Positions 1 to 64,000 of a stretch of 64,000 nucleotides of DNA are shown here, in pieces (within the stretch, counting starts at the first letter, position 1; every line of letters starts with the position of its first letter). The notes under the pieces were generated by a model. It ran no database searches and had not been told where the DNA came from. It saw only the letters and a program-made list of their open reading frames with translations. The stretch covers positions 469,358 to 533,357 of the forward strand of contig CACRXP010000417.1 of the NCBI GenBank assembly GCA_902702965.1. The letters run 5' to 3'. This DNA is from Spirometra erinaceieuropaei (Eukaryota > Platyhelminthes > Cestoda > Diphyllobothriidea > Diphyllobothriidae). The translations under genes were made by a program, and so were the position numbers.

Positions 1-128
1 TCTTCTCATTTGGAAACAAATTACTCCTCAATATTTTATACTTGAAGCAATATAGTCGTGCGGTTTTAAAAACGATTCCTGTTATGATATTTTTCAAACC
101 GTGAAATGCCCGTTCATCAAGCATCGTA
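1..128 (+). repeat. Foldback element fragment (inner left arm and start of centre)
   Basis: The stretch reads as the inner part of the left arm of the ~1 kb foldback family: a version of 'ttttatactcgaag', then a degraded 'ggtataattcggtttt', then 'accgtgaaatg.ccgttcat'. It is cut by the window edge on the left and decays on the right. Confidence 0.6.
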
Positions 129-3100
129 GACGACGGTCGGTTGAAGGATTCCGACTAACCTGATGTAGAATGTGGACCGTTTTGCAAACGACAGCTACGT
201 TGGAGTTTAAGCCTTACCGTTACTCTTAAATTTCGACTAAATAAAAGCCTACCATCGACGGTTCATTTAAATTCTTTTTATTTTGGACTATTGCTTTTTG
301 ATTTTGTTCTAGTTATCGAGCTCACTTTCGGTGACAAATAGTTGCATAAGATAAGACTATCGGCGGAAATTTAATTATTTTTGGTGTTTTATTGCATTAT
401 ACCTGCTCGCCGTCTTGCGCTTTGCCATAGCATAGAACCCGCCCCTATCATGATTTCCTTTTGACACTGGCCGCAGACTACCTCAAGTTAATTGAGGTCC
501 TACATCCTACCATTGCCACATCCTGTCTCTACACTTACTTATGTTGCTCGTTGAATTTACAACACGGCTTAAACCCACCTCAAGCCTTTAAGAACCTCAT
601 GTAATATTATCTGAATAATGCGTAGAAACGTATCATTTTCCTTGTCAGAAAGATAGCAACCTGTATTTTAAAACCCCTGAGTGCGAGTTTAATGGCAGGT
701 CAAATTCAATATTATTCAGGATGTACAGTCTTCAAAATCAAATAATACCTTTCTCTCAAGCATAAAATTCGAAAACGTCATCGGTCACAAATGCGTACAT
801 AAAATTGCACATGTCTTTTTCGGGCAACGGTGGGACGTAGGACCACTAAATAACGTGTGCTAGCCTGTAGACCGTCACATACGCTGAATAGTGGTGGAGG
901 GAATTTTACGGGTGGAATGATACACAGGACGGAAAGCAGAAAAACAGGGAAAATAACTTAATTTCCCCCTAATGTCTTATTGTACGCTGCCATTTGTCAA
1001 ATAAATTAGGTGCGATAGTTACAAAATGAACTGGGAGCAATTTTCAAAAAACAAAGCGCCTCGAATAAAGCGCAGCTGGTGACTTGAGATTTATTGAGTA
1101 AGGGAAGGAAATTACAGTGGAAACGGAAAATAAAAAGTAATGTTTACAGTCGCATTGAAGTTTAGGACATATTTTTGGAGTTGCCATCCATTTAGGGCTC
1201 CTGCACTCTATCGTTACCCTTTTTTAATAATGCAATATGTTCTTTTGTTTTCTCCGAAATTTTGATGATGTGATTTCTGCCTGGTTTTCAAATCAGCCTG
1301 ATTTTTTTTTCTAAAAATCACACAAGCCTAAGATTTCAAATCATAAAATCTGAGCACTTTGGAGGAGCAGTCTTTGTCGACGACAGAAAACGATGCGAAC
1401 ATTTCAGTAAACTTTTTAAAACCGTTGTACATTTCAGTTCCATGTTAATCGTCTTTTGGCAGAGCATTCCATTTATAGCATTTGCTAATCGCAGGAAGTC
1501 TCCTTATAATTCCCAAAATGTGTCTATTCATTTCTCATAGAAGTAAGACTTCTAAGCTAATGTTATTATCGGTGTGACTTTTCGTCTAGTTCCATAAAAT
1601 ATTATCGGTCTCCAGTTGATGTCTCATCCTCTTTGCGTGTCGTTTGTGCATATCAGTAATAAAAATATTACAATAAGGACATGGATAATTATTTTAAATA
1701 GGCACTATGGTTTCCAGCCGCGAAACTCAAAACTGTCGCGCTGGAAAAACCGCACTCACTTATCGCATCCGTTGAACGGACCTGAAAAAATCCAGTTCTG
1801 AAATCATTATACAAACCCAACAGTCAGGAAAAATAATATCCCCAAATTTCACTCTTTCCAGGGAAGAGCGATTATCTTTGTATAAAAACGTTTTGTCAAA
1901 TCGAGTTTTTGTAAGTGCAAGCTAGAGGCATTTTCTTTCATTTTGCCGCTAGGAGGAAGTATCAGATATATTGGAAGCGCTGTTGTAGCGAGATTGCCGC
2001 CTAGATAGGTGACAAATGCCGTTTGAATAACACACATAAGGTTCACCTCACACGATTAGAAAGCACGGGCTGAAATTCCTCTCTTTAGGCAAAACGTCTA
2101 TTCTGTTGGGGAAAGGGAAGGGCCATACAGAAATGCTGACGGTTTTGAAGAGTCCATAGGTGTTGTTGTTTCAAAGACTGCCCGAGGATATAACATGAAA
2201 CTGTTCACAACTGCGTGCGATCCAATTAAACGGGGGTTTAGCGGACAGATTGCGTAAATTAAAACCCCAGATAGTGATCCACGGACACAGTGACTATGTA
2301 CGGAAATGTTTTGTTTCGGACCATGTGGTTATATTCGTTTGTTTTGCTGGTTTGCATACTTACTTTTCGCCCTGCTTGCAATCTGTTCAACGACAATACC
2401 AAAACTCTCTAACCGGTTCGCTGTTTAAATCAAACCACTATCAGAATCTTTGCAAAAATATCGGCTGTCGTTTTATCCTACCGAGGAGGACGTTAACATA
2501 AATACCTAATTCTGCCTTTGGCAGTCTAGTTTCTTCTATTTGCCCGTACAAAATATATGATATCATTTGCATGACCAATGACTCAACTGCATTTGCCGTC
2601 CAATTAAATTTATAGAATTTCTCAAGCATACATTTCGCATATTTTTCAGCTCATAAATTTGTGACCTACAATTCACTTTGATAAGTTTTGCTAAAGAAAT
2701 TAAGCAGTATTTTGGTGAGACATTTGCAGGAAAAGACAGTCTATTTTTGCAACACTTTCGACAACCGTTTTAAGTGAATACACACTGGGAGAACAGTTTT
2801 TATGCTTCTGGTCAAGGATGAAACAGGCGAAGTAATTTTGTCTCCAACAAAATAGCATGTATTTTGGAGAATCTCTGAGAAGCCTGCAATTATTTTTAAT
2901 CTTGAGGAGAGTACAGTCGAAAAACGGTTTACATGACAAATCATTCAACATATGCCTCCGAATAGGCTGAAAAATGTTTTAAAAAATTTACTTTTCATGT
3001 TTTTTTTGCCTAGCCTACTGGCGATTAGGTAAGGAAAATTACCTGGCGACATCAATTCGGCTTCTACCAATATAAAACTCATTCACTTGCTTTTGTTTCA

Positions 3101-3592
3101 GGGCGTCTCCTTCTCACAATTTTTTTGTTATTTTTATCGATTAGAATGGTTAAAGGTTAATGGCTGGTTAATGGTTAATGCCTGAGTAACTTTTGTTTTA
3201 CCATCATCATTTGTTGCAGTTAGAGATTGTCGCGGCAGACTTCGGACCACTCCAAGAATAAGTTGTAAGTTCGGTTATAAAAATAGCTTAATGATATCAA
3301 CCGCTTGTTAAACGACACTGCTCAATCGTTATTCTTAACATGACGATACTTCCCTGCGAATTTGTCAGACTGGCGGCGCAGTTCAAAGAATTAAAATTTT
3401 TATTTTGGGCGTGGTTTTTGGAAAGGTTGTGTCTCCCGTCACATGACAGGAATGATTAATTACAAAGCGCACTAAGCAACGATGAACAGCGAATTTCTAG
3501 TGCTTTGTAAATAAGCAGTTCGGAGGATTGGAATCAAACAGAATCTAGCAAATGTAATGCCTTTAATTAAACACAGCTTAGTGCGGAACACC
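129..3592. other. Intergenic, no gene seen
   Basis: AT-rich DNA with only short, unrelated reading frames. Around 735-800 there is a faint relic of the foldback right arm ('aataccttt..tcaagcataaaattcgaaaacgtcat'). Nothing else is supportable. Confidence 0.5.
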
Positions 3593-4592
3593 ATAGTAGG
3601 TGGGCTAAATTAAGAAATGTCAGCCGAAATTCTAAAATGCGTTTTCGTTTCGAAAAGTTTAATTAAGTAGCTTCGTGAAACTAGTCAGTCCGCAACATAA
3701 TTCTATAATATTTCAGTTGCCTTAGGATGTCGGCTTTCAAATGTATTTTGGATGGGCTGCATGCAAAAACTACGCTCTGTAAAAGACGACTGCACACTTA
3801 GCACGAACTGTTCTCATTGATTTTCGATGCCCTTAGCATTCAATTATATTTCATTGCAAACATGCATAAAAAATATTCATTCTTTAACGCATACAGTAGA
3901 TAACTATGACTGCTTCTAATTTTGTACTCGAAAAGGGGGTCACACTTCAGTTTAACATAAGTTACTTATGATGGGACTTTTAAGTACCGTGAAATGGCCA
4001 TTCATAAATCCTCATGTATCTGCATTTACCGCTGTGGCTTGTAAAGTTAACAATATGACTCAAAATCACTCCTTAATTTAATGAACCCCATATGGTTTGC
4101 TCTTAATATCTTAGAGTAATACCTGGTATTTCGTACGCGGAAAATATGCGGCTTGAAGTTTTGACACTCTGAATCCAAGTGTAACGGCAGCGCGGGTTCA
4201 AAATTTTTCGCGAATCGGAAAGGTTTTTGAAAACCAAATATTACCCTTTCTTTGAGTTTAAGATTGCAAAAAAACATAATGTTCTACCGAAAGAGAAAAA
4301 GAATGAATATTTTATGCATGTTTTCCACAAAATATAATTGGAATTTTAGGGGCATTGAAAATCAATGAGGAAAGTTCATGCGACGTAAGTAGTCGTTTTT
4401 TAGAGAGTTTAGTTTTTTGGCATGCAGCGGAAAGCAAGTACATTCGAAAGCCAACATCCTGAGGTAACTGAAATATTATAGAATTGTGTTGCAGGCTGAC
4501 TATTTTTACGACCTTACTTAATTAAACTTTCCAAAACGAAAAAGTAGTTCGGAATTTCGGCTGACATTTCATGAGTGGGCACATCTACTGTG
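3593..4592 (+). mobile_element. Foldback element copy F1, complete
   Basis: Both ends are present: left 'tagtaggtgggctaa', right '..gtgggcacatctactgtg'. Inside are the arm landmarks in order: TTTCGAAAAG, the 'GGATGTCGGC' block, GCATGCAAAAACTAC, 'ttttcgatgccc', 'catgcataaa.atattcattc', a unique centre with 'accgtgaaatggcc' and 'cgtacgcggaaaatat', then the same landmarks in reverse complement and reverse order. No coding capacity. The family structure suggests a non-autonomous DNA transposon. Confidence 0.85.
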
Positions 4593-4959
4593 AGTTGAAG
4601 GTATGTTTTTATAGTTGCAATTATCTGACAGGCCGTGTGCGACATGCGCTAACGAGATGCCGTAGGTTTGCTAGCTGCATCACGGGAGAGGGAAAAGACG
4701 GTGAGTCCGGTCCTGGGAAATTCATCCCTATAGGACTGCAGCGCATTCCTTGTCATATTTACTTCAACGCGCACCAGCCAGTCACGAGGTGCTAAGCGTT
4801 GTCACTTCGAGGACTGTCATTTGGCTAGGTCAGGTTCGGTGATATTAACAACACGATACTTTCACTCAGAGGGAGTCTAAATCAACAACTACTTGCTTTA
4901 AAGTTGTGAAAATCGTCATGGCTATATTCGAAAAAAGGGGCGAGCGAAAGTTGCTTTCG
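4593..4959. other. Spacer, nothing recognised
   Basis: No reading frame of note and no similarity to the other repeats in the window. Confidence 0.4.
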
Positions 4960-5421
4960 ATAACTTCTCGTCAGGCCAGTACAGTTATATGGGACGGGGT
5001 ATAGTGAGTGAAAAAATCGATAAAAGTTAGCTATAAAACACAGGCTAAGTGAGAGTGTAAGGGCGCAGAAAGTTGTATGTGGTTAGGCAACCTTTGACCA
5101 CGGTAAGCGCGGAGCCTGAACGAGGTTCTTCTGGGCGCATAGGGTCGGTTTTCGTAACCTGATGGTGGCCGCTTCTGCTGCTGTTGCTGCTAGCATGCGC
5201 TGGCCCACCAGCTTAGGGTAACTAGAGGAGGCCTTGTTAATCACACGAAATGCATCAGCGGGGTCCACACGATGCCCTGACTCTACTGCATTCACAAGAA
5301 TGTCGTTGTATATACTCCTAGTTTCACATTTTGTAAACCATGCGGGAAGATGCCCTCGTATTCTTTTGGAAAGGCGCCGACTCTTACGAACAATATAACC
5401 TGCTTCACAAAAGCATGTGAA
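4960..5421 (-). pseudogene. Penelope-like element 3' end, GIY-YIG endonuclease fragment
   Basis: The minus-strand frame running from 5418 to 5083 has the features of the GIY-YIG endonuclease at the C terminus of PLE polyproteins: CFCEAGYIVRKSRRLSKRI (the 'C..C..YIG.T.R.L..R' block, here with IVRK replacing IGRT), HLPAW, a SGHRVDP block, the AAEAATIRLRKPTLCAQKN block and the terminal LPW. An in-frame TGA lies just upstream of the fragment and the reverse transcriptase part is absent, so this is a truncated remnant. Non-coding homology continues to about 4960. The arm at 5470-5860 is its inverted repeat. In PLEs this protein makes the nick that primes target-site reverse transcription; this copy cannot work. 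Confidence 0.75.
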
Positions 5422-5469
5422 TCAGTAGCTGCACATTGAGGTGGTCTGAGGTGGCAGCCTACCCTTACC

Positions 5470-5860
5470 TTCTCCGCGTAAAATAGGGTTAGTAGAGAAT
5501 GATATGCGAACCCTTGCTGCTGGGAAGGTTCCCGAGACAGCTTGGTTAAAGCGTCTTGTTATGAATTCACTCACAGCGTCTCCTTCGAAGGGGACTTTGA
5601 GGAACAACTTTTTTGGCGGTCAGTTTGGTGGGCTAGCGCCTGTTAGCAACAGCAGAGGCGGCCGCTATCAGGTTACGAAAATTGACCCTATGCACTCAGA
5701 CAAACCTCGTTTCGGCCCCGCGTTTACCGTGGTCAAACTTTAACTAACCCCACACAACCTTCTACGCCCTTCCGCTCTTGCCTAGCTTGAATTTTATAAA
5801 CTAACTGGCGATAAGTTATCGAAAGCAACGTTCGCTTGCCACTGTTTCTTCTGAACTTCC
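5470..5860 (+). pseudogene. Second Penelope-like 3' end, inverted relative to the first
   Basis: On the plus strand, 5630-5747 reads as a LLATAEAAAIRLRKLTLC block followed by a terminal LPWS and a stop at 5745-5747, with one internal stop. That is the same PLE C terminus as the minus-strand copy at 5083-5421. The nucleotide match runs on into the 3' flank ('aagttatcgaaagcaac' occurs here and, inverted, near 4950-4970). Together they form a tail-outward inverted pair with ~50 bp between. Inverted partial copies are known for Penelope-type elements. Confidence 0.65.
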
Positions 5861-5945
5861 TGTTTCTGTGGAAATCTTGTTTACCCCGCTAAAACTAGGT
5901 CCTGCGCGGCACAGGTAAGTCGGCTGTTTATCTGCAGCCATCTCT

Positions 5946-6035
5946 GGTAATGGGTGCGAGTGAGAATCCGAAACGTCAGGCCAGTAAACTTCCTGTTCCA
6001 GTTATCGCATCTTTTTTCTTCTTCGAGGTTGTTTG
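5946..6035 (+). repeat. Copy of the GAATCCGAAACGTCAGGC retroelement-end repeat
   Basis: It contains 'gagaatccgaaacgtcaggc' followed by 'cagt..tcgcatctt', as in the copies near 14.1, 14.7, 22.25, 35.0 and 48.1 kb. The upstream core is degraded here (CTGGTAATG where other copies have CTGATGATG). It lies just downstream of the plus-strand PLE end, suggesting the repeat belongs to PLE-type terminal sequence. Confidence 0.5.
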
Positions 6036-6299
6036 TCTTTGTCAGACACTATGGCCGAACCCGCCCCCGGCTGAGGTCGGCGACCGAGGAGAAAGCGCAC
6101 GGATGCCGCATAATTCACCGTCCCACGTTCACCTTGTTGTGCCGCTCACGGTGGACACTGTCGCTTGCAACAGCCGAACTGTCATTGTGATCCCGCTTTG
6201 CGATTGCGGTTGTGTCCAAGGTAGTTTTTACTTCAAGGACCACATTTTGCAAATTGTGGCGATGGATAATGCTGCCACAAGCATATTAAATTGACATCT

Positions 6300-9029
6300 G
6301 ACACATTGTTTTTTTAAATAACAGCATTACTCTCTGGAGGGTTAGTGTGAAATAAGTGTTGTTTTTATAATTTTAGCTCATCTTTACTGTACTGATACAG
6401 TTTTTACCTTGTCAATTGTCAGCAGATGGTAAGTGATTCCTAAACTGAAGTTCATGACCATCACGGGAGTGCCTTTGACCACATGTACACCCAGCTGGGT
6501 CTCATCTTTCTCTATCCAGAGTCTGTGATTACTCTATCTACTCTGTCATGCGCTTATAAAGTTTTCCTAACCACTCTGAAGTCCAGAAAGATCGGGGCAC
6601 ATCGAGTCCCCACCATTGAGGCGTTCATGAAATCATGACAGCACACGCTTGTCAGGTGACGATCACAGATTCACTGGCTCTGACTCATTGAACTAACCGC
6701 ATGGCAGATTCCGTTGAAACAAAAGTAGATGACATGATTCTTAAGATTTCAGCCAAACTTGTAAACTGTGATTTCGATTAAAAAGGATAACCCAGGTGGG
6801 CTATATAGTATTGGTTGCCATGCACAACAATTCCGGGCAGTGAACTCCCTTATGCTCCCTCCGGCTGGAAAGCTCCGTACTAAATGTGCAATTGTGTTAA
6901 ATTTCAGTGAAATTATTGTTACGATCAGTGTTAGTATCTGTTTTGGTTAGAACACGGAAACAGTGTCGTACCTCGAATTTAGCACAAGGCCACTTGTATT
7001 AGTGGATAGGGACTTTTTCATCCCATCCAAAAGATATTTTGCCGCGTGAAGATACCGGATTTTAAATACGAGTCTTTCCGACAGCGTAATGAAATAAGGC
7101 TTGCTGTATATGTCTGAAATTGATTTTCGGCGGCCTAATAAAGCTCAGCATATCCTATGGAGATTCTGAACAAATATGCTATTCTGCATATATTTTCCGG
7201 GTAACAGACCTTTCTTTCGAATTTAAACCCTAGAAAATGATATCTTCTGGTTTAAAAGCTGCTCATTAAATTCTCAGTAATTGTGCCGTCATACGTCTCT
7301 CTGAAGTTTCCAAAGAGCAGATATTACACTCTCTATTTGAGGAAAATTATGCATTAAATTAAATTGCAGAGACGTTATCTTATTTAGATCACTACTTTTA
7401 ACGAATCAAAAGCAATCTGAAAACTTCATAAACTGCATTAAAAACACGCTGATAAGATGCTATCTAAAGAAATATTCGCGAGTCTAAAAATCACGTAATA
7501 AGAGACATTTTAGGACTAATTGTTTATGTACCTCTGCTCAGAATGCTTAAAAAACACAGCTTCTTACAGGATAGGTATAAGGACGGATATTTTATGGGCG
7601 CTTCCTACGAAACTGGTTTTCATCTACAAGGACACCGAACACCAACGGCAAATGTCTGCCATTCAAATGACCCTCTTAAAGTGAACTTAATTTTTATTTA
7701 ACTGGAAACCGACATCCTGACCTGACTGAAATCCTTTCTGCAGTATTCTGAATGATAATCAACGCTTCAACCCCTATCAAACAAATTCTTTGAACCAAAG
7801 TTGTATTTTCTAATTCCCCTTCGCGTTTTCATGATACATCCGGCTTCCTGCGCAGCAGGAAATCAATAATCCATGCAAAAATGGGCAGCGACGATGGGAG
7901 GCATTCTACGTCTTGCAGGCAGGATGTTGAACGACGAGCTTCACCGAGGCGACTGACACCGTTTTGATCACGACTGGGCGTTGTCGTCCAAGGACTGCAA
8001 ATGTAAAGTAGGTCAACCAGTTTACACACCCAAAAACAGGCAACAGACATCAAGAACAGTCGTAGTTTCGTCTGGGCAAACGAAACTAGATTTTATTTAA
8101 CCCTCCAATTTTTGGGCACAGAGAGCGATCCTTTTCGGAAAAGCCGTAGTTGTTATTTTGAAAAATAACAAACTTTTGCGAAACCGAGAAATGCGACTTT
8201 TGTCAATTTCAAGCTCATCACAGGAGGAAAAAACGTTCCTCCCCATGAGAAGTATTCACGTACTCTCGGGAGTAAGCAGATAAAGATCTGTTATTTTTAT
8301 GTGCTCTCGGCAATTTCCGGACTTGAACGGGAAAGTGTCCACTAGGGCATAAACTAAAGGAAAATAAGGGCCTCGTTGTGCAAGCCTCTGGGCTGGCCCA
8401 TTCGGGTCCACGACATATTATGTGAACTAGCAGTAACTGCACTGAGTGCTCAAATATTGGCGAAATAACAGGGCAATTGCACATTCTCACGCGTTTTCCA
8501 TTACTCACTCCGCTTTCGATGTTATTCCCTAGGGAATTGACAAGAAAATCGGAGCGACGTTATGAGAATGTGACCACAAATGGTTCGGAAAATTCTTAAG
8601 AAAAAGTCAAGTGAAGACCATTCTGATATTCGCAGTCAGAATGCAGAGGCATGCATCGACTTTATATTAATATTACTATTGACAGTCATCTGAAACAACG
8701 GCCTCCGCATTTTGACGAAGTCCATGAGATTTTCAGATATCTACATTTTGGCAACAACCTTTGGGAGAGTTAATCGTTTGTAATAGGCGGTGCAATTTAG
8801 CTATTCGAATTAACCGCAAGTAAACCGAATACTTCCTATCCGCTTGACCAGATAGTACGACTATTATGTAGATGGCTGGGATTTGAGAATTACGTATCGT
8901 GAATGTACAAATATATCCCTATGAAAGTTGAATTGTCGCAAACAACGTCGTTCACCGCATGTCCCTCAGGAGAGAAATAGCGCCCGCGACTCGCGCTTGA
9001 GTTATTCTGCAATGAGGCTCACTCGCCGC
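6300..9029. other. Intergenic, no gene seen
   Basis: No recognisable coding region. Around 7690-7760 is a weak relic of the foldback right arm ('ccgacatcctgacctgactgaaat'). The rest is unique-looking AT-rich DNA. Confidence 0.45.
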
Positions 9030-9655
9030 CATCTTCAGGTTTTATGAAGGGACATTTCACGGTATTAAAAAATCTCACACTTAGAAGCTCTTTTTAAGCC
9101 GAATTATACCCTTTTTGAGTGTAAAATTGAAATAAGACGCCAGTTTCTACTGACTGGGCAAAAAACGAATATTTTGTGCATATTTCAAACTGAGTCAGCC
9201 AATCCCGAGATGACAATCTTAACCAATCATTGACTCCTTTTGCTAGACTCAGGCTAAAAGTTAATTGTTTTTGCACACCCATTGTCTGAAGACGAGCTGG
9301 GGAACCAGTCTCGAAAATTCACAATAAAATTATGCTGTTTCCCAAAGAACTTCATCTTTCTAATTATATTTCTTGGGATGCCTATTTTTCAATAATTAAA
9401 TCTTTATGGGCATCGAAAATCAATGAAAAAATGCATACTACTTAAGTAGTCCTTTGTTACGGACTGTAGTTTTTGCATGCAGCCGAAAGGAAGTCCGCTC
9501 GAAAGCCAGCATCCTCAGGTAACTAAATTATTGTATAATTATGCTGCAGGCTAATTTGTTTTACAATCCTACATAATTAATTTTTTCGAAAAGAAGACGC
9601 ATTTCGGAATTTCTGTTGAGATTTCATGAGTTGGCCCACTTACTGTAAGGAACTC
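9030..9655 (+). mobile_element. Foldback element copy F2, rearranged
   Basis: 9040-9180 carries the inner arm in inverted order ('catttcacggtattaaaaaatctcaca', then 'ccgaattataccctttt'). 9395-9655 is a good right arm ending 'gagttggcccacttactgta'. About 200 bp between them (9185-9395) is not recognisable as element sequence, so the copy has been deleted and interrupted. Confidence 0.65.
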
Positions 9656-9775
9656 GAGGCTCTTTGTCGGGGCTTGGCATCTCAGTCGGTTGTATCGCTG
9701 GTTGTATCGCTTGGTTAGTGGATTCGAATCGCACAAAGACCGCCGAGATTTTTAAAATCTGGCATTCAGTTAAAT
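9656..9775 (+). repeat. tRNA-derived SINE, degraded
   Basis: An A-box-like 'GGCATCTCAGTCGGTTG', a B-box 'GGATTCGAATCGC' and the family tail 'CCGCCGAGATTTTT' are visible, matching SINE copies at 39614 and 54869. The anticodon region is scrambled by a short internal duplication ('ggttgtatcgct' twice). Confidence 0.55.
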
Positions 9776-9860
9776 ATCAAGCTTAACCAATCACATCACA
9801 CAGAGAGTTTATTAAGTGAGCGGAATTTTAAAAATTATACAGGAAGTGATAACTCGGACT

Positions 9861-10856
9861 TACAGTAGATGAGCTAACTCATTAAATGTCAACCAAAATT
9901 CCGAAATGCGTTTTCGTTTCGAAAATATTAATTGCATGTGGTTGTAAAACTATTCAGTATGAAAAATCATTCTAAATTATAATAGTTACCTCAGGATGCC
10001 GGCATTTGATAGAAATTTATTCCGGCTGCATGCAAAAACTACACTGTAAAAATGGGTACTTATGTAGCATAAATTTCTCTCATTGATTTTCGATGCCCCT
10101 AAAAGTTCTTTTATAGTTCATGGAAGAAATGCATAAAAATATTCATTCCTTCGATCCTGTGATACAAAATTACGTCTGTTTTCCAATCTTTTACTCGGAC
10201 GAAGGGTATAATTAGGTTTTCAAAATATTTTTCCGATTCCCGAATAATTTTAAACTCGACCGGTTATTACCCTTGCATTTAGGGTTTCAAAACTATAAGC
10301 CATATATTTTCCGCTTACAGTAAACCACACATTGCTCTACGGTAAGAAAGGGGGACCATATAGGGTTCATGAGATTTAGCAGTGCATTTGATCCATATTG
10401 TCAACTTTACAAGCCACATAGGTAAATGCAAAGATATGCCGGTTTATGAGTCGCCATTTCACGGTATTTGAAATTTCCACAATTATAACCGTTTTGGAAA
10501 CCGATTAATGTCACTCCTTCGAGAATAACATTAGAAGAAGAAGTACTAATCTGCCGAATGATCAAAAGAATAAATATTTTTATGCATGTTTTACATGAAA
10601 TATAATTGAACTGTTAGGGGCATCGAAAATTAATGAGAAAGATTCATGCTAAATAAGTATCCATTTTGTACATAATATGGTTTTACATGCAGCCGGAAGG
10701 AAGTTTAATCGAAAGCCGGCATCCTGAGGTATCTATTTAAATTAGACTGATGTTGCATACTGACTAGTTTTATAACCATAAGTAATTAATATTTTCGAAA
10801 CACAAACGCATATCGGAATTTCGATTGTCATTTCGTGAGTTAGCCCACCTTCTGTG
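9861..10856 (+). mobile_element. Foldback element copy F3, complete
   Basis: It starts TACAGTAGATGAGCTAACTC and ends with 'gtgagttagcccaccttctgtg', 996 bp. All arm landmarks and the centre are recognisable; the centre includes 'ttccgcttacagtaaacc' and 'gccgg..ttatgagtcgccatttcacgg'. The centre lies in reverse orientation relative to F1. No coding sequence. Confidence 0.85.
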
Positions 10857-13800
10857 CTTTTTTCAACCTACAGATTTATATAATATTCAAGTCACTAGTG
10901 ACTGGTTCGTTTTCGAGAGAATTGACCATGTGGAAGAGAGCAGTATCCCTAATTTTCCCGGATTCCTTATTAAAAGTGTCTAAGTTGGCAGCCTCTGTTC
11001 GCGTGCTACTGCTTCTTAACTATTGCAGCTGTGTGCCTCGGTAGATCAAAGTAAACGATGAGTCAATTTTTGGACACCAAGATCAAGTTCAATTAATTGC
11101 GTACCTTCATTTTCTTTTCATCTGTATAGAGAATGTTTTCAACATAGACAAAACAGTGTATTTGGTCGTAACTAGCGCTGTTCATTTGTTGGCAGCCCTG
11201 CCGCGACACGAGTGATTTTTCCTTCATATGTAAGGAAAGCAGCATAGGCGGGTTTGATTTAAGGCTGCGCTGCTTACTTTAAGCCTTTCAATAAGGGTTA
11301 TAAGTGTCATCTTTTGTATATAGATCAGTCAGCTAAATAAGAACTTGCGTTAATTTTTAAAAAATATTTAACCACCTCATTGATCTAAAACATATCTATT
11401 AAAAAGAACAAATAGAGAATTAGTAATAGGTTTGGAATCCCTCCGAAATGTCAGGTCAGGCTGGAGTTCTGTTAGCAAATCCACAGAGTATAACGCATGT
11501 CAGAAGACGTATTTTGAATTCGCAGTATAAACACATTATATCGACTGTAGTTTCCCTAAGCGCACTATGAGCCTTTGTTAAGATCGCCTTGTTGTCTGCT
11601 TTCAGGGTAAATATGTTTTCGCTTTTTTATCCCGTCAAAGACAAGGATTAGGTATACGCGCGAGATGTGAGAATTCTGATCGCTAATTAAGAGAGTTACT
11701 AACGGTTTTATACTACTGCTAACTGGCAGACATATGCATTCTGCCAGACTGCACTCTGTGCCGACCATTTTTTTTAATGAGCTTTTCTCTTACTACAAAA
11801 TTGGTCGCTGGGATGCAGAACAATGGGCCAGCGGCACCCGACTTCTCGGAGTGGTGCATGTCATCCTGTCGGCGAATGGCCGACCGAAAACTCCACCGAA
11901 CAACACCTACTTTTAAAAATAATGTAGGCAGTACTCCATAATTTCTCCTTACCCCGCGCATATACTTATCTTCACCGCGCCAAATTTCAAGGATCTGCAT
12001 TTCAATGTAAAATGCGTTCCACAATCAGTGCATGCCTCTTACAGAAGCCAACAATAAAAAAACTACCGAACGATAGACGCTGTTAACAAATGCAGGGGGG
12101 TTGAAATGAATATTTCTGAGTTGTGTGCCATTATCAGCCAGGCATGGGCACAGGCCTTCCCATCTTGTCTCTCAAGTATTTTTGACACTTCGTAAAATAT
12201 ATGCATTATAAAGTGTACAATTCTTTGCGAATGAAAAAGCCCTTATCACACAAGTGTTCGAGAACGATCACTTAGCTGGCCATCAGACACAAGTGGTGTA
12301 CCAGTCAGTTATCTTATTAACTGTGCCTAACAAATGACTCGATGTTTAACCCACAGGATCGACTTCGTACGACTTCATCTGTGTCTAATAATCGCGTGGC
12401 AACTACACCCTGTCAGAAATGGTTGCGTTCGTTTTCATTTGACCTTGATAATTTTGTGTATAACATCAGGATCGATATTTCTATCGGTACGAACCTCAAC
12501 TGGGTGTCTTACCTCCAGGGCGCCGTCGTCCCTCTTTGCTAAACAGGCGCCGACATACAGCACACGAACATCTGAGTTCCGCACTTACAAATTTATTTAA
12601 CTCATACATCGAAAAAACGCCCTAAAATCGGGCGACTATTCTCGTTGCTTTCTGTTAAGCCCTTTAAGCAGAATGAGTCAACTTTCTCAAAAATATATGG
12701 AATAGACGCATGTTTGGATCGCGACTACATGGGGAGGCGACGTATCATCACAAATGGCCGGCAACCACCAAGATAATAGCTCACGCCGGAAACAAAAGAG
12801 ATTAAGAATTGACTGAATTCTGGGCCTCAGATGGGAACTCAGTCAATTTGTTTATCGGTATGGTGCCGGTGTACACAGCCCTGCGCAGTTACCTCCAGTC
12901 TTACACCATCGATCGTTGATTGGCTAGCCGTCCTACGACTATCACTCGTACTTCTTTCGCGCCTCTCGCTGACGATAGACTCCTGTACAATTTTCAAAGC
13001 TGAGAACAATAGACAGTCTGTCCCGGTGCTCAACCAGTCCCCTCCTTCACATCCTACGATTTATAGAACTTGTATTTGTACGCCCAAATGCAAGATTCCG
13101 AAGTTGCTAGTTTCAAAAAAATATTTACTTACAACAAAACCTATTAGAGATTTAAAACAGCTCATAGAAAATAAATAAAAGCCTTACTTCTCCAGTAGGC
13201 GAGATAACGGTTTTATTTTATGTAATTCCTTCCCTCTCTTACATTCCAATGGATTTACCGATGCGCCACACCAAGGAAATCCTTTAAAAGTATCCCAGCC
13301 ATGTGCCTGCAGAGGCTTCACCTTGCCTCCTAAATCTTTGTCTAAAAATTAACTTTTCCCAGAAAACAACGTTATCGGCAAAAAATGATTTCTCTGAGAC
13401 ACCTTTACGATGACCGACAATCTCCCGTTTAAGCAAACCCAAAACTTACGTCCAAATTTAAATGCTCCCAAGGCAAAGGCAAAAGCGCACGTCATTAACT
13501 ATTCATCACAAAGCTGCCTTCATGGTAAAAACGGACATGGCAATTCTTTCGATGCTGCATTTTCCTGTTGGCCGGAATTAATCCAGTATTCAGTAACCGA
13601 TCCGGTCGAGACATTTGGACCGGTTTTTGATTTACTGGACATGTTTTGTTCATTTCCGTGTATTGCTTAAGCTTTGTCACTCACCGTAATTACCCGATGC
13701 AGATCCCAGATGCAGACCGTCTTCTGTGCATTAAGCGACTTTTTCGGTAAAACTGTTGTGATCTTTCTGGTGCCGATGGAGTTTGTGGGTATCCAGATAC

Positions 13801-14074
13801 TCTTAATAAGTCAATGAACAGTTTGCGGTTTTCATTTTCTCAAATAAGCGTTGTGCAAGATGGTTTCCGCAATTCTATACTTACTGTTTCTGCAAAATAA
13901 GGCAGATTATGAAACCTCTCAATTTTTATTAAATGGCGCATTTCATTAGCTGTTGGATGAAATTCCAATGTGTATTTTCGATTTAAGAAAAATTATTTTG
14001 TTTGGCTTGCAATATTGACTATTATGCAGCATGGTCCGATGATATTTCAGTCACGTCAGGATAAGAGCTCTATT
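10857..14074. other. Intergenic, no gene seen
   Basis: Several short open frames occur (for example 11719-12024 minus and 12831-13178 plus), but none shows a recognisable domain and their composition is like the surroundings. Confidence 0.45.
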
Positions 14075-14340
14075 CGTCTGACGTTTCGGATTCCTGCTCG
14101 AACACATCATCAGTGACAAGACCAGATATGGGTGGTTCATGCACAAGGGGCTGCAGTATTTAGAGGATGCAGTAGTCATGTTACCGCATACCTATGAATA
14201 TTCGCGGCGCTCCCCCCACATCAGGGATCGTTTCACTTGTTGTGATGACTGTTTGATGGCCAAAATTCGCGTCGTTAATTGCTGCAGTTTGAACACGTGC
14301 CTTGGATGTTGGTGTGATGACTGCTCAACCATCTGACACG
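14075..14340 (-). repeat. 3' non-coding end of a retroelement, full-type copy
   Basis: Read on the minus strand it runs directly on from the GIY-YIG-type coding fragment upstream. It then passes a near-TATA stretch ('catcctctaaatactgcag') and ends with the motif CTGATGATG...GAATCCGAAACGTCAG. The copy at 34735-35100 matches nearly throughout and there reads 'TATAAATACCGCAGCCCC'. Confidence 0.6.
14078..14113 (-). ncRNA. Hammerhead-ribozyme-like motif (candidate)
   Basis: The minus strand reads CTGATGA, an imperfect hairpin segment (GTGTTC ... GAATCC), then CGAAAC and GTC. These are the conserved boxes of a hammerhead core in the right order (CUGAUGA, stem II, GAAA, cleavage triplet GUC). Flanks can form a short stem I: TTGTC before the core with GACGA after it, separated by an A-A mismatch. 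Stem III would be minimal (AC/GU), as in forms that act as dimers. PLEs are known to carry hammerhead motifs. Stem II has a mismatch, so activity is uncertain. Confidence 0.35.
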
Positions 14341-14590
14341 TACCCTGGCGTTGGGAACAGAATTCACCTGTGCGCTTCCCGCGTCACTAATTACTTCGCC
14401 TAGACGAAGTCTCAGCGCCAAATGTGGAAATGGAAGGTCATTACACTTGTTATGGAACTGGCGGCCAGTGAACCATGACTCAAGCAGCTCCCGACTTACG
14501 CGGTCGTCATCTCTTGTAAGAATTTCGGCCTCGTCGATTTAAATGAGTGGCCGGATTTCGTCGAATGAGCCGCAACTTGAGAACTGGCGT
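14340..14590 (-). pseudogene. Retroelement polyprotein C terminus (GIY-YIG type), decayed
   Basis: In one minus-strand frame I read DEIRPL, an in-frame TAA, then IDEAEILTRDDDRVSRELLE, followed by SWFTGRQ and RLRLGEVISDAG. I recognise this as the C-terminal region after the GIY-YIG nuclease in flatworm retroelements, although I cannot name the clade with certainty. The in-frame stop and absence of upstream reverse transcriptase mark it as dead. It continues downstream into the repeat at 14075-14340. Confidence 0.5.
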
Positions 14591-14639
14591 CATTTCTCCT
14601 CGCCACTGCAGCGTGTTCGGCCATTCAAATCTCGAGCTG

Positions 14640-14790
14640 TCTTTTGTGCGCGGACCACCCGTAGCTGTGTTTGTGCAGGAATCCGAAGAGTCAGGAAAAT
14701 AAAGCTCTTGTACAAGCAACCGCGGCTCCTTCTTCATGACCTTCCTGGGACTCGTCTCTTTGCTTCTATTCACGTCACATCATACGCGTT
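14640..14790 (+). repeat. Copy of the GAATCCGAAACGTCAGGC retroelement-end repeat
   Basis: It contains 'caggaatccgaagagtcagg', 'ataaagctcttgt', and then 'ccttcctgggactcgtctctttgcttctat', matching 34990-35096. It is on the opposite strand to the retroelement end just to its left. Confidence 0.5.
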
Positions 14791-15295
14791 TCTTTTCGAC
14801 AGCTGCACAGAGCCACTCGGTGCAAAAATGATAACTTTTGTGATACGTATTTTATCCTATTAATTTTCGGCGTCCATATGATCTCAAAGATAGTTTATAG
14901 GCAACCTGCACAAAAGCGTCCTTTCTTGCACTTCTTTTATAGCCAATTACGTTCTGCCTAAATGTTATACTTGAAGAAAAGCTAGCCTTTTGTTTAAAAA
15001 TCTTAACTGCGATAGTTGTAAGCACTATGAAATGTCTGGTCAAAAGGCGGAATATCTGTGCCTTTTTCTATTGCCCTTGCCCATATAAAGAACAAGGTTT
15101 ATATGCTTTGCAAGAATGTATAAGACCTCTCCAAAATCATTATTAACAGTTTTATGAAGTATATAGGTATGCTGTTTCTATTTTGTACCACCTATAAGCC
15201 ATTGCAATGACAGGATGGTTTCAAAATCCATTTGGAATTGGAAAACTCTCTACAGAAAAGGGATATCATTACTTGGATTAGAATATTTGATAATG

Positions 15296-16201
15296 GCACA
15301 GTCAGCGACCGATAATTTAAAATGTCGGCCGGAATTCTAAGATGGATTTTAATAAGGAAGAATTATTAAGCACGGTTGTAATACTGTTTATCATACGGCA
15401 CAATCCTGTAATATTTCGGACTTATCGGGATGTTGGCTTTGGAATGCACTTCTTTTCGAGCTCCTGTTAAAACCGTACTTGGTGAAAAATGATTAATTAT
15501 GCAGCATGCATTTTTCACATTGATTTTTGGGGGTCTTGTATATCCAAATATATTTTATTGGAGAGATCCACAAAAATACGAGTTCTCTTACTTATTGGGT
15601 GGTAAATCGCATATGATACTTAAGAAGTGGCCATTTACGCTATATCTAACTTGTCCGTTTTATTAGTGTTCTGCATAAATTATACAACATAATTCGCATC
15701 CATTTCAAAATTTCATGAACACTTCATCACATTTTCGTAAAATATGTAGGAATATATGATATTCCCTACACAGACTAAAATCGTTAAACGCTCGCGCAAA
15801 GGCTGATCTGGATAAAAATTAATCCGGAGTTTGGAAACTTCTCAAAATCTATGTATATCTTTCCCTCGAGTATGATATGCAAAAACGGCGTAATTTGCTA
15901 CGAAATGAGCAAAAGAATACATTCTTTATTCACGTTTTCTATGGATGTACTTAAATTTCTAAGTGCGTTTACACCCAGTGCAATAAATACATTCTGCTTA
16001 AGTAGTTCATTTTACTGCGTGAAGTTTTTGCAAATGGTTACAAAGAGGTGCATTCAAAAGCCGACATTTTGTCCAGTCCGATGTGTTGTCCAATGAGGCT
16101 CCTCGATAATCAATATAACAACTTCATGTACTTAATGCTTCTTAATCGAAAACGCATTTCAAAAATCCGCCTAAATTTCTTCAGATCAGTCACTAATTGT
16201 A
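15296..16201 (+). mobile_element. Foldback element copy F4, strongly diverged
   Basis: The left end is 'cacagtcagcgac', with 'aaaatgtcggccggaattc' and a 'ggatgttggcttt' block. The right arm ends '..aaaacgcatttc..ttcagatcagtcactaattg'. Arm landmarks are recognisable but many are mutated. The left arm is closest to the partial copy at 21787-22062, suggesting a subfamily. Confidence 0.6.
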
Positions 16202-16600
16202 ATTCATGAAAAAATAATTACAAAGACAGTTGCAATCAACGGAAAAGATCCAAACAAGATAAATTATAGATTTTTTTGAACGCGTTTTTGTAGGCGATCA
16301 GATAAAAGCGCATCTAATGGTCTGCATCCCAGCATAACAGAACTACCTTGTTGCATACTGCACGATAGTCAGTCACATAACCCTTCCTGAGAAATTCTTT
16401 AAAAACAAAAGAGGCTTTTAAAAATTTGGACCAGCATTCTATGAGATACGTTACTCAAATTATGCAGTAGGCCTTTGGACTCCCATGTCTAAATCGATAG
16501 CGGTTTTGATTATCCTTGCTGAACCACTGAAAGATTCACAAAGAAAACGAAATATACAATGGAGACCTACGTCAAATCTGCTCTTGAAATGAACCACTCG

Positions 16601-16790
16601 GGCTCGCGGCTCAGTGGTTAGAGGCGTGGACTTCTAACTAACAGCTTGAGAGTTCAAGCCTAGGGTGATCCACACTTCGGGGTTGGATATGACTGGCTGA
16701 CGACGTCTAATAAGTCAAAAATTGTCACTCCAGCCTCCCTTGTCTTTGTCAGTTATCACATACTGCCTATAGCATGCGCCACTGTGCGGC
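16601..16790 (+). repeat. tRNA-Arg-like SINE
   Basis: An A-box-like GGCTCAGTGGTTAGAGG is followed by a GGACTTCTAACTAAC anticodon arm (TCT reading position, as in tRNA-Arg) and a B-box-like GAGTTCAAGCC. The body then reads 'cggggttggatatgactggctgacgacg'. The same body occurs at 37.1-37.5, 46.0 and 48.2-48.5 kb. Confidence 0.65.
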
Positions 16791-16859
16791 TGCTGGTTGT
16801 CCTCGAGAGAGCCCGTAAGGCACAACGGAACGAGTGAGTTCCGCAACAACGATCGATGA

Positions 16860-18883
16860 GCGTCCCCTACCATAATAGGTTATTGTATACATTACATTAT
16901 GTTGCTTTGAAACGGTTTATAGGGATTATCACCGCCATGCTAGAAAGGCAGGTCCGTTTCACTGATCGAAGTGTGTTCGTAAGCATCTTATTACTTTTTT
17001 CGTGTACAGTAAACATTTTGGTCCTTTTCCACTCTAAAGGCATGATATATTTTTATGTTAACAGCTTTACTTGAAATTAATGTGGAAACTCCAAGTCTGG
17101 AAATAATGTCTTTGGAATCAAGTCATTGGCTGCATGAAGCCCAGGCAATTAACATGACTTTAGCTGACCAAGGAACAGTAATACTCCATTGACGCAACCA
17201 GTCACAGTTTCGACTACGGAAGTGTCCTGCCTAATTTAAGTTGCCGGTGGTATTAATGCGATTCCGCCGTAGACACAAATTTGGACGACAGGTGATCAGA
17301 AGTCAAGTATCAGGCTTGTGTGACATTAACAATGCTATGCCTAGATCATATAAATTGTAACTGTTGCCCCTCCTATTGTGAATTAGCCCGCGAAATGCGT
17401 TTTGACTTTGGGTAAATTTATATTTCAACCGACGCTCGGGCTTGTAGAAATTATCGAAAACATTTTAGCAGATATTGTGAAATTTTATTGAATGCGGCAC
17501 GCCTTGTATATAAAAGAAAGCAAGGCGGAGCAAAGATGACCTTATTAAGAATATAAGCTGGAGAAGACGCGCATTTGATCACGTAGCTATATGAGTGCAA
17601 TATATCAAACCTTGCCGAGTAAATAAGTCGATGATCATCGGCGAAACTATCATAAAGTCTCCTGCCAAGTGTTCGAACAGGATTAGATTTTTTCCATTTC
17701 TCACTCCTCCCATGGGAGAACAAGCCTGTCCGTACTTCAATTTGTATTGGTGTCTGCGACGATTTGTCGTTTGCCCCACTTTAAGAAAATCGGTGATTTG
17801 AATTGCACAGTCTATCCCTCTGATGCGTTTGAAAACCAAGAGCATAGCCCCTATGTGCCAACTTTAAAAGTGGGGAAAAACGTCAAGCCCTTCTTGTCGT
17901 CCTTTGGATCTGCCTTGACGTTTGGTCGAGGAATGTTCACGTCATCCTCCATTTCAAAAAATTTTATGGGTGTAGGTATAATATTTGGCTCATTCGTGTG
18001 CTTTTTTGGCATGCACTGTCAGTTTTTATCCGGGGCAAAAAAGTTTTATTTTGTTTTTGTTTTGGAGATGATTCATTAATCACCAAAGCTGCACACCCTT
18101 TCTATCTCAAAATCGCTCGTTGTGTAAAATTAACTCAAACAAAACTCATATTAGCACCTGTTTAAATATTTAAGTGTCATTGGGTGGTGCGTCGTCTGTG
18201 GGTACCAAAGGAATATTTGCACTGTTCCTTAAAATATGAATACAAGATCAAATATCCACGTGCTTCTCGCCTACTGCTTCATTGCGGCACATCTGGAGTC
18301 CCATTTTGGGTTAGCACACTTTATTTTGTCAAATATGACTTGTCTACATAGTCGTCTTCCACAAGCAAAGGACGTGGAAATATGCAAATTTTATCTGGAC
18401 TAATTGTTGGAATACAAATGTGTCGAAACATAATATGATGTTATGTGTCGTCTTAAATTTCCACTTTTTTGATAGTAGACTAATTCCAAAGTTTATTGCG
18501 AGCTCAAAGACGTCTTCTGCTTATGCGCATAAGTTTATACTTAAAATGAGCATCAATTGTGCTTTGCCTGAACGACCGTCCCAATTTTGATCATACGTTT
18601 TTGTCACTTCCTCTCAGTCTCACATCGAGCAACTTAAAAAAAACAAGGGTCGCATCCAATTTTCTCTATGTCAATTCGGCATCTTCGCAAAGCCCTTCAC
18701 AGTCGAATAACCACCAGGCCTCATCAGGAACAGGCAGACGGCTTGCTATTTGGATAAGTATTTCATAGTCTTAAAAGATTTAAATAAGTCACTTCTTTGA
18801 ATATGCAGTTTGCGCAAGACGTTATCTGCTCCCCAAGTGTTATAAAAAGGATGTTTTTGACCTGGGGCAGCAGTTCTCATTCA
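16860..18883. other. Intergenic, no gene supported
   Basis: Overlapping frames on both strands at 17451-18080 reach about 110 residues but show no recognisable family. Nothing else is visible. Confidence 0.4.
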
Positions 18884-19260
18884 AGAAATTGTGTAGCCGA
18901 AAACGGGAGAAGTTGGCTCCATTATTCCCATTAGTTTGGATTTTGTGTTCGAATATGCGTGCGAGGTTCTTAGGTTGCTTTCATAATACAGGACCTAATC
19001 CTGCCCAGAAACGTTGCACGCGACTAAGAAGGAACCTTGTGCTCGCTCAACTATTCATATGTGAAGCAAGGAGGGATTGTTTGTCCAACGGCAGATTGTT
19101 ATTTTGGAAAGCCGGCGGCTATCTAGGCTACGTTCGCCTTTATTAACAAAAGAAGAGGACATTGAAATAGAGTCTATCAAGCTTGCATGATTTTAATGCG
19201 CACCGAGAGCAATTCCGTTAGGTCCTTGCTTCTGGATCAAAGATTCAAGTAAGTGGAATA
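18884..19260 (+). repeat. Direct repeat R, first copy
   Basis: It shares 'tggattttgtgttcgaat', 'tatctaggctacgttcgcct' and a 'tggatcaa.gattca' end with 20473-20812, at roughly 80% identity by eye. The two copies flank foldback element F5. Confidence 0.7.
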
Positions 19261-19466
19261 TTGTTCGATCCCCAGAAGTGTCTCACTCTAACGCTTTTTT
19301 AAATGAATCAAACAGTCCTTGCATTAGAGGAAATCTTTAGGAGTGGATAAGGACATTTGTGGTTTGTCCATTTTTGATGTAGTGTCAACATTGAATATTC
19401 CGCTGAGCGTGACTTCAAAAACTGTCAACTTCAGTCAGCTAATCGTTGAGCCTATGGAGTCATAGC

Positions 19467-20433
19467 TACAGTAGGTGGGCTAATTCGCGAAATGTCGGCC
19501 CAAATTTCGAAATGCGTTCTCGTTTCAAAAAGGTTTATTAAGGAGGATTGCAAAACTGATCATGTCCAGTTACCTGAGGGTGTCGGCTTTAGAATGAATC
19601 TATTTCCGACTGCATGCTTAAACGATACTCTAGAAGAGAGCTACTTTAGTTGCATGCTATTTTCTCGTTGAATTTCGACGTCCATAAATGCTCAATTATA
19701 TTTCATTTTAAAAAGTACATATAAATATTCATTTTTCGCTCATGTGGTAGAAAATTACGTCCTCTTTCAATTTTTATACTCGAAGAAATAGTGTAATTCG
19801 GTTTCAAAAAGTTTCTAATCGTGAGACTTTTTAATGCCCTGAAATGGCCGTTCATGCGACGTCATGCATCTGTGTTTACCAATGTGGCTTGCAAGGTTAA
19901 TAATATTGTTCAACTGCACTGCTTGATTTTATGAGCCCCATATAGTCTTCTCTTAATACTATAGAGACATGTTTGGGTTTTGGTAGGCGGAAACTATACG
20001 GTTTGTAGTTTTGAAACCCTTAATGCAAGTATAACAACAGTTCGGGCTCAAAATTATTCGGGAATTAGAAACGTTCCTTTAAAACCGAAGTATACTCTTT
20101 TCGAGCATATAATTGGAAGAAGACGTAATTTCCTACCAAATAAATAAAAGAATAAATATTTTATGCATGTTTTCTATGAAATATAATTGAATTTTTAAAG
20201 ACCTCGAAAATCTATGAAAAAATGCATGCTACATAAATGGCCATTTTTTAAAAAGCATAGTCCGCATGCGACCGGAAAGAGGTTCATTCAGCCGAAGACA
20301 CCCTGAGGTGACTGGATCATTTTATAAATTTGCTTACGATGATAAGTTTTACAACTATACTTAATAAATCTTTTCGAAACGAGAACGCATTTCGAGATTT
20401 GAGCCGGCATTTAAAAAGTTGGCCCACCTAATA
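19467..20433 (+). mobile_element. Foldback element copy F5, complete
   Basis: It starts TACAGTAGGTGGGCTAATTC and ends 'gttggcccacctaatata', about 967 bp. Both arms and the centre ('gccctgaaatggccgttcat', 'ggtaggcggaaactatacgg') are clear. It sits between the two direct copies of repeat R. Confidence 0.85.
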
Positions 20434-20472
20434 TATACATATAACAACCCACAGTTCTTTTTTGCAAATCAA

Positions 20473-20812
20473 GCAATTGTGCAGCTGTAACTGGAAGAAG
20501 TCGGCTCGATTATTCCTATTAGTCTGGATTTTGTGTTCGAATCTGCGTGTGAGGTTCGTCGGTTGCTTTCGTAGTACAGGACCAATCCCGCTCAGAAACG
20601 TTGCGGGCGATCGAAGAGGAATCCTGTGCCAACTACAGATGCATAGGAATTATTGTTTAAGAACGCCGGCGTCTATCTAGGCTACGTTCGCCTTCATAAT
20701 TTAAAAAGAGGACATAGAAATAAAGCCTACCAAGCTTGTGTGATTGTACTGCGCACCAAGGGCAGTTCCGTTAGGCCCTCGCTTTTGGATCAATGATTCA
20801 GGGCCTGGCATT
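20473..20812 (+). repeat. Direct repeat R, second copy
   Basis: Same order of blocks as 18884-19260 with small deletions. It ends at 'tggatcaatgattcagg'. Confidence 0.7.
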
Positions 20813-21196
20813 GTGCTCCCTTTCTCTCCTATGATGAGAACAGATCGGTGACCCCAAAAAATATTCACGTTCAATGGCGAAATAATGATCAACGAGTGAC
20901 CAACAGATAAAATTGCATGGCTTGATGAGCAATGCTTTAAATAGTCAAGCTGGTGCAAATCCATTCCTGTCTGCTTCCCCCGTTCCAATCTTAACTTAGG
21001 CCAATATCCGACGGACTTGTTCAGTTCAAGCTGTTTAACAGCATGTAAAAATTTGAATGTGATTTAGAGTTGTTGACTGAATTTCAGAAACCATCAAGAA
21101 CGGGTTTCAATCAGTAAGTCCATACAACACTCCGCGGTCGCTCGATGCATCCATGTTACCCCATATCGAACGCAATTAAAGCTTACATCCCACACT

Positions 21197-21578
21197 CGCT
21201 ATAGCTCCCTCGTGGCGAATACATATACATCTGAAAGAACAATTTAGACGTATAGTAGATGTGCTAACCAATGAAACGTTAACCTATATTCTTGAATTCG
21301 TGTTCGACTCGACAAGAGCACTAAAATGACTATCAAGTCGCATGAGTTTTTCTCCTGCTTTTCGGTGGTCTTTTAAATTCATAGAAACATGCATAAAGAT
21401 CTTCGTTCTTTGACTCATTAAGTAGAACATAACGTCAACCTCGCAATTTATACTTGATGGTTGGGTATAATTCATCTCTCGCTCTCTATAGCTCCCTCGT
21501 GGAGAATACATATACAACTGAAAGAACGACTGAGACCTATAGTGCATGTGCTAATCAATTAAATATTAACCGATATTC
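21197..21578 (+). repeat. 287-bp tandem duplication including a foldback left end
   Basis: 'ctatagctccctcgtgg' followed by 'gaatacatatacaNctgaaagaac' and then a foldback left terminus ('tatagtagatgtgctaac') occurs at 21198 and again at 21485. Each copy continues into foldback-arm sequence, and the first unit also contains 'catgcataaagatcttcgttcttt' from the arm. Confidence 0.65.
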
Positions 21579-21786
21579 TTAAATGCGTTTTGAACTCGGA
21601 AATATCACTGAAATAAAGTTATAATATTAATTGCCTTGCAGCACAACCCCAGACTACTTCAGGTACTTAGAGATGTCGGCTTTTGAATGCACTTCGTTTT
21701 GGTCGCCTGCAAAAACTACACGCTAAAAATGACTACGCACGAAATATGCATTTTTCTAACTGTTTTCGATGGCCTTATAACTATGT

Positions 21787-22062
21787 ACAGTGCTTGACCT
21801 ATCTCATGAAATGTTGGCTGAAATTCTGAAATGCGTTTTCGATTAGGAAGGACTACTTGGTCGCGGTTGTGATACTGATTATCTTAAGGCATACTCTTAT
21901 AACATTTTGAACTCGGCAGGATGTCGGCTTTTAAACGCACTTCTTTTCAATCTCCTGTAGAAAGCGTGCTTTGTAAAAAATGACTACTTATGCAGCATGC
22001 ATTTTTCCCATTGATTTTCGATGGTCTAAGAAATTCAAATAAATTTTATAGAAACCACAAAC
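21787..22062 (+). mobile_element. Foldback element left arm, partial copy F6
   Basis: It runs from 'acagtgcttgacctatctcatgaaatgttggc' through 'ggatgtcggcttttaaacgcac' and 'gcagcatgcatttttcccattgattttcgatgg'. The right arm is missing. Confidence 0.65.
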
Positions 22063-22235
22063 AAAATTATGCTTTCTAGTTGCCTGGTCCAAAATTGCGC
22101 CAAACCCCGCTAATCGACCCCAAACGCCTCAAACCGCCGAAGTTGGTCTTACGGCCTTATGATCAGGCACATGGTGATTGCCTCTGTTCTCTCTGCAACA
22201 GATGCGCGATCCATTACTCTTATCTGACTCCGTCT

Positions 22236-22345
22236 TTGATGGTGGATACCAGAGGGAGAAAACGAAACGTCAGGCGCATAAGGCTCTTGTATCATTCTGC
22301 CCAAATACCTTTTGGAACGCATCTCTTCGCCTCTGTTATTTTTAT
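22236..22345 (+). repeat. Copy of the GAATCCGAAACGTCAGGC retroelement-end repeat
   Basis: It contains 'aacgaaacgtcaggcgcataaggctcttgt' and 'tggaacgcatctcttcgcctctgtt', a degraded match to 34990-35096. Confidence 0.45.
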
Positions 22346-22399
22346 CAACTGTCGGCTCGTCTTGCTTCCGGTCTAAGCAATTACCTTGACTGAGCTGAG

Positions 22400-23409
22400 T
22401 TGTTGATTCGTTTCGAGAGTGTGGGCCAACACTTTTGGCATTTCGGTGCTCGCCACACAGCGAGCTTGTGCTTCCGAGTGCACTGAATTCTCATCCTGGT
22501 CTGTGTGCCTTTTTGTAATTATCTCTGGCCGTCCCCTCCAGGTGTGCCAAGAGCGAATTCGCCCAGAAAGGGTGCAAAGGCTGGATTCGCTATAAAGTTA
22601 GAATCTGCATATGTAACGCAGCAGATGCCTTACTCAGATCAAAACCCATCGTCCAAATAAGATTTACGAGGAAATATTGATGTTCACCGAAATACAGCCT
22701 ATGTTTAACCACCGCGCGTCCTTTAATAATCCTGTGTGCATCTTGATGCTAGACGTCTGCTGTATTAAGGATACCCAAGTTTGACTTTGATCTATCCACC
22801 GCGGGGCACTTAAAACAGGCGTCAGAACTCGCAAAGTCTTCTATGTGCACCATTGCTCAGATGTAAATGCCCAGCTAATTAGCATGAAAGACATTATTAA
22901 GCCAATTCGTACGCGGCTTAACCCATGTGTATCTTTCCAATTTCTATCACAATTCCAAAACACATTAATAATAAAGCTGTGTCTTGTCCCTAAAGTACCT
23001 CGTCCTCGGTCAGGGCCATTTGTTATCGGAACAAAGTTAATTTTCAAAGCCTTGGATAGTACGAGCATGTAAAAGCAGCAAGCAGAAACAGACGTTTTCT
23101 GGTCAGCCGTATATTCTGACGCAAGCTCATTATACAACTTTTACGATTACCGGGAGAAATGAGTAGACAGATTTAAAAGAGCAGTATGATCTACTTTTGG
23201 AAAATGCTTGCAGCTAATAAGTAGAATGCAGAAAGTACAAACGAAGACACTAGTGGCGTCAAAATTAAACAGGCATTCAAATAAGAATTAAAAGAACATT
23301 TTCACAAGCTTGAAATCAAAAATACGAAGCGGCACAATTTTTAAAGTAAAAGGAGAACAAAATAAATTCTCTTTTCTTCCATGGAACTGTGATAGAATAA
23401 GAACCGATG
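22400..23409. other. Intergenic, no gene seen
   Basis: Open frames at 22841-23137 (minus) and 22845-23072 (plus) overlap and show no recognisable domain. Confidence 0.4.
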
Positions 23410-24335
23410 ATGTGCTCCGAAAGACCCCGTGAGAAGAGTTTTAGTATCAGTTTTCGTGCAGCCTAGTCCCAAGATACTTCGGTCATATCAGGATGCTGGC
23501 TTTTAAACAAGGTTCTCTTCGGCGATCTGCAAAACCTGCATTCTGCAAAAAGGGAAGGATACGTACAGTGAATTTTTCTCATTAATATTCGACACCCTCA
23601 TAAGTTTAAATATACTTCATAGAAAATGTGCACAAACATTTTCAATTTCTGACTCATGTGGTAAAAATTCACATCATCATTAAAGATCAAATTTAAAAAA
23701 AAACATCATTCATTTTTTTTAATCTTTTCAATCCCCGAACAATTTCCAACCCAACCTGTCGCTGCACTTGCATTCAGGACTTCCAAACTGCAACCTCCAT
23801 ATTTTCAGTGAGGGAAATCATTAAATGCTACATGTTATTATAAAGATACCATACGGGGTTCATAAAGTTCTGCGGCAGACTTGAACTGTATTTTATATAT
23901 TAGAAACAGCATTAATAAATTAAAAGATATAATGTGTTATGGGCGTGCTTTTCGTGGTCCTAAAGGTTTCCGTAATTAGAAACTTTTTACAATTGGAAGA
24001 TGCTTTTCCTTTAATTATAATATTTATAAAAAACCTGATTCGCTATAAAATATTCTAAAAGACAAATAATTTTGTGAATATTTTCTATAAAATATATTTA
24101 CATTTACGTTGACATCAAACACCAATAAAAAACATTCATACTATATACGTAACCATTTTTAAAGAATGTAGTTCCTCGGGCAGTTGGTGAGAATTTTGTC
24201 GGAAAGACGACATTATTGCGTAACTTAATTACCTTGGAGTGATGTTATACAATCATCAATATTAAAACCCTACTCAAGTGGCCCTTCTGATCTGAAAATG
24301 AATTTCGGAACTTCTGCTAGAATTTCATTTTAATG
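23410..24335 (+). mobile_element. Foldback element copy F7, strongly diverged
   Basis: Left-arm landmarks 'aggatgctggcttttaaac' and 'tttctcattaatattcgacaccc' are followed by the centre and a right arm with 'atactatatacgtaaccattttt' and 'gaatttcggaacttctgctagaatttcat'. The termini are no longer recognisable. Confidence 0.5.
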
Positions 24336-25786
24336 AACGTCGAAATTCAATGATACAAACGCACATTAATTAAGTAGCATATGTACTCAAATTTCCCTTT
24401 TAAAACCACCAAACCTATCTTACCTTAACCAGAAGGTGGTTTTGTTCCAAGCCAACAGTTATTTTCAATCTCCTTTAACTTAATTTTTGCCAATTCTCAC
24501 CGAGTTTTGACGCATCCTATGTAGAGCCTGGAGGTCCCTCGCTCTAATAACGACCCAAAGTCATCTCTGTAATAAAGCACCTTCCTACGGTGACCCAGCC
24601 ACGCACTCAATAATGCGATAATAAGTCATTATTTACAATGAGCTGTCACAGTTGCGAACCCGGAACTTAAATTCCCCTGTGGGAATCCTCCGATCCCCTC
24701 TGGGTACACATATCAAGAATTAAGCGTTTATAGTTCACCGCATAGTATAGGTAGAGGGTATGAACGTTCCCCAGGCCTTTAGTTGAAAAGTCGATCAATT
24801 GTACACAAGAAAGCAGCAATGACCACCTTGCAAATTTTTCAAATCTTCCTATGGAGGACAAAGTCTGACTGACCCCATCAACTAACACTGGGAGTAAGGC
24901 AAACTGACACAGGAGGAGTTGGGTGAAATGCGTTGTCCGAAAAACGAAAGATACAACATTGTGCATGCATTCTCCAAATTTTAAGCTGAGAAGGGGAATA
25001 CACTTGAGGTCTGAAATTTTGCAGTGCCAATTTTTTACAAATCAAATACATAAGCGATTTATAATCGTTCGGCAACAACCAGCTGCTTTGTAAAGCTCAA
25101 AGTAAACCACGTTCCGCTGTTGGCATTCTCGTCCCGAAATTGCAGCCAGTAGCTAGTATCAAAGTCGTGTTTTTTAACTCTGTAACGGCGGTTTTCGCCG
25201 TAGGCACAATTTAATAAATTACGTACACCTGCACGAGACCTTTTTAAGCTCAAGATGACCCAAGCCCGTTTACGTGTTCAAGGTGACGGACGAATCGGGG
25301 AGATACCTCAACCGTTAACGCATCTGCTGTAATTCTAATACATGTGAGTTCGCATCTCAACTCATGTCGAATGTATCGTTTTCTTCAACTTGGTTCTGAC
25401 AATATAATTGTCCAGTCTTCTCAAAAAACTGAGTCAAATTCTTCTCTGTAAGGCCCTATGGCTGTCCCAAGCACCAAACCCTGCTCACATTTGATGCTGT
25501 GTCTTGATAAAACATAAGGGACAATTTCCACGTCAAGTCAGTAAAGGCAGTAAATTCCGGGACAGAGCAATTCGGTCAGTTTAACGGGCTTCGGAGAAAG
25601 TTATAGCCTCATAAGGAAGAACGACTGCACACGCAATTGGTAACTGCGAACTTTGCTGACAGTAAGATCAGCTCGTTTGGATGTCACAGGATAAGTAATC
25701 TAGAAGGCATAAAAGACCGCAAGTTAGATATGGTCAATGATAATATTGGTCAGCGACCACGCACCTCCGTCACGCTCACACTGCTA
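24336..25786. other. Intergenic, no gene supported
   Basis: Three minus-strand frames of 60-100 residues lie between 24667 and 25253. None contains a domain I can name. Confidence 0.4.
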
Positions 25787-26799
25787 GGGGATGTCAGGAG
25801 TAGAAGAATGTTTGTTTTAGTGAAGGCGGATCGTTAAATCGTCGTGTAGGACGTGAATGTTTGTCTTTCAAGGTAAGACAGATGGGACATTTTGCATCAT
25901 CCATTCATCAAATCATCACCGGGTATCCTTCGCATTTATTCTCGACAAACCAGAAACAAACGTTGCGTAGTAGAATAAGGATGCGGGAGAGTCGCTCTCA
26001 TATTAATTTATTATCGATGTGCTGAGAGAGCTTAGACGGGGGGAGTGGGCGAGGCAGGGATGAAAGTATCCAGAGTTCAATCACCAGACGGTTACAGGAG
26101 CGGACCCGACCTTTGAGGGACCGACGATACCGCTTTGCAAAGACCAGTCGCCGAGATGGGGTGACTGCCCGTATTACGGGACCGTGAGGGCAAGGTGGAA
26201 TGGAAACTAATACTTACTCATCTGCAATCTCAATTAAAAGTTGCAGTTGGGGCATTTTTCGTCTGTGACATTTCCGGGACACGAATGCGTGAAACTCGCA
26301 AGGGGATGTCAGTAGCTTCGATACAGTAGAAGCATGTTTGTCTTAGTAAACGTGAATCGCTAAATTGTCGCGTGGGACGTGAATGTTTGTCTTTCAAGGC
26401 AAGAGAGATGGGACATTTTACATCATCCATTCAGCTAATCTTCATCGCATATCCTTCTCATTTATTCTCGACAAACCGGAAAAAAATGAATAGTACGATT
26501 AGGATGCGGGAGAGTCACTAAAATATTAATTAATAATCGATGTGTCGGGCAACCTTGAGGGGGAGGAGTTGGTGGGAGTGGGATGAAAGTGTCCAGGGTT
26601 CAATCACTAGACGGTTACAGGATCGGACACGACCTTTGAGTGGCCGACGATACCGGTCGCCGAGAGGAGGTGAGTGCCCGTAGGCCGGGGCTGTGAGAGC
26701 GAGGTGGACTGAGAACTAATACTTACTCATCTGCCATCTTACTTAGAATTGCAGTTAGGGCATTTTTCGTCTGCGACATCTCCGGGACACGAATACGGT
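25787..26799 (+). repeat. Tandem duplication, ~510 bp period, two units
   Basis: Units begin at 25787 and 26302 with 'ggggatgtcag'. Both contain 'ggacgtgaatgtttgtcttt', 'tttattctcgacaaacc', 'gatgcgggagagtc', 'acggttacagga' and end at 'ccgggacacgaat'. The second unit has small deletions. Confidence 0.8.
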
Positions 26800-26875
26800 T
26801 TTACCTGAAAATAAAGCCTGGTTTTTGGTTCGTGCGACAATCACTTAAGTCCTTCTGCATATGCGATGGACGAGT

Positions 26876-27085
26876 AGCTTTGATCTCCCCTGGCATCGGG
26901 TTTATTGTCAGTTATTCCTATGCGACAGTTCAAGCGCCATAGATGACGACATCTACGGCGTGTCCAACGGAGTGGGTAGCAGCGCCGATGACCTGCGCAT
27001 GAGTTGGATTATTATAAAAGACAGACTTACACAGCATCTACCGCACTCTCACCTTCCCTCACCCACTTTACTCAGTTGACAGGAG
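26876..27085 (+). repeat. GC-rich interspersed repeat RB, partial
   Basis: It carries 'gacagttcaagcgcc', 'gacctgcgcatgagttgga' and 'acttacacagcatctaccgc'. This is a degenerate form of the family whose best copies are at 36400-37035, 45265-45900 and 50990-51370. Confidence 0.55.
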
Positions 27086-28054
27086 CAGCGAATCTACATT
27101 GCCCGTCCACACTTGATAGGCATGATCTCGACATGCACCAGACTCTAATAATCCCGACTCGGGTGGTAAACGAGAATCATGCAAAGGTCATATTGAGAAA
27201 GCGCCATTGCAATCTGACTCTGAATCCTGAGGAAGTCGGAGTTATCTCGTCGTGTGACACAGTTTCAAGCTACAATTCTTACCTACTCATGATCACAATA
27301 GGTCTGCCGGATTCATCATAGTGAGGAAGGTGTTGATCTGCCGCAAGGATGGATTCGCCAGTTCTGACCTACTCTACGACAGCAGTTATAGACTCGCGTG
27401 GTCTCTGTGCCGTAAGACAATTTGAACCCGTTTCGGTTCAGTGCAGTCCGTTATGAGGACCAAGGCCGCCAATTTCATGACGGCGTTCACGCCAACTGTC
27501 AGCAAAATATCCTGCTTTACTGAAATAACTAACACGGAGCACAAATAAATAGCGTCTAAGGACATAATCTAGTCGGACTCCTTTCAAAGTGAAATGTATT
27601 TCGTGTAAAAACTGCACCATTTAGACTGCCAATTGCAAAAACGACTTAGCAGTTTGTATGCCGATTTGCCCTTAAGCGATATTTGGGTAAAGAGCTCTTT
27701 CTCACCGACCGTGGCTGGAATTCTGGGTGATTCAATTAAAGACCCTCTACAAAACAAAGCTTGGGACATAAATCATAAAGTATGCATACCTTTATGAGAC
27801 ACACTTAACCGGTCGAAAACCGGAGCACACGCACCAATTGCAACTACTAATTAACAATGAATGGACTTACGTTAAAGAAATCCACGATATACCTATTTAA
27901 AGTAATGTTTCATCCGTTAAAAATATCAATATTCGACAACAATTCTAGAAATTTCAAATCACAATACTCATGTCAAATGGATAAAATTAGTCCACAGAAG
28001 TACACAAAACGATAAGGATAGGTTGTGTAACCCTACTAGGTCTAATGCGCACAA
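27086..28054. other. Intergenic, no gene seen
   Basis: No recognisable coding region or repeat family. Confidence 0.4.
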
Positions 28055-28946
28055 CCAAGTTTTAAGAAATTTTCGAATTGTGACAATGTTTAATACCGCG
28101 AAATGGCCGTTCATAAATCGTCATGTCTCCGCATTTACCAATGTGGCTTGTTAAGTTAACAATATGGCTAAATTTTATGAACCTCTCATGGTCTCCTCTT
28201 AATACCGTAGACAAATGTGTGGCTTTCTGTACGCGGAAAATATACGGCTTGAAGTTGGAAAACCCTGAATTCAAGTGTAGCGATGTCTGTCATCGGACAT
28301 GTACGGAAGAACTTATTTACTTCTCCGAAATGACTAGCTTAATCCTCTTGTGCCATGTCGGTACTCACCATACAACTGCTGTATGGGTTGTTGACTGCGT
28401 TTTGGCTTACTTCGGTTCGGTTACGGCACAAATACCCAACGGTTTCTGTTGTCAAACGCGTACGCCATGATTTACCTACTTCAAGTATGCTTGCTCGTAG
28501 TCCCTCTCATAACCTGTAATAAGGCGGTTCAATGTCGTTGGATTTCCGTATAAAAATTTAACTACATATGGTCCTCAAATTGAGTTTAACAAGGGGCCGT
28601 TCAGGTTCCCTATTCGGGAAGTCGTAACACCGGATAAGCTTCCGCAGAATACGACCTGCGCACCGATGACCTGCGCATGAGTTGGATTATTACAAAGCAG
28701 ACTTACACAGCATCTACCGCACTCTCGCCTTCCCTCACCCACTTTGCTCAGGTGACAGGAGTGACAATAATTTTTGCATGCGACCGTAAAGACGTTCACT
28801 TGAAAACAGGCCTCCTGCAGTAACTGAATTTTTACAGAAGTATACTGCAGAATGACTACTTTTACAACCCATTAAATTAATCTTTTCGAAACGAAAACGT
28901 ATTTCGGAATTTAGGTTGACATTTCATGAGTTAGCCCACCTATTGT
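28055..28946 (+). mobile_element. Foldback element copy F8, interrupted by another repeat
   Basis: 28060-28285 is the family centre ('ataccgcgaaatggccgttcat', 'gtacgcggaaaatatacgg'). It stops abruptly. The right arm resumes at 28776 with 'tttttgcatgcgacc' and ends 'gagttagcccacctattgta'. The intervening ~490 bp consists of repeat L (28440-28650) and an RB piece (28660-28772), so those entered, or were swapped into, an existing foldback copy. Confidence 0.7.
28440..28650 (+). repeat. Repeat L copy
   Basis: It opens 'cggtttctgttgtcaaacgcg' and closes 'ataagcttccgcagaatacg'. The same block begins at 28957 and at 38640, where it opens each half of the large duplication. Confidence 0.65.
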
Positions 28947-29944
28947 ATCTCCTACCGGTTTCTGTTTTCAAACGCGTACGCCATGGTTTACTTACTTCTT
29001 CAAGTATACTTGCTCATAGTCCCTCTTATAACCATTAATAGGGCAGTCCAATTCTGTCAGATTTACACACAAAAAATTACCTAAGAATGATCGTCAAATT
29101 GAGTCTAAGAAGGAGCCGTTCATGTTCCCAAATTGAGAATTTGTTGAACGGAATAAGCTTCCGCAGTATACGCCAGGAGTATTTCTCGCGCTCACTTGAG
29201 ACCAACGCTGTTTCGAGCAAGCCACAGAAAGCCGTCTACATGAGCCCGTATTATTTGACCCGACATCAAAGCCCTTAGATCGTTCCTTCTTTGACATTTG
29301 TCTGACATATTGGCATGTTGCTACGTCAGAGAGTAGTGCCCTTGTCTGGCAGCATTCTACCACCTTCTCCGAGTTTATAGCTTCAGTTAATTCCTCTGCT
29401 TTGATCAGAAAGTCAATCTTCGATTGCCCGACTTTTCTGCGACATGGAGCAACCATTATTAGCCATTCTGTTCATAAATGCGCTTCATTATTTTGTACAT
29501 GCCTTCACACACAGAAATTTGTCTTCCTTGAAATTTTATTTGACAGTAGTTAGTTGGCTTGTTATGGGGAGGCAAACAGGCGTCCATGGTTACGCTATTT
29601 GGTCTTTTCTTGTCCATTAGGGTGTATTTCCATAGCTTCTCTAATATTCACGTGCATTACGCAGCGTTGCAGAAAATGGTCACAGTTACTATATTTAGCA
29701 CTCACTGTTCTCGCTCCTATTGGTTTTTCGTTTAACTGATCTCTGGCCTGTCGCCAATTTGCAGGCGGCGAATTAGTTAATTACCGTTTACTTATTGAAA
29801 CTTGCCACTTGTCTAATTTTAAATTAACGCGCTCGCTTCCGTTGCCATATATAGGTGTAGGCGAAGGATTTCAGCAGAAATATATCTATTTCCTAAGTGT
29901 TATTGTATGCATTTTGCTTACCCTGTTTGGTGATGCCTCACTAT

Positions 29945-31365
29945 TCCTCTATCCCACGAGACTGAGGTTTCTGGTTGCAAAGTGGGGTTATAAAACCCAC
30001 CGTTGCCCATAAAACCTCTCCATGCAAATTGCTGAGACGTTAAACATGTTTTAGGATATAAGATGTATATATTACTCAAGAATTAGTGTAAGATGCATTA
30101 TGAGAGCTTGTCGACTGTTTGATGTTTGATAATGTCCCAAGGGAATTCAGCAAAGTTATCCGTTTTTTACATCTTCTGGTTGTGGATCATTTCAGCTAAG
30201 AAGATAGCTTTATTTTCTGAAATTAGGAATAATGGAACATTAATTATTACGCGGCATAATCCCATAATATCTCGGAATTGCTAGGATGTCAACTTTTGGT
30301 TGTACTTCTTTCCGACCTCCTGTAGATGCTTTTCTCAGTGAAAATGGCTTTTTAAGTAGCATGCATTTTCGTACTTACTTTCGATGATCTTACAAAATTA
30401 AATATACCTTATAGAAAGCATGCGCAAAATGAACTTTCTTTTAATCATCTGGTGGCAAAGCACGTCATCGGTGCATTACATTCTCGACGAAAGAGTATAA
30501 AATGCGGTCACTCAATGTAGGAGCGTCACAGAGATAGCTGTGTTCATGCGCTCACAAATTCAAAGACCTATCAAAGACTAAGACGTTTGAATATAATTAC
30601 CGGTTGCCATCAATAGCATACTGTACGTTATGCAGGGGCCTATACTGCTACCACCATCCCCGTATTACGCGAGGCTGAGGTTTCTTGCTGCGAAGTGGCG
30701 TTATAAAATCTACCGTTGCCCGTAAAACCTCTTCATGCAAACTGCTGATACGCTAAACATGTTTTATAGTATAAGATGTAAATACCTCTCAAGAATTAGT
30801 GTAATATGCATCATGATAGCATGTCGACTGTTTGTTGCCTGACAATGTCCCAATAGAATTCAGCGTATTAATGGGTTTTTTAATTTTTCCGGTTGTGGCT
30901 TGTTTCAGCGAAGAAGACTGAGCTTGATTTCATTAGGTTGGGAAGGATTTAATATCAGTTATTACGCGGCATAATCTACTAATATCTCGGAATTGCTAGG
31001 ATGTCAGCTTTGGGTTGTACCTCTTTCCAACCTTCTGTAAATACTTTGCTCAGTAAAAAGGACTACTTAAGTAACATGCAGTTTCGCACTTACTTTCGAT
31101 GATCTTAAAAAATTAAATATACCTCATAGAAAACATGCGCAAAATGAGCTTTCTTTTAATCATTTAATGGCACAGCACGTCATCGTTACATTTCATTCTT
31201 GACGAAAAACTACAAAATGCGATCGGTCACTCATTGTAGGAGCATCACAGAGATAGATGTGTTCATAGGCTCACAAATTCAAAGACCTATCAACGACTAA
31301 GACATTTGAGTATAATTACCAGTTGCAATAATAAGCATACTGTAAGTTATACAGGGGCCTTATAC
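29945..31365 (+). repeat. Two tandem ~710-bp units related to the foldback arm
   Basis: Units at about 29945-30640 and 30655-31365 both run from 'gaggtttctNgttgc.aagtgg' to 'gttatNcaggggcct'. Inside each is 'ggcataatc..taatatctcggaattgctaggatgtca' and 'agtagcatgcattttcg', which are foldback-arm landmarks, so these units are distant relatives of that family. Copy 2 of the large duplication has them at 39830-40190 (truncated) and 40195-40945. Confidence 0.65.
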
Positions 31366-31962
31366 TTCGATGGAAATTATTAATACAGCTGGACTGTTGA
31401 CGTCAGTCGAAAAAGAAGAAACAAATGAGCCAAGAGTTGGTATGAGTCTTGACATATAATCACAGTTTTGTCACAGTTGACAGGCTTTTTTAGCTCAGCA
31501 CAATGCTATCTTGTGTGTATCAAGGCAGCTCATCTCTCGTTGAACTACTTTGTGCCTTCCGGCAGCGGTGGAGTTTGCTGATTGGCTGGCGTCCTTAAAA
31601 TGCCAGTGAGCACGTTTTGGTTCTCAGGAGTTTTGATCAATTCCAAAAAAGATCGTTCACCTGGTTAGGATATATCAAAACATTTAAAATAAGATAGTTC
31701 TCCTGAGCCTTTACCTGTACAATGATTTTTCGTTAAAATTCTTTTTTATGCAAACGATAGTTTAATTTATATGCGTTGCATGGTTTACAATGCTGATGAA
31801 ACAGGCATTACCTAAAGCCTAGTCACGCATTTCGCCGCTATTCTGCCTTCAAAATAGAACCTACCCTATGAAAAAGCTGAGCATTAATAAGAAAGACCCG
31901 TGATTAATATGCTCTTCGGCAGTTAAAGTCGTCTCCACCATATCCAGCGAGGTACTAGGTGG

Positions 31963-32909
31963 TACAGACGTATTTACTCAGGATATGTTAACCAAAATTC
32001 TGTAATGTGTTTTCGACTCGGAAAAATTGTTTAAGTATGGTTGAACTGTTAATCGCCTTGCGCCATAATTCCGTAATAATTCAGTTACTTCGGGATGCCA
32101 GCATTCGAACAAACTTTTTTCGGATCGTCTGCAAAGACCACACTCTTTAAAAAAGATTACTTAAACGGTATGCATTTGTCACCAATTTTCGATGCTTTTA
32201 TAAATCCTACCATACCTCATCGAAAATACGCATAAAAATATTTATTATTTTATGCAGTTGAAAAAAAAATTGCATCATCTTTAAGACTGGTTCTTGAAGA
32301 GGGGTATAATTCGGTTAAAATGAAGTTTCTAAAAAGAGCTTTTAAGGCAGTGAAATGCCCATTCATAAAACATTCTGTCCGTGCGTTTACTAACGCTGTT
32401 TGTCAACTTAACAATGTGGCTTAAATCCACATATGGTCTCTTCCTAATACCTTAGAAATGTATGATTTTCCGTACACGCAGAATTTGCAGCTTGTAAGCG
32501 CAATAGCAGGTTGGGTTCAACATTATTCGGGAATTAGAAAGGCTTTTTAAAACCACATCAGGTTTTCCTTTCAAGTATAAAATTTGAGGAAGACGTAATT
32601 ATATACTAAATTAGTAAGAGAAAGAATATATATTTGCATGCTATCTAGTAAAATATTTCTTAATTTATAAGGGCTCTGAACATCAATAGAAAAAGTCCTA
32701 CTACATAAGCAGTCGTTTCTTGCATTGTGTAGTTTTTAAGAGGCCAAAAGGAAATTGGCTCAAAAGCCGGCACCCTGAATTAACTGGATTATCATGGGAT
32801 TGTGCTGCAAGGTGATGTATATAAAAACCCTACGTAAGTAATCTTTTAGAATAGAAAAACCCATTACAGAATTTCGGCTAACATTTCATGAGTTAGCACA
32901 TCTGCAGTA
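31963..32909 (+). mobile_element. Foldback element copy F9, complete
   Basis: It starts 'tacagacgtatttactcagg' and ends 'gagttagcacatctgcagta', 947 bp. Both arms and the centre are present. It is the counterpart of F10 (41518-42479) in the duplicated copy. Confidence 0.8.
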
Positions 32910-33399
32910 GACGACGGCCAACAGGCATTCTGATACAGGGGAGTAGAGCTAGGCCTAAAAATGCATCTGGAACGAATGACGAAACGCAGCTGCCGGTGAA
33001 ATCGATTTTGCCATTTTCTCTGCCGGCCGCGGTGCAACATGGTTGGATCCAAAACTCTAACTGTTTTTTTATCGATTTCTGCCTAATTTTTGGCTAGGGA
33101 CACCCGGACCAATCAAAAAACCGACGATAAAAGCCAGATCATACACTTTCAAACTGGACAAGCACAAGTTGCTGCCAAGAAACAGAAACAGTTTTAACGT
33201 TGAACGTGGAAAGCTACAACATTAATTATTCAGGGCATGTTTACGACACTTTATTTTTGGAAATTTTTATGATTTGTGCATGGGCATTTCAGGTAGCGTG
33301 CTAGGTGACGACGGCGATGTTAAAGAAATGTACGTTGGTTTTGGTTGCCGAAATCCACCCCACAAAAACTTCTCAAAAGTCCTCGTATAAATATTTACA

Positions 33400-33571
33400 C
33401 ACGGAGAATAATACACTCCTTCGTTTACGTTTACATTGCTTAAATTATGAGGTTTTCTTTAATTAACCTTCATAAGATTAAATCTTGGGGTCAGGTGCGC
33501 ATACTACCATGTCACCTAAACAGTGTGGGACAAGGTCGCAGTATGCGACACTATTCAGGGAATAAAATCCA

Positions 33572-33609
<38 letters not shown>

Positions 33610-34245
33610 CGTAACACGTCTGTACACACCACTTTCACTCGCTTCCTCTGCGCATGCTTCGAGTCTTGTTTGCACTCTCTTTCCCTTCCTAATCCACCAT
33701 GTAGATAAGTAAGGTATGCTAAGTAACATTATTAAAGTAAACTAACTCTTAGGTATCAATCAAGTGGGGCTGCAGAACCGGACCCTGTAAATGCTTTGAA
33801 TTCCCGCATTTACAGATGAGGCGTTGGTTATGAAAGTGGCATCGTTACCTTTTGGTCATTATCGTCGTTTCGGCACGGACTACGGTTCCCCCACGATTAC
33901 AAGCGGACTTACTTTAAAAATTCCAAGGGATTTTAAATTCGAAATAGGGCAGGGTTCAGAGCCAAGACGTTAGCACTGCCGTACTACCAGGCACCTAGAC
34001 AATGTGCGACTTCATTCAGGGAATAAAAACCAGATCATCGTGTTATACGAGTTTTTGTGGTGTCGTTAGGCGGTGGAAAGTGGAGCACGATCATAAGAAA
34101 ATATACGAATAGATGTTGGGGGGTTATATTGTGTCCGTTGTGCTAAATCTCCCCGCGGCTGCTTGATAAATAGCGCGCGTACCAGGAACCTCATTCCCGA
34201 GGAATGGTGAGGGCACCAAAACTTCTGACTGTGTAAGCACGGAGA
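33400..34245 (+). repeat. Repeat P array, first set
   Basis: 33400-33965 begins 'acactccttcgtttacgttt' and includes 'cctaaacagtgtgggacaag', 'ggtcattatcgtcg' and 'ggcacggactacggttccc'. 33970-34245 includes 'cattcagggaataaaaacc', 'gcgtaccaggaacc' and 'gaatggtgagggcacc'. The same pair recurs at 34255-34715 plus 35155-35420 and at 43005-43510 plus 43610-44240. Confidence 0.65.
33572..33609 (+). repeat. (CAT)n microsatellite
   Basis: About 12 perfect CAT units inside repeat P. They are expanded from the 'aaaaccagatcatcgtg' position of the other copies. Confidence 0.95.
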
Positions 34246-34254
34246 ATGATACAT

Positions 34255-34734
34255 TCCTTCATTTACGTTTACATTGCTTATATTAGGAGGTTTTCTTTAT
34301 TTCACCTTCAAAAGATTAGATCTTGAGGTGAAGAGTCCATACTTGCATGTCACCTAAACAGTTTGGGACAAGGTCGCAGTATGCTACCCCATCCAGGGAA
34401 TAAAAACCAGTGTATCGTGGAATGCGCATGTACACACCACTTTCACTCCCTTCCTCTGCGCCTGCTTCGAGTTCCTCTTCATCTTCCTAATCCAGCAAGT
34501 AGATAAGTAAGGCATGCTAACTAACATTATTAAGGTAAACTAACTCTCAGATATCAATCAAGCGGGGCTTTGAATTCCCGCATTTACCGATGAGGCGTTG
34601 TTTATGAAAGGGGCATCGCTACCTTCTGGTCATTATCGTCGGTTCGGCACGGACTACGGTTCCCCCATCATTATAAGTGGTCTTACTCCAAGAATTCCAG
34701 GGAATTTTGAATTCGGTTTCACGGCCAGCAGGAT
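34255..34734 (+). repeat. Repeat P, second copy
   Basis: It begins 'ttcatttacgtttacattgc' and runs to 'ggcacggactacggttccc' and 'gaattcggtt'. It is near-parallel to 33400-33965, lacks the microsatellite, and joins directly to the retroelement-end repeat at 34735. Confidence 0.65.
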
Positions 34735-35100
34735 CATGCTCTTCCCAACACCCGGGTCAGCGTATCAGATGGTCGAGCACTCATCACACCAACATCCAAC
34801 GCACGTGATGAAATTGCAGCAATTAACGACGCGAATATCGGCCACCACGCCACGTGCAACGAGCCCTGATGAAGTGGAGGGAGCCGTGAATATTCATGGG
34901 TATGCGGGGGCATGGCTACTGCATCCTATAAATACCGCAGCCCCTTGTGCATGAACCACCCTTATCTGCTTATGTCTCTGATGATGCATTCGAGCAGGAA
35001 TCCGAAAAGTCAGGCTAATAAAGCTCTTGTCCCGGCGATCGTGTCTTCTTCTTCAAGACTGCTTCCTGGGACTCGTCTTTTCGCTTCTATGTATCATGCT
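34735..35100 (+). repeat. Retroelement 3' end repeat with TATA-like and hammerhead-like motifs
   Basis: It starts in the end of a retroelement reading frame ('ttcccaacacccgggtcagcg'), then 'catcacaccaacatccaa', a 'TATAAATACCGCAGCCCC' stretch at about 34926, and CTGATGATG ... GAATCCGAAAAGTCAGGC from 34978. It ends with 'tcctgggactcgtcttttcg'. It is the best parallel to 14075-14340 and confirms that the layout is conserved. Confidence 0.6.
34976..35017 (+). ncRNA. Hammerhead-ribozyme-like motif (candidate, second copy)
   Basis: Boxes in order are CTGATGA, a hairpin segment, CGAAAA and GTC. Stem I can pair fully over four bases: GTCT before the core with AGGC after the cleavage triplet (U-A, C-G, U-G, G-C). 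That improves on the 14 kb copy, while the GAAA-C junction base is changed to A here. Degenerate but with partly compensating flanks. Confidence 0.35.
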
Positions 35101-35154
35101 TAGGATTTGAATGGTTAGTGTTAGGGCTAAGGGGACTTAGAATCAGGGTTATAA

Positions 35155-35740
35155 TTAGGCACTACCATATTACCTAGACAGTGTGCGACTTCATTCAGGG
35201 AATAAAAACCAGATCATCGTGTAATACGAGTTTTTGTGCTGTCATAAGACGGCGGAAAGTAGAGCATAAGTAAAGTAGTAAGTAAATATTCGAATAAATG
35301 TTTAGGGGGATATATTGTGACTTGTGCTAAATTTCTCCGCGGCTGCTTGATGAATAGCACGCGTACCAGGAACCTATCCCCGAGGAATGGTGAGGGTACC
35401 AAAACTTCTGACTCGGTAAGCAAAATCTAAGTCCTTTTCGCAGTTTTTCCGGTTTGTTTCCAAAAAAAGAAATAGATACATCCCATCTAGTTCCAAAAGT
35501 GTAACCAAGAGTACAACCACGCATTTCCAATAGATTCCCTTTTGTATACAACTACTTGACCTTGTCGCCTATGCGTTCCCCAGCCCCACCCATAAAGCCC
35601 CTATTACTACCGGTCCCGCATTTTAGGTGGCTGGGGTTTGTTTATTTCAGGTGGGGCTACATAACCACATCTGATCATTTAAGGGATATGTCCAAGGCTG
35701 AATATAAAGTTGAGGAATTCAGTTTTGGCCTAAGCTAGGG
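35155..35740 (+). repeat. Repeat P/Q blocks
   Basis: 35155-35420 repeats 'tacctagacagtgtgcgact' and 'gcgtaccaggaacc'. 35420-35740 is block Q: 'aagtgtaaccaagagtacaa', 'cccctattactaccggtccc', 'tacataaccacatc'. Q also occurs at 44235-44560 and 55470-55740. Conserved short frames on the minus strand inside these repeats have no recognisable domain. Confidence 0.65.
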
Positions 35741-35911
35741 ACTAGTGTTAACCGCAGAGTTAAAGCTTAGGATAAAATAAATGTCAAGATTAGGGCAGTT
35801 GTTTAGTTTTATGCTAAGGTTATTTTTGAGGTTAGGATGCGGAAATATTTTGTCCACCTTACTTACTTGGACGGGACCTATTTATTTCCATATTCCGTTT
35901 AGAAGACCACA

Positions 35912-36195
35912 TACGGTAGATGGGCAAACACATGAAATACCAACCGAAATGCCTTTTCGTTTCGAAAAGATTACTTAAGTAGGGTTATAAAACTAATCGT
36001 CCTTCAAAATAATTCTATAATAGCTCAGGTACCTCAGGATGCCGGCCTTCGAACGAAATTCTTTCTGGCCACATATACAATCTACGCTCTGTACAATACG
36101 ACTACTTGGGCAGCGTGCATTTTTCACACAGATTTTCGATGCACCTAAAAATTAAAATATATTTCATGGAAAACACGCATGAAAATATCTATGCA
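35912..36195 (+). mobile_element. Foldback left arm only, copy F11
   Basis: It begins TACGGTAGATGGGCAAACAC, carries TTTCGAAAAG and the 'ggatgccggcc' block, and stops at 'atgaaaatatctatgcaggg'. F12 at 44752 stops at the same point, so the truncation predates the large duplication. Confidence 0.8.
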
Positions 36196-36399
36196 GGGTC
36201 AGATGGGGGAGGAAGAAAATGCGCCGTCTTTGTTATTGGGACCATTGACGACCATTTTTGTGGTTTCTTTAAGGAATACTTTCGGAGGACATTTGTCCGC
36301 ATGACCTGCGAATTGGATTATTGCTCACTTGTCAGTGAATTAGAAATTTCAGAAAGCACTTTGATTGTGTCTTCGTACTGTCCTTTCGTGCGCCACTAA

Positions 36400-37035
36400 T
36401 GACGCATCCAACCGACAGCATCTCGACCGTTGCATCAGACGATGTCCACCGTGTGCTCCACAGCGTGCTGAGAGCAGGCACGGTGACTTGCGCGTGAATT
36501 AGTTTATATTGCGAGCAGACTCACGCATCATCTACCCCACCTGTCCCACCTGTGTCGGATGTCATAACAGAGTAAACAAGATCACATGCTCCGCCCTTCC
36601 ACTACCCGTGCCCGATGTCAAACCCGGAGGCGGGAGAGGGCGCAGGTGGATGCCATGGTAGAGCTCGCACCTTCGCGCTCCAGTCCACCCCCCCCCCCTG
36701 GTTCACACAGCAAATGATCAGGGTTTAAACCAACAACAAAAATAAGGGGACGGCAGGGGTCCCAGTTTGCGCCGGCGACTGTGTCTGTTACCACACCCCC
36801 CAAAATGTTGACATTTGTTATTATGGGCAATCCGATAGCACCTGTCAGAAACCGATATGGCCACCGTGTTGGTCCAGCGCATCTACTATGTGGCCCGTTT
36901 GGGGAGTACACGCATCCGACCACACACAATTACCCAAATGTTTATCTTCGTGATAGAGGGCGCCACCGATTTCTTTACGGGACTCATTCATCCCGTTGTG
37001 CCCTGGGATTCTCTCTGGAGTTCCGTCGTATGTCG
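36400..37035 (+). repeat. GC-rich interspersed repeat RB, long copy
   Basis: Blocks in order: 'ctcgaccgttgcatcagacg', 'ggtgacttgcgcgtgaatta', 'ggcgggagagggcgcaggtg', 'ccctggttcacacagc', 'caacaacaaaaa', 'gttattatgggcaatccgat', 'gttggtccagcgcatctact', 'ttgtgccctgggattctctc'. No convincing protein is encoded. The order is the same in the copy at 45265-45900. Confidence 0.75.
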
Positions 37036-37044
37036 CCTAGCGGC

Positions 37045-37262
37045 GCATGATATGGGCAGTATGACATAACCAGCAAAGGCAAATGAGATTGGAACGGTCA
37101 TTTTTAGCTTATTAGTCGTCGGCAGCCGTCATCCCGAACCCCGCGGTGTTGCACACCTGGGGATCGATTCCGCGACCTGTTGACTAGCAGTCCAACGCCC
37201 ACAACTACTGAGCCATGGGCTCGATTTCCTGTCGGTGACCACCCATCTACCACAATATAGAG
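37045..37262 (-). repeat. tRNA-Arg-like SINE, left member of a head-to-head pair
   Basis: Minus-strand order: ATGGCTCAGTAGTTG (A-box-like), GTTGGACTGCTAGTCAAC (anticodon arm), GGAATCGATCCCC (B-box-like), 'ggggttcgggatgacggctg', and a tail with 'ccgttccaatctcatttgcc'. It faces the plus-strand copy that starts at 37265. Confidence 0.7.
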
Positions 37263-37264
37263 CC

Positions 37265-37500
37265 GATTGCAAATGACAGGATAACGAGACCATGACTCAG
37301 TGGTTAGGAGCGTTGGACTTCTAACCAACGGGTTGCCGAATCGAACTCCAGGTGTTCCACCCCTCGGGGTTCGGTATGACTGGCTAACGACGGCTAAAGC
37401 TAGAAATGGCTGATTTAATCTCCTTTGCCTTTATCGGTAACGTCATTCTGCCCATAATCATCTTCGTTTTGAGTGTTAAACAGATACTATATGTGCTTAA
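37265..37500 (+). repeat. tRNA-Arg-like SINE, right member of a head-to-head pair
   Basis: ATGACTCAGTGGTTAGGAGC, then GGACTTCTAACCAACGGGTT, 'cggggttcggtatgactggc' and 'tttgcctttatcggtaacg'. Head-to-head pairs with the same body occur again at 48170-48560, and a truncated one at 45952-46165. Confidence 0.7.
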
Positions 37501-37649
37501 AATGAGCAAAGCGTCGTTTATGTTATGGAGAGTGAAAGCGGCGTAGAGCCACGGCCTAAGGCGCCAAACAGGGGACCAAGTCGGCGACGCGAGTCACGCG
37601 TGAAGTTAGACGACCGACCGGCGCGCACTGCAGCGCCGAGCACGCGTGG

Positions 37650-37870
37650 TGGCTTTGCTCACGTGTGCGGCCCAATCCATGGATGACCGAACATTCCAGA
37701 CGTTGTTAGGAGGGGCTCACCGATCGTTCCAGACGTTTCCGCCGGGGGGCTATCGCGCACGCGGTGGCCAATCAGCGACCAGCACGCTCGGGGCAGGAAC
37801 ATTCTAGAAGCCCTCAACGGCTGGCACGTCATTGGACGGAATGTTCCAAAAACCTCCCGATCACACGGAC
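37650..37870 (+). promoter_or_regulatory. Promoter-like block with heat-shock-element and CCAAT motifs
   Basis: GAACATTCTAGAA at 37797-37809 is a perfect three-unit heat-shock element (GAAnnTTCnnGAA). GAACATTCCAGA at 37689-37700 and GGAATGTTCC at 37838-37847 are further inverted nGAAn units. CCAAT occurs near 37670 and 37768, and its inverse ATTGG near 37831. All are kept in the paralogous block at 46280-46460. No reading frame follows closely, so the transcript, if any, is unknown. Confidence 0.45.
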
Positions 37871-38009
37871 AGATCGAAGATGAGACAAGTTTGTGGATTG
37901 CTGAGAGCGTCCTGACCACATCCTGACTGCGAATTCTCTCCCCCCTCCATTCCACTACTAGCCGATGCGCATCACCGGTAGGATCGGCGTATTGCAGGAC
38001 TGCAGACAA

Positions 38010-38640
38010 TGAAGACTCCGACAGCCCCTGCTAAATAATATACGAAGAGGCATATATTTTAGTCAAATCATCACTTCTCGCCAAGTTGCGGACCGCCTAG
38101 ACTGTCTACGTCCGACCTCATTAGAAATTCCCTTACTGACATAAAGTAAGAAGGAAGAAGGTAGGTTTGACCTGTCCCAACTCCTATCACTGGCAGGAGT
38201 TTCGTCATCACACCGCACCTGGGACTAATATGGAAAGTATGCAACGGTTTGATCGTCACAAGTGACAACGTCCGCCGTATGACTCAGTGAGTGCCCGCAT
38301 CACCAGTGACTTGCCCGGGAATCACGTTTTCGCTAGGCACACTTGCGCTGCATCTGTCGCACTCTGTCTCTCTCCTCCGTCACCCACTTTCCTCCAATCA
38401 CATGGCAGTGCTAGAAAAACCAGAGCTGGGATTGAACGAAGTGGCTAAAACTGCCTCAACTTCATGGTCAAGACGACTCGCAGTCCGCATGTTACATTCC
38501 GTTCCGGATGGATCAGTACAGGACGAAGCGATATTGGATGGGGACAGTCTCCCCTTCTTTACAACCTGAGGATTAACTTGAGGATCTGAACATGGAGCAT
38601 TCAAAATTCTTCACAGACACAACTTCCATGATATCTCCGA
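38010..38640 (+). repeat. Repeat C, end block of the large duplication unit
   Basis: From 'taaataatatacgaagaggc' to 'aacttgaggatctgaacatg', with 'gaaattcccttactgacata', 'ctatcactggcagg', 'cacccactttcctccaat' and 'ccgcatgttacattccgttc'. Related copies are at 46600-46816, 47424-47790 and 48700-49300. Confidence 0.7.
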
Positions 38641-39603
38641 ACGGTTTCTGTTGTCAAACGCGTGCGTCCTGGTTCGATTTCTTTTTCAAGTATACGTGCT
38701 CGTAGTCCCTCTTTTAACCATTTATAAAGCAATTAAATTCCGTCCGATTTACGCACAAAAATTCACCTATCAATAATCGTCAAACTGCGTTTAAGAAGGA
38801 GCCGTTCAGATTCCCTATTCGGAAGTTGTTGCACTGGTTAAGCTTCCGCAGTATACGCCACGAATATTCCCCACGCTCACTTCAAACTTACGATATCTAG
38901 GACAAACCACAGACAAAATTGCAACTCCGTCTACGTAAGCCGACGTCGGGGCCCTTTGATCGTTCCTTCTTTGACATTTGCCGCGCCGAAGAACATATCT
39001 GTCGGTTTACAGTCTGGCATATTGGCATGTTGCTACGTCAGTGAGCAGTGTCCTTGTCTGGCAGTATTATATCACCTCCGAGTTTATAGCTTTATTTATT
39101 TCCTCCGCTTTGATCAGAAAGTCAAGCTTCAATTGTCCGACTTTTCTGCAACCTGGAGTTGATGTTCTGTATTTTGGAAGAAAATAAACAACCATCATCA
39201 CCCATACTGTTCATTAATGCACTTAATTATTTTGTACACATCATTTACACACAAACATTCATTTACCTGGAATTTTGATTTAAGAGTAGTCTGCTGGCTT
39301 GTTGTGGGGAGGCAAACAAGCGTCCATACTTACGTTGTTTGGTTTTTCCTTGTTCATCAGGGTGTATTTCCATGGGTTCTCTAATATTCATGTGCATCAG
39401 GCTACCTTGCAGTAAATTTTTGCAGTTACTATATTAAGCACTCTCCTATTGGTTTTCATTTAACTGATCCTTGGGCCGTCGCGAATTTGCAGGCGGCGAA
39501 TTAGTTAATTACCTTTTACTTATTGAAACTTGCCATTTGTCTATTTGTTAATTAACGCGCTCGCTTTCTTTGCCATATATAGGTGAAGGCGAAGGATTTC
39601 AGC

Positions 39604-39770
39604 AGAAATATATCGTCCGGCGGGGCCTCGTAGCTCAGGTAGTTAGAGCATTGGCTGTACTGAAGCCTGCCCCTTACTGCGTGGGTTCGAATCGCACCGA
39701 GGCGCCGAGTTTTTCACATTTGGGTTAATATGAATTATTCAAAATCTGCCAAAATACCTAAGAAATATAT
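39604..39770 (+). repeat. tRNA-derived SINE with perfect 10-bp target duplication
   Basis: The insert 39614-39760 (147 bp) is flanked by AGAAATATAT at 39604-39613 and 39761-39770. The paralogous position in copy 1 (around 29870-29890) has one AGAAATATAT and no insert. The head folds as a tRNA: GCCTCG pairs with CGAGGC, A-box TAGCTCAGGTAGTTAGAGC, anticodon stem GGCT/AGCC with loop GTACTGA, and B-box GGTTCGAATCG. The tail is 'gccgagtttttcacatttgg' and an AT-rich end without a long poly-A. Confidence 0.9.
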
Positions 39771-41517
39771 CTATTTTCTAAGTGTTATTGTATGCATTTT
39801 TCTCACCCTTTAGACCTCTAGTACCACAATTCCCGTATTACAAGATCCTAAGGTTTCTTGTTGCGAATTGCGATTATAAAATTTACCGTTGCCCGTAAAA
39901 CCTCTCCATGCAAACAGCTGAGAAGCTAAACATATGTTATGGTATTATATGTAAATTTCTCTCAAGATTTAGTGTAATATGCATTATGAGAGCATGTCGA
40001 CTGTTTGATGTCTGATAATCTTCCAATAGAACTCAGCGTATTAATCGGTTTTTTTAATTTTTCTGGCTGTGGCTTGTTTCAGCAAAGAAGACTGAGCTTG
40101 ATTTCATTATATTAGAAAGGATGTAATATTAATTATTACGCGGCATAATCTAATAATATCTCGGAATTGCTAGGATGTCAGCTTTTGGTTGGTGTTATTG
40201 TATGCATTTCGCTCCCAATGCGTGGTGACGCCTCACTATTCCCTTATCACACGAGACTGAGGTTTCTGGTTGCAAAGTGGAGTTATAAAACCTACCGTTG
40301 CCCATAAAACCTCTCCATGCAAAGCGCAGAGATGTTAAACATGCTTTAGGATATTAGATGTAAATATCACTCAAGAATTAGTGTAAGATGCATTATGAGA
40401 GCTTGTCAACTGTTTGATGTTTGATAATGTCCCAAGGGAATTCAGCAAAGTTATCCGTTTTTTTACTTTTTCTGGTTGTGGATTATTTCAGCGAAGAAGA
40501 TAGCTCGATCTCCTGAGATTAGAAATGATGGAATATTAATTATTACGCGACATAATCCCATAAAATCTCGGCATTGCTAGGATGTCAGCTTTTGGTTGTA
40601 CTTCTTTCCGACCTCCTGTAGATACACTTCTCGGTAAAAGTGGCTTTTTTATTAGCATGCATTTTCGTACTTACTTTCGATGATCTTTCAAAATCAAAAA
40701 TACCTTTTAGAAAACATGCGCAAAATGAGCTTTCTTTTAATCATCTGGTAGCAAAGCACGTCATCGGTACATTTCATTATCGACGAAAGATTATAAAATG
40801 CGGTCACTCAATGTAGAAGCGTCACAGAGATAGGTGAGTTCATACGCTCACAAATTTAAAGGCCTATCAAAGACTAAGACATTTGAATATAATAACGGGT
40901 TGCAATCATAAGCTTACTGTAAGTTATGCAGGGGCCAATACTCCGATGGACATAATTAATACACCTGGACTGTCGACGTCAGTCGAAAAGGAAAGAACAA
41001 ATGAGCTAACAGTAGGTACGAGTCTTGAAATATAATCGTTGTTCTGTCACAGTTGAAAGGCCTTTTTAGCTCAGCACAATGCCATCTTTTGTGTATCAAG
41101 GTGGTTCATCTCTCGTTGAATTACTGTGTCTTCCGACAACGGTGGAGTCTGCTGAGTGGGCTGGCGTCCTTAAAATGTCAGTGAGAACATTTCGGTTCTC
41201 AGGACTTTTAATCAGTTTCAAAAAAGATCGTTCCCGTAGTTAGAATATGACAAAACATCAAAATAAAATAGTTCTTCTAAGTCGTTACCTGCAAAATAAT
41301 TTTTCGTTAACATTCTTTTCTATGCAAACACTAGTTAAATTAATATACGTTGCATGGTTTACAATGATGATGAAACACGCAGTAGTTAAAGCCCAGTCAC
41401 GCATTTCGCCGCTATCCTGCATTCAGAAAAGTTGGGCATGAATAAAAACGAACTGCGGTTAATATGCTTTTGGTCGGCTAAAAAAGTCTTCACCAAATCC
41501 CGCGAGGTGCTAAAAAT

Positions 41518-42479
41518 TACAGTAGATGTGCTTACTCAGGAAATGTTAACCGAAATTCTGGAATGTGTTTTCGACTCGGAAAGATTACTTAAGTAGGGTT
41601 GTACTATTAATCGTCTTGCAGCATAATCCCATAAAAATTCAGTGACTACGGAATGCCGGCATTTGAAAGAACTTTTTTCGACCGCCTGAAAAAACTACAC
41701 CCTGCAAAAAAGATTACTTGATCGGTATGCATTTTTTCATCGATTTTCGATGCTTTTATAAATTAAACTAAAATTGACAGAAAACACTCATAAAAATATT
41801 TATTCTTTTACGAATTTCAAAGAAAATTGCGTTGTCTTCAGATTTTATACTTAACGAAGTGGTATAATTCGGTTTTAAATAGGTTTTTAAAAAAGAGTTT
41901 TGTAAGACAGTAAAATTCCCATTCATAAAGCATTGTGTCCCCGCATTTACTAATGCTGATTGTCAAGTCAACAATGCGGCTCAAATCCACATATGGTCTC
42001 TTATTTATACCTTAAAGAAATGCGTGATTTTTTTTACACGCAGAATGTGCAACGTGTAGGTTGGAAACCCCGAATGCAAGTGCAATAGCAAGTCGGGTAC
42101 AACATTAATCGGGAATTAGAAAGGTCTTTTTTAAACCACATCAGTTTTTTCCTTCAAGTATAAAATTTGAAGAAGACGTACTTATTTAACAAATTGGTAA
42201 AAAATAAAAATATTTTTGCGTGCTTCCTATGAAATACATTTGAAATAATAAAGGCTTCAAAACTCAATAAAAAAATTCCTTACATCTTTTACATAGTGTA
42301 GCTTTTGCAGGATTCAGAAAAGATTTTGGTTCATAAGCCGGCACGCTGAAGTAACTGACTTATCATTGGATTGTGCTGCACGGTGATTTATATTAAACCC
42401 CTACATAAGAAATATTGTAGAATCGAAAACTCATCACAGAATTTCGGTTAACATTTCATGAGTTGGCACATCTACTCTA
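41518..42479 (+). mobile_element. Foldback element copy F10, complete
   Basis: It starts TACAGTAGATGTGCTTACTC and ends 'gagttggcacatctactcta', 962 bp. It is the duplicated counterpart of F9 and keeps 'agcacatc'-type subfamily termini. Confidence 0.8.
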
Positions 42480-43004
42480 GGCGACAGCGAAAACGCATTC
42501 TGATACAGAGGAGTGGGCGTAGGCGTAAAAATGTATCTGGACCGAATGACGCAACGTAGCGGCCGGCAAGATCGATACAGCCATTTTCTCTGCCGACCGC
42601 GATGCAACATGGTTGGATCCAAGGCTTAAACTGTTTCTTTTGTTGACGTCCGCCTAATTTTGGGCGAGGGGCACCAGGAACAATCAAAAAGCCGGAGTTT
42701 ACCCTTAGTGCGACAAAAACAAAATCACAAATTTTCAAACTGAATAAGCACAAGTTGCTGCCAAGAAACCGAAACAGTGTTAGCATTGAATGTGGAAAAC
42801 TACAACATTAATTATTCAGGGCATGTCCACGACACTTTATTCTTTCGGAAATGTTTATGAGATGTGCATGGACATTTCACGTAGCGGGCTACGTGACGAC
42901 AGCGATGTCGGCAAAATGTACATTGGTTTCGGCTCTCGAAATCCACCCCACAAAAACTCCTCATAAGTCCTCGTTTAAATTTTTACACACGGAGTATAAT
43001 ACAC

Positions 43005-44240
43005 TCCTTCACTTACGTTTACATTGCTTATACTATGACGTTTTCTTTATTTAACCTTCATAAGATTAACTCTTGAGGTCAGGGGTGTATACTACCATGT
43101 CACCTAAACAGTGTGGGACAAGGTCGCAGTATGCTATCCCATTTAGGGAATAAAAACCAGATCATCGTGTAATACGCATGTGCACACCACTTTCACTCGC
43201 TTCCTCTGCGCCTGCTTCGAGTTCTTCTTGCCCTCTCTTTCCCTTCCTAATCCAGCAAGTCGATAAGTAAGGTATGCTAACTAACATTATTAAGGTAAAC
43301 TAACTCTCAGATATCAATCAAGCGGGGCTGCAGAACTAGACCCTGTGAATGCTTTGAATTCCCGCATTTGCAGATGAGGCGTTGATTATGAAAGTGGCAT
43401 CGCTCCCTTCTGGTCATTATCGTCGGTTGGGCACGGACTACGGTTCCCCTAAGATTACAGGTGGTCCTGTTTTAAAAATTCTAAGGGATTTCCAATTCGG
43501 GATAGGGCAGGGTTCAGGGCCAGGAGGATTATGCTTAGGATTTAGAGGGCTAAGGGTGCACAGAATCAGGGTTAGAAATAGAGTCAATGTTAGTTTTAAG
43601 GTTAGCACTAGCATACTACCAAGTACCTAGACAGTGTGCGACTTCATTCAGGGAATAAAAACCAGATCATCGTGTAATACGAGTTTTTTCGTTGGCGCTG
43701 GACGGTGGAAAGTAGATCACGATAGTAAGTAAATATACGAATAGATGAAAAGGATAGAGGTTCTTCGGAAAAAGTGGAGTTGTACTCGTGAATTTTCGAA
43801 GTGGTGACACCAACCCGTCGTCAGACGAAATGAAGAGAAAAGAGAGAGAGAGAGAGAGAGTCACACTAAACTAGTAGACGAGACAGGACAAACATTGACG
43901 GGCGGACCATTAGCGTGTGAGGAGGGATGCGGGTAGGGAGGCATGCTGGGTTCTGAGCCGGGAGGGCAGGAAGGGGGGGGGAACCTTTACGGCTCCCCGT
44001 GTTGGAGGGGTGGGAGAATGGTAGGTTGGCAGAACTGCGGGCGCCTGGATTAGCGGCTGCTGACGCGGCATGGGGCTCGACTTAGTGAGGCGTGATCTTA
44101 GGCCCTCATAGATAGATGTTGGGGGGGATATATTGTGTCCTCGTGCTACATTTCTCCGCGGCTGCTTGATAAACAGCACGCGTACCAGGAACCCCATCCC
44201 CGAGGAATGGTGAGGGTGCCAAAACTTCTGACTGTGTAAG
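43005..44240 (+). repeat. Repeat P blocks, third set
   Basis: 'ttacgtttacattgctta', 'ggtcattatcgtcggtt', 'cattcagggaataaaaacc' and 'gcgtaccaggaacc' occur in the same order as at 33400-34245. An extra ~350 bp at 43745-44115, including an (AG)n run at 43841-43860, has no counterpart in the other sets. Confidence 0.6.
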
Positions 44241-44560
44241 CAAAATCTAAGTCCTTTTCGCAGATTTCGATTTGTTTCCAAAAGAAAAATAGATACATCC
44301 CATCTAGTTCCAAAAGTGTAACCAAGAGTACAACCACGCATTTCCAATAGCCTCCCTTTTTTATGCAACTAATTGACCTTGTCGCCTGTGCGCTCCCCGA
44401 CCCGACCCATAAAGCCCCTATTACTACCGGTCCCGTATTATAGGCGGCTGGGGTTTGTTTACTTCAGGTGGGGCTACATAACCACATCTCATCAGTTAAG
44501 GGATATGTCCAAGGCTGAATATAAGGTTGAGCAATTCAGTTTTGGATCAAGCTAGGGACT
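44235..44560 (+). repeat. Repeat Q copy
   Basis: It matches 35420-35740 closely ('aagtgtaaccaagagtacaa', 'ctattactaccggtcccg'). Confidence 0.65.
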
Positions 44561-44751
44561 AGAGTTAACCGCAGATTTAAAGCTTAGGATAAGATAAATG
44601 TCAATATTAGGGCAGTGGTTTAGCTTTATGCTAAGGTTATTTTTGAGGTTAGGACGCGGAAATATTTTGTACTTTCCGGAATTATGCGCACGTCCATATT
44701 ACTTACTTGAAGGGGACGTGTTTATTTCCATAACCCGTTTAGAAGACCACA

Positions 44752-45033
44752 TACGGTAGATCGGCAAACACATGAAATATCAACCGAAATGCGTTTTCGT
44801 TTCGAAAAGATTACTTAAGTAGTGTTATAAAACTAATCGTCTTTCAACATAATTCCATAAAACTTCAAATAACTCAGGATGCCGCCTTTCGAACGAACTT
44901 CTTTTTGGCCGCATACTCAAACTACACTCTGTACAAAACGACTGCTTGTGCAGCGTACATTTTTCTCACAGATTTTCGATGCACCTAAAAACTAAAATAT
45001 ATTTCATGGAAAACACACATGACAATATCTATG
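44752..45033 (+). mobile_element. Foldback left arm only, copy F12
   Basis: It begins TACGGTAGATCGGCAAACAC and ends at the same breakpoint as F11 ('caatatctatgcggagtcag'). Confidence 0.8.
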
Positions 45034-45264
45034 CGGAGTCAGATGGGGGGGAGGGGGCAGGAAAGAGTGCGCCGTCTTTGTTATCGCGGCCATTAACGAC
45101 AATTTTTGTGGTTCCTTTAAGGAATACTTTAGGAAAACATTGCTCCGCATGACCTGCGAATTGGATAATTGCCCACTTGTCAGTGGATTAGAAACTTGAA
45201 AAAGCACTTCAGCCGTCCATGTGTGCTTCAACTGTCCTCTCGTGCGCCACTAATTACGCATCCG

Positions 45265-45900
45265 ACCGACAGCTCGACCGTTGCATCAGACGATGACCAC
45301 CGTGTGCTTCACAGCGTGCTGAGAGCAGGCACGGTGACTTGCGCGTGAATTAGTTTATACTGCAAACATACTCACGCATCATCTACCCCACCTCCCCCAT
45401 CTGTGCCGGATGTCAAAGCAGAGTCAACAAGACCACATTCTCCCCCCTCCCCTACCTGGGCCCGATGTCAAAACCGGAGGCGGGAGAGGGCGCAGGCGAA
45501 TGACACGGTAGAGTTCGCACCTTCGCGCTCCAGTCCGCACCCCCTGGTTCACACAGCAAATGACCAGGGTTTAAACCAACAACAAAAATAAGGGGACGGC
45601 AGGCAACCGGCAACCGGCAGGCGCCGGCAACCGTGCCTGCTACCACATCCCCGAAATGTTGACCTTTGTTATTATGGGCAATCCGATAACGCCTGTCGAA
45701 AACCGATATGGCCACCGCGTTGGTCCAGCGCATCTACTACGTGGCCCGTTTGGGGAGTACACGCATCCGACCACACACAATTACGCAAATGTTTATCTTC
45801 GTGATAGAAGGCGCCACCGATTGCTTTATGGGACTCATTCATTCCGTTGTGCCCTGGGATTCTCTCCGGAGCTCCATTTTATGTCGTATAGCGGCGCATG
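45265..45900 (+). repeat. GC-rich interspersed repeat RB, long copy
   Basis: Same block order as 36400-37035, including 'ggtgacttgcgcgtgaatta', 'ggcgggagagggcgcaggcg' and 'gttggtccagcgcatctact'. The local duplication 'ggcaaccggcaaccggcagg' is unique to this copy. Confidence 0.75.
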
Positions 45901-45951
45901 ATATGGGCAGTATGACATAACCAACAAAAGCAAAGGGGATTGGAACGGTCA

Positions 45952-46165
45952 TTTTTTAGCTTATTAGTCGTCGGCAGCCAGGCATCCCGAACCCCGCGGT
46001 GTTGCACACCTGGGGGTCGATTCCGCGACCTGTTGACTAGCAGCCCAACGCCCACAACTAGTGAGCCACGGGCTCGAGTTCCTGTCGGTGACCGCCTCCC
46101 TAACATTATATAGAGCCGATTGCAAATGACAGGATAACGAGACCATGACTCAGTGGTCGTAAAAA
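45952..46165 (-). repeat. tRNA-Arg-like SINE, truncated pair
   Basis: It is the counterpart of the minus-strand SINE at 37045-37262. The facing plus-strand member is cut off after 'atgactcagtggt' at about 46154. Confidence 0.65.
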
Positions 46166-46279
46166 GGTACGATATGTGCTTTAGATGAACAAAGCGTCGT
46201 TTACTACTAGGCATGTTAGCATTCCATAAACCTCCCGATCACAAGATGAGACAGCATTGTGCAATGCTGAGGGCATCCC

Positions 46280-46470
46280 GACGCATGGTGGCTTTGCTCA
46301 CGTGTGCGGCCCAATCAATGGATGGCCGAACATTCCAGACGTTTCCGCCGGGGGCCTATCGCGCACGCGGGGGCCAATCAGCAACAAGCACGCTCGGGAC
46401 AGGAACATTCCAGAACGCCCTCAACGGCTGGCACGTCATTGGACGGAATGTTCCAAAAACCTCCCGATCA
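46280..46470 (+). promoter_or_regulatory. Promoter-like block with heat-shock-element and CCAAT motifs, paralogous copy
   Basis: GAACATTCCAGAA at 46403-46415 is again a perfect GAAnnTTCnnGAA. GAACATTCCAGA at 46328-46339 and GGAATGTTCC at 46445-46454 are retained, as are CCAAT (near 46312 and 46374) and ATTGG (46438). Between the two copies the middle element differs by a single base (T to C) in a spacer position, leaving the consensus intact. Confidence 0.45.
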
Positions 46471-46599
46471 CACGGACGGATAGAAGATGAGACAAGTTTG
46501 TAGATTGCTGAGAACGTCCTGACCACATCCTGACTGCAAATTCTCCCCCCCCCCATCCCAACTAGCCGATGTACATCACCGGAAGAACCAGCCTATTGC

Positions 46600-46816
46600 A
46601 GGATGGCAGAAAATGAAGACTCCGACAGCTCCTGCTAAATAATATACGAAGAGGCATATGTTGTGTTCAAAAGCATCCCCTCTCACTAAGTTGCGCACCG
46701 CCGAGACTGTCTACGACGGACATTATTAGAAATTCCCTTACTAACATAAAGCAAGGATGAAGAAGGCAGGATTCACCTGTCCCGACTTCTATCACCGCCA
46801 GGTGTTTTGTCATCAA
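46600..46816 (+). repeat. Repeat C, partial, left of the PLE fragment
   Basis: It runs from 'ctcctgctaaataatatacg' to 'aggtgttttgtcatca'. The same ~200 bp restarts at 47424 on the other side of the PLE piece. Confidence 0.7.
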
Positions 46817-46975
46817 GTACAGAGGTTCGAACTTCGACAAAAAAATATATGTAAAACAACAAGGTCATCGTATACTGCGCGCAGACTAGTCAATAAAATG
46901 CTAACTTCAAAGCGCAACATAGGAAAGAAAATGGGGAAGTAAACACGCCGAGGGATTTCGAAAATCAAAAGGAGT

Positions 46976-47423
46976 TCAGGTCTGCCAGGGCAAGCTGAGG
47001 TTGATCACGTGGTTTAATTGTTCACCTAGGTCGGGTTTCTCCCGCCGTATGTAGGCTGCCGCCAGGTAGCGCATTAATCGAGTTGTTCGTGCTCGAACTA
47101 ATACTCCAAAAGATGTTTTGGGGTCAACCGAATGGCCACTATCAAGGAGATGTTTTGTGATAGAAGACCGTGGAATCTCATTCTCCTGCTTTAGAAACCA
47201 TTTAGGCAGGTGCTCAACTGCCCTGGCTGCCAGTTGCTTTTTCGTTCGCCCAATGTACTTAGATCCGTAAATGCATGTAAATTCGTAAACACAATTTGAC
47301 GTGGCGTTCAATGGCAAGGCATCCTTCGCCCGTGGAACTTGGATAGCATTAGTAGGGCTGCAGAATATGAGTTGTAAGTTCTTTCAATAGCGCATCTCAA
47401 TCGCCGCTTGATGGTATTAGAGA
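46976..47423 (-). pseudogene. Penelope-like element GIY-YIG endonuclease fragment, frameshifted
   Basis: The frame 47317-46976 gives 113 residues with the GIY-YIG hallmarks: CVYEFTCIYGSKYIGRTKKQ, RAVEHLPKWFL, a SITKHLLDSGHSVDP block and a terminal LPW, then a stop. Upstream, VPRAKDALPLN continues the same frame. A neighbouring frame carries NTIKRRLRCAIERTYNSYSA, the end of the region just before the endonuclease in PLEs, so one frameshift separates them at about 47350. The reverse transcriptase core is missing. Directly repeated ~200-bp repeat C sequences flank the fragment. Product role in a live element: nicking target DNA to prime reverse transcription. Confidence 0.8.
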
Positions 47424-47790
47424 CAGCTCCTGCTAAATAATATACGAAGAGGCATATGTTGTGTTCAAATCATCCCCTCTCACTAAGCAGTGGACCGCCG
47501 AGACTGTCTACGACGGACATTATTAGAAATTCCCTTACTAACATAAGGCAAGGATGAAGGAGGCAGGATTGGCCTGTCCCAACTTCTATCACTGGCAGGT
47601 GTTTCGTCATCACACCGCGCCGGCGACTAGAGTGAAACGTATGCGACAGTTCGATCGTCGCATATGACAGCGTCCGCCGTATGATTCGGTGAGTGTCCGC
47701 AACGCCAGTGACTTGCACGGGAATTAGTTTGAGTAACTTGAAGACCTGAACATGGCGTCTTACCACACACAATTACGCGAATGTTTGTCT
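47424..47790 (+). repeat. Repeat C, copy right of the PLE fragment
   Basis: It starts 'gacagctcctgctaaataat' and continues through 'cgactagagtgaaacgtatg' to 'gacctgaacatggcg', then joins a short RB tail ('cacacaattacgcgaatgtt'). Confidence 0.7.
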
Positions 47791-47919
47791 TCGTGAAAGA
47801 GGGGCGCCCACCGATCGCTTTAAGGGACTCATTCATCCCGTTGTGCCCTGGGAGGAGCACTCGGATTATTCGTTGGCCGTGCTGAAGCACTGCGCGTATT
47901 GCCAGCTCTGTGTTGACCG

Positions 47920-48165
47920 GAGGTTTGTATGAAACACACTTCGCAGCATATTGTTGTCGAGACACTTGTGCAGAAATAGAATCTGCGCATATGTAGACGC
48001 CTCTCGAAGGGCAAAGGTTTCCCACCGTCGAGCCGATCGGAGCGCTTCGCACCCAAAAAGATTCGGATTCTCACTCCGAAACGTCAGGCCGATAAATTTC
48101 TTGCTCCAGTGATCGCATCTTCATCTTGTGAACTGCTACCTGGAACTCGCCTGTTCGCTTCTATC
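47920..48165 (+). repeat. Retroelement-end repeat with CCGAAACGTCAGGC
   Basis: 'ctcactccgaaacgtcaggc', 'gataaatttcttgctccag' and 'cctggaactcgcctgttcgc' match 34990-35096 and 5950-6020. The CTGATGA box is absent here. Confidence 0.5.
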
Positions 48166-48169
48166 AGCC

Positions 48170-48560
48170 ATTTTTGACTTATTAACCGTCATTAGCCAAA
48201 CATACCGAACCCTGTGACCTGGAACACCTCGGGCATGATTCCGCGACTTGTTGGTTAGAAGTCCAACGCCACTACCTTCTGGGCCACGGGCTCGCTGTCC
48301 TGTCGGTAAGCGCCTCTCTACTACTGTATAGAGACGAGTGTAAATGACAGGACAACGAGCCAATGACTCAGTTGGGGACGTTGGAATTCTAAACAACAGG
48401 TCGCGGAATCGAGCCTCAGGTGTGCCACACCTCTGGGTTCGGTATGACTGGCTATCGACGACTAATAAGCTAGAAATGACCGTTCCAATCTCGTTGGCCT
48501 TTGTTGGTAGCGTCATTTTGTCCGTATTAATCTTCGTTTTGCCTCTTAAACGGCTCTGAT
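48170..48560. repeat. Head-to-head tRNA-Arg-like SINE pair
   Basis: 48170-48345 is on the minus strand and 48353-48560 on the plus strand. They meet at 'aatgacaggacaacgagcc'. Both have the A-box-like CTCAG region, a TTCTAA(A/C) anticodon arm and 'gggttcggtatgactggcta'. The layout is the same as 37045-37500. Confidence 0.7.
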
Positions 48561-48699
48561 ATGTGATTAAAACGAACAAAGCGTAGTTTGCTACCAGACA
48601 TGTTAGCATTCCCAAAAGGTTCCCAGTCACAAAATTCTTCCCCCCCCCCCCACTAGCCGATGCACATCACCGGTAGGACCGGCGTATTGCAGGACAGCA

Positions 48700-49300
48700 G
48701 ACAATGAAGTCTCCCACAGCTCCTGCTAAATAATATACGAAGAGGTATAACTTGTGTTCAAAAGCATCACCTCTCACCAAGTGGTGGACCGCCTAGACTG
48801 TCTACGTACGACTTCATTAGAAATTCCCTTACTGACATAGAGTAAGAATGAAGAAGGTAGGTTTGACCTGTCCCAACTTCTATCACTGGCAGGTGTTTCG
48901 TCATCACACCGCGCCGGCGACTAGAGTGAAACGTATGCGACAGTTCGATCGTCGCATATGACAGCGTTCGCCGTATGATTCGGTGAGTATCCGCAACGCC
49001 AGTGACTTGCACGGGAATTAGTTTGAGGTTAGACACACTTGCGCAGCATCTGTCACACTCTCTCTCTCCTCCGTCACCCACTTTCCTCCAATGACATGGC
49101 AGTGTCAGAAAAACCAGAGTGAACGAAGTGGCTAAAACTGGCCCAACTTCATGGTCAAGGCGACTCGCAATCCGCATGTTACATTCCGTTCCGGAGGTAT
49201 CAGTAGAGGACAAAGCGATATTGGATGGGGACAGTCTCCTCTTCTTTACAACCTGAGAACTAACTTGAGGATCTTAACATGGAGTATTCAACATTCCCTA
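48700..49300 (+). repeat. Repeat C, long copy
   Basis: It parallels 38010-38640 from 'ctcctgctaaataatatacg' to 'taacttgaggatcttaacat'. A short further piece lies at 49675-49790. Confidence 0.7.
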
Positions 49301-49399
49301 CAAACAGACTCAAACACATCATAGTTGGACGTTAGAGGGTGGGAAGAGTGTAGGCAGGTGCTGATGATGAGGTTCATTATAACACCGTAGATAAACGTG

Positions 49400-49660
49400 T
49401 GTAAACGTCGATAGAAAACGGGAGAGAACGCAGGTGGATGGTACGGCAGAGTCCGCACGTTCGCGCTCCAGTCCACACCCCCTGGTTCACACAAAAATGC
49501 CCAGGTTTTTAGCCAACAACAAAAACGGGGGTCCCAGTGTGCGCGACTTACGACGGCAACCGTGTCTGTTACCAAACCCCCTGAAATGTTGGCAGTTGTG
49601 GTGATGGGCAATCCGATAATGCCTAACAGAATCCAATATGTCCACAGTGTTGGTCCAGCT
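49400..49660 (+). repeat. RB repeat, partial
   Basis: 'cgctccagtccacaccccct', 'agccaacaacaaaaac' and 'atgggcaatccgataatgcc' in the family order. Confidence 0.6.
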
Positions 49661-50174
49661 CATCTACACTGGCTCACCCACTTTCCTTTAATGACATGAC
49701 TGTGTAAAAAAACAGATCTGGGGGTGGCTAACACTGCCTCAACTTCATGGTCAAGGCGTCTCAGAGTCCGCATTTTACATAGCATCATGGAGGCCACATT
49801 AGGAGTGACATATTGCCTTCTAACCATCAGTCCTTAGAGTGACCAAATGATCCGTCAGTTGCCAAACTTCCAAGCCAAGTCTGCTAACATGTCGTTATAG
49901 AATCAAGCTGGTCATCGGTATTGTGACGTGAAGATCTAGCCAGTGTACACCTCTCGCTCGCTCTGCCCTCACCAGAGCACCAGTCGACTGTCCGAGCCGG
50001 TCGGCCAATTGGGGGATGCGAGAAGACGCGCTGAATGGCGCGGCCTAGTGGCCTACACCCAAGGTGTCACCACAGGCGTGTCCAGGATTAATTGCGGGCT
50101 CGCGTGTACTCAGCACAGCCCAAAAAACGCTGACCGCATGAAAACACAAATAGGATTAAACATACGGCTACCTG

Positions 50175-50290
50175 TGTGGGGCATCGTAGCTCATGTAGCT
50201 AAAGTGCTGGCTGGCTTAAGACCCTCTCTTTACTGATGTGGTTTCGAATCCCACCGCGGTCGCCGAATTTTTCTCAGTTGGGTCAAAGTG
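50175..50290 (+). repeat. tRNA-derived SINE
   Basis: 'GGGGCATCGTAGCTCATGTAGC' (A box), 'GGTTTCGAATCCCACC' (B box) and the tail 'cgccgaatttttctcagttg' match the family at 39614 and 54869. Confidence 0.7.
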
Positions 50291-50851
50291 AACCTGACAT
50301 GCGTTTTGATTCGGCGCTTTTACAGCACAGCTCGTCCTGTGCCACCTCTTGTTTAAACACTAAGATGTCGACAGTACCATTACCAAGAAGTGTTGTTCGG
50401 AGAATATACTGAAGCCTGTCGAGGTATAAGGTTCCCCTAACTGTTGATTCTACAAAATGGGTAAAGTCCATGAAGTCCTGACTCCGTGATCCAAAACCAC
50501 ACACTCTGGCGGTTGGAGAGTCCTTACTGTTCCATGAACAGAGATAAAATGCAGCAACTGTGTGAATCTACTTCGTCACAAATGTAACGACATATCCCAG
50601 ACAGAGCTTGGTTCAGTAAACTAGGATATTCGAATTGGGCCAGAATACATATGTTTAATGCTACCCGAAATGCATAGTTTTCTCCCTTCAAACTTTCGAG
50701 TATTTGAACTTAATTTTTCATTTATCTCTTCCAAGATCATTTCTCGTACGTGTTCGTGGCTTTCAAGTGCAGTCAGTGGACGTCTCCGACTTCCTCTACT
50801 CGTTTGTAGCTGCGGGGTCACACTGTCAGTAGGATCCAGGCATTGAGTCAC
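50283..50851 (-). pseudogene. Decayed Tc1/mariner-superfamily transposase
   Basis: Two minus-strand frames line up as one broken protein. 50851-50621 reads SRGSRRRPLTALESHEHVRE, then REMILEEIN, NTRKFEGRKLCIS: the helix-turn-helix linker type 'GRPRT..e.V..mi......tRklA..l.is'. 50504-50283 reads VCGFGSRSQDFMDFTHFVES, TVRGTLYLDRLQYIL and VFKQEVAQDE: the DDE region type 'VWGGI...FVE.TVn...YL..l' followed by 'F.QDgAP'. The expected catalytic Asp in the last motif is Glu here. Stops and frameshifts lie between. It cannot be active. Family assignment is from motif order only. Confidence 0.6.
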
Positions 50852-50989
50852 CGTAGAAATTTTGACCTTACTTCAGCAAATGTCTCCCTTTTAATGCAGG
50901 AAGTTATGACGAATCACTGATTCTTAACTCCTCGTCGTGAGTTATGTTTCTGAAAAGAGCTCCTAGCGGACGAATTGACAAACCTGTGC

Positions 50990-51370
50990 CTTAGAGAGCT
51001 CATCACCATACGACAGTTCAAGCGTCGCGTCCGACGATGTCCACCGTATGCTCCGCAGCAGAGTGAGAACAGGGACGGTGACTTGTGCGAAGATTTATTT
51101 TACAGTGATAATAGACTTGCACAGCATCTATCGCAGTTTCTCCCCCTCCAAACCTGGACCCGGTGTCAAGACAGAGTCAAGAGGACCGGAGGCGGGGGGC
51201 GGGCGCAGGTGGGTGGCACGGGCAAGCATGCACCTTGGCGTTACACTCCACATCCCCTGGTCCACACAACAACTAACCAGGCTTTTGATTCACAACAACC
51301 ATGGGGGATAGCTGGGTCCCTGTGTACGCGACGTACGCCGGCAACCGTGTCCGCCACCGCCATCACCATA
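50990..51370 (+). repeat. RB repeat, good copy
   Basis: 'gacagttcaagcgtcgcgtc', 'acggtgacttgtgcgaag', 'acttgcacagcatctatcgc', 'acccggtgtcaagacagag', 'ggcgcaggtgggtggcacgg', 'ccctggtccacacaacaact' and 'cgccggcaaccgtgtccgcc' in order. Confidence 0.7.
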
Positions 51371-52723
51371 TAAGCACACGCACATGAACAGCCAACTTAA
51401 CTCAGGGTCTGGTTTGTTAAAAAGAAACGAGGATCCAGCAGTGTGCGGAATGGACTGGGTCCTCTAAGCGGACCAAGCGATCGGATGCGATGATGTCTAC
51501 GTGACATGGGGCAAGGGACGCGAGTTACTATTGGCTGCGCGCAAGGGTGTCATGCTGACAGGCGCTACACTATAGCGGAGTCTGCGGAAGTCTCGGAGGC
51601 GAATTGCACTCGTCGTGATCGGAAGATCGAGTGGCGTAGGCTAGTCCATGGTACCTCAATCGTCAGTGCGCGATCCACCTGTGCTTAGGTTACACGGAAC
51701 CCGATTTGTACGGCCGTTGTTCCCACCGCCGTCGTTGGCCCAGAGATCGAGCATGCCTATTCGCCGGTTCCTTTTATCGATTGGTTGAAGGCGACAAAGA
51801 CCAGTCTTGGGCACACTTTTCCCACCGAGGTTAACAACCTCAACAGCTAGCTCCTGGTTGGTTGGAACAGTTTCAGCTATTGCCTTCTGAGCAACATGTA
51901 CGTCCTCCTGTCCTAATAACTCCGTCTTCCACGACCTTTACTTCGGAAGGTCTTGCGTGTTCGTCCGTCGCATTTCACTGCAGGGAGCAGATTTAAATTT
52001 GCCGCATTGATAGCCTACAAGGAATTAACACGTCAGCGGCGCATGGGCAATTGTCCTTTTAAAGCGCCCTCCGCTAACAAAAGATTAAAAATTCTCTGTG
52101 TAGGCAACGAGTGTCAAACCAAGACTCAGGCTCTGTCGCCTACGACTGGCCCGCCACCTACTTGCTTTGACGTAACTGGACGACAGATTACTAACCAAGT
52201 GTGATAATTCTTAGTCCAGTTTTTCTCCTAGTTGGAACAGGCAATTTAGTTGGGAGGAGGGGTCGGGGGATGCGAACAGCGTAACTGGACATTAATAGTC
52301 ACCTTGAAAGTTATAATCATATGTGCATTGCATCTCAGCTTGTGGACGCCAGTTGTTAGCCTCCTATGTTAAAGAGGAGGGAGGGTCTCAAATCCAACGT
52401 ACGAAGTGTCCGGCCGACTAAATTACTATGGTCAGCACTGAACTCCTGCCTGTGTTAGTGCTTTAACGGAATTTTACTCGATAGGTGCAGGTCTATTGGA
52501 CGCATTTAAATGTAAGCTCCCCAATCCACTCCAAATAGACCTTTACATGCACTTTCAGCTCAGCGTTAAAGTTCCATTGCAGGTAACTGTCAATCGTTTT
52601 ATCGATCGCATGAAATGGATGTCTGCTGCATGGTTTGAGGAGCTAAGACGCTCATGTGGCCGTTGTTAACACAGGCAGATAATAGCGCGACATCAGTGAT
52701 AACCGGAGGGGCGGAATGCTGAA
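51371..52723. other. Intergenic, no gene seen
   Basis: Higher GC than the left of the window but no recognisable protein or repeat. Frames around 51953-52204 show no domain. Confidence 0.4.
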
Positions 52724-52879
52724 GATAAGAAGGAAAAAAAGAAATAGAAGGGGATGACGAAAAAAAGAAGATGAGGGATAATAATAATAATAATAATAAT
52801 AATAGGAAGAAGAAGAAGAAGAAAAAAAAAGAAGACGAAAGAAGAAGAAGAAGAAGAAGAAGAAGAAGAAGAAGAAAAA

Positions 52880-52940
<61 letters not shown>

Positions 52941-52941
52941 G
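52724..52941 (+). repeat. Long purine tract: (AAT)n and (GAA)n
   Basis: The plus strand is almost purely A and G from 52724 to 52941, apart from an (AAT)8 block at 52779-52804. The (GAA)n part, 52805-52940, contains long uninterrupted GAA runs. The apparent poly-Arg/Lys, poly-Ser and poly-Phe/Leu frames here are artefacts of the repeat. Confidence 0.95.
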
Positions 52942-53095
52942 ACGTGTTTCGCAAAGGAAAGCGCGATCAGCGTCGAGCAAGATGCCTGTGCTGGCCGGCT
53001 GCACTCCAGCGCGTCCCAGAAATCTCGCTCCCTGTCGTGCAACAAGCTTGCTGAAGTAAGTGTCTAGAAGAACAGGCCGGGTCACATGATACCGA

Positions 53096-53881
53096 GGTAA
53101 CAATCGGGAGATGGCACCTAAAAGTTCCCCATATCCAAAGCAGCCTGTCTTACGGGACAGGTCGTAATAGGGGGTTTATGAATGGTGGCTGGTCGAGATG
53201 TGCGATACTAGCCAAAGAAAGGCTTATTTGAACAGGTGAATGATCAAAGTTTGTCCGCTCTCCGTTTCGTTATTACAAAATGGGTCGCCAAAGCAGTATA
53301 GTGGTAATGGACGAGCGGAAGGCGTATAACCTTCTTCCCTCAGAAGGTTATCTACATTCCTCTGTTAACCACTCAAAGAACTGCAAGGACCCTAACACCG
53401 GACGGCACACCAATGACATTGAGGCATACTGGAGTAGACTGAAAAGGAAACTCCACGAGAGAGGCCCTGTATGTGGTCGAGCTGTGTGGGCTCACATAGA
53501 CAAAGTACAGTATCGTCTTTGGTTTGGCCTCAATGCCATGTCTTTGACAGATGCCTGGGAAATGTTCCTCTCCCATGTTGTGCAGACCTATCCTATTTAA
53601 AAGTGATTTTGTTTTGTAATAAACTACCATAATGCGAATGTATGCCGTATATTCAGGCGTACGTGTGTAACAATGGGGAAGGTTGGGTAACAGCGACCAT
53701 CGCCCATGTAACCTCTTGTGATGTTCGTTCGGCCGCCCCATTTTAGGCCGTCGCGGAAAGTCCAAGTGGTACGTGAAAGTAGGCCTGCAACCGCTGATAT
53801 TGCCAGAAGGCGTTCGAGTCCACTGTTAAAGGTATTATTTCTAGGTAGCAGATTTTTGGGTGCCATCTCCCGATTGTTACC
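53096..53881 (+). mobile_element. Merlin-type DNA transposon, internally deleted
   Basis: Terminal inverted repeats at 53096-53123 and 53854-53881 match at 27 of 28 bases (they begin GGTAACAATCGGGAGATGGC). The flanks are GATACCGA (53088-53095) and GTTACCGA (53882-53889), an 8-bp target duplication with one difference; 8-9 bp duplications are typical of Merlin. Inside is the C-terminal part of a Merlin/IS1016-type transposase. At 786 bp, the element is too short for a full transposase gene. Confidence 0.9.
53280..53600 (+). pseudogene. Merlin (ISXO2-like) transposase, C-terminal part
   Basis: The 106-residue frame has the late DDE motifs of the ISXO2/IS1016 family. VVMDERKAYNLLP corresponds to the 'sDgw.aY..L' block with the second catalytic Asp. 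YLHSSVNHSKN, DPNTGRHTNDIEAYWSRLKR is the 'VNHS..F.dp.tG.HTN.IE..W..lK' signature with the catalytic Glu. The N-terminal half and the first catalytic Asp are missing, so it is not a working enzyme. The ATG at 53280 is simply the first Met in the open frame; there is no evidence that it is a start. The frame ends within the element, before the right inverted repeat. Confidence 0.85.
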
Positions 53882-53889
53882 GTTACCGA

Positions 53890-54660
53890 GTCCAATAAGT
53901 CCGAGGTCCACGATTAACTGGAATAACATCATCGGTTTTGCCTGATAGATGCTTTACAGTCAGTTTACTATGGCTTCAGGGGTCTCACTTACACGACACT
54001 CCGCGGAACAGGAATTCCTCTCCGGTTCTCGATCCTTTCCACGGCTCAGCACCGATCCAGATCTTCCTAAAGGCTTTTGGCACTCTAAACTGCAGTCGTC
54101 CAGGACAAAATGCGCGGCAGGGAAAGTTTCAACTTTTGAACTACCATCATAATGGCTTTCTTCGTTTTTATTTCCCCAAATTATACTTTTTTGAGAAAAC
54201 CAACTGTGATTATTTGGTAAAGAAATTTCATTCGCTTGGATAATTCTACGGAAAATCTGGAAAAAAGCTTAACTTTAAGGAGTTAATCTAATCCTTCCAT
54301 GTGTTGTTTATCTGAATGGTAAATCGGATTTTCACCACAAACACGTAGTACTTGTCTTGAAGTGTATCCGGCTCACTATAACTTTCTCGGCCGCTTCATC
54401 TTCGTCATCGTGTTTACTTTCCTTCCGCAGGAGGACCAATCATCCCATCGGTCTATTTTAGCGTTTTGGGCTACGTTTTGCACGACTATTTGTCAAATAC
54501 GGCTTATTTTGTGCACGATAAAATACTGCCTGCGACTTGTAAGCGGATATCCCGTTAGCCAGCGCATACAGACCGCATGGAACATAGCACGGGGGAAGTA
54601 AAATACTTATTATTTAATATTTTTTTGTTTATTTTATATTTCATAGCTATTTTGGTAGAT
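53890..54660. other. Intergenic, no gene seen
   Basis: Short frames at 53938-54243 and 54362-54601 have no recognisable domains. Confidence 0.4.
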
Positions 54661-54663
54661 GTG

Positions 54664-54860
54664 TAATAATTCATATTAACTCAACTGTTAAAAACTCGGC
54701 GTCTCGGTGGTATTCGAACCCACGCAGCAAAGGGAAGGCTTTAGTAGAGCCAACGCTCTAACCATTTGAGCTACGAGGGCCCGCCGGACGACGCGAGTTT
54801 AATCACATTTAGGTCAAGTTAGCCGCCCAACCTACTGCAACGCCTGGAATCCACAAAATC
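54664..54860 (-). repeat. tRNA-derived SINE with 5' extension
   Basis: Minus-strand order: 'gtggattccaggcgttgcag' (5' extension), 'aaactcgcgtcgtccggcgg', A-box 'TAGCTCAAATGGTTAGAGCG', B-box 'GGTTCGAATACCACC', tail 'gccgagtttttaacagttg' and 'aatatgaattatta'. The extension is also present at 55095 and, degraded, at 60570-60640. This shows that the full element is longer than the copy at 39614. Confidence 0.75.
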
Positions 54861-54868
54861 TGATAAAG

Positions 54869-55005
54869 CGGGGCCCCGTAGCTCAAGTCGTTAGAGCGGT
54901 GGCTGTACTAAAGCCTTCCCCTTACTGCATGTGCTCGAATACCACCGAGACGCCGAGTTTTTCACAGTTGGGTCAATATGAATTATTCAATACCTGCTAA
55001 AATAT
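54869..55005 (+). repeat. tRNA-derived SINE
   Basis: 'GGGGCCCCGTAGCTCAAGTC', 'GTGGCTGTACTAAAGCC', 'GTGCTCGAATACCACCGAGA' and the tail 'cgccgagtttttcacagttg'. It faces the minus-strand copy on its left with only a few bases between. Confidence 0.75.
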
Positions 55006-55094
55006 ATATGAATCAAGTGAGCCTAGAAGTCGTCTGGTGGATTCTAGGTGAATTACTTAGGAAATTCTGCCTGGGCAGTCAACGTACTGAATCA

Positions 55095-55235
55095 GATTTA
55101 GTAGATTCCAGACATTGCAGTAGCTTGAGCGGGTAACTCGACCCAACTGCGATTAAACTCGCGTCGTCCGGCTGGGCTTCGTAGCTCAAGAGGCGCCGAG
55201 TTTTTCACAGTTGGGTCAGTATGAATTACTTAATA
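55095..55235 (+). repeat. tRNA-derived SINE with its B box deleted
   Basis: The 5' extension and A box ('TTCGTAGCTCAAG') join directly to the tail ('AGGCGCCGAGTTTTTCACAG'). About 60 bp, covering the anticodon arm and B box, are gone. Confidence 0.7.
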
Positions 55236-55469
55236 TTTATTTAATATACCAATGCAATTCTGTGTGCCTCTTCGCTCTTCAACTGACTGAAGAATTTGTA
55301 AAACTGAAGTTGGAAGTTAGTAGAGGCAACGTTTTCGCAGCGCGCACGTTTGTAGATAGTGGAAGGAACTTCGATTTCCAACTTTGTGCTTTTGAAAGAA
55401 TTTCATCAATAGCGAATCCGTGGCTTTGGCAGCCAGGACATAAATGGGGAGATTTTTAAAACGATAGGA

Positions 55470-55740
55470 AGGTGAGATGTGGTTATGCAGTAGCACCAGA
55501 TGGGCACAATACTGTTAGGGGTGAGGGTAAGTGATTAGGGTTCGGGGTTAGGGCAACTATTCCTCAACCACCCAAAGTACAACCGCGCGTACCCAATAGC
55601 TTTTCTTTTGCATGCAATTACTTGACCTCGTCGCCTGGGTGTTTCCCGGCCCCACTTGTAATAACCCCTATCACCACCGGTCCCGTATTACAAGCAGCTG
55701 GAGTCTTTTTACCTCAATTGCGGATACACAACCACATCGG
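55470..55740 (+). repeat. Repeat Q, diverged copy
   Basis: 'aaagtacaaccgcgcgt', 'cttgacctcgtcgcctgg' and 'ctatcaccaccggtcccg' match 35500-35680. A degenerate G-rich stretch ('gattagggttcggggttagg') precedes it. Confidence 0.6.
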
Positions 55741-56137
55741 ACCGAAAGGAATTCGGAGAGCAGAAGGTGCTCTGTACGTTACGCTACAGGTTAATAAAAC
55801 GACTGAAATTCTCCATCTTAATGAATTCGTCAGAATAACACGCTTGTCAGATGAAATTGCTGTCCTTAATTTCTGCTGTTGAAAAGTAAAAATGATTTTA
55901 CAGTTGCTAATATAAAATGTTCGCTTATGACGGCGAAAAAATGCAAAGGCGTGCACAAAAATGCAGAAACCACATAATTGTCATTCACACCTATTTCGCG
56001 GCGAGCGGGTAGGTTAGACATCGGTGGAGGGCAAGGCGTAAGAGAGCGAGAGAGAGAGAGATCAACAAAGCATCAAAAATGCCCAGAGGCGAGGGGATGG
56101 GGAGGACGACAGGAGAAATGCGTATGGCATAGGTTGG
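55741..56137. other. Downstream flank of the WD40 gene
   Basis: It contains a short (GA)n run near 56045-56060. I see no AATAAA on the minus strand close to the stop codon, so the polyadenylation site is undefined. Confidence 0.4.
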
Positions 56138-56636
56138 TCAGGTTGGGGGTGAAATTGGACGCCTAGTAGTCAAGAGCATCTCGATGGGATCGAAGACGAG
56201 AAGATCACCGGAGGAGCTGTCAATGGTAACCAGTGTGGGCAGAAGACGCTGTCCCGTTTCCAGACTTGACACTCTGCCTACAAAAAGTCGACTTCGCAGC
56301 GGACAGCCATGGTAGTCTGCGTGGCCGGGTGAGTCAAAGACCTGCAGGACACGACAGCGAAAGAGCTCCAGTTGGGAGGGCTCGCCGGAAGCTGACTTAA
56401 CTGACGACTGCATCATAGCGGGCCGAGAGCCGGCAGTGACTGCGCCGCCGGCGACATGGGGACGCGATTGGCCAGTCTCGGAGCGGGCGAATGGCCAAAC
56501 GCAGAGACGATCGGAAAGGCCGGAGAGAACACTGCCATCTGCGGACCAGCAGAGACGCAGGAGCCAGGAACCACCAGCGCTGGGCGCGTCAGAGGAGAAG
56601 CTGCGACGATGCCAAAATGCCGACCGATCGGGGTTC
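56138..56636 (-). CDS. WD40-repeat protein, last exon (possible Apaf-1-like propeller end)
   Basis: The acceptor 'ttttctgccacag' precedes 56636. The first base completes an AAG codon split with the upstream exon; 165 residues follow to a TGA at 56138-56140. Two propeller blades are visible: GGSWLLRLCWSADGSVLSGL ending SDRLCVW (residues ~20-47 of the exon), and LPTLVTIDSSSGDLLVFDPI near the end. A Ser/Ala-rich insertion separates them. Known Apaf-1 proteins end with a blade of similar layout and have a 'GGW...C.S.DG' blade just before it; that is why I suggest Apaf-1, but any WD40 scaffold is possible. The propeller would act as a ligand-binding or autoinhibitory platform. Confidence 0.75.
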
Positions 56637-56799
56637 CTGTGGCAGAAAACAAATGCGGACAAAAAACACACGATCAAGCTGACGCTGTTTGGTTACCTTG
56701 CCTGATCTCGACGATGTCGCTGAATCGACATTAAAAGTTGGCAAAAAAACGCGTCAGGAATACCAATATGCCGTCGGGGTGAAATTCCGCACCTAGACG

Positions 56800-57655
56800 T
56801 ACCGTAGGTGGGCAAACTCACTAAATAACAGTCGAAAATACGAAATGCGTTTTTGTTTCAGGATTAAATTGCGTTGAAAAACTAATCAGTTCGAACGAAC
56901 TTCTTTCCGGCTGTATGCAAAAATCTATACTCTGTAAAAAATGGCTACTCATGAAGCAGGCAGTTTTCTCATTGATTTCCGATGCGCGAGCAAATTCAAT
57001 TATATTCCATAGAAAACATGTATAAAATATTCCTTCCGTTGATCATTCGGTAAAAAATTACGTCTTCTTCCAATTTTATACTCGGAGGAAGGGTATAGTT
57101 CGGTTTTTAAAAAGTCCCTAATTCTGGGACATTTAAATACCGTGAAATGGCCGTTCATAAATCGCCATGTCTCTGCATTTACCAATGCTGCTTGCAAATT
57201 TTGCGGCATGGCTCATGGTATGGTTTTCCGTACGCGGAAAATATACGGGTTGTAGCTTTGAAAACCCGAATGCAAGTGTAACGGCAGGTCGGGGTTAACA
57301 ATTATTCGGGAATTGGAAAAGTTTTAAAGCCGAATTATACGCTTCTTTCGAGTAGAAAATTTGAAAACGTAATTTCCTACCGAATGAGCAAAAGAATGAA
57401 TATTTCTATGCATGTTTTTCATGAAATATGATTGAATCCTTATGGGCATCGAAGATCAAGGAGAAAAATGCATGTTAATTAAGTAGTTATTTTTAGTCAT
57501 GCATAGTTTTTTGCGTGTTGCCGGGAATCCTGAGGTAACTGAATTAAAATATAATTCTGCTGCATGATGATTAGTTTTACAAACCTACTCATTTAATCTT
57601 TTTGAAACGAAAACGCATTTCAGTTGACATTTCATGAGTTAGCCCACCTACCGTA
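56800..57655 (+). mobile_element. Foldback element copy F13 in the last intron
   Basis: Ends are TACCGTAGGTGGGC and the matching GCCCACCTACCGTA, 856 bp. Part of the left arm (the 'ggatgtcggc' block) is deleted, but the centre ('accgtgaaatggccgttcat', 'gtacgcggaaaatatacggg') and the full right arm are clear. It lies between exons 57917-58089 and 56138-56636. Confidence 0.85.
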
Positions 57656-57905
57656 CCACCACACGCCCCTGGCCCAGAACAGCCACTGGCTAGGATTTTA
57701 TACCAAAAAAGGTAAGGGATAGCACGCATCTCAATAGCTGCGGCGTGAAACGGCAACCTGTCGTGCCACCAGACCCCCGAAGTGTTGGCATTTCCAACAG
57801 TGCCTGTCGGACCCCGACTCAGCTCCCGTGTTGGTCCAGCGAGTCTATCGCGTGACCCTGATTTTGGGAGGGGAGAGTGCGTGCCAAGCAGAAGTGGGTG
57901 GTGGG
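57656..57905 (+). repeat. RB-family piece next to a splice donor
   Basis: 'cccccgaagtgttggcattt', 'gtgcctgtcgga', 'gttggtccagcgagtcta' match the 3' half of RB at 36790-36890. It ends in a G-rich run a few bases from the donor of the 57917-58089 exon. Confidence 0.55.
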
Positions 57906-57916
57906 GGGGCACTTAC

Positions 57917-58089
57917 TTTGGAATGGTCATGCACCAGATACGCAGGGTTCCGGAGTCGTCACCGGAGGCCAGAAAGATTTCGGTGCCTAGGCGTGAGTGT
58001 TCAGCCACTGGACGGAATTTGACACAGCGCACAGGCGAGGGTTTGTGAGAGGCCTCAAAGAGCTGCTGAGCAGTGCTCAAACACCAAAC
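57917..58089 (-). CDS. WD40-repeat protein, internal exon
   Basis: 173 nt between acceptor 'cgccttttgcag' (AG at 58091-58090) and donor GTAAGT starting at 57916. It begins in phase 0 with VWCLSTAQQLF, completing the WD motif that starts at the end of the upstream exon (TDQSLK + VW). It ends in phase 2. The blade SPVRCVKFRPVAE ... FLASGDDSGTLRIW is a canonical WD40 repeat with terminal IW. The 'GDD.G..RIW' ending is like the penultimate blades of Apaf-1. Confidence 0.85.
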
Positions 58090-58614
58090 CTGCAAAAGGC
58101 GGGGAAACAAAGGCAGGCAGTATGAGCAGCGGCAAATTAAGAACACCTGAAACATCCCCAACACCGCAGTGTGGGGTGGATTTCTGACAGATAGGGTATG
58201 ATGGTAGTGACATTGGTGCTGCTGGTTGCTAGCTCCTTTGTGTGTACTCCTACTGCCTTGTGGGGGGAGGCTAAGTCGTGTGCGGGGCACGCGCAGCCGA
58301 CCTCTCCAGCTCTGTCAGCCACTACGTCCCATCCCTACATCAGCTGACTGACCGGCTCGAACAGTGAACTGAGAGAGAAGGAAGAAATAGTGACAGCTAC
58401 TCTCAACGCATATTGCTCACTACAAACAATCTGACGCGCTTGGATCTATCACAGTGCATTAAAAGTCTTGACTTTGAAAACTGCCAACTGACGGTAAAAC
58501 GAGGTTCTCCTCTCAGGACGGGGAGTGAGACTCCAATAGCTCCTTCTTAATTGTGACCTTTATGACAATCCGGCCCAGTTGAGGTTCGAGCCGCATTCCC
58601 ATTTTTTGTGTGAA

Positions 58615-58770
58615 ATCCCGATCCTCTGCGCGCGGGAGAGGGGATGTGGTGGCAGGCCCAGGTGGGGGTTCACGCCGCGTCAGCTATCTGCGCCCGATCC
58701 CATCTCCGGTGTTCTTGACTCTGTCTTAACTCGGGGTCCCTGTGGGGGAGCAGAGGGCGCGGCCTAGGTC
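58615..58770 (-). repeat. RB-family piece in an intron
   Basis: The minus strand reads 'aagacagagtcaagaacacc', 'cgggcgcag' and 'cccacctgggcctgccacc', matching 51160-51220. Confidence 0.5.
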
Positions 58771-58795
58771 ACTGACCCTGCGCCAACCACGCTGT

Positions 58796-59584
<789 letters not shown>

Positions 59585-59615
59585 TTGGTCTCGGGAGAAA
59601 AAAAACAGTGCAAAC

Positions 59616-60080
59616 CTTAAGGGATTGGTCTGTGGAAGCCGTTACAACCAAGCATCCACTGGGATCCACATCAGCATCTGTGATCTCAAAAGGTCGATGA
59701 GCCGCTAAATTAAGGCTCCACTCCGTGCCACCCATGGAGGTCTTGGGCGAGCACAGTGGTCGGCCGTAGACACAGCCATCACGTCCGGCCGAGAGCCAGG
59801 CCAGACGGTGCTTCAGAGTGGAATTCTCACTGTCCTCAGTGGCAGCGGCGGAAGCGGGAGCAGGAGGCTGCAGGGGGGCAAGGTGAGCCAGACACTGGAA
59901 CCAGACGATGGGCGAGGCCAAGACACGGCTGGAGTATGCATCGAAGGTGTCCTCAGGACCCAGAGTGCATGGCGAGGCGTCGCAGGACAGTTGGTGCATC
60001 CGCTGCCAGGACTTGCAGGGATGCACCAACTGAGGAGGTGCCTCATCTGGGCTGGAGGGACTTAGGGACAGCAACCAGGC
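59616..60080 (-). CDS. WD40-repeat protein, internal exon with Ser/Pro/Ala-rich insertion
   Basis: 465 nt, phase 0 at both ends. The acceptor is 'cctattcttcccttcag' (AG at 60082-60081); the donor AAG|GTTTGC starts at 59615 and is weaker than consensus. It starts AWLLSLS, completing the GTVYAW blade end begun in the upstream exon. It then has a variable loop (PPAPASAAATEDSEN), a blade with RLAWLSAGRDGCVYGRPLC, and another with AHRPFEITDADVDPSGCLVV TASTDQSLK that is finished by the next exon. Spacing between blades is longer than in a minimal propeller. Confidence 0.85.
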
Positions 60081-60124
60081 CTGAAGGGAAGAATAGGATG
60101 GAGTGACGGTGAGGATAGTACATT

Positions 60125-60212
60125 CAGTGGGATTCGAACCCAGGACTACAAGTGCAAGGGCTTGAGTACAGTTGACGCTCGAACCTCCTGAGCTAATCCT
60201 AGTGTCACACAC
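60125..60212 (-). repeat. tRNA-like sequence near a splice acceptor
   Basis: On the minus strand: A-box TTAGCTCAGGAGGTTCGAGC, 'CTGTACTCAAGCCC', B-box GGGTTCGAATCCCAC with a good T-arm (TGGG/CCCA). It lies about 45 nt upstream of the acceptor of the 59616-60080 exon. The acceptor stem is poor, so it is a SINE head or tRNA pseudogene, not a gene. Confidence 0.55.
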
Positions 60213-60455
60213 ACAGCATGGTTCCCACTCCGCCTTTACACGGCTGCTGCCTGACCCTCAGAAGGAGGAATTGATCAGTTGTCAGCCACGACTGTTAGCG
60301 CCTCGTGGCAAATTCATAGGGGTTAGATTTGCAGCTGTGAAATATGTGCTGATGTGTTCGCCTAACTCTCTGTCCCTCGCCTTTCTATCGCACTAGTCGT
60401 GTGTCAGGGCCTACCACCCAAATTCTGGTTTTTGGATACTGTTGACCAAACTTTG

Positions 60456-60775
60456 AAAGCCTCAGCGAGCTTGGCGGGATTCAAACCCACGGCAGCAAGG
60501 GGAGAAGGCTTTAGTGGAGCCAACGCTGCAGCCACCTGAGCTATAGGAACTCGACGGTGAGCAGTGAATTTAACCCTACTTTGGTTAAGTTATCCACTCA
60601 ACCTACTGAGACGTATGGAATCCACCAATTCAAATGAAGTTAGCTACTTAACCAACCAGGACTTTGTAAGTAATCAACCCACAAACCACCAAATGACTAC
60701 CCAACCGTGCAACACTCGGCAGCCTCAGCGAGATTCAAATTCACGGCAGAAAGTGCAAGGCTGTAGTGGGTTCTA
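60456..60775 (-). repeat. tRNA-derived SINE copies, degraded
   Basis: 60456-60566 reads on the minus strand as A-box 'TAGCTCAGGTGGCTGCAGCG', 'TTGGCTCCACTAAAGCC' and B-box 'GGGTTTGAATCCC'. Its 5' extension ('gtggattccatacgtctcag') is at 60590-60630. A fragment with the B-box side repeats at 60714-60770. Confidence 0.6.
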
Positions 60776-60883
60776 GGTTTTCACAGAAGTATGCAAGTCT
60801 GCCAAAAACACCTGAGTCGGTGGAAGATTCCCCACCCCCTTCCGGTGCACCTCAATGAGTAGTCGAAAAATGGAAAACCTTAT

Positions 60884-61566
60884 TCAGCAGGTGGGCTAAC
60901 TCATGAAACGTCAACCGAAATTCCGAAATGATGCAGTTACCCCAGGGCGCTGGCTTTCGAATGAGGTTATTTCCGACTGCATGCAAGATCTATACTCTGT
61001 AAAAATTGACTACTTAAGTAGCATGCAGTTTTCTCATAGATTTTAGATGCCCATGAAAATTCGATTATATTTCATGGAAAACATGCTTAAAAATAGTCAT
61101 TCTTTTACTTATTCGGTAGAAAAGGACGTCCTCTTCGAATTTTATACTCGAAGGAAGGGTATAGCTCTGTTTTCAAAGAGATTCTAATTGTGAGGTTTTT
61201 TAATACCGTGAAATGGCCATTCATAAAACGTCATTTCTCTGCATTTACCAATGTGGCTTGTAAAGTTAACAATGTAACTCAAATACACTGCTTAATTTTA
61301 TGAACCCTATATGGTCCCCCTTTATTACCGCAGAGAAATTCATAGTTTTTCCGTACGCCGAAATAATACGGCTTGTAGTTTGTGAACCCTGAATGCACGT
61401 GTAACGGCAGGTCGGGTTCAAAATTATTCGTGAATTGGAACAGTTTTAAAAACCGAATTATACCCTTCCTTCGAGTATAAAATAGGAAGAATACGTCATT
61501 TTCTACTGAAACAGAAAGAGAATGAATATTTGTATGCATGTTTTCCATGAAATATAATTGAATCTC
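60884..61566 (+). mobile_element. Foldback element copy F14, right arm truncated
   Basis: It begins CAGCAGGTGGGCTAACTCAT, has the left arm, centre ('accgtgaaatggccattcat', 'cgtacgccgaaataatacgg') and the first part of the right arm. It stops at 'gaaatataattgaatct'. RB repeat sequence starts at the break. Confidence 0.8.
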
Positions 61567-61990
61567 AAGAGACCCTCACGATCCTGTGCGCTGGCAGTCC
61601 TCCGGTACCTGGTTCTCTGGCGGTAAATGCGCTTGCGCTCCCGCTAAGTATACAGGGCTTGTGCATGGCTGCCCAATCTTTGGCGTCCTTTTTGTTGTTG
61701 CTAGTCAAAATCCTGGTCAAGTGTATGTTGTGGACCAGTGGGTATGAAGTCGAGCGCCAAGCTGTGGGTTCAGCCGCGTCGTCCACCGGCGCCATCCCCG
61801 CCTCCGATCTTCTTCACTTTGTCTTGGCGCGGGGCCCAGGTGGGGGAGGAGGAGGGGTGTGGTAGATGCTGCGCAAGTCTACTCTCACTCCAAACTAATT
61901 TATGCGCAAGTCGCCCTACGTGCTTCACGGTTGACACCGTCGGACGCGACGGTCGAGCTATCAGTAAGGAACACACTGATGTTCCGTGAG
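61567..61990 (-). repeat. RB repeat in an intron
   Basis: Minus-strand order: 'accgtcgcgtccgacggtgt', 'gacttgcgcataaattagtt', 'acttgcgcagcatctaccac', 'cccccacctgggccccgc', 'cactggtccacaacata' and 'tagcaacaacaaaaaggacg'. Confidence 0.65.
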
Positions 61991-62217
61991 CATGGATCCT
62001 CCACAGTCCAGTCCTTACTCCCTCTTTCCTCTCGCGTGCACCAGCCGACGACTGTCCGCGCCCGTCAAAGCTCGCGTCCAAAGTGCGTCACCACACACGT
62101 ACAGACAACAGTAGTTATGGGCTTGCGCTGCCCGATAAACGCGTGTCGTGAGCCTTTTTGGTCCGGCACATCTACAACGCAGCCCGCTGTTGGAGCCAAA
62201 CAGAGAGCAAAACTTAC

Positions 62218-62478
62218 GTAGACAGTGCCGCATGCCGTTACGGCGGCCACAATCACCTCTGATGGCGAGGTGTTTTGTGGAGTTGCGTCCCCGGCGGGTT
62301 TCATAGGAGGAAGACACCAGATGGACAGGTGGAGAATCTTGCGCGCTGAGGGCAGCAGATTACTGGGCAGGACACGAGGCGAGCCGGGCGCGGCCTGGGA
62401 GCTCATGGGATCAATTGTGAGGACGCAGCGGCGGGTGAACCCAGCCAGGGGGTGGCTTTGGGACTTGAATTCCATAAT
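62218..62478 (-). CDS. WD40-repeat protein, 5'-most exon in the window
   Basis: 261 nt (87 codons), phase 0 at both ends. The acceptor is 'cttacctctcttctag' (AG at 62480-62479), so this is an internal exon and the gene starts further right. The ATG three bases in (62475) is unlikely to be the start because of that acceptor. Content: KILHLSIWCLPP followed by EVIVAAVTACGTVY, a blade completed as GTVY+AW by the next exon. Upstream exons were not identified between here and the window edge. Confidence 0.75.
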
Positions 62479-62679
62479 CTAGAAGAGAGGTAAGCGAGGG
62501 GTACGTATGAGAGTGAGAGGGAGAGAGAGAGGACTGAGATGACAGACGCCATGGAAGGACGTGAGGGCAATACACAGAAATAGGGACCCCTCCCTCACCC
62601 CCATTATTCTGGGGGCTCCGCACAAATTTTCGGATTACGGTTGGTGCTAAGCCAATGGGGTAAAGACTTCCGTAAGTGT

Positions 62680-62975
62680 TATGACCCGCCTGGTACTTAA
62701 GCGTATACGCACTAGACCATTGCCCCCAATGCCAAAACCGACAGACAAAGAAAACACGGCCGGCCACGGAAAGTGTATGAGAAAAACACTGCAAGTCGCG
62801 ACTAACTAAAAGGTGACGCATATTTATAACACCCTACTGTGGTTCGCCGGCATTCGGCCCAATGACCTTCGGGAAGAGAGGAGTAGCGAATGGAGAGGCA
62901 CCCGATTAAGATGACAGCGCTGTAGAGAGAGCAAAAGCACGTGGTCTCCAGCGATTGGCTGGCTCTTGTTTTTGG
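62680..62975 (+). repeat. Direct repeat T, first copy
   Basis: 'aaaaacactgcaagtcgcga', 'tttataacaccctactgtgg', 'ccggcattcggcccaatgac' and 'gcgctgtagag' in order; repeated at 63314-63612 with small changes. It lies upstream of the first visible exon. Confidence 0.8.
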
Positions 62976-63313
62976 GTGTTGGCACTCCCAACCTCTCCCC
63001 TCAAAGTAGGTTAGTACCGCTTTGGCGTGGGTTGACCTGCATCGGCATTGTTGGTTGACGCACACGGTACAGAGTACATTCAGGAAGCCAAACGTTTCTG
63101 GATGACGTTCAGTCCTATGTCCCATGCAAATCCAAACCCATAAAAACGCTGACACGCGAGATCAACGCGACACTGTTGGCGATGGAGAACTCAGGTGCAA
63201 TATCACCGATCGACTGACGAGTGTCGCGACTGTAAGAAACGGCCCTGGTCAGACTCTACGGTCTCCCAAAAAGCAACAAAGAGGGTGGTCCACTCCAGTT
63301 CATCGTATCACTA

Positions 63314-63612
63314 TGTTATGGCCCGCCTGATACTGGATATCCCGTGGAGCGTATACGCACTCGGCACTTGTCCCCAAAACAAAAGCGGCGGACAAAGAAA
63401 ACAGGCCGGCCACGGAAAGTGTATTAGAAAAACACTGCAAGTCGCGACTAGTTGAAAGGTGACTTATATTTATAACACCCTACTGTGGTTAGCCGGCATT
63501 CGGCCCAATGACCTTCGGGAAGAGGGGAGTAGCCAATGGAGAGGCGTCTGATTAAGATGAAAGCGCTGTAGAGTGAGCAAACGCACGTAGTCTCCAGTGA
63601 TTGGTTGGTTCG
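63314..63612 (+). repeat. Direct repeat T, second copy
   Basis: Same blocks as 62680-62975, offset ~635 bp. Conserved frames on the minus strand (ending HWAECR.TTVGCYKY) are shared because of the duplication; they have no recognisable domain. Confidence 0.8.
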
Positions 63613-64000
63613 ATTATGAATGCACGGCAGAGAGCCCATATAAATACTGATATTTTGCTGAAACTATTAGTGTTTTGCTCGTTCTATTTATGAATAAGGT
63701 ATGCACAGAAACTAAACTACAGGACAAGTAGTGTTTCATATGTTCAAAACGGGAAATGACCATACGGTGGTGTTCATTTTTGTGAGATCAGGTAGCATTT
63801 CCCAAACAGCAAAACAATTTCAGCAAATTTAAACGAATGAACCCCCTAGCTGCGTTATTACTGCACTTTAGGGCACCAAATCGCACAAATATGCTAATTG
63901 CAGGTTTAGGAATTAATAAAACCTCTGGTTTTCTTAAAATAACCCTTGTTTTAGCAGGCTGATTACGACGGTTAACATCGCACATAAACAATTTTTCAAG
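63613..64000. other. Right edge, nothing recognised
   Basis: AT-rich sequence without a supportable exon. The missing 5' exons of the WD40 gene may lie beyond. Confidence 0.4.

What the first reader, a model, noticed from the sequence alone, without database searches (positions are those of the whole stretch)
3593..4592. An abundant ~1 kb foldback element with Tc1/mariner-like ends
At least twelve copies or parts occur (F0-F14), for example 3593-4592, 9861-10856, 19467-20433, 31963-32909, 41518-42479, 56800-57655 and 60884-61566. The layout is constant: TACAGTAGGTGGGCTAA, a ~400-bp arm, a ~220-bp unique centre, and the inverted arm. TA next to CAGT-type ends is the usual pattern of the Tc1/mariner superfamily. 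Arms this long relative to the centre are unusual and should fold into a near-full-length hairpin, a possible source of small RNAs. I do not recognise the family from any published name.
Basis: partly seen in the sequence, partly recalled or inferred. Interest (0 to 1): 0.78.

Follow-up and report, generated by a model that had tools for sequence, protein, structure and literature searches.

The report
Old hairpin-shaped tapeworm transposon family
A stretch of what looks like tapeworm DNA is one-fifth filled with old, decayed copies of a 1-kb mobile element without genes that is almost two mirror-image halves, and in several copies the halves seem to have changed together before the copy landed, while in one that could be checked they changed apart afterwards.

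Summary
Six complete copies (0.86-1.0 kb) and many parts share two inverted arms of about 360 bp around a common centre of about 280 bp, ending in (T/C)A-CAGTAG. A profile of the six finds 24 segments, 12,975 bp, 20% of the window, and none in ten shuffles. Not all are separate insertions: 31963-32909 and 41518-42479 are one insertion copied by a duplication, as are 35912 and 44752. Five copies tested have no long open frame. The flanks best fit a TA target duplication, but no empty site was found, so TA may belong to the inverted repeat. Tc1/mariner membership is plausible, not shown.

New here: arms of one copy tend to be closest relatives, and a tree of left against right arms is rejected (AU p 0.00025). 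In a copy duplicated after insertion the arms changed independently. So arms were kept alike before insertion, not detectably after. The host is probably a tapeworm related to Spirometra. I judge it a new family of a known kind, laid out like C. elegans Tc7 (recalled). The whole-genome search did not complete.

The parts
3592..4592 (+). c1, complete copy; arms about 3592-3965 and 4222-4592, centre between; ends CA..TG instead of TA..TA
9861..10856 (-). c2, complete copy
   Evidence: fold z -22.4
19467..20435 (+). c3, complete copy, TA at both ends; carries the exact 17-mer at its left end
31963..32909 (+). c4, complete copy with decayed left end; same insertion as c5, copied by duplication
41518..42479 (+). 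c5, complete copy, TA at both ends; same insertion as c4
56800..57655 (+). c6, complete copy (856 bp, internal deletions), TA at both ends
60883..61578 (+). c7, left end, arm with a deletion, centre and part of the right arm; right end missing
28058..28947 (+). p28, interrupted copy: centre 28058-28280 and right end 28768-28947, with other repeats between
9037..9647 (-). p9, partial copy: outer arm 9378-9647 (end at 9647) and inner part 9037-9192
35912..36231 (+). p35, left arm only; same insertion as p44
44752..45033 (+). p44, left arm only; same insertion as p35
21251..22098 (+). cluster of arm fragments with ends at 21251, 21538 and 21786; the first two lie in a 142-bp local tandem repeat
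15307..16192 (+). c15, diverged nearly full-length copy; no end motif within 5 mismatches
23405..24332 (-). c23, diverged nearly full-length copy; no end motif within 5 mismatches
14779..15312 (+). diverged fragment
7096..7829 (-). strongly diverged fragment
30213..31263 (+). two diverged arm fragments (30213-30543, 30910-31263) inside a ~715-bp direct repeat
40512..40830 (+). diverged arm fragment, duplicate of the 30213 unit
5..127 (+). diverged inner fragment at the window edge
518..781 (+). diverged centre fragment
13943..14101 (-). diverged arm fragment

Best explanation
It is an extinct or resting family of non-autonomous, cut-and-paste DNA transposons with very long terminal inverted repeats. 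A transposase made elsewhere in the genome, most likely a TA-targeting Tc1/mariner-like enzyme, would bind the outer (T/C)ACAGTAGRTGKGCTAACTCATGAAATG ends and move the element into TA sites. While a lineage was mobile its two arms were repeatedly made alike (by arm-to-arm copying, through hairpin extrusion or gap repair), so each copy landed as an almost perfect hairpin. Once inserted, the arms drifted independently and the hairpin decayed. Shown: layout, lack of long open frames, common ends, TA beside 12 of 16 ends, arms of several copies more alike than arm type predicts, independent drift in one pair duplicated after insertion. Inferred: cut-and-paste, the type of transposase, TA duplication, the way and the time at which the arms were made alike.
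For: Six complete copies with shared ends and a shared centre; arms and centre equally conserved between five independent copies: 0.70, 0.71, 0.70.

All six frames of five copies and of the consensus hold 10-30 stops; five of the six longest consensus peptides match no Pfam family at its cut-off.

TA at 12 of 16 independent ends. In five complete independent copies the 2-base fit that gives TA matches 7 of 10 bases.

Arms: within-copy pairs are sisters for c1 (99/93), c2 (98/97), c3 (82/91) and c23 (94/91), and for c1, c2, c3 and c5 in the best tree. The tree of left against right arms is rejected, delta lnL 48.8, AU p 0.00025. The true pairing of seven copies is matched or beaten by 2 of 5,040 pairings, itself included. 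Shared site patterns favour within-copy over arm-specific in 8 of 10 copy pairs (e.g. c1/c2 22 to 6, c2/c5 29 to 3); these ten pairs are not independent of each other.

After duplication of one insertion: c4/c5 show 2 conversion-like, 38 arm-specific and 3 crossed columns.
Against: No empty site, no partner transposase and no autonomous relative was seen; the whole genome could not be searched. c1 has CA..TG and c2 has one non-TA end, so TA is not universal. Ends were found by a motif that contains TA, which biases the TA count upward. Of 90 boundary-and-length combinations, one 8-base fit (boundary one base further out) reaches 17 of 40, the random 99% level, and one 10-base fit 20 of 50; with 90 trials I take these as chance.

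For c2/c6 and c3/c6 the within-copy excess is absent (5 to 7 and 5 to 5). c6 arms are not grouped in either best tree, c15 arms do not pair, and c4/c5 left and right arms are not joined. The tree that forces all five pairs together is neither best nor rejected (AU p 0.119). Part of the pairing signal over seven copies comes from subfamilies; in c1, c2, c3 and c6 alone it is small (0.76 within, 0.72 left-right between). The outermost bases of c1 and c2 differ between left (GGTGGGC) and right (GATGTGC, GATGAGC), so not everything was made alike.
Confidence: 0.6

Rival explanations
1. Same kind of element, but moved by another superfamily; (T/C)ACAGTAG is simply the start of the inverted repeat and the true target duplication is absent, lost or too decayed to see.
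For: TA is its own reverse complement, so filled sites cannot decide. c1 reads CA at the left and TG at the right, as an inverted repeat would, not a direct repeat. One 8-base fit, one base outside the boundary used, reaches the random 99% level (17 of 40). A Merlin-like transposase remnant lies in the window at 53244-53600.
Against: At 12 of 16 independent ends the two bases are TA. With 0.12-0.25 changes per site on each arm since insertion, a true duplication should still match at roughly 70% of bases (my estimate); the TA fit does (7 of 10), the 8-base fit does not (42%) and is one of 90 tried. At that level of decay the C-for-T changes in c1 are not surprising.
Confidence: 0.25
2. The arms were made alike by ordinary gene conversion at the resting locus of each young copy, not during transposition; conversion stopped when the arms had diverged too far.
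For: It gives the same within-copy pairing. In c4/c5 the arms seem already diverged when the duplication took place (stems of 0.09 and 0.11), so this pair cannot exclude conversion in younger copies.
Against: c4/c5 show 2 conversion-like against 38 arm-specific columns and the number of double changes expected by chance (15 against 15.0).
Confidence: 0.35
3. The long hairpin is kept by selection as a source of small RNAs that silence transposons.
For: The predicted hairpin is strong (z -22.4). [quoted passage not shown]
Against: The arms of the six complete copies have decayed to 61-78% identity. In c4/c5, changes on the two arms are independent. No expression data were available. c5 folds within the range of 20 other 1-kb stretches (-292; mean -269, strongest -334).
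Confidence: 0.05
4. Each foldback copy arose separately, by inverted duplication of a single-arm element, so that arms of one copy are sisters for that reason.
For: Arm-only fragments exist (p35/p44, the 21251-22098 cluster).
Against: The complete copies share the same centre at the same position, and arm-only fragments stop at different inner positions, as truncations do.
Confidence: 0.05

Closest known systems
Tc7 of Caenorhabditis elegans ('Tc7, a Tc1-hitch hiking transposon', Rezsohazy et al. 1997; title seen in a reference list; details recalled, paper not held)
   Same: From recall: about 0.92 kb, two ~345-bp inverted repeats around a short unique centre, no reading frame, TA target, moved in trans by Tc1 transposase. 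The layout is almost the same.
   Different: Here the helper transposase and the TA duplication are not shown, and the copies are old and decayed. No sequence comparison with Tc7 was made.
Drosophila mariner MITEs with unusually long TIRs (PMC4161770, passages read)
   Same: MITEs there are typically 900-1000 bp (460-560 in four lineages); in seven sublineages long arms arose by replacing the 3' part with the 5' part of the element.
   Different: Two thirds of those lineages have larger mariner relatives in the genome (one third had none, says the passage); here no partner is known and the consensus peptides show no transposase match.
Foldback-like elements such as Galileo of the P superfamily (PMC4168063, passages read)
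   Same: Very long inverted arms, many defective copies.
   Different: Its transposase places Galileo in the P superfamily; 8-bp target duplications of P elements are recalled. No 8-bp duplication fits well here.
Tc1-IS630-Pogo-like elements of Spirometra (PMC12249497, passage read)
   Same: In a related tapeworm, half of the 1.4% DNA transposons are called Tc1-IS630-Pogo-like, so a helper is plausible; 24.4% of that genome is unclassified repeat.
   Different: No sequence of those elements was available to compare.

Membership tests
Tc1/mariner superfamily (non-autonomous member) | TA target-site duplication | tested here: inconclusive
   TA at 12 of 16 independent ends; 3 of 5 complete independent copies have TA at both ends; no empty site found in the window
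Tc1/mariner superfamily (non-autonomous member) | Ends recognised by, and shared with, an element coding a DDE/D transposase of this superfamily | not tested
   whole-genome search unreachable in 17 attempts; in the window only 13 of the 118 frames of 80 aa or more (one of them trimmed) were given to Pfam, none matching such a transposase
Tc1/mariner superfamily (non-autonomous member) | Inverted terminal repeats starting CAGT or similar (recalled) | tested here: met
   of the 20 ends read, most begin CAGTAG or are one or two changes from it; c4L is decayed
MITE / non-autonomous TIR element | Inverted terminal repeats, no coding capacity, several dispersed copies with common ends | tested here: met
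   coding tested on five copies and the consensus
hAT, P or Merlin element | 8-9-bp target-site duplication (recalled) | tested here: not met
   five complete copies, boundary offsets -3 to 6: 8-base fits 9-17 of 40 (random mean 10.1, 95% level 15, 99% level 17; the 17 is at offset -1), 9-base fits 5-14 of 45; far below what a duplication of this age should keep, but all copies are old, so moderate evidence
Tc7-like hitch-hiker | Arms ~0.35 kb, unique centre ~0.25 kb (recalled), outer ends matching an autonomous partner | tested here: inconclusive
   layout met; partner could not be searched

The most novel reading that the evidence does not exclude
The element copies itself through its own hairpin: at each move one arm templates the other, so every new insertion is born as a perfect ~360-bp hairpin and only decays later. 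While young it would feed Dicer with long double-stranded RNA, in a lineage that lacks piRNAs, so bursts of the element would make their own silencers and end themselves.
Probability: 0.12. Interest if true: 0.7.

Novelty: new member of a known kind. Interest (0 to 1): 0.4.

Why it matters
Long-armed non-autonomous elements are known; how their arms stay alike is a question that a single window can rarely address. Here it gives both halves of a test: arms alike before insertion, and independent drift in one insertion after it was duplicated. The result also bears on how tapeworms, said to lack a canonical piRNA pathway (PMC6880638), might meet transposon double-stranded RNA. If the density seen here is general, this family would make up part of the large unclassified repeat fraction of such genomes; one window cannot show that.

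Tried and rejected
Longer target duplication: not supported (the two best chance-like fits are told in the Against line). Empty sites: joined flanks of 12 copies found no uninterrupted counterpart in the window. The repeat at 38633, which begins with the same TATCTCC as the flank of p28, is not shown to be an empty site: the sequence on its other side does not match the other flank of p28. The tandem repeat around c3 gave none either; the separate c3 alignment only matched overlapping sequence with itself and told nothing. Tc1-type inner repeat of the end motif: best direct inner match 18, inverted 14 and 20, shuffled 95% level 20 for a 30-base query, so no clear one. Known RNA family: none in the window at gathering scores. 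Relatives elsewhere: no phage record, no exact match of an end pattern in viral contigs or prokaryote genomes, nor of a centre pattern in viral contigs; these collections are not expected to hold tapeworm DNA. Published name: the 12-base end motif occurs in 14 papers; the 10 listed (titles and abstract starts seen) are not about repeats, the other 4 were not seen. Dfam and Repbase could not be searched. The WD-repeat exon gave no homologue at E<=0.001.

Dropped rows: for the TA count, c4L, c4R, p44 and 21251 were dropped as duplicates (20 ends to 16; with them 15 of 20 are TA). The AU test used 10 of 22 arms. The pairing test used 7 copies, with c4 left out as a duplicate of c5. The fold background of 20 stretches avoided the family and other inverted repeats. 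Of six consensus peptides printed, five were given to Pfam.

Full report
Where the window comes from. The window is eukaryotic by its content. An open frame at 53244-53600 holds part of a DDE_Tnp_IS1595 domain (E 7.7e-9), the transposase fold of Merlin elements (recalled). The only two hits the protein search returned are both from the tapeworm Spirometra erinaceieuropaei, at 62% and 56% identity. A second frame (46979-47383) found two proteins at 72-73% without organism names. I take the host to be a tapeworm related to Spirometra; the species is not known.

The observation. The six complete copies align from end to end. Their profile finds 24 merged segments at E<1e-8, 12,975 bp, 20% of the window, and nothing at E<0.01 in ten dinucleotide shuffles of it. 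The end motif with at most 4 mismatches occurs 1.75 times per mononucleotide shuffle, so single distant motif hits mean little; the profile hits are the evidence. Complete copies are 63-79% identical, which is old.

Anatomy. A majority consensus of five independent complete copies is 1,000 bp. Its two arms are 331 of 360 identical and lose similarity beyond about 360, leaving a centre of about 280 bp that the complete copies share. Between the five copies, left arm, centre and right arm are equally conserved (0.70, 0.71, 0.70). Each of six frames of the five copies and of the consensus holds 10-30 stops. Of six consensus peptides of 48 residues or more, five were given to Pfam; none matches above cut-off, and one weak match (TIP39, E 0.042) looks like chance. 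9861-10856 folds to -391 kcal/mol, z -22.4 against 20 shuffles; 3592-4592 to -421 (no shuffles at that length). Twenty other 1-kb stretches, chosen to avoid inverted repeats, average -269, the strongest -334. c5 (-292) and the shorter c6 (-333) are no longer outside that range.

Copies that are not independent. Pieces of 28946-37304 are similar to 38632-46157. c4 and c5 lie inside and are 79% identical, their flanks 76.5-78.1%. The arm fragments at 35912 and 44752 have flanks about 85-87% identical. Each pair is best read as one insertion copied with its surroundings, so the family was in place before the duplication.

Ends and target site. Twenty ends were read. The two bases outside CAGT-type ends are TA in 15 of 20, or 12 of 16 after dropping duplicates. 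Because the motif used to find the ends contains TA, this is somewhat biased. c3, c5 and c6 have TA at both ends; c2 has TA and TG; c1 has CA and TG (window strand). I tried boundaries from 3 bases outside to 6 inside and lengths of 2-10 bases, 90 combinations, on five complete copies. The 2-base fit that gives TA is best (7 of 10); a 5-base fit of 16 of 25 lies inside the near-palindromic ends; an 8-base fit one base outside reaches 17 of 40, the random 99% level, and a 10-base fit 20 of 50. A duplication of this age should keep about 70% of its bases (my estimate), so I take the last two as chance. A TA duplication is the best reading, but an inverted repeat that begins with TA looks identical in filled sites. 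No empty site could be found in the window.

How the arms evolved. If the two arms of a mobile lineage accumulated their own changes, left arms of all copies should group against right arms. They do not. In a tree of 22 arms, left and right arms of c1 (support 99/93), c2 (98/97), c3 (82/91) and c23 (94/91) are sisters; c6 is unresolved, c15 does not pair, and the c4/c5 left and right pairs are not joined. On ten arms of five independent copies, the best tree pairs c1, c2, c3 and c5; forcing left against right costs 48.8 log-likelihood units (AU p 0.00025), while forcing all five pairs costs 2.2 (p 0.119, not rejected). Among 5,040 ways of pairing left and right arms of seven copies, 2, the true one included, are as good as the true one; part of this comes from subfamilies, for among c1, c2, c3 and c6 alone the difference is small (0.76 within, 0.72 between). 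In two-by-two site counts, within-copy patterns beat arm-specific ones in 8 of 10 copy pairs; c2/c6 (5 to 7) and c3/c6 (5 to 5) do not show it. The outermost bases of c1 and c2 still differ between left and right.

The control. c4 and c5 share one insertion, duplicated later. Here the arms group by arm, not by copy (100/99 for both): 38 columns are arm-specific, 2 conversion-like and 3 crossed, and 15 columns changed on both arms where 15.0 are expected if the arms change independently. So after the duplication little or nothing copied one arm on the other, and nothing preserved pairing. The limit of this control is that the arms of this insertion seem to have been about 20% apart when it was duplicated (stems 0.09 and 0.11), perhaps too far for gene conversion.

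Interpretation. The simplest account is a non-autonomous cut-and-paste transposon moved by a transposase from elsewhere, with arms made alike during its mobile life and drifting after insertion. Branch lengths since insertion are similar among copies, 0.12-0.20 per site with c5_R at 0.25, which fits a limited period of activity. A Tc1/mariner-type helper is the best guess because of TA and the CAGT-type ends, and because half of the DNA transposons annotated in a Spirometra genome are Tc1-IS630-Pogo-like (PMC12249497, passage). It is a guess until a partner element or empty sites are found.

Comparison. The layout is, from recall, that of C. elegans Tc7, known to hitch-hike on Tc1 (title seen). 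Drosophila mariner MITEs of 900-1000 bp, seven sublineages with long arms made by internal rearrangement, are described in PMC4161770 (passages). So long arms do not make this categorically new. Whether the family has a name could not be checked: no repeat library was available. The paper search for its end motif (14 papers, 10 listed) and for tapeworm repeats (1, 498 and 13 papers, 1, 15 and 12 listed) showed nothing that names it in the listed titles and abstract starts, and the passages seen of four tapeworm papers name no such element.

Noticed in passing
39613-39769, 54635-54790, 54868-55012, 50178-50292, 60449-60639: A tRNA-derived repeat (probable SINE): ARAGORN calls tRNA-Ser at 39624-39706, and related copies lie elsewhere, two of them head to head at 54640-55012.
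   Followed up: partly
37041-37460, 48161-48527, 45892-46157, 16596-16842: A second, shorter near-palindromic repeat (~420 bp, arms 73-74% alike) beginning TATGGGCAG; another candidate foldback family, with no BLAST match to the one studied at E 1e-4.
   Followed up: partly
53244-53600: Part of a Merlin-like (IS1595/ISXO2-type) transposase, closest to a Spirometra protein at 62% identity.
   Followed up: yes
46976-47383 (-): Open frame that reads like a GIY-YIG endonuclease end of a Penelope-like element (my reading; no Pfam match); two homologues at 72-73%.
   Followed up: partly
about 28946-37304 and 38632-46157: Two copies of an ~8-kb block, 8.8-10.3 kb apart by piece, with patchy identity (76-90%); the tRNA-like repeat at 39620 appears to be present in one copy only.
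   Followed up: partly
26982-27085 and 28660-28761: A ~103-bp repeat pair, 92% identical, one of the most alike short pairs noticed outside simple repeats; the second copy lies inside an interrupted foldback copy.
   Followed up: no
56138-60257 (-): Frames with WD40-like stretches (weak, below cut-off at 57913-58314), perhaps exons of a WD-repeat gene; c6 might then lie in one of its introns. A large trinucleotide array sits at 58816-59583.
   Followed up: partly
3592, 4592, 9861, 10856: The outermost bases differ between left (GGTGGGC) and right (GATGTGC, GATGAGC) ends in c1 and c2, although the rest of the arms look homogenised.
   Followed up: no
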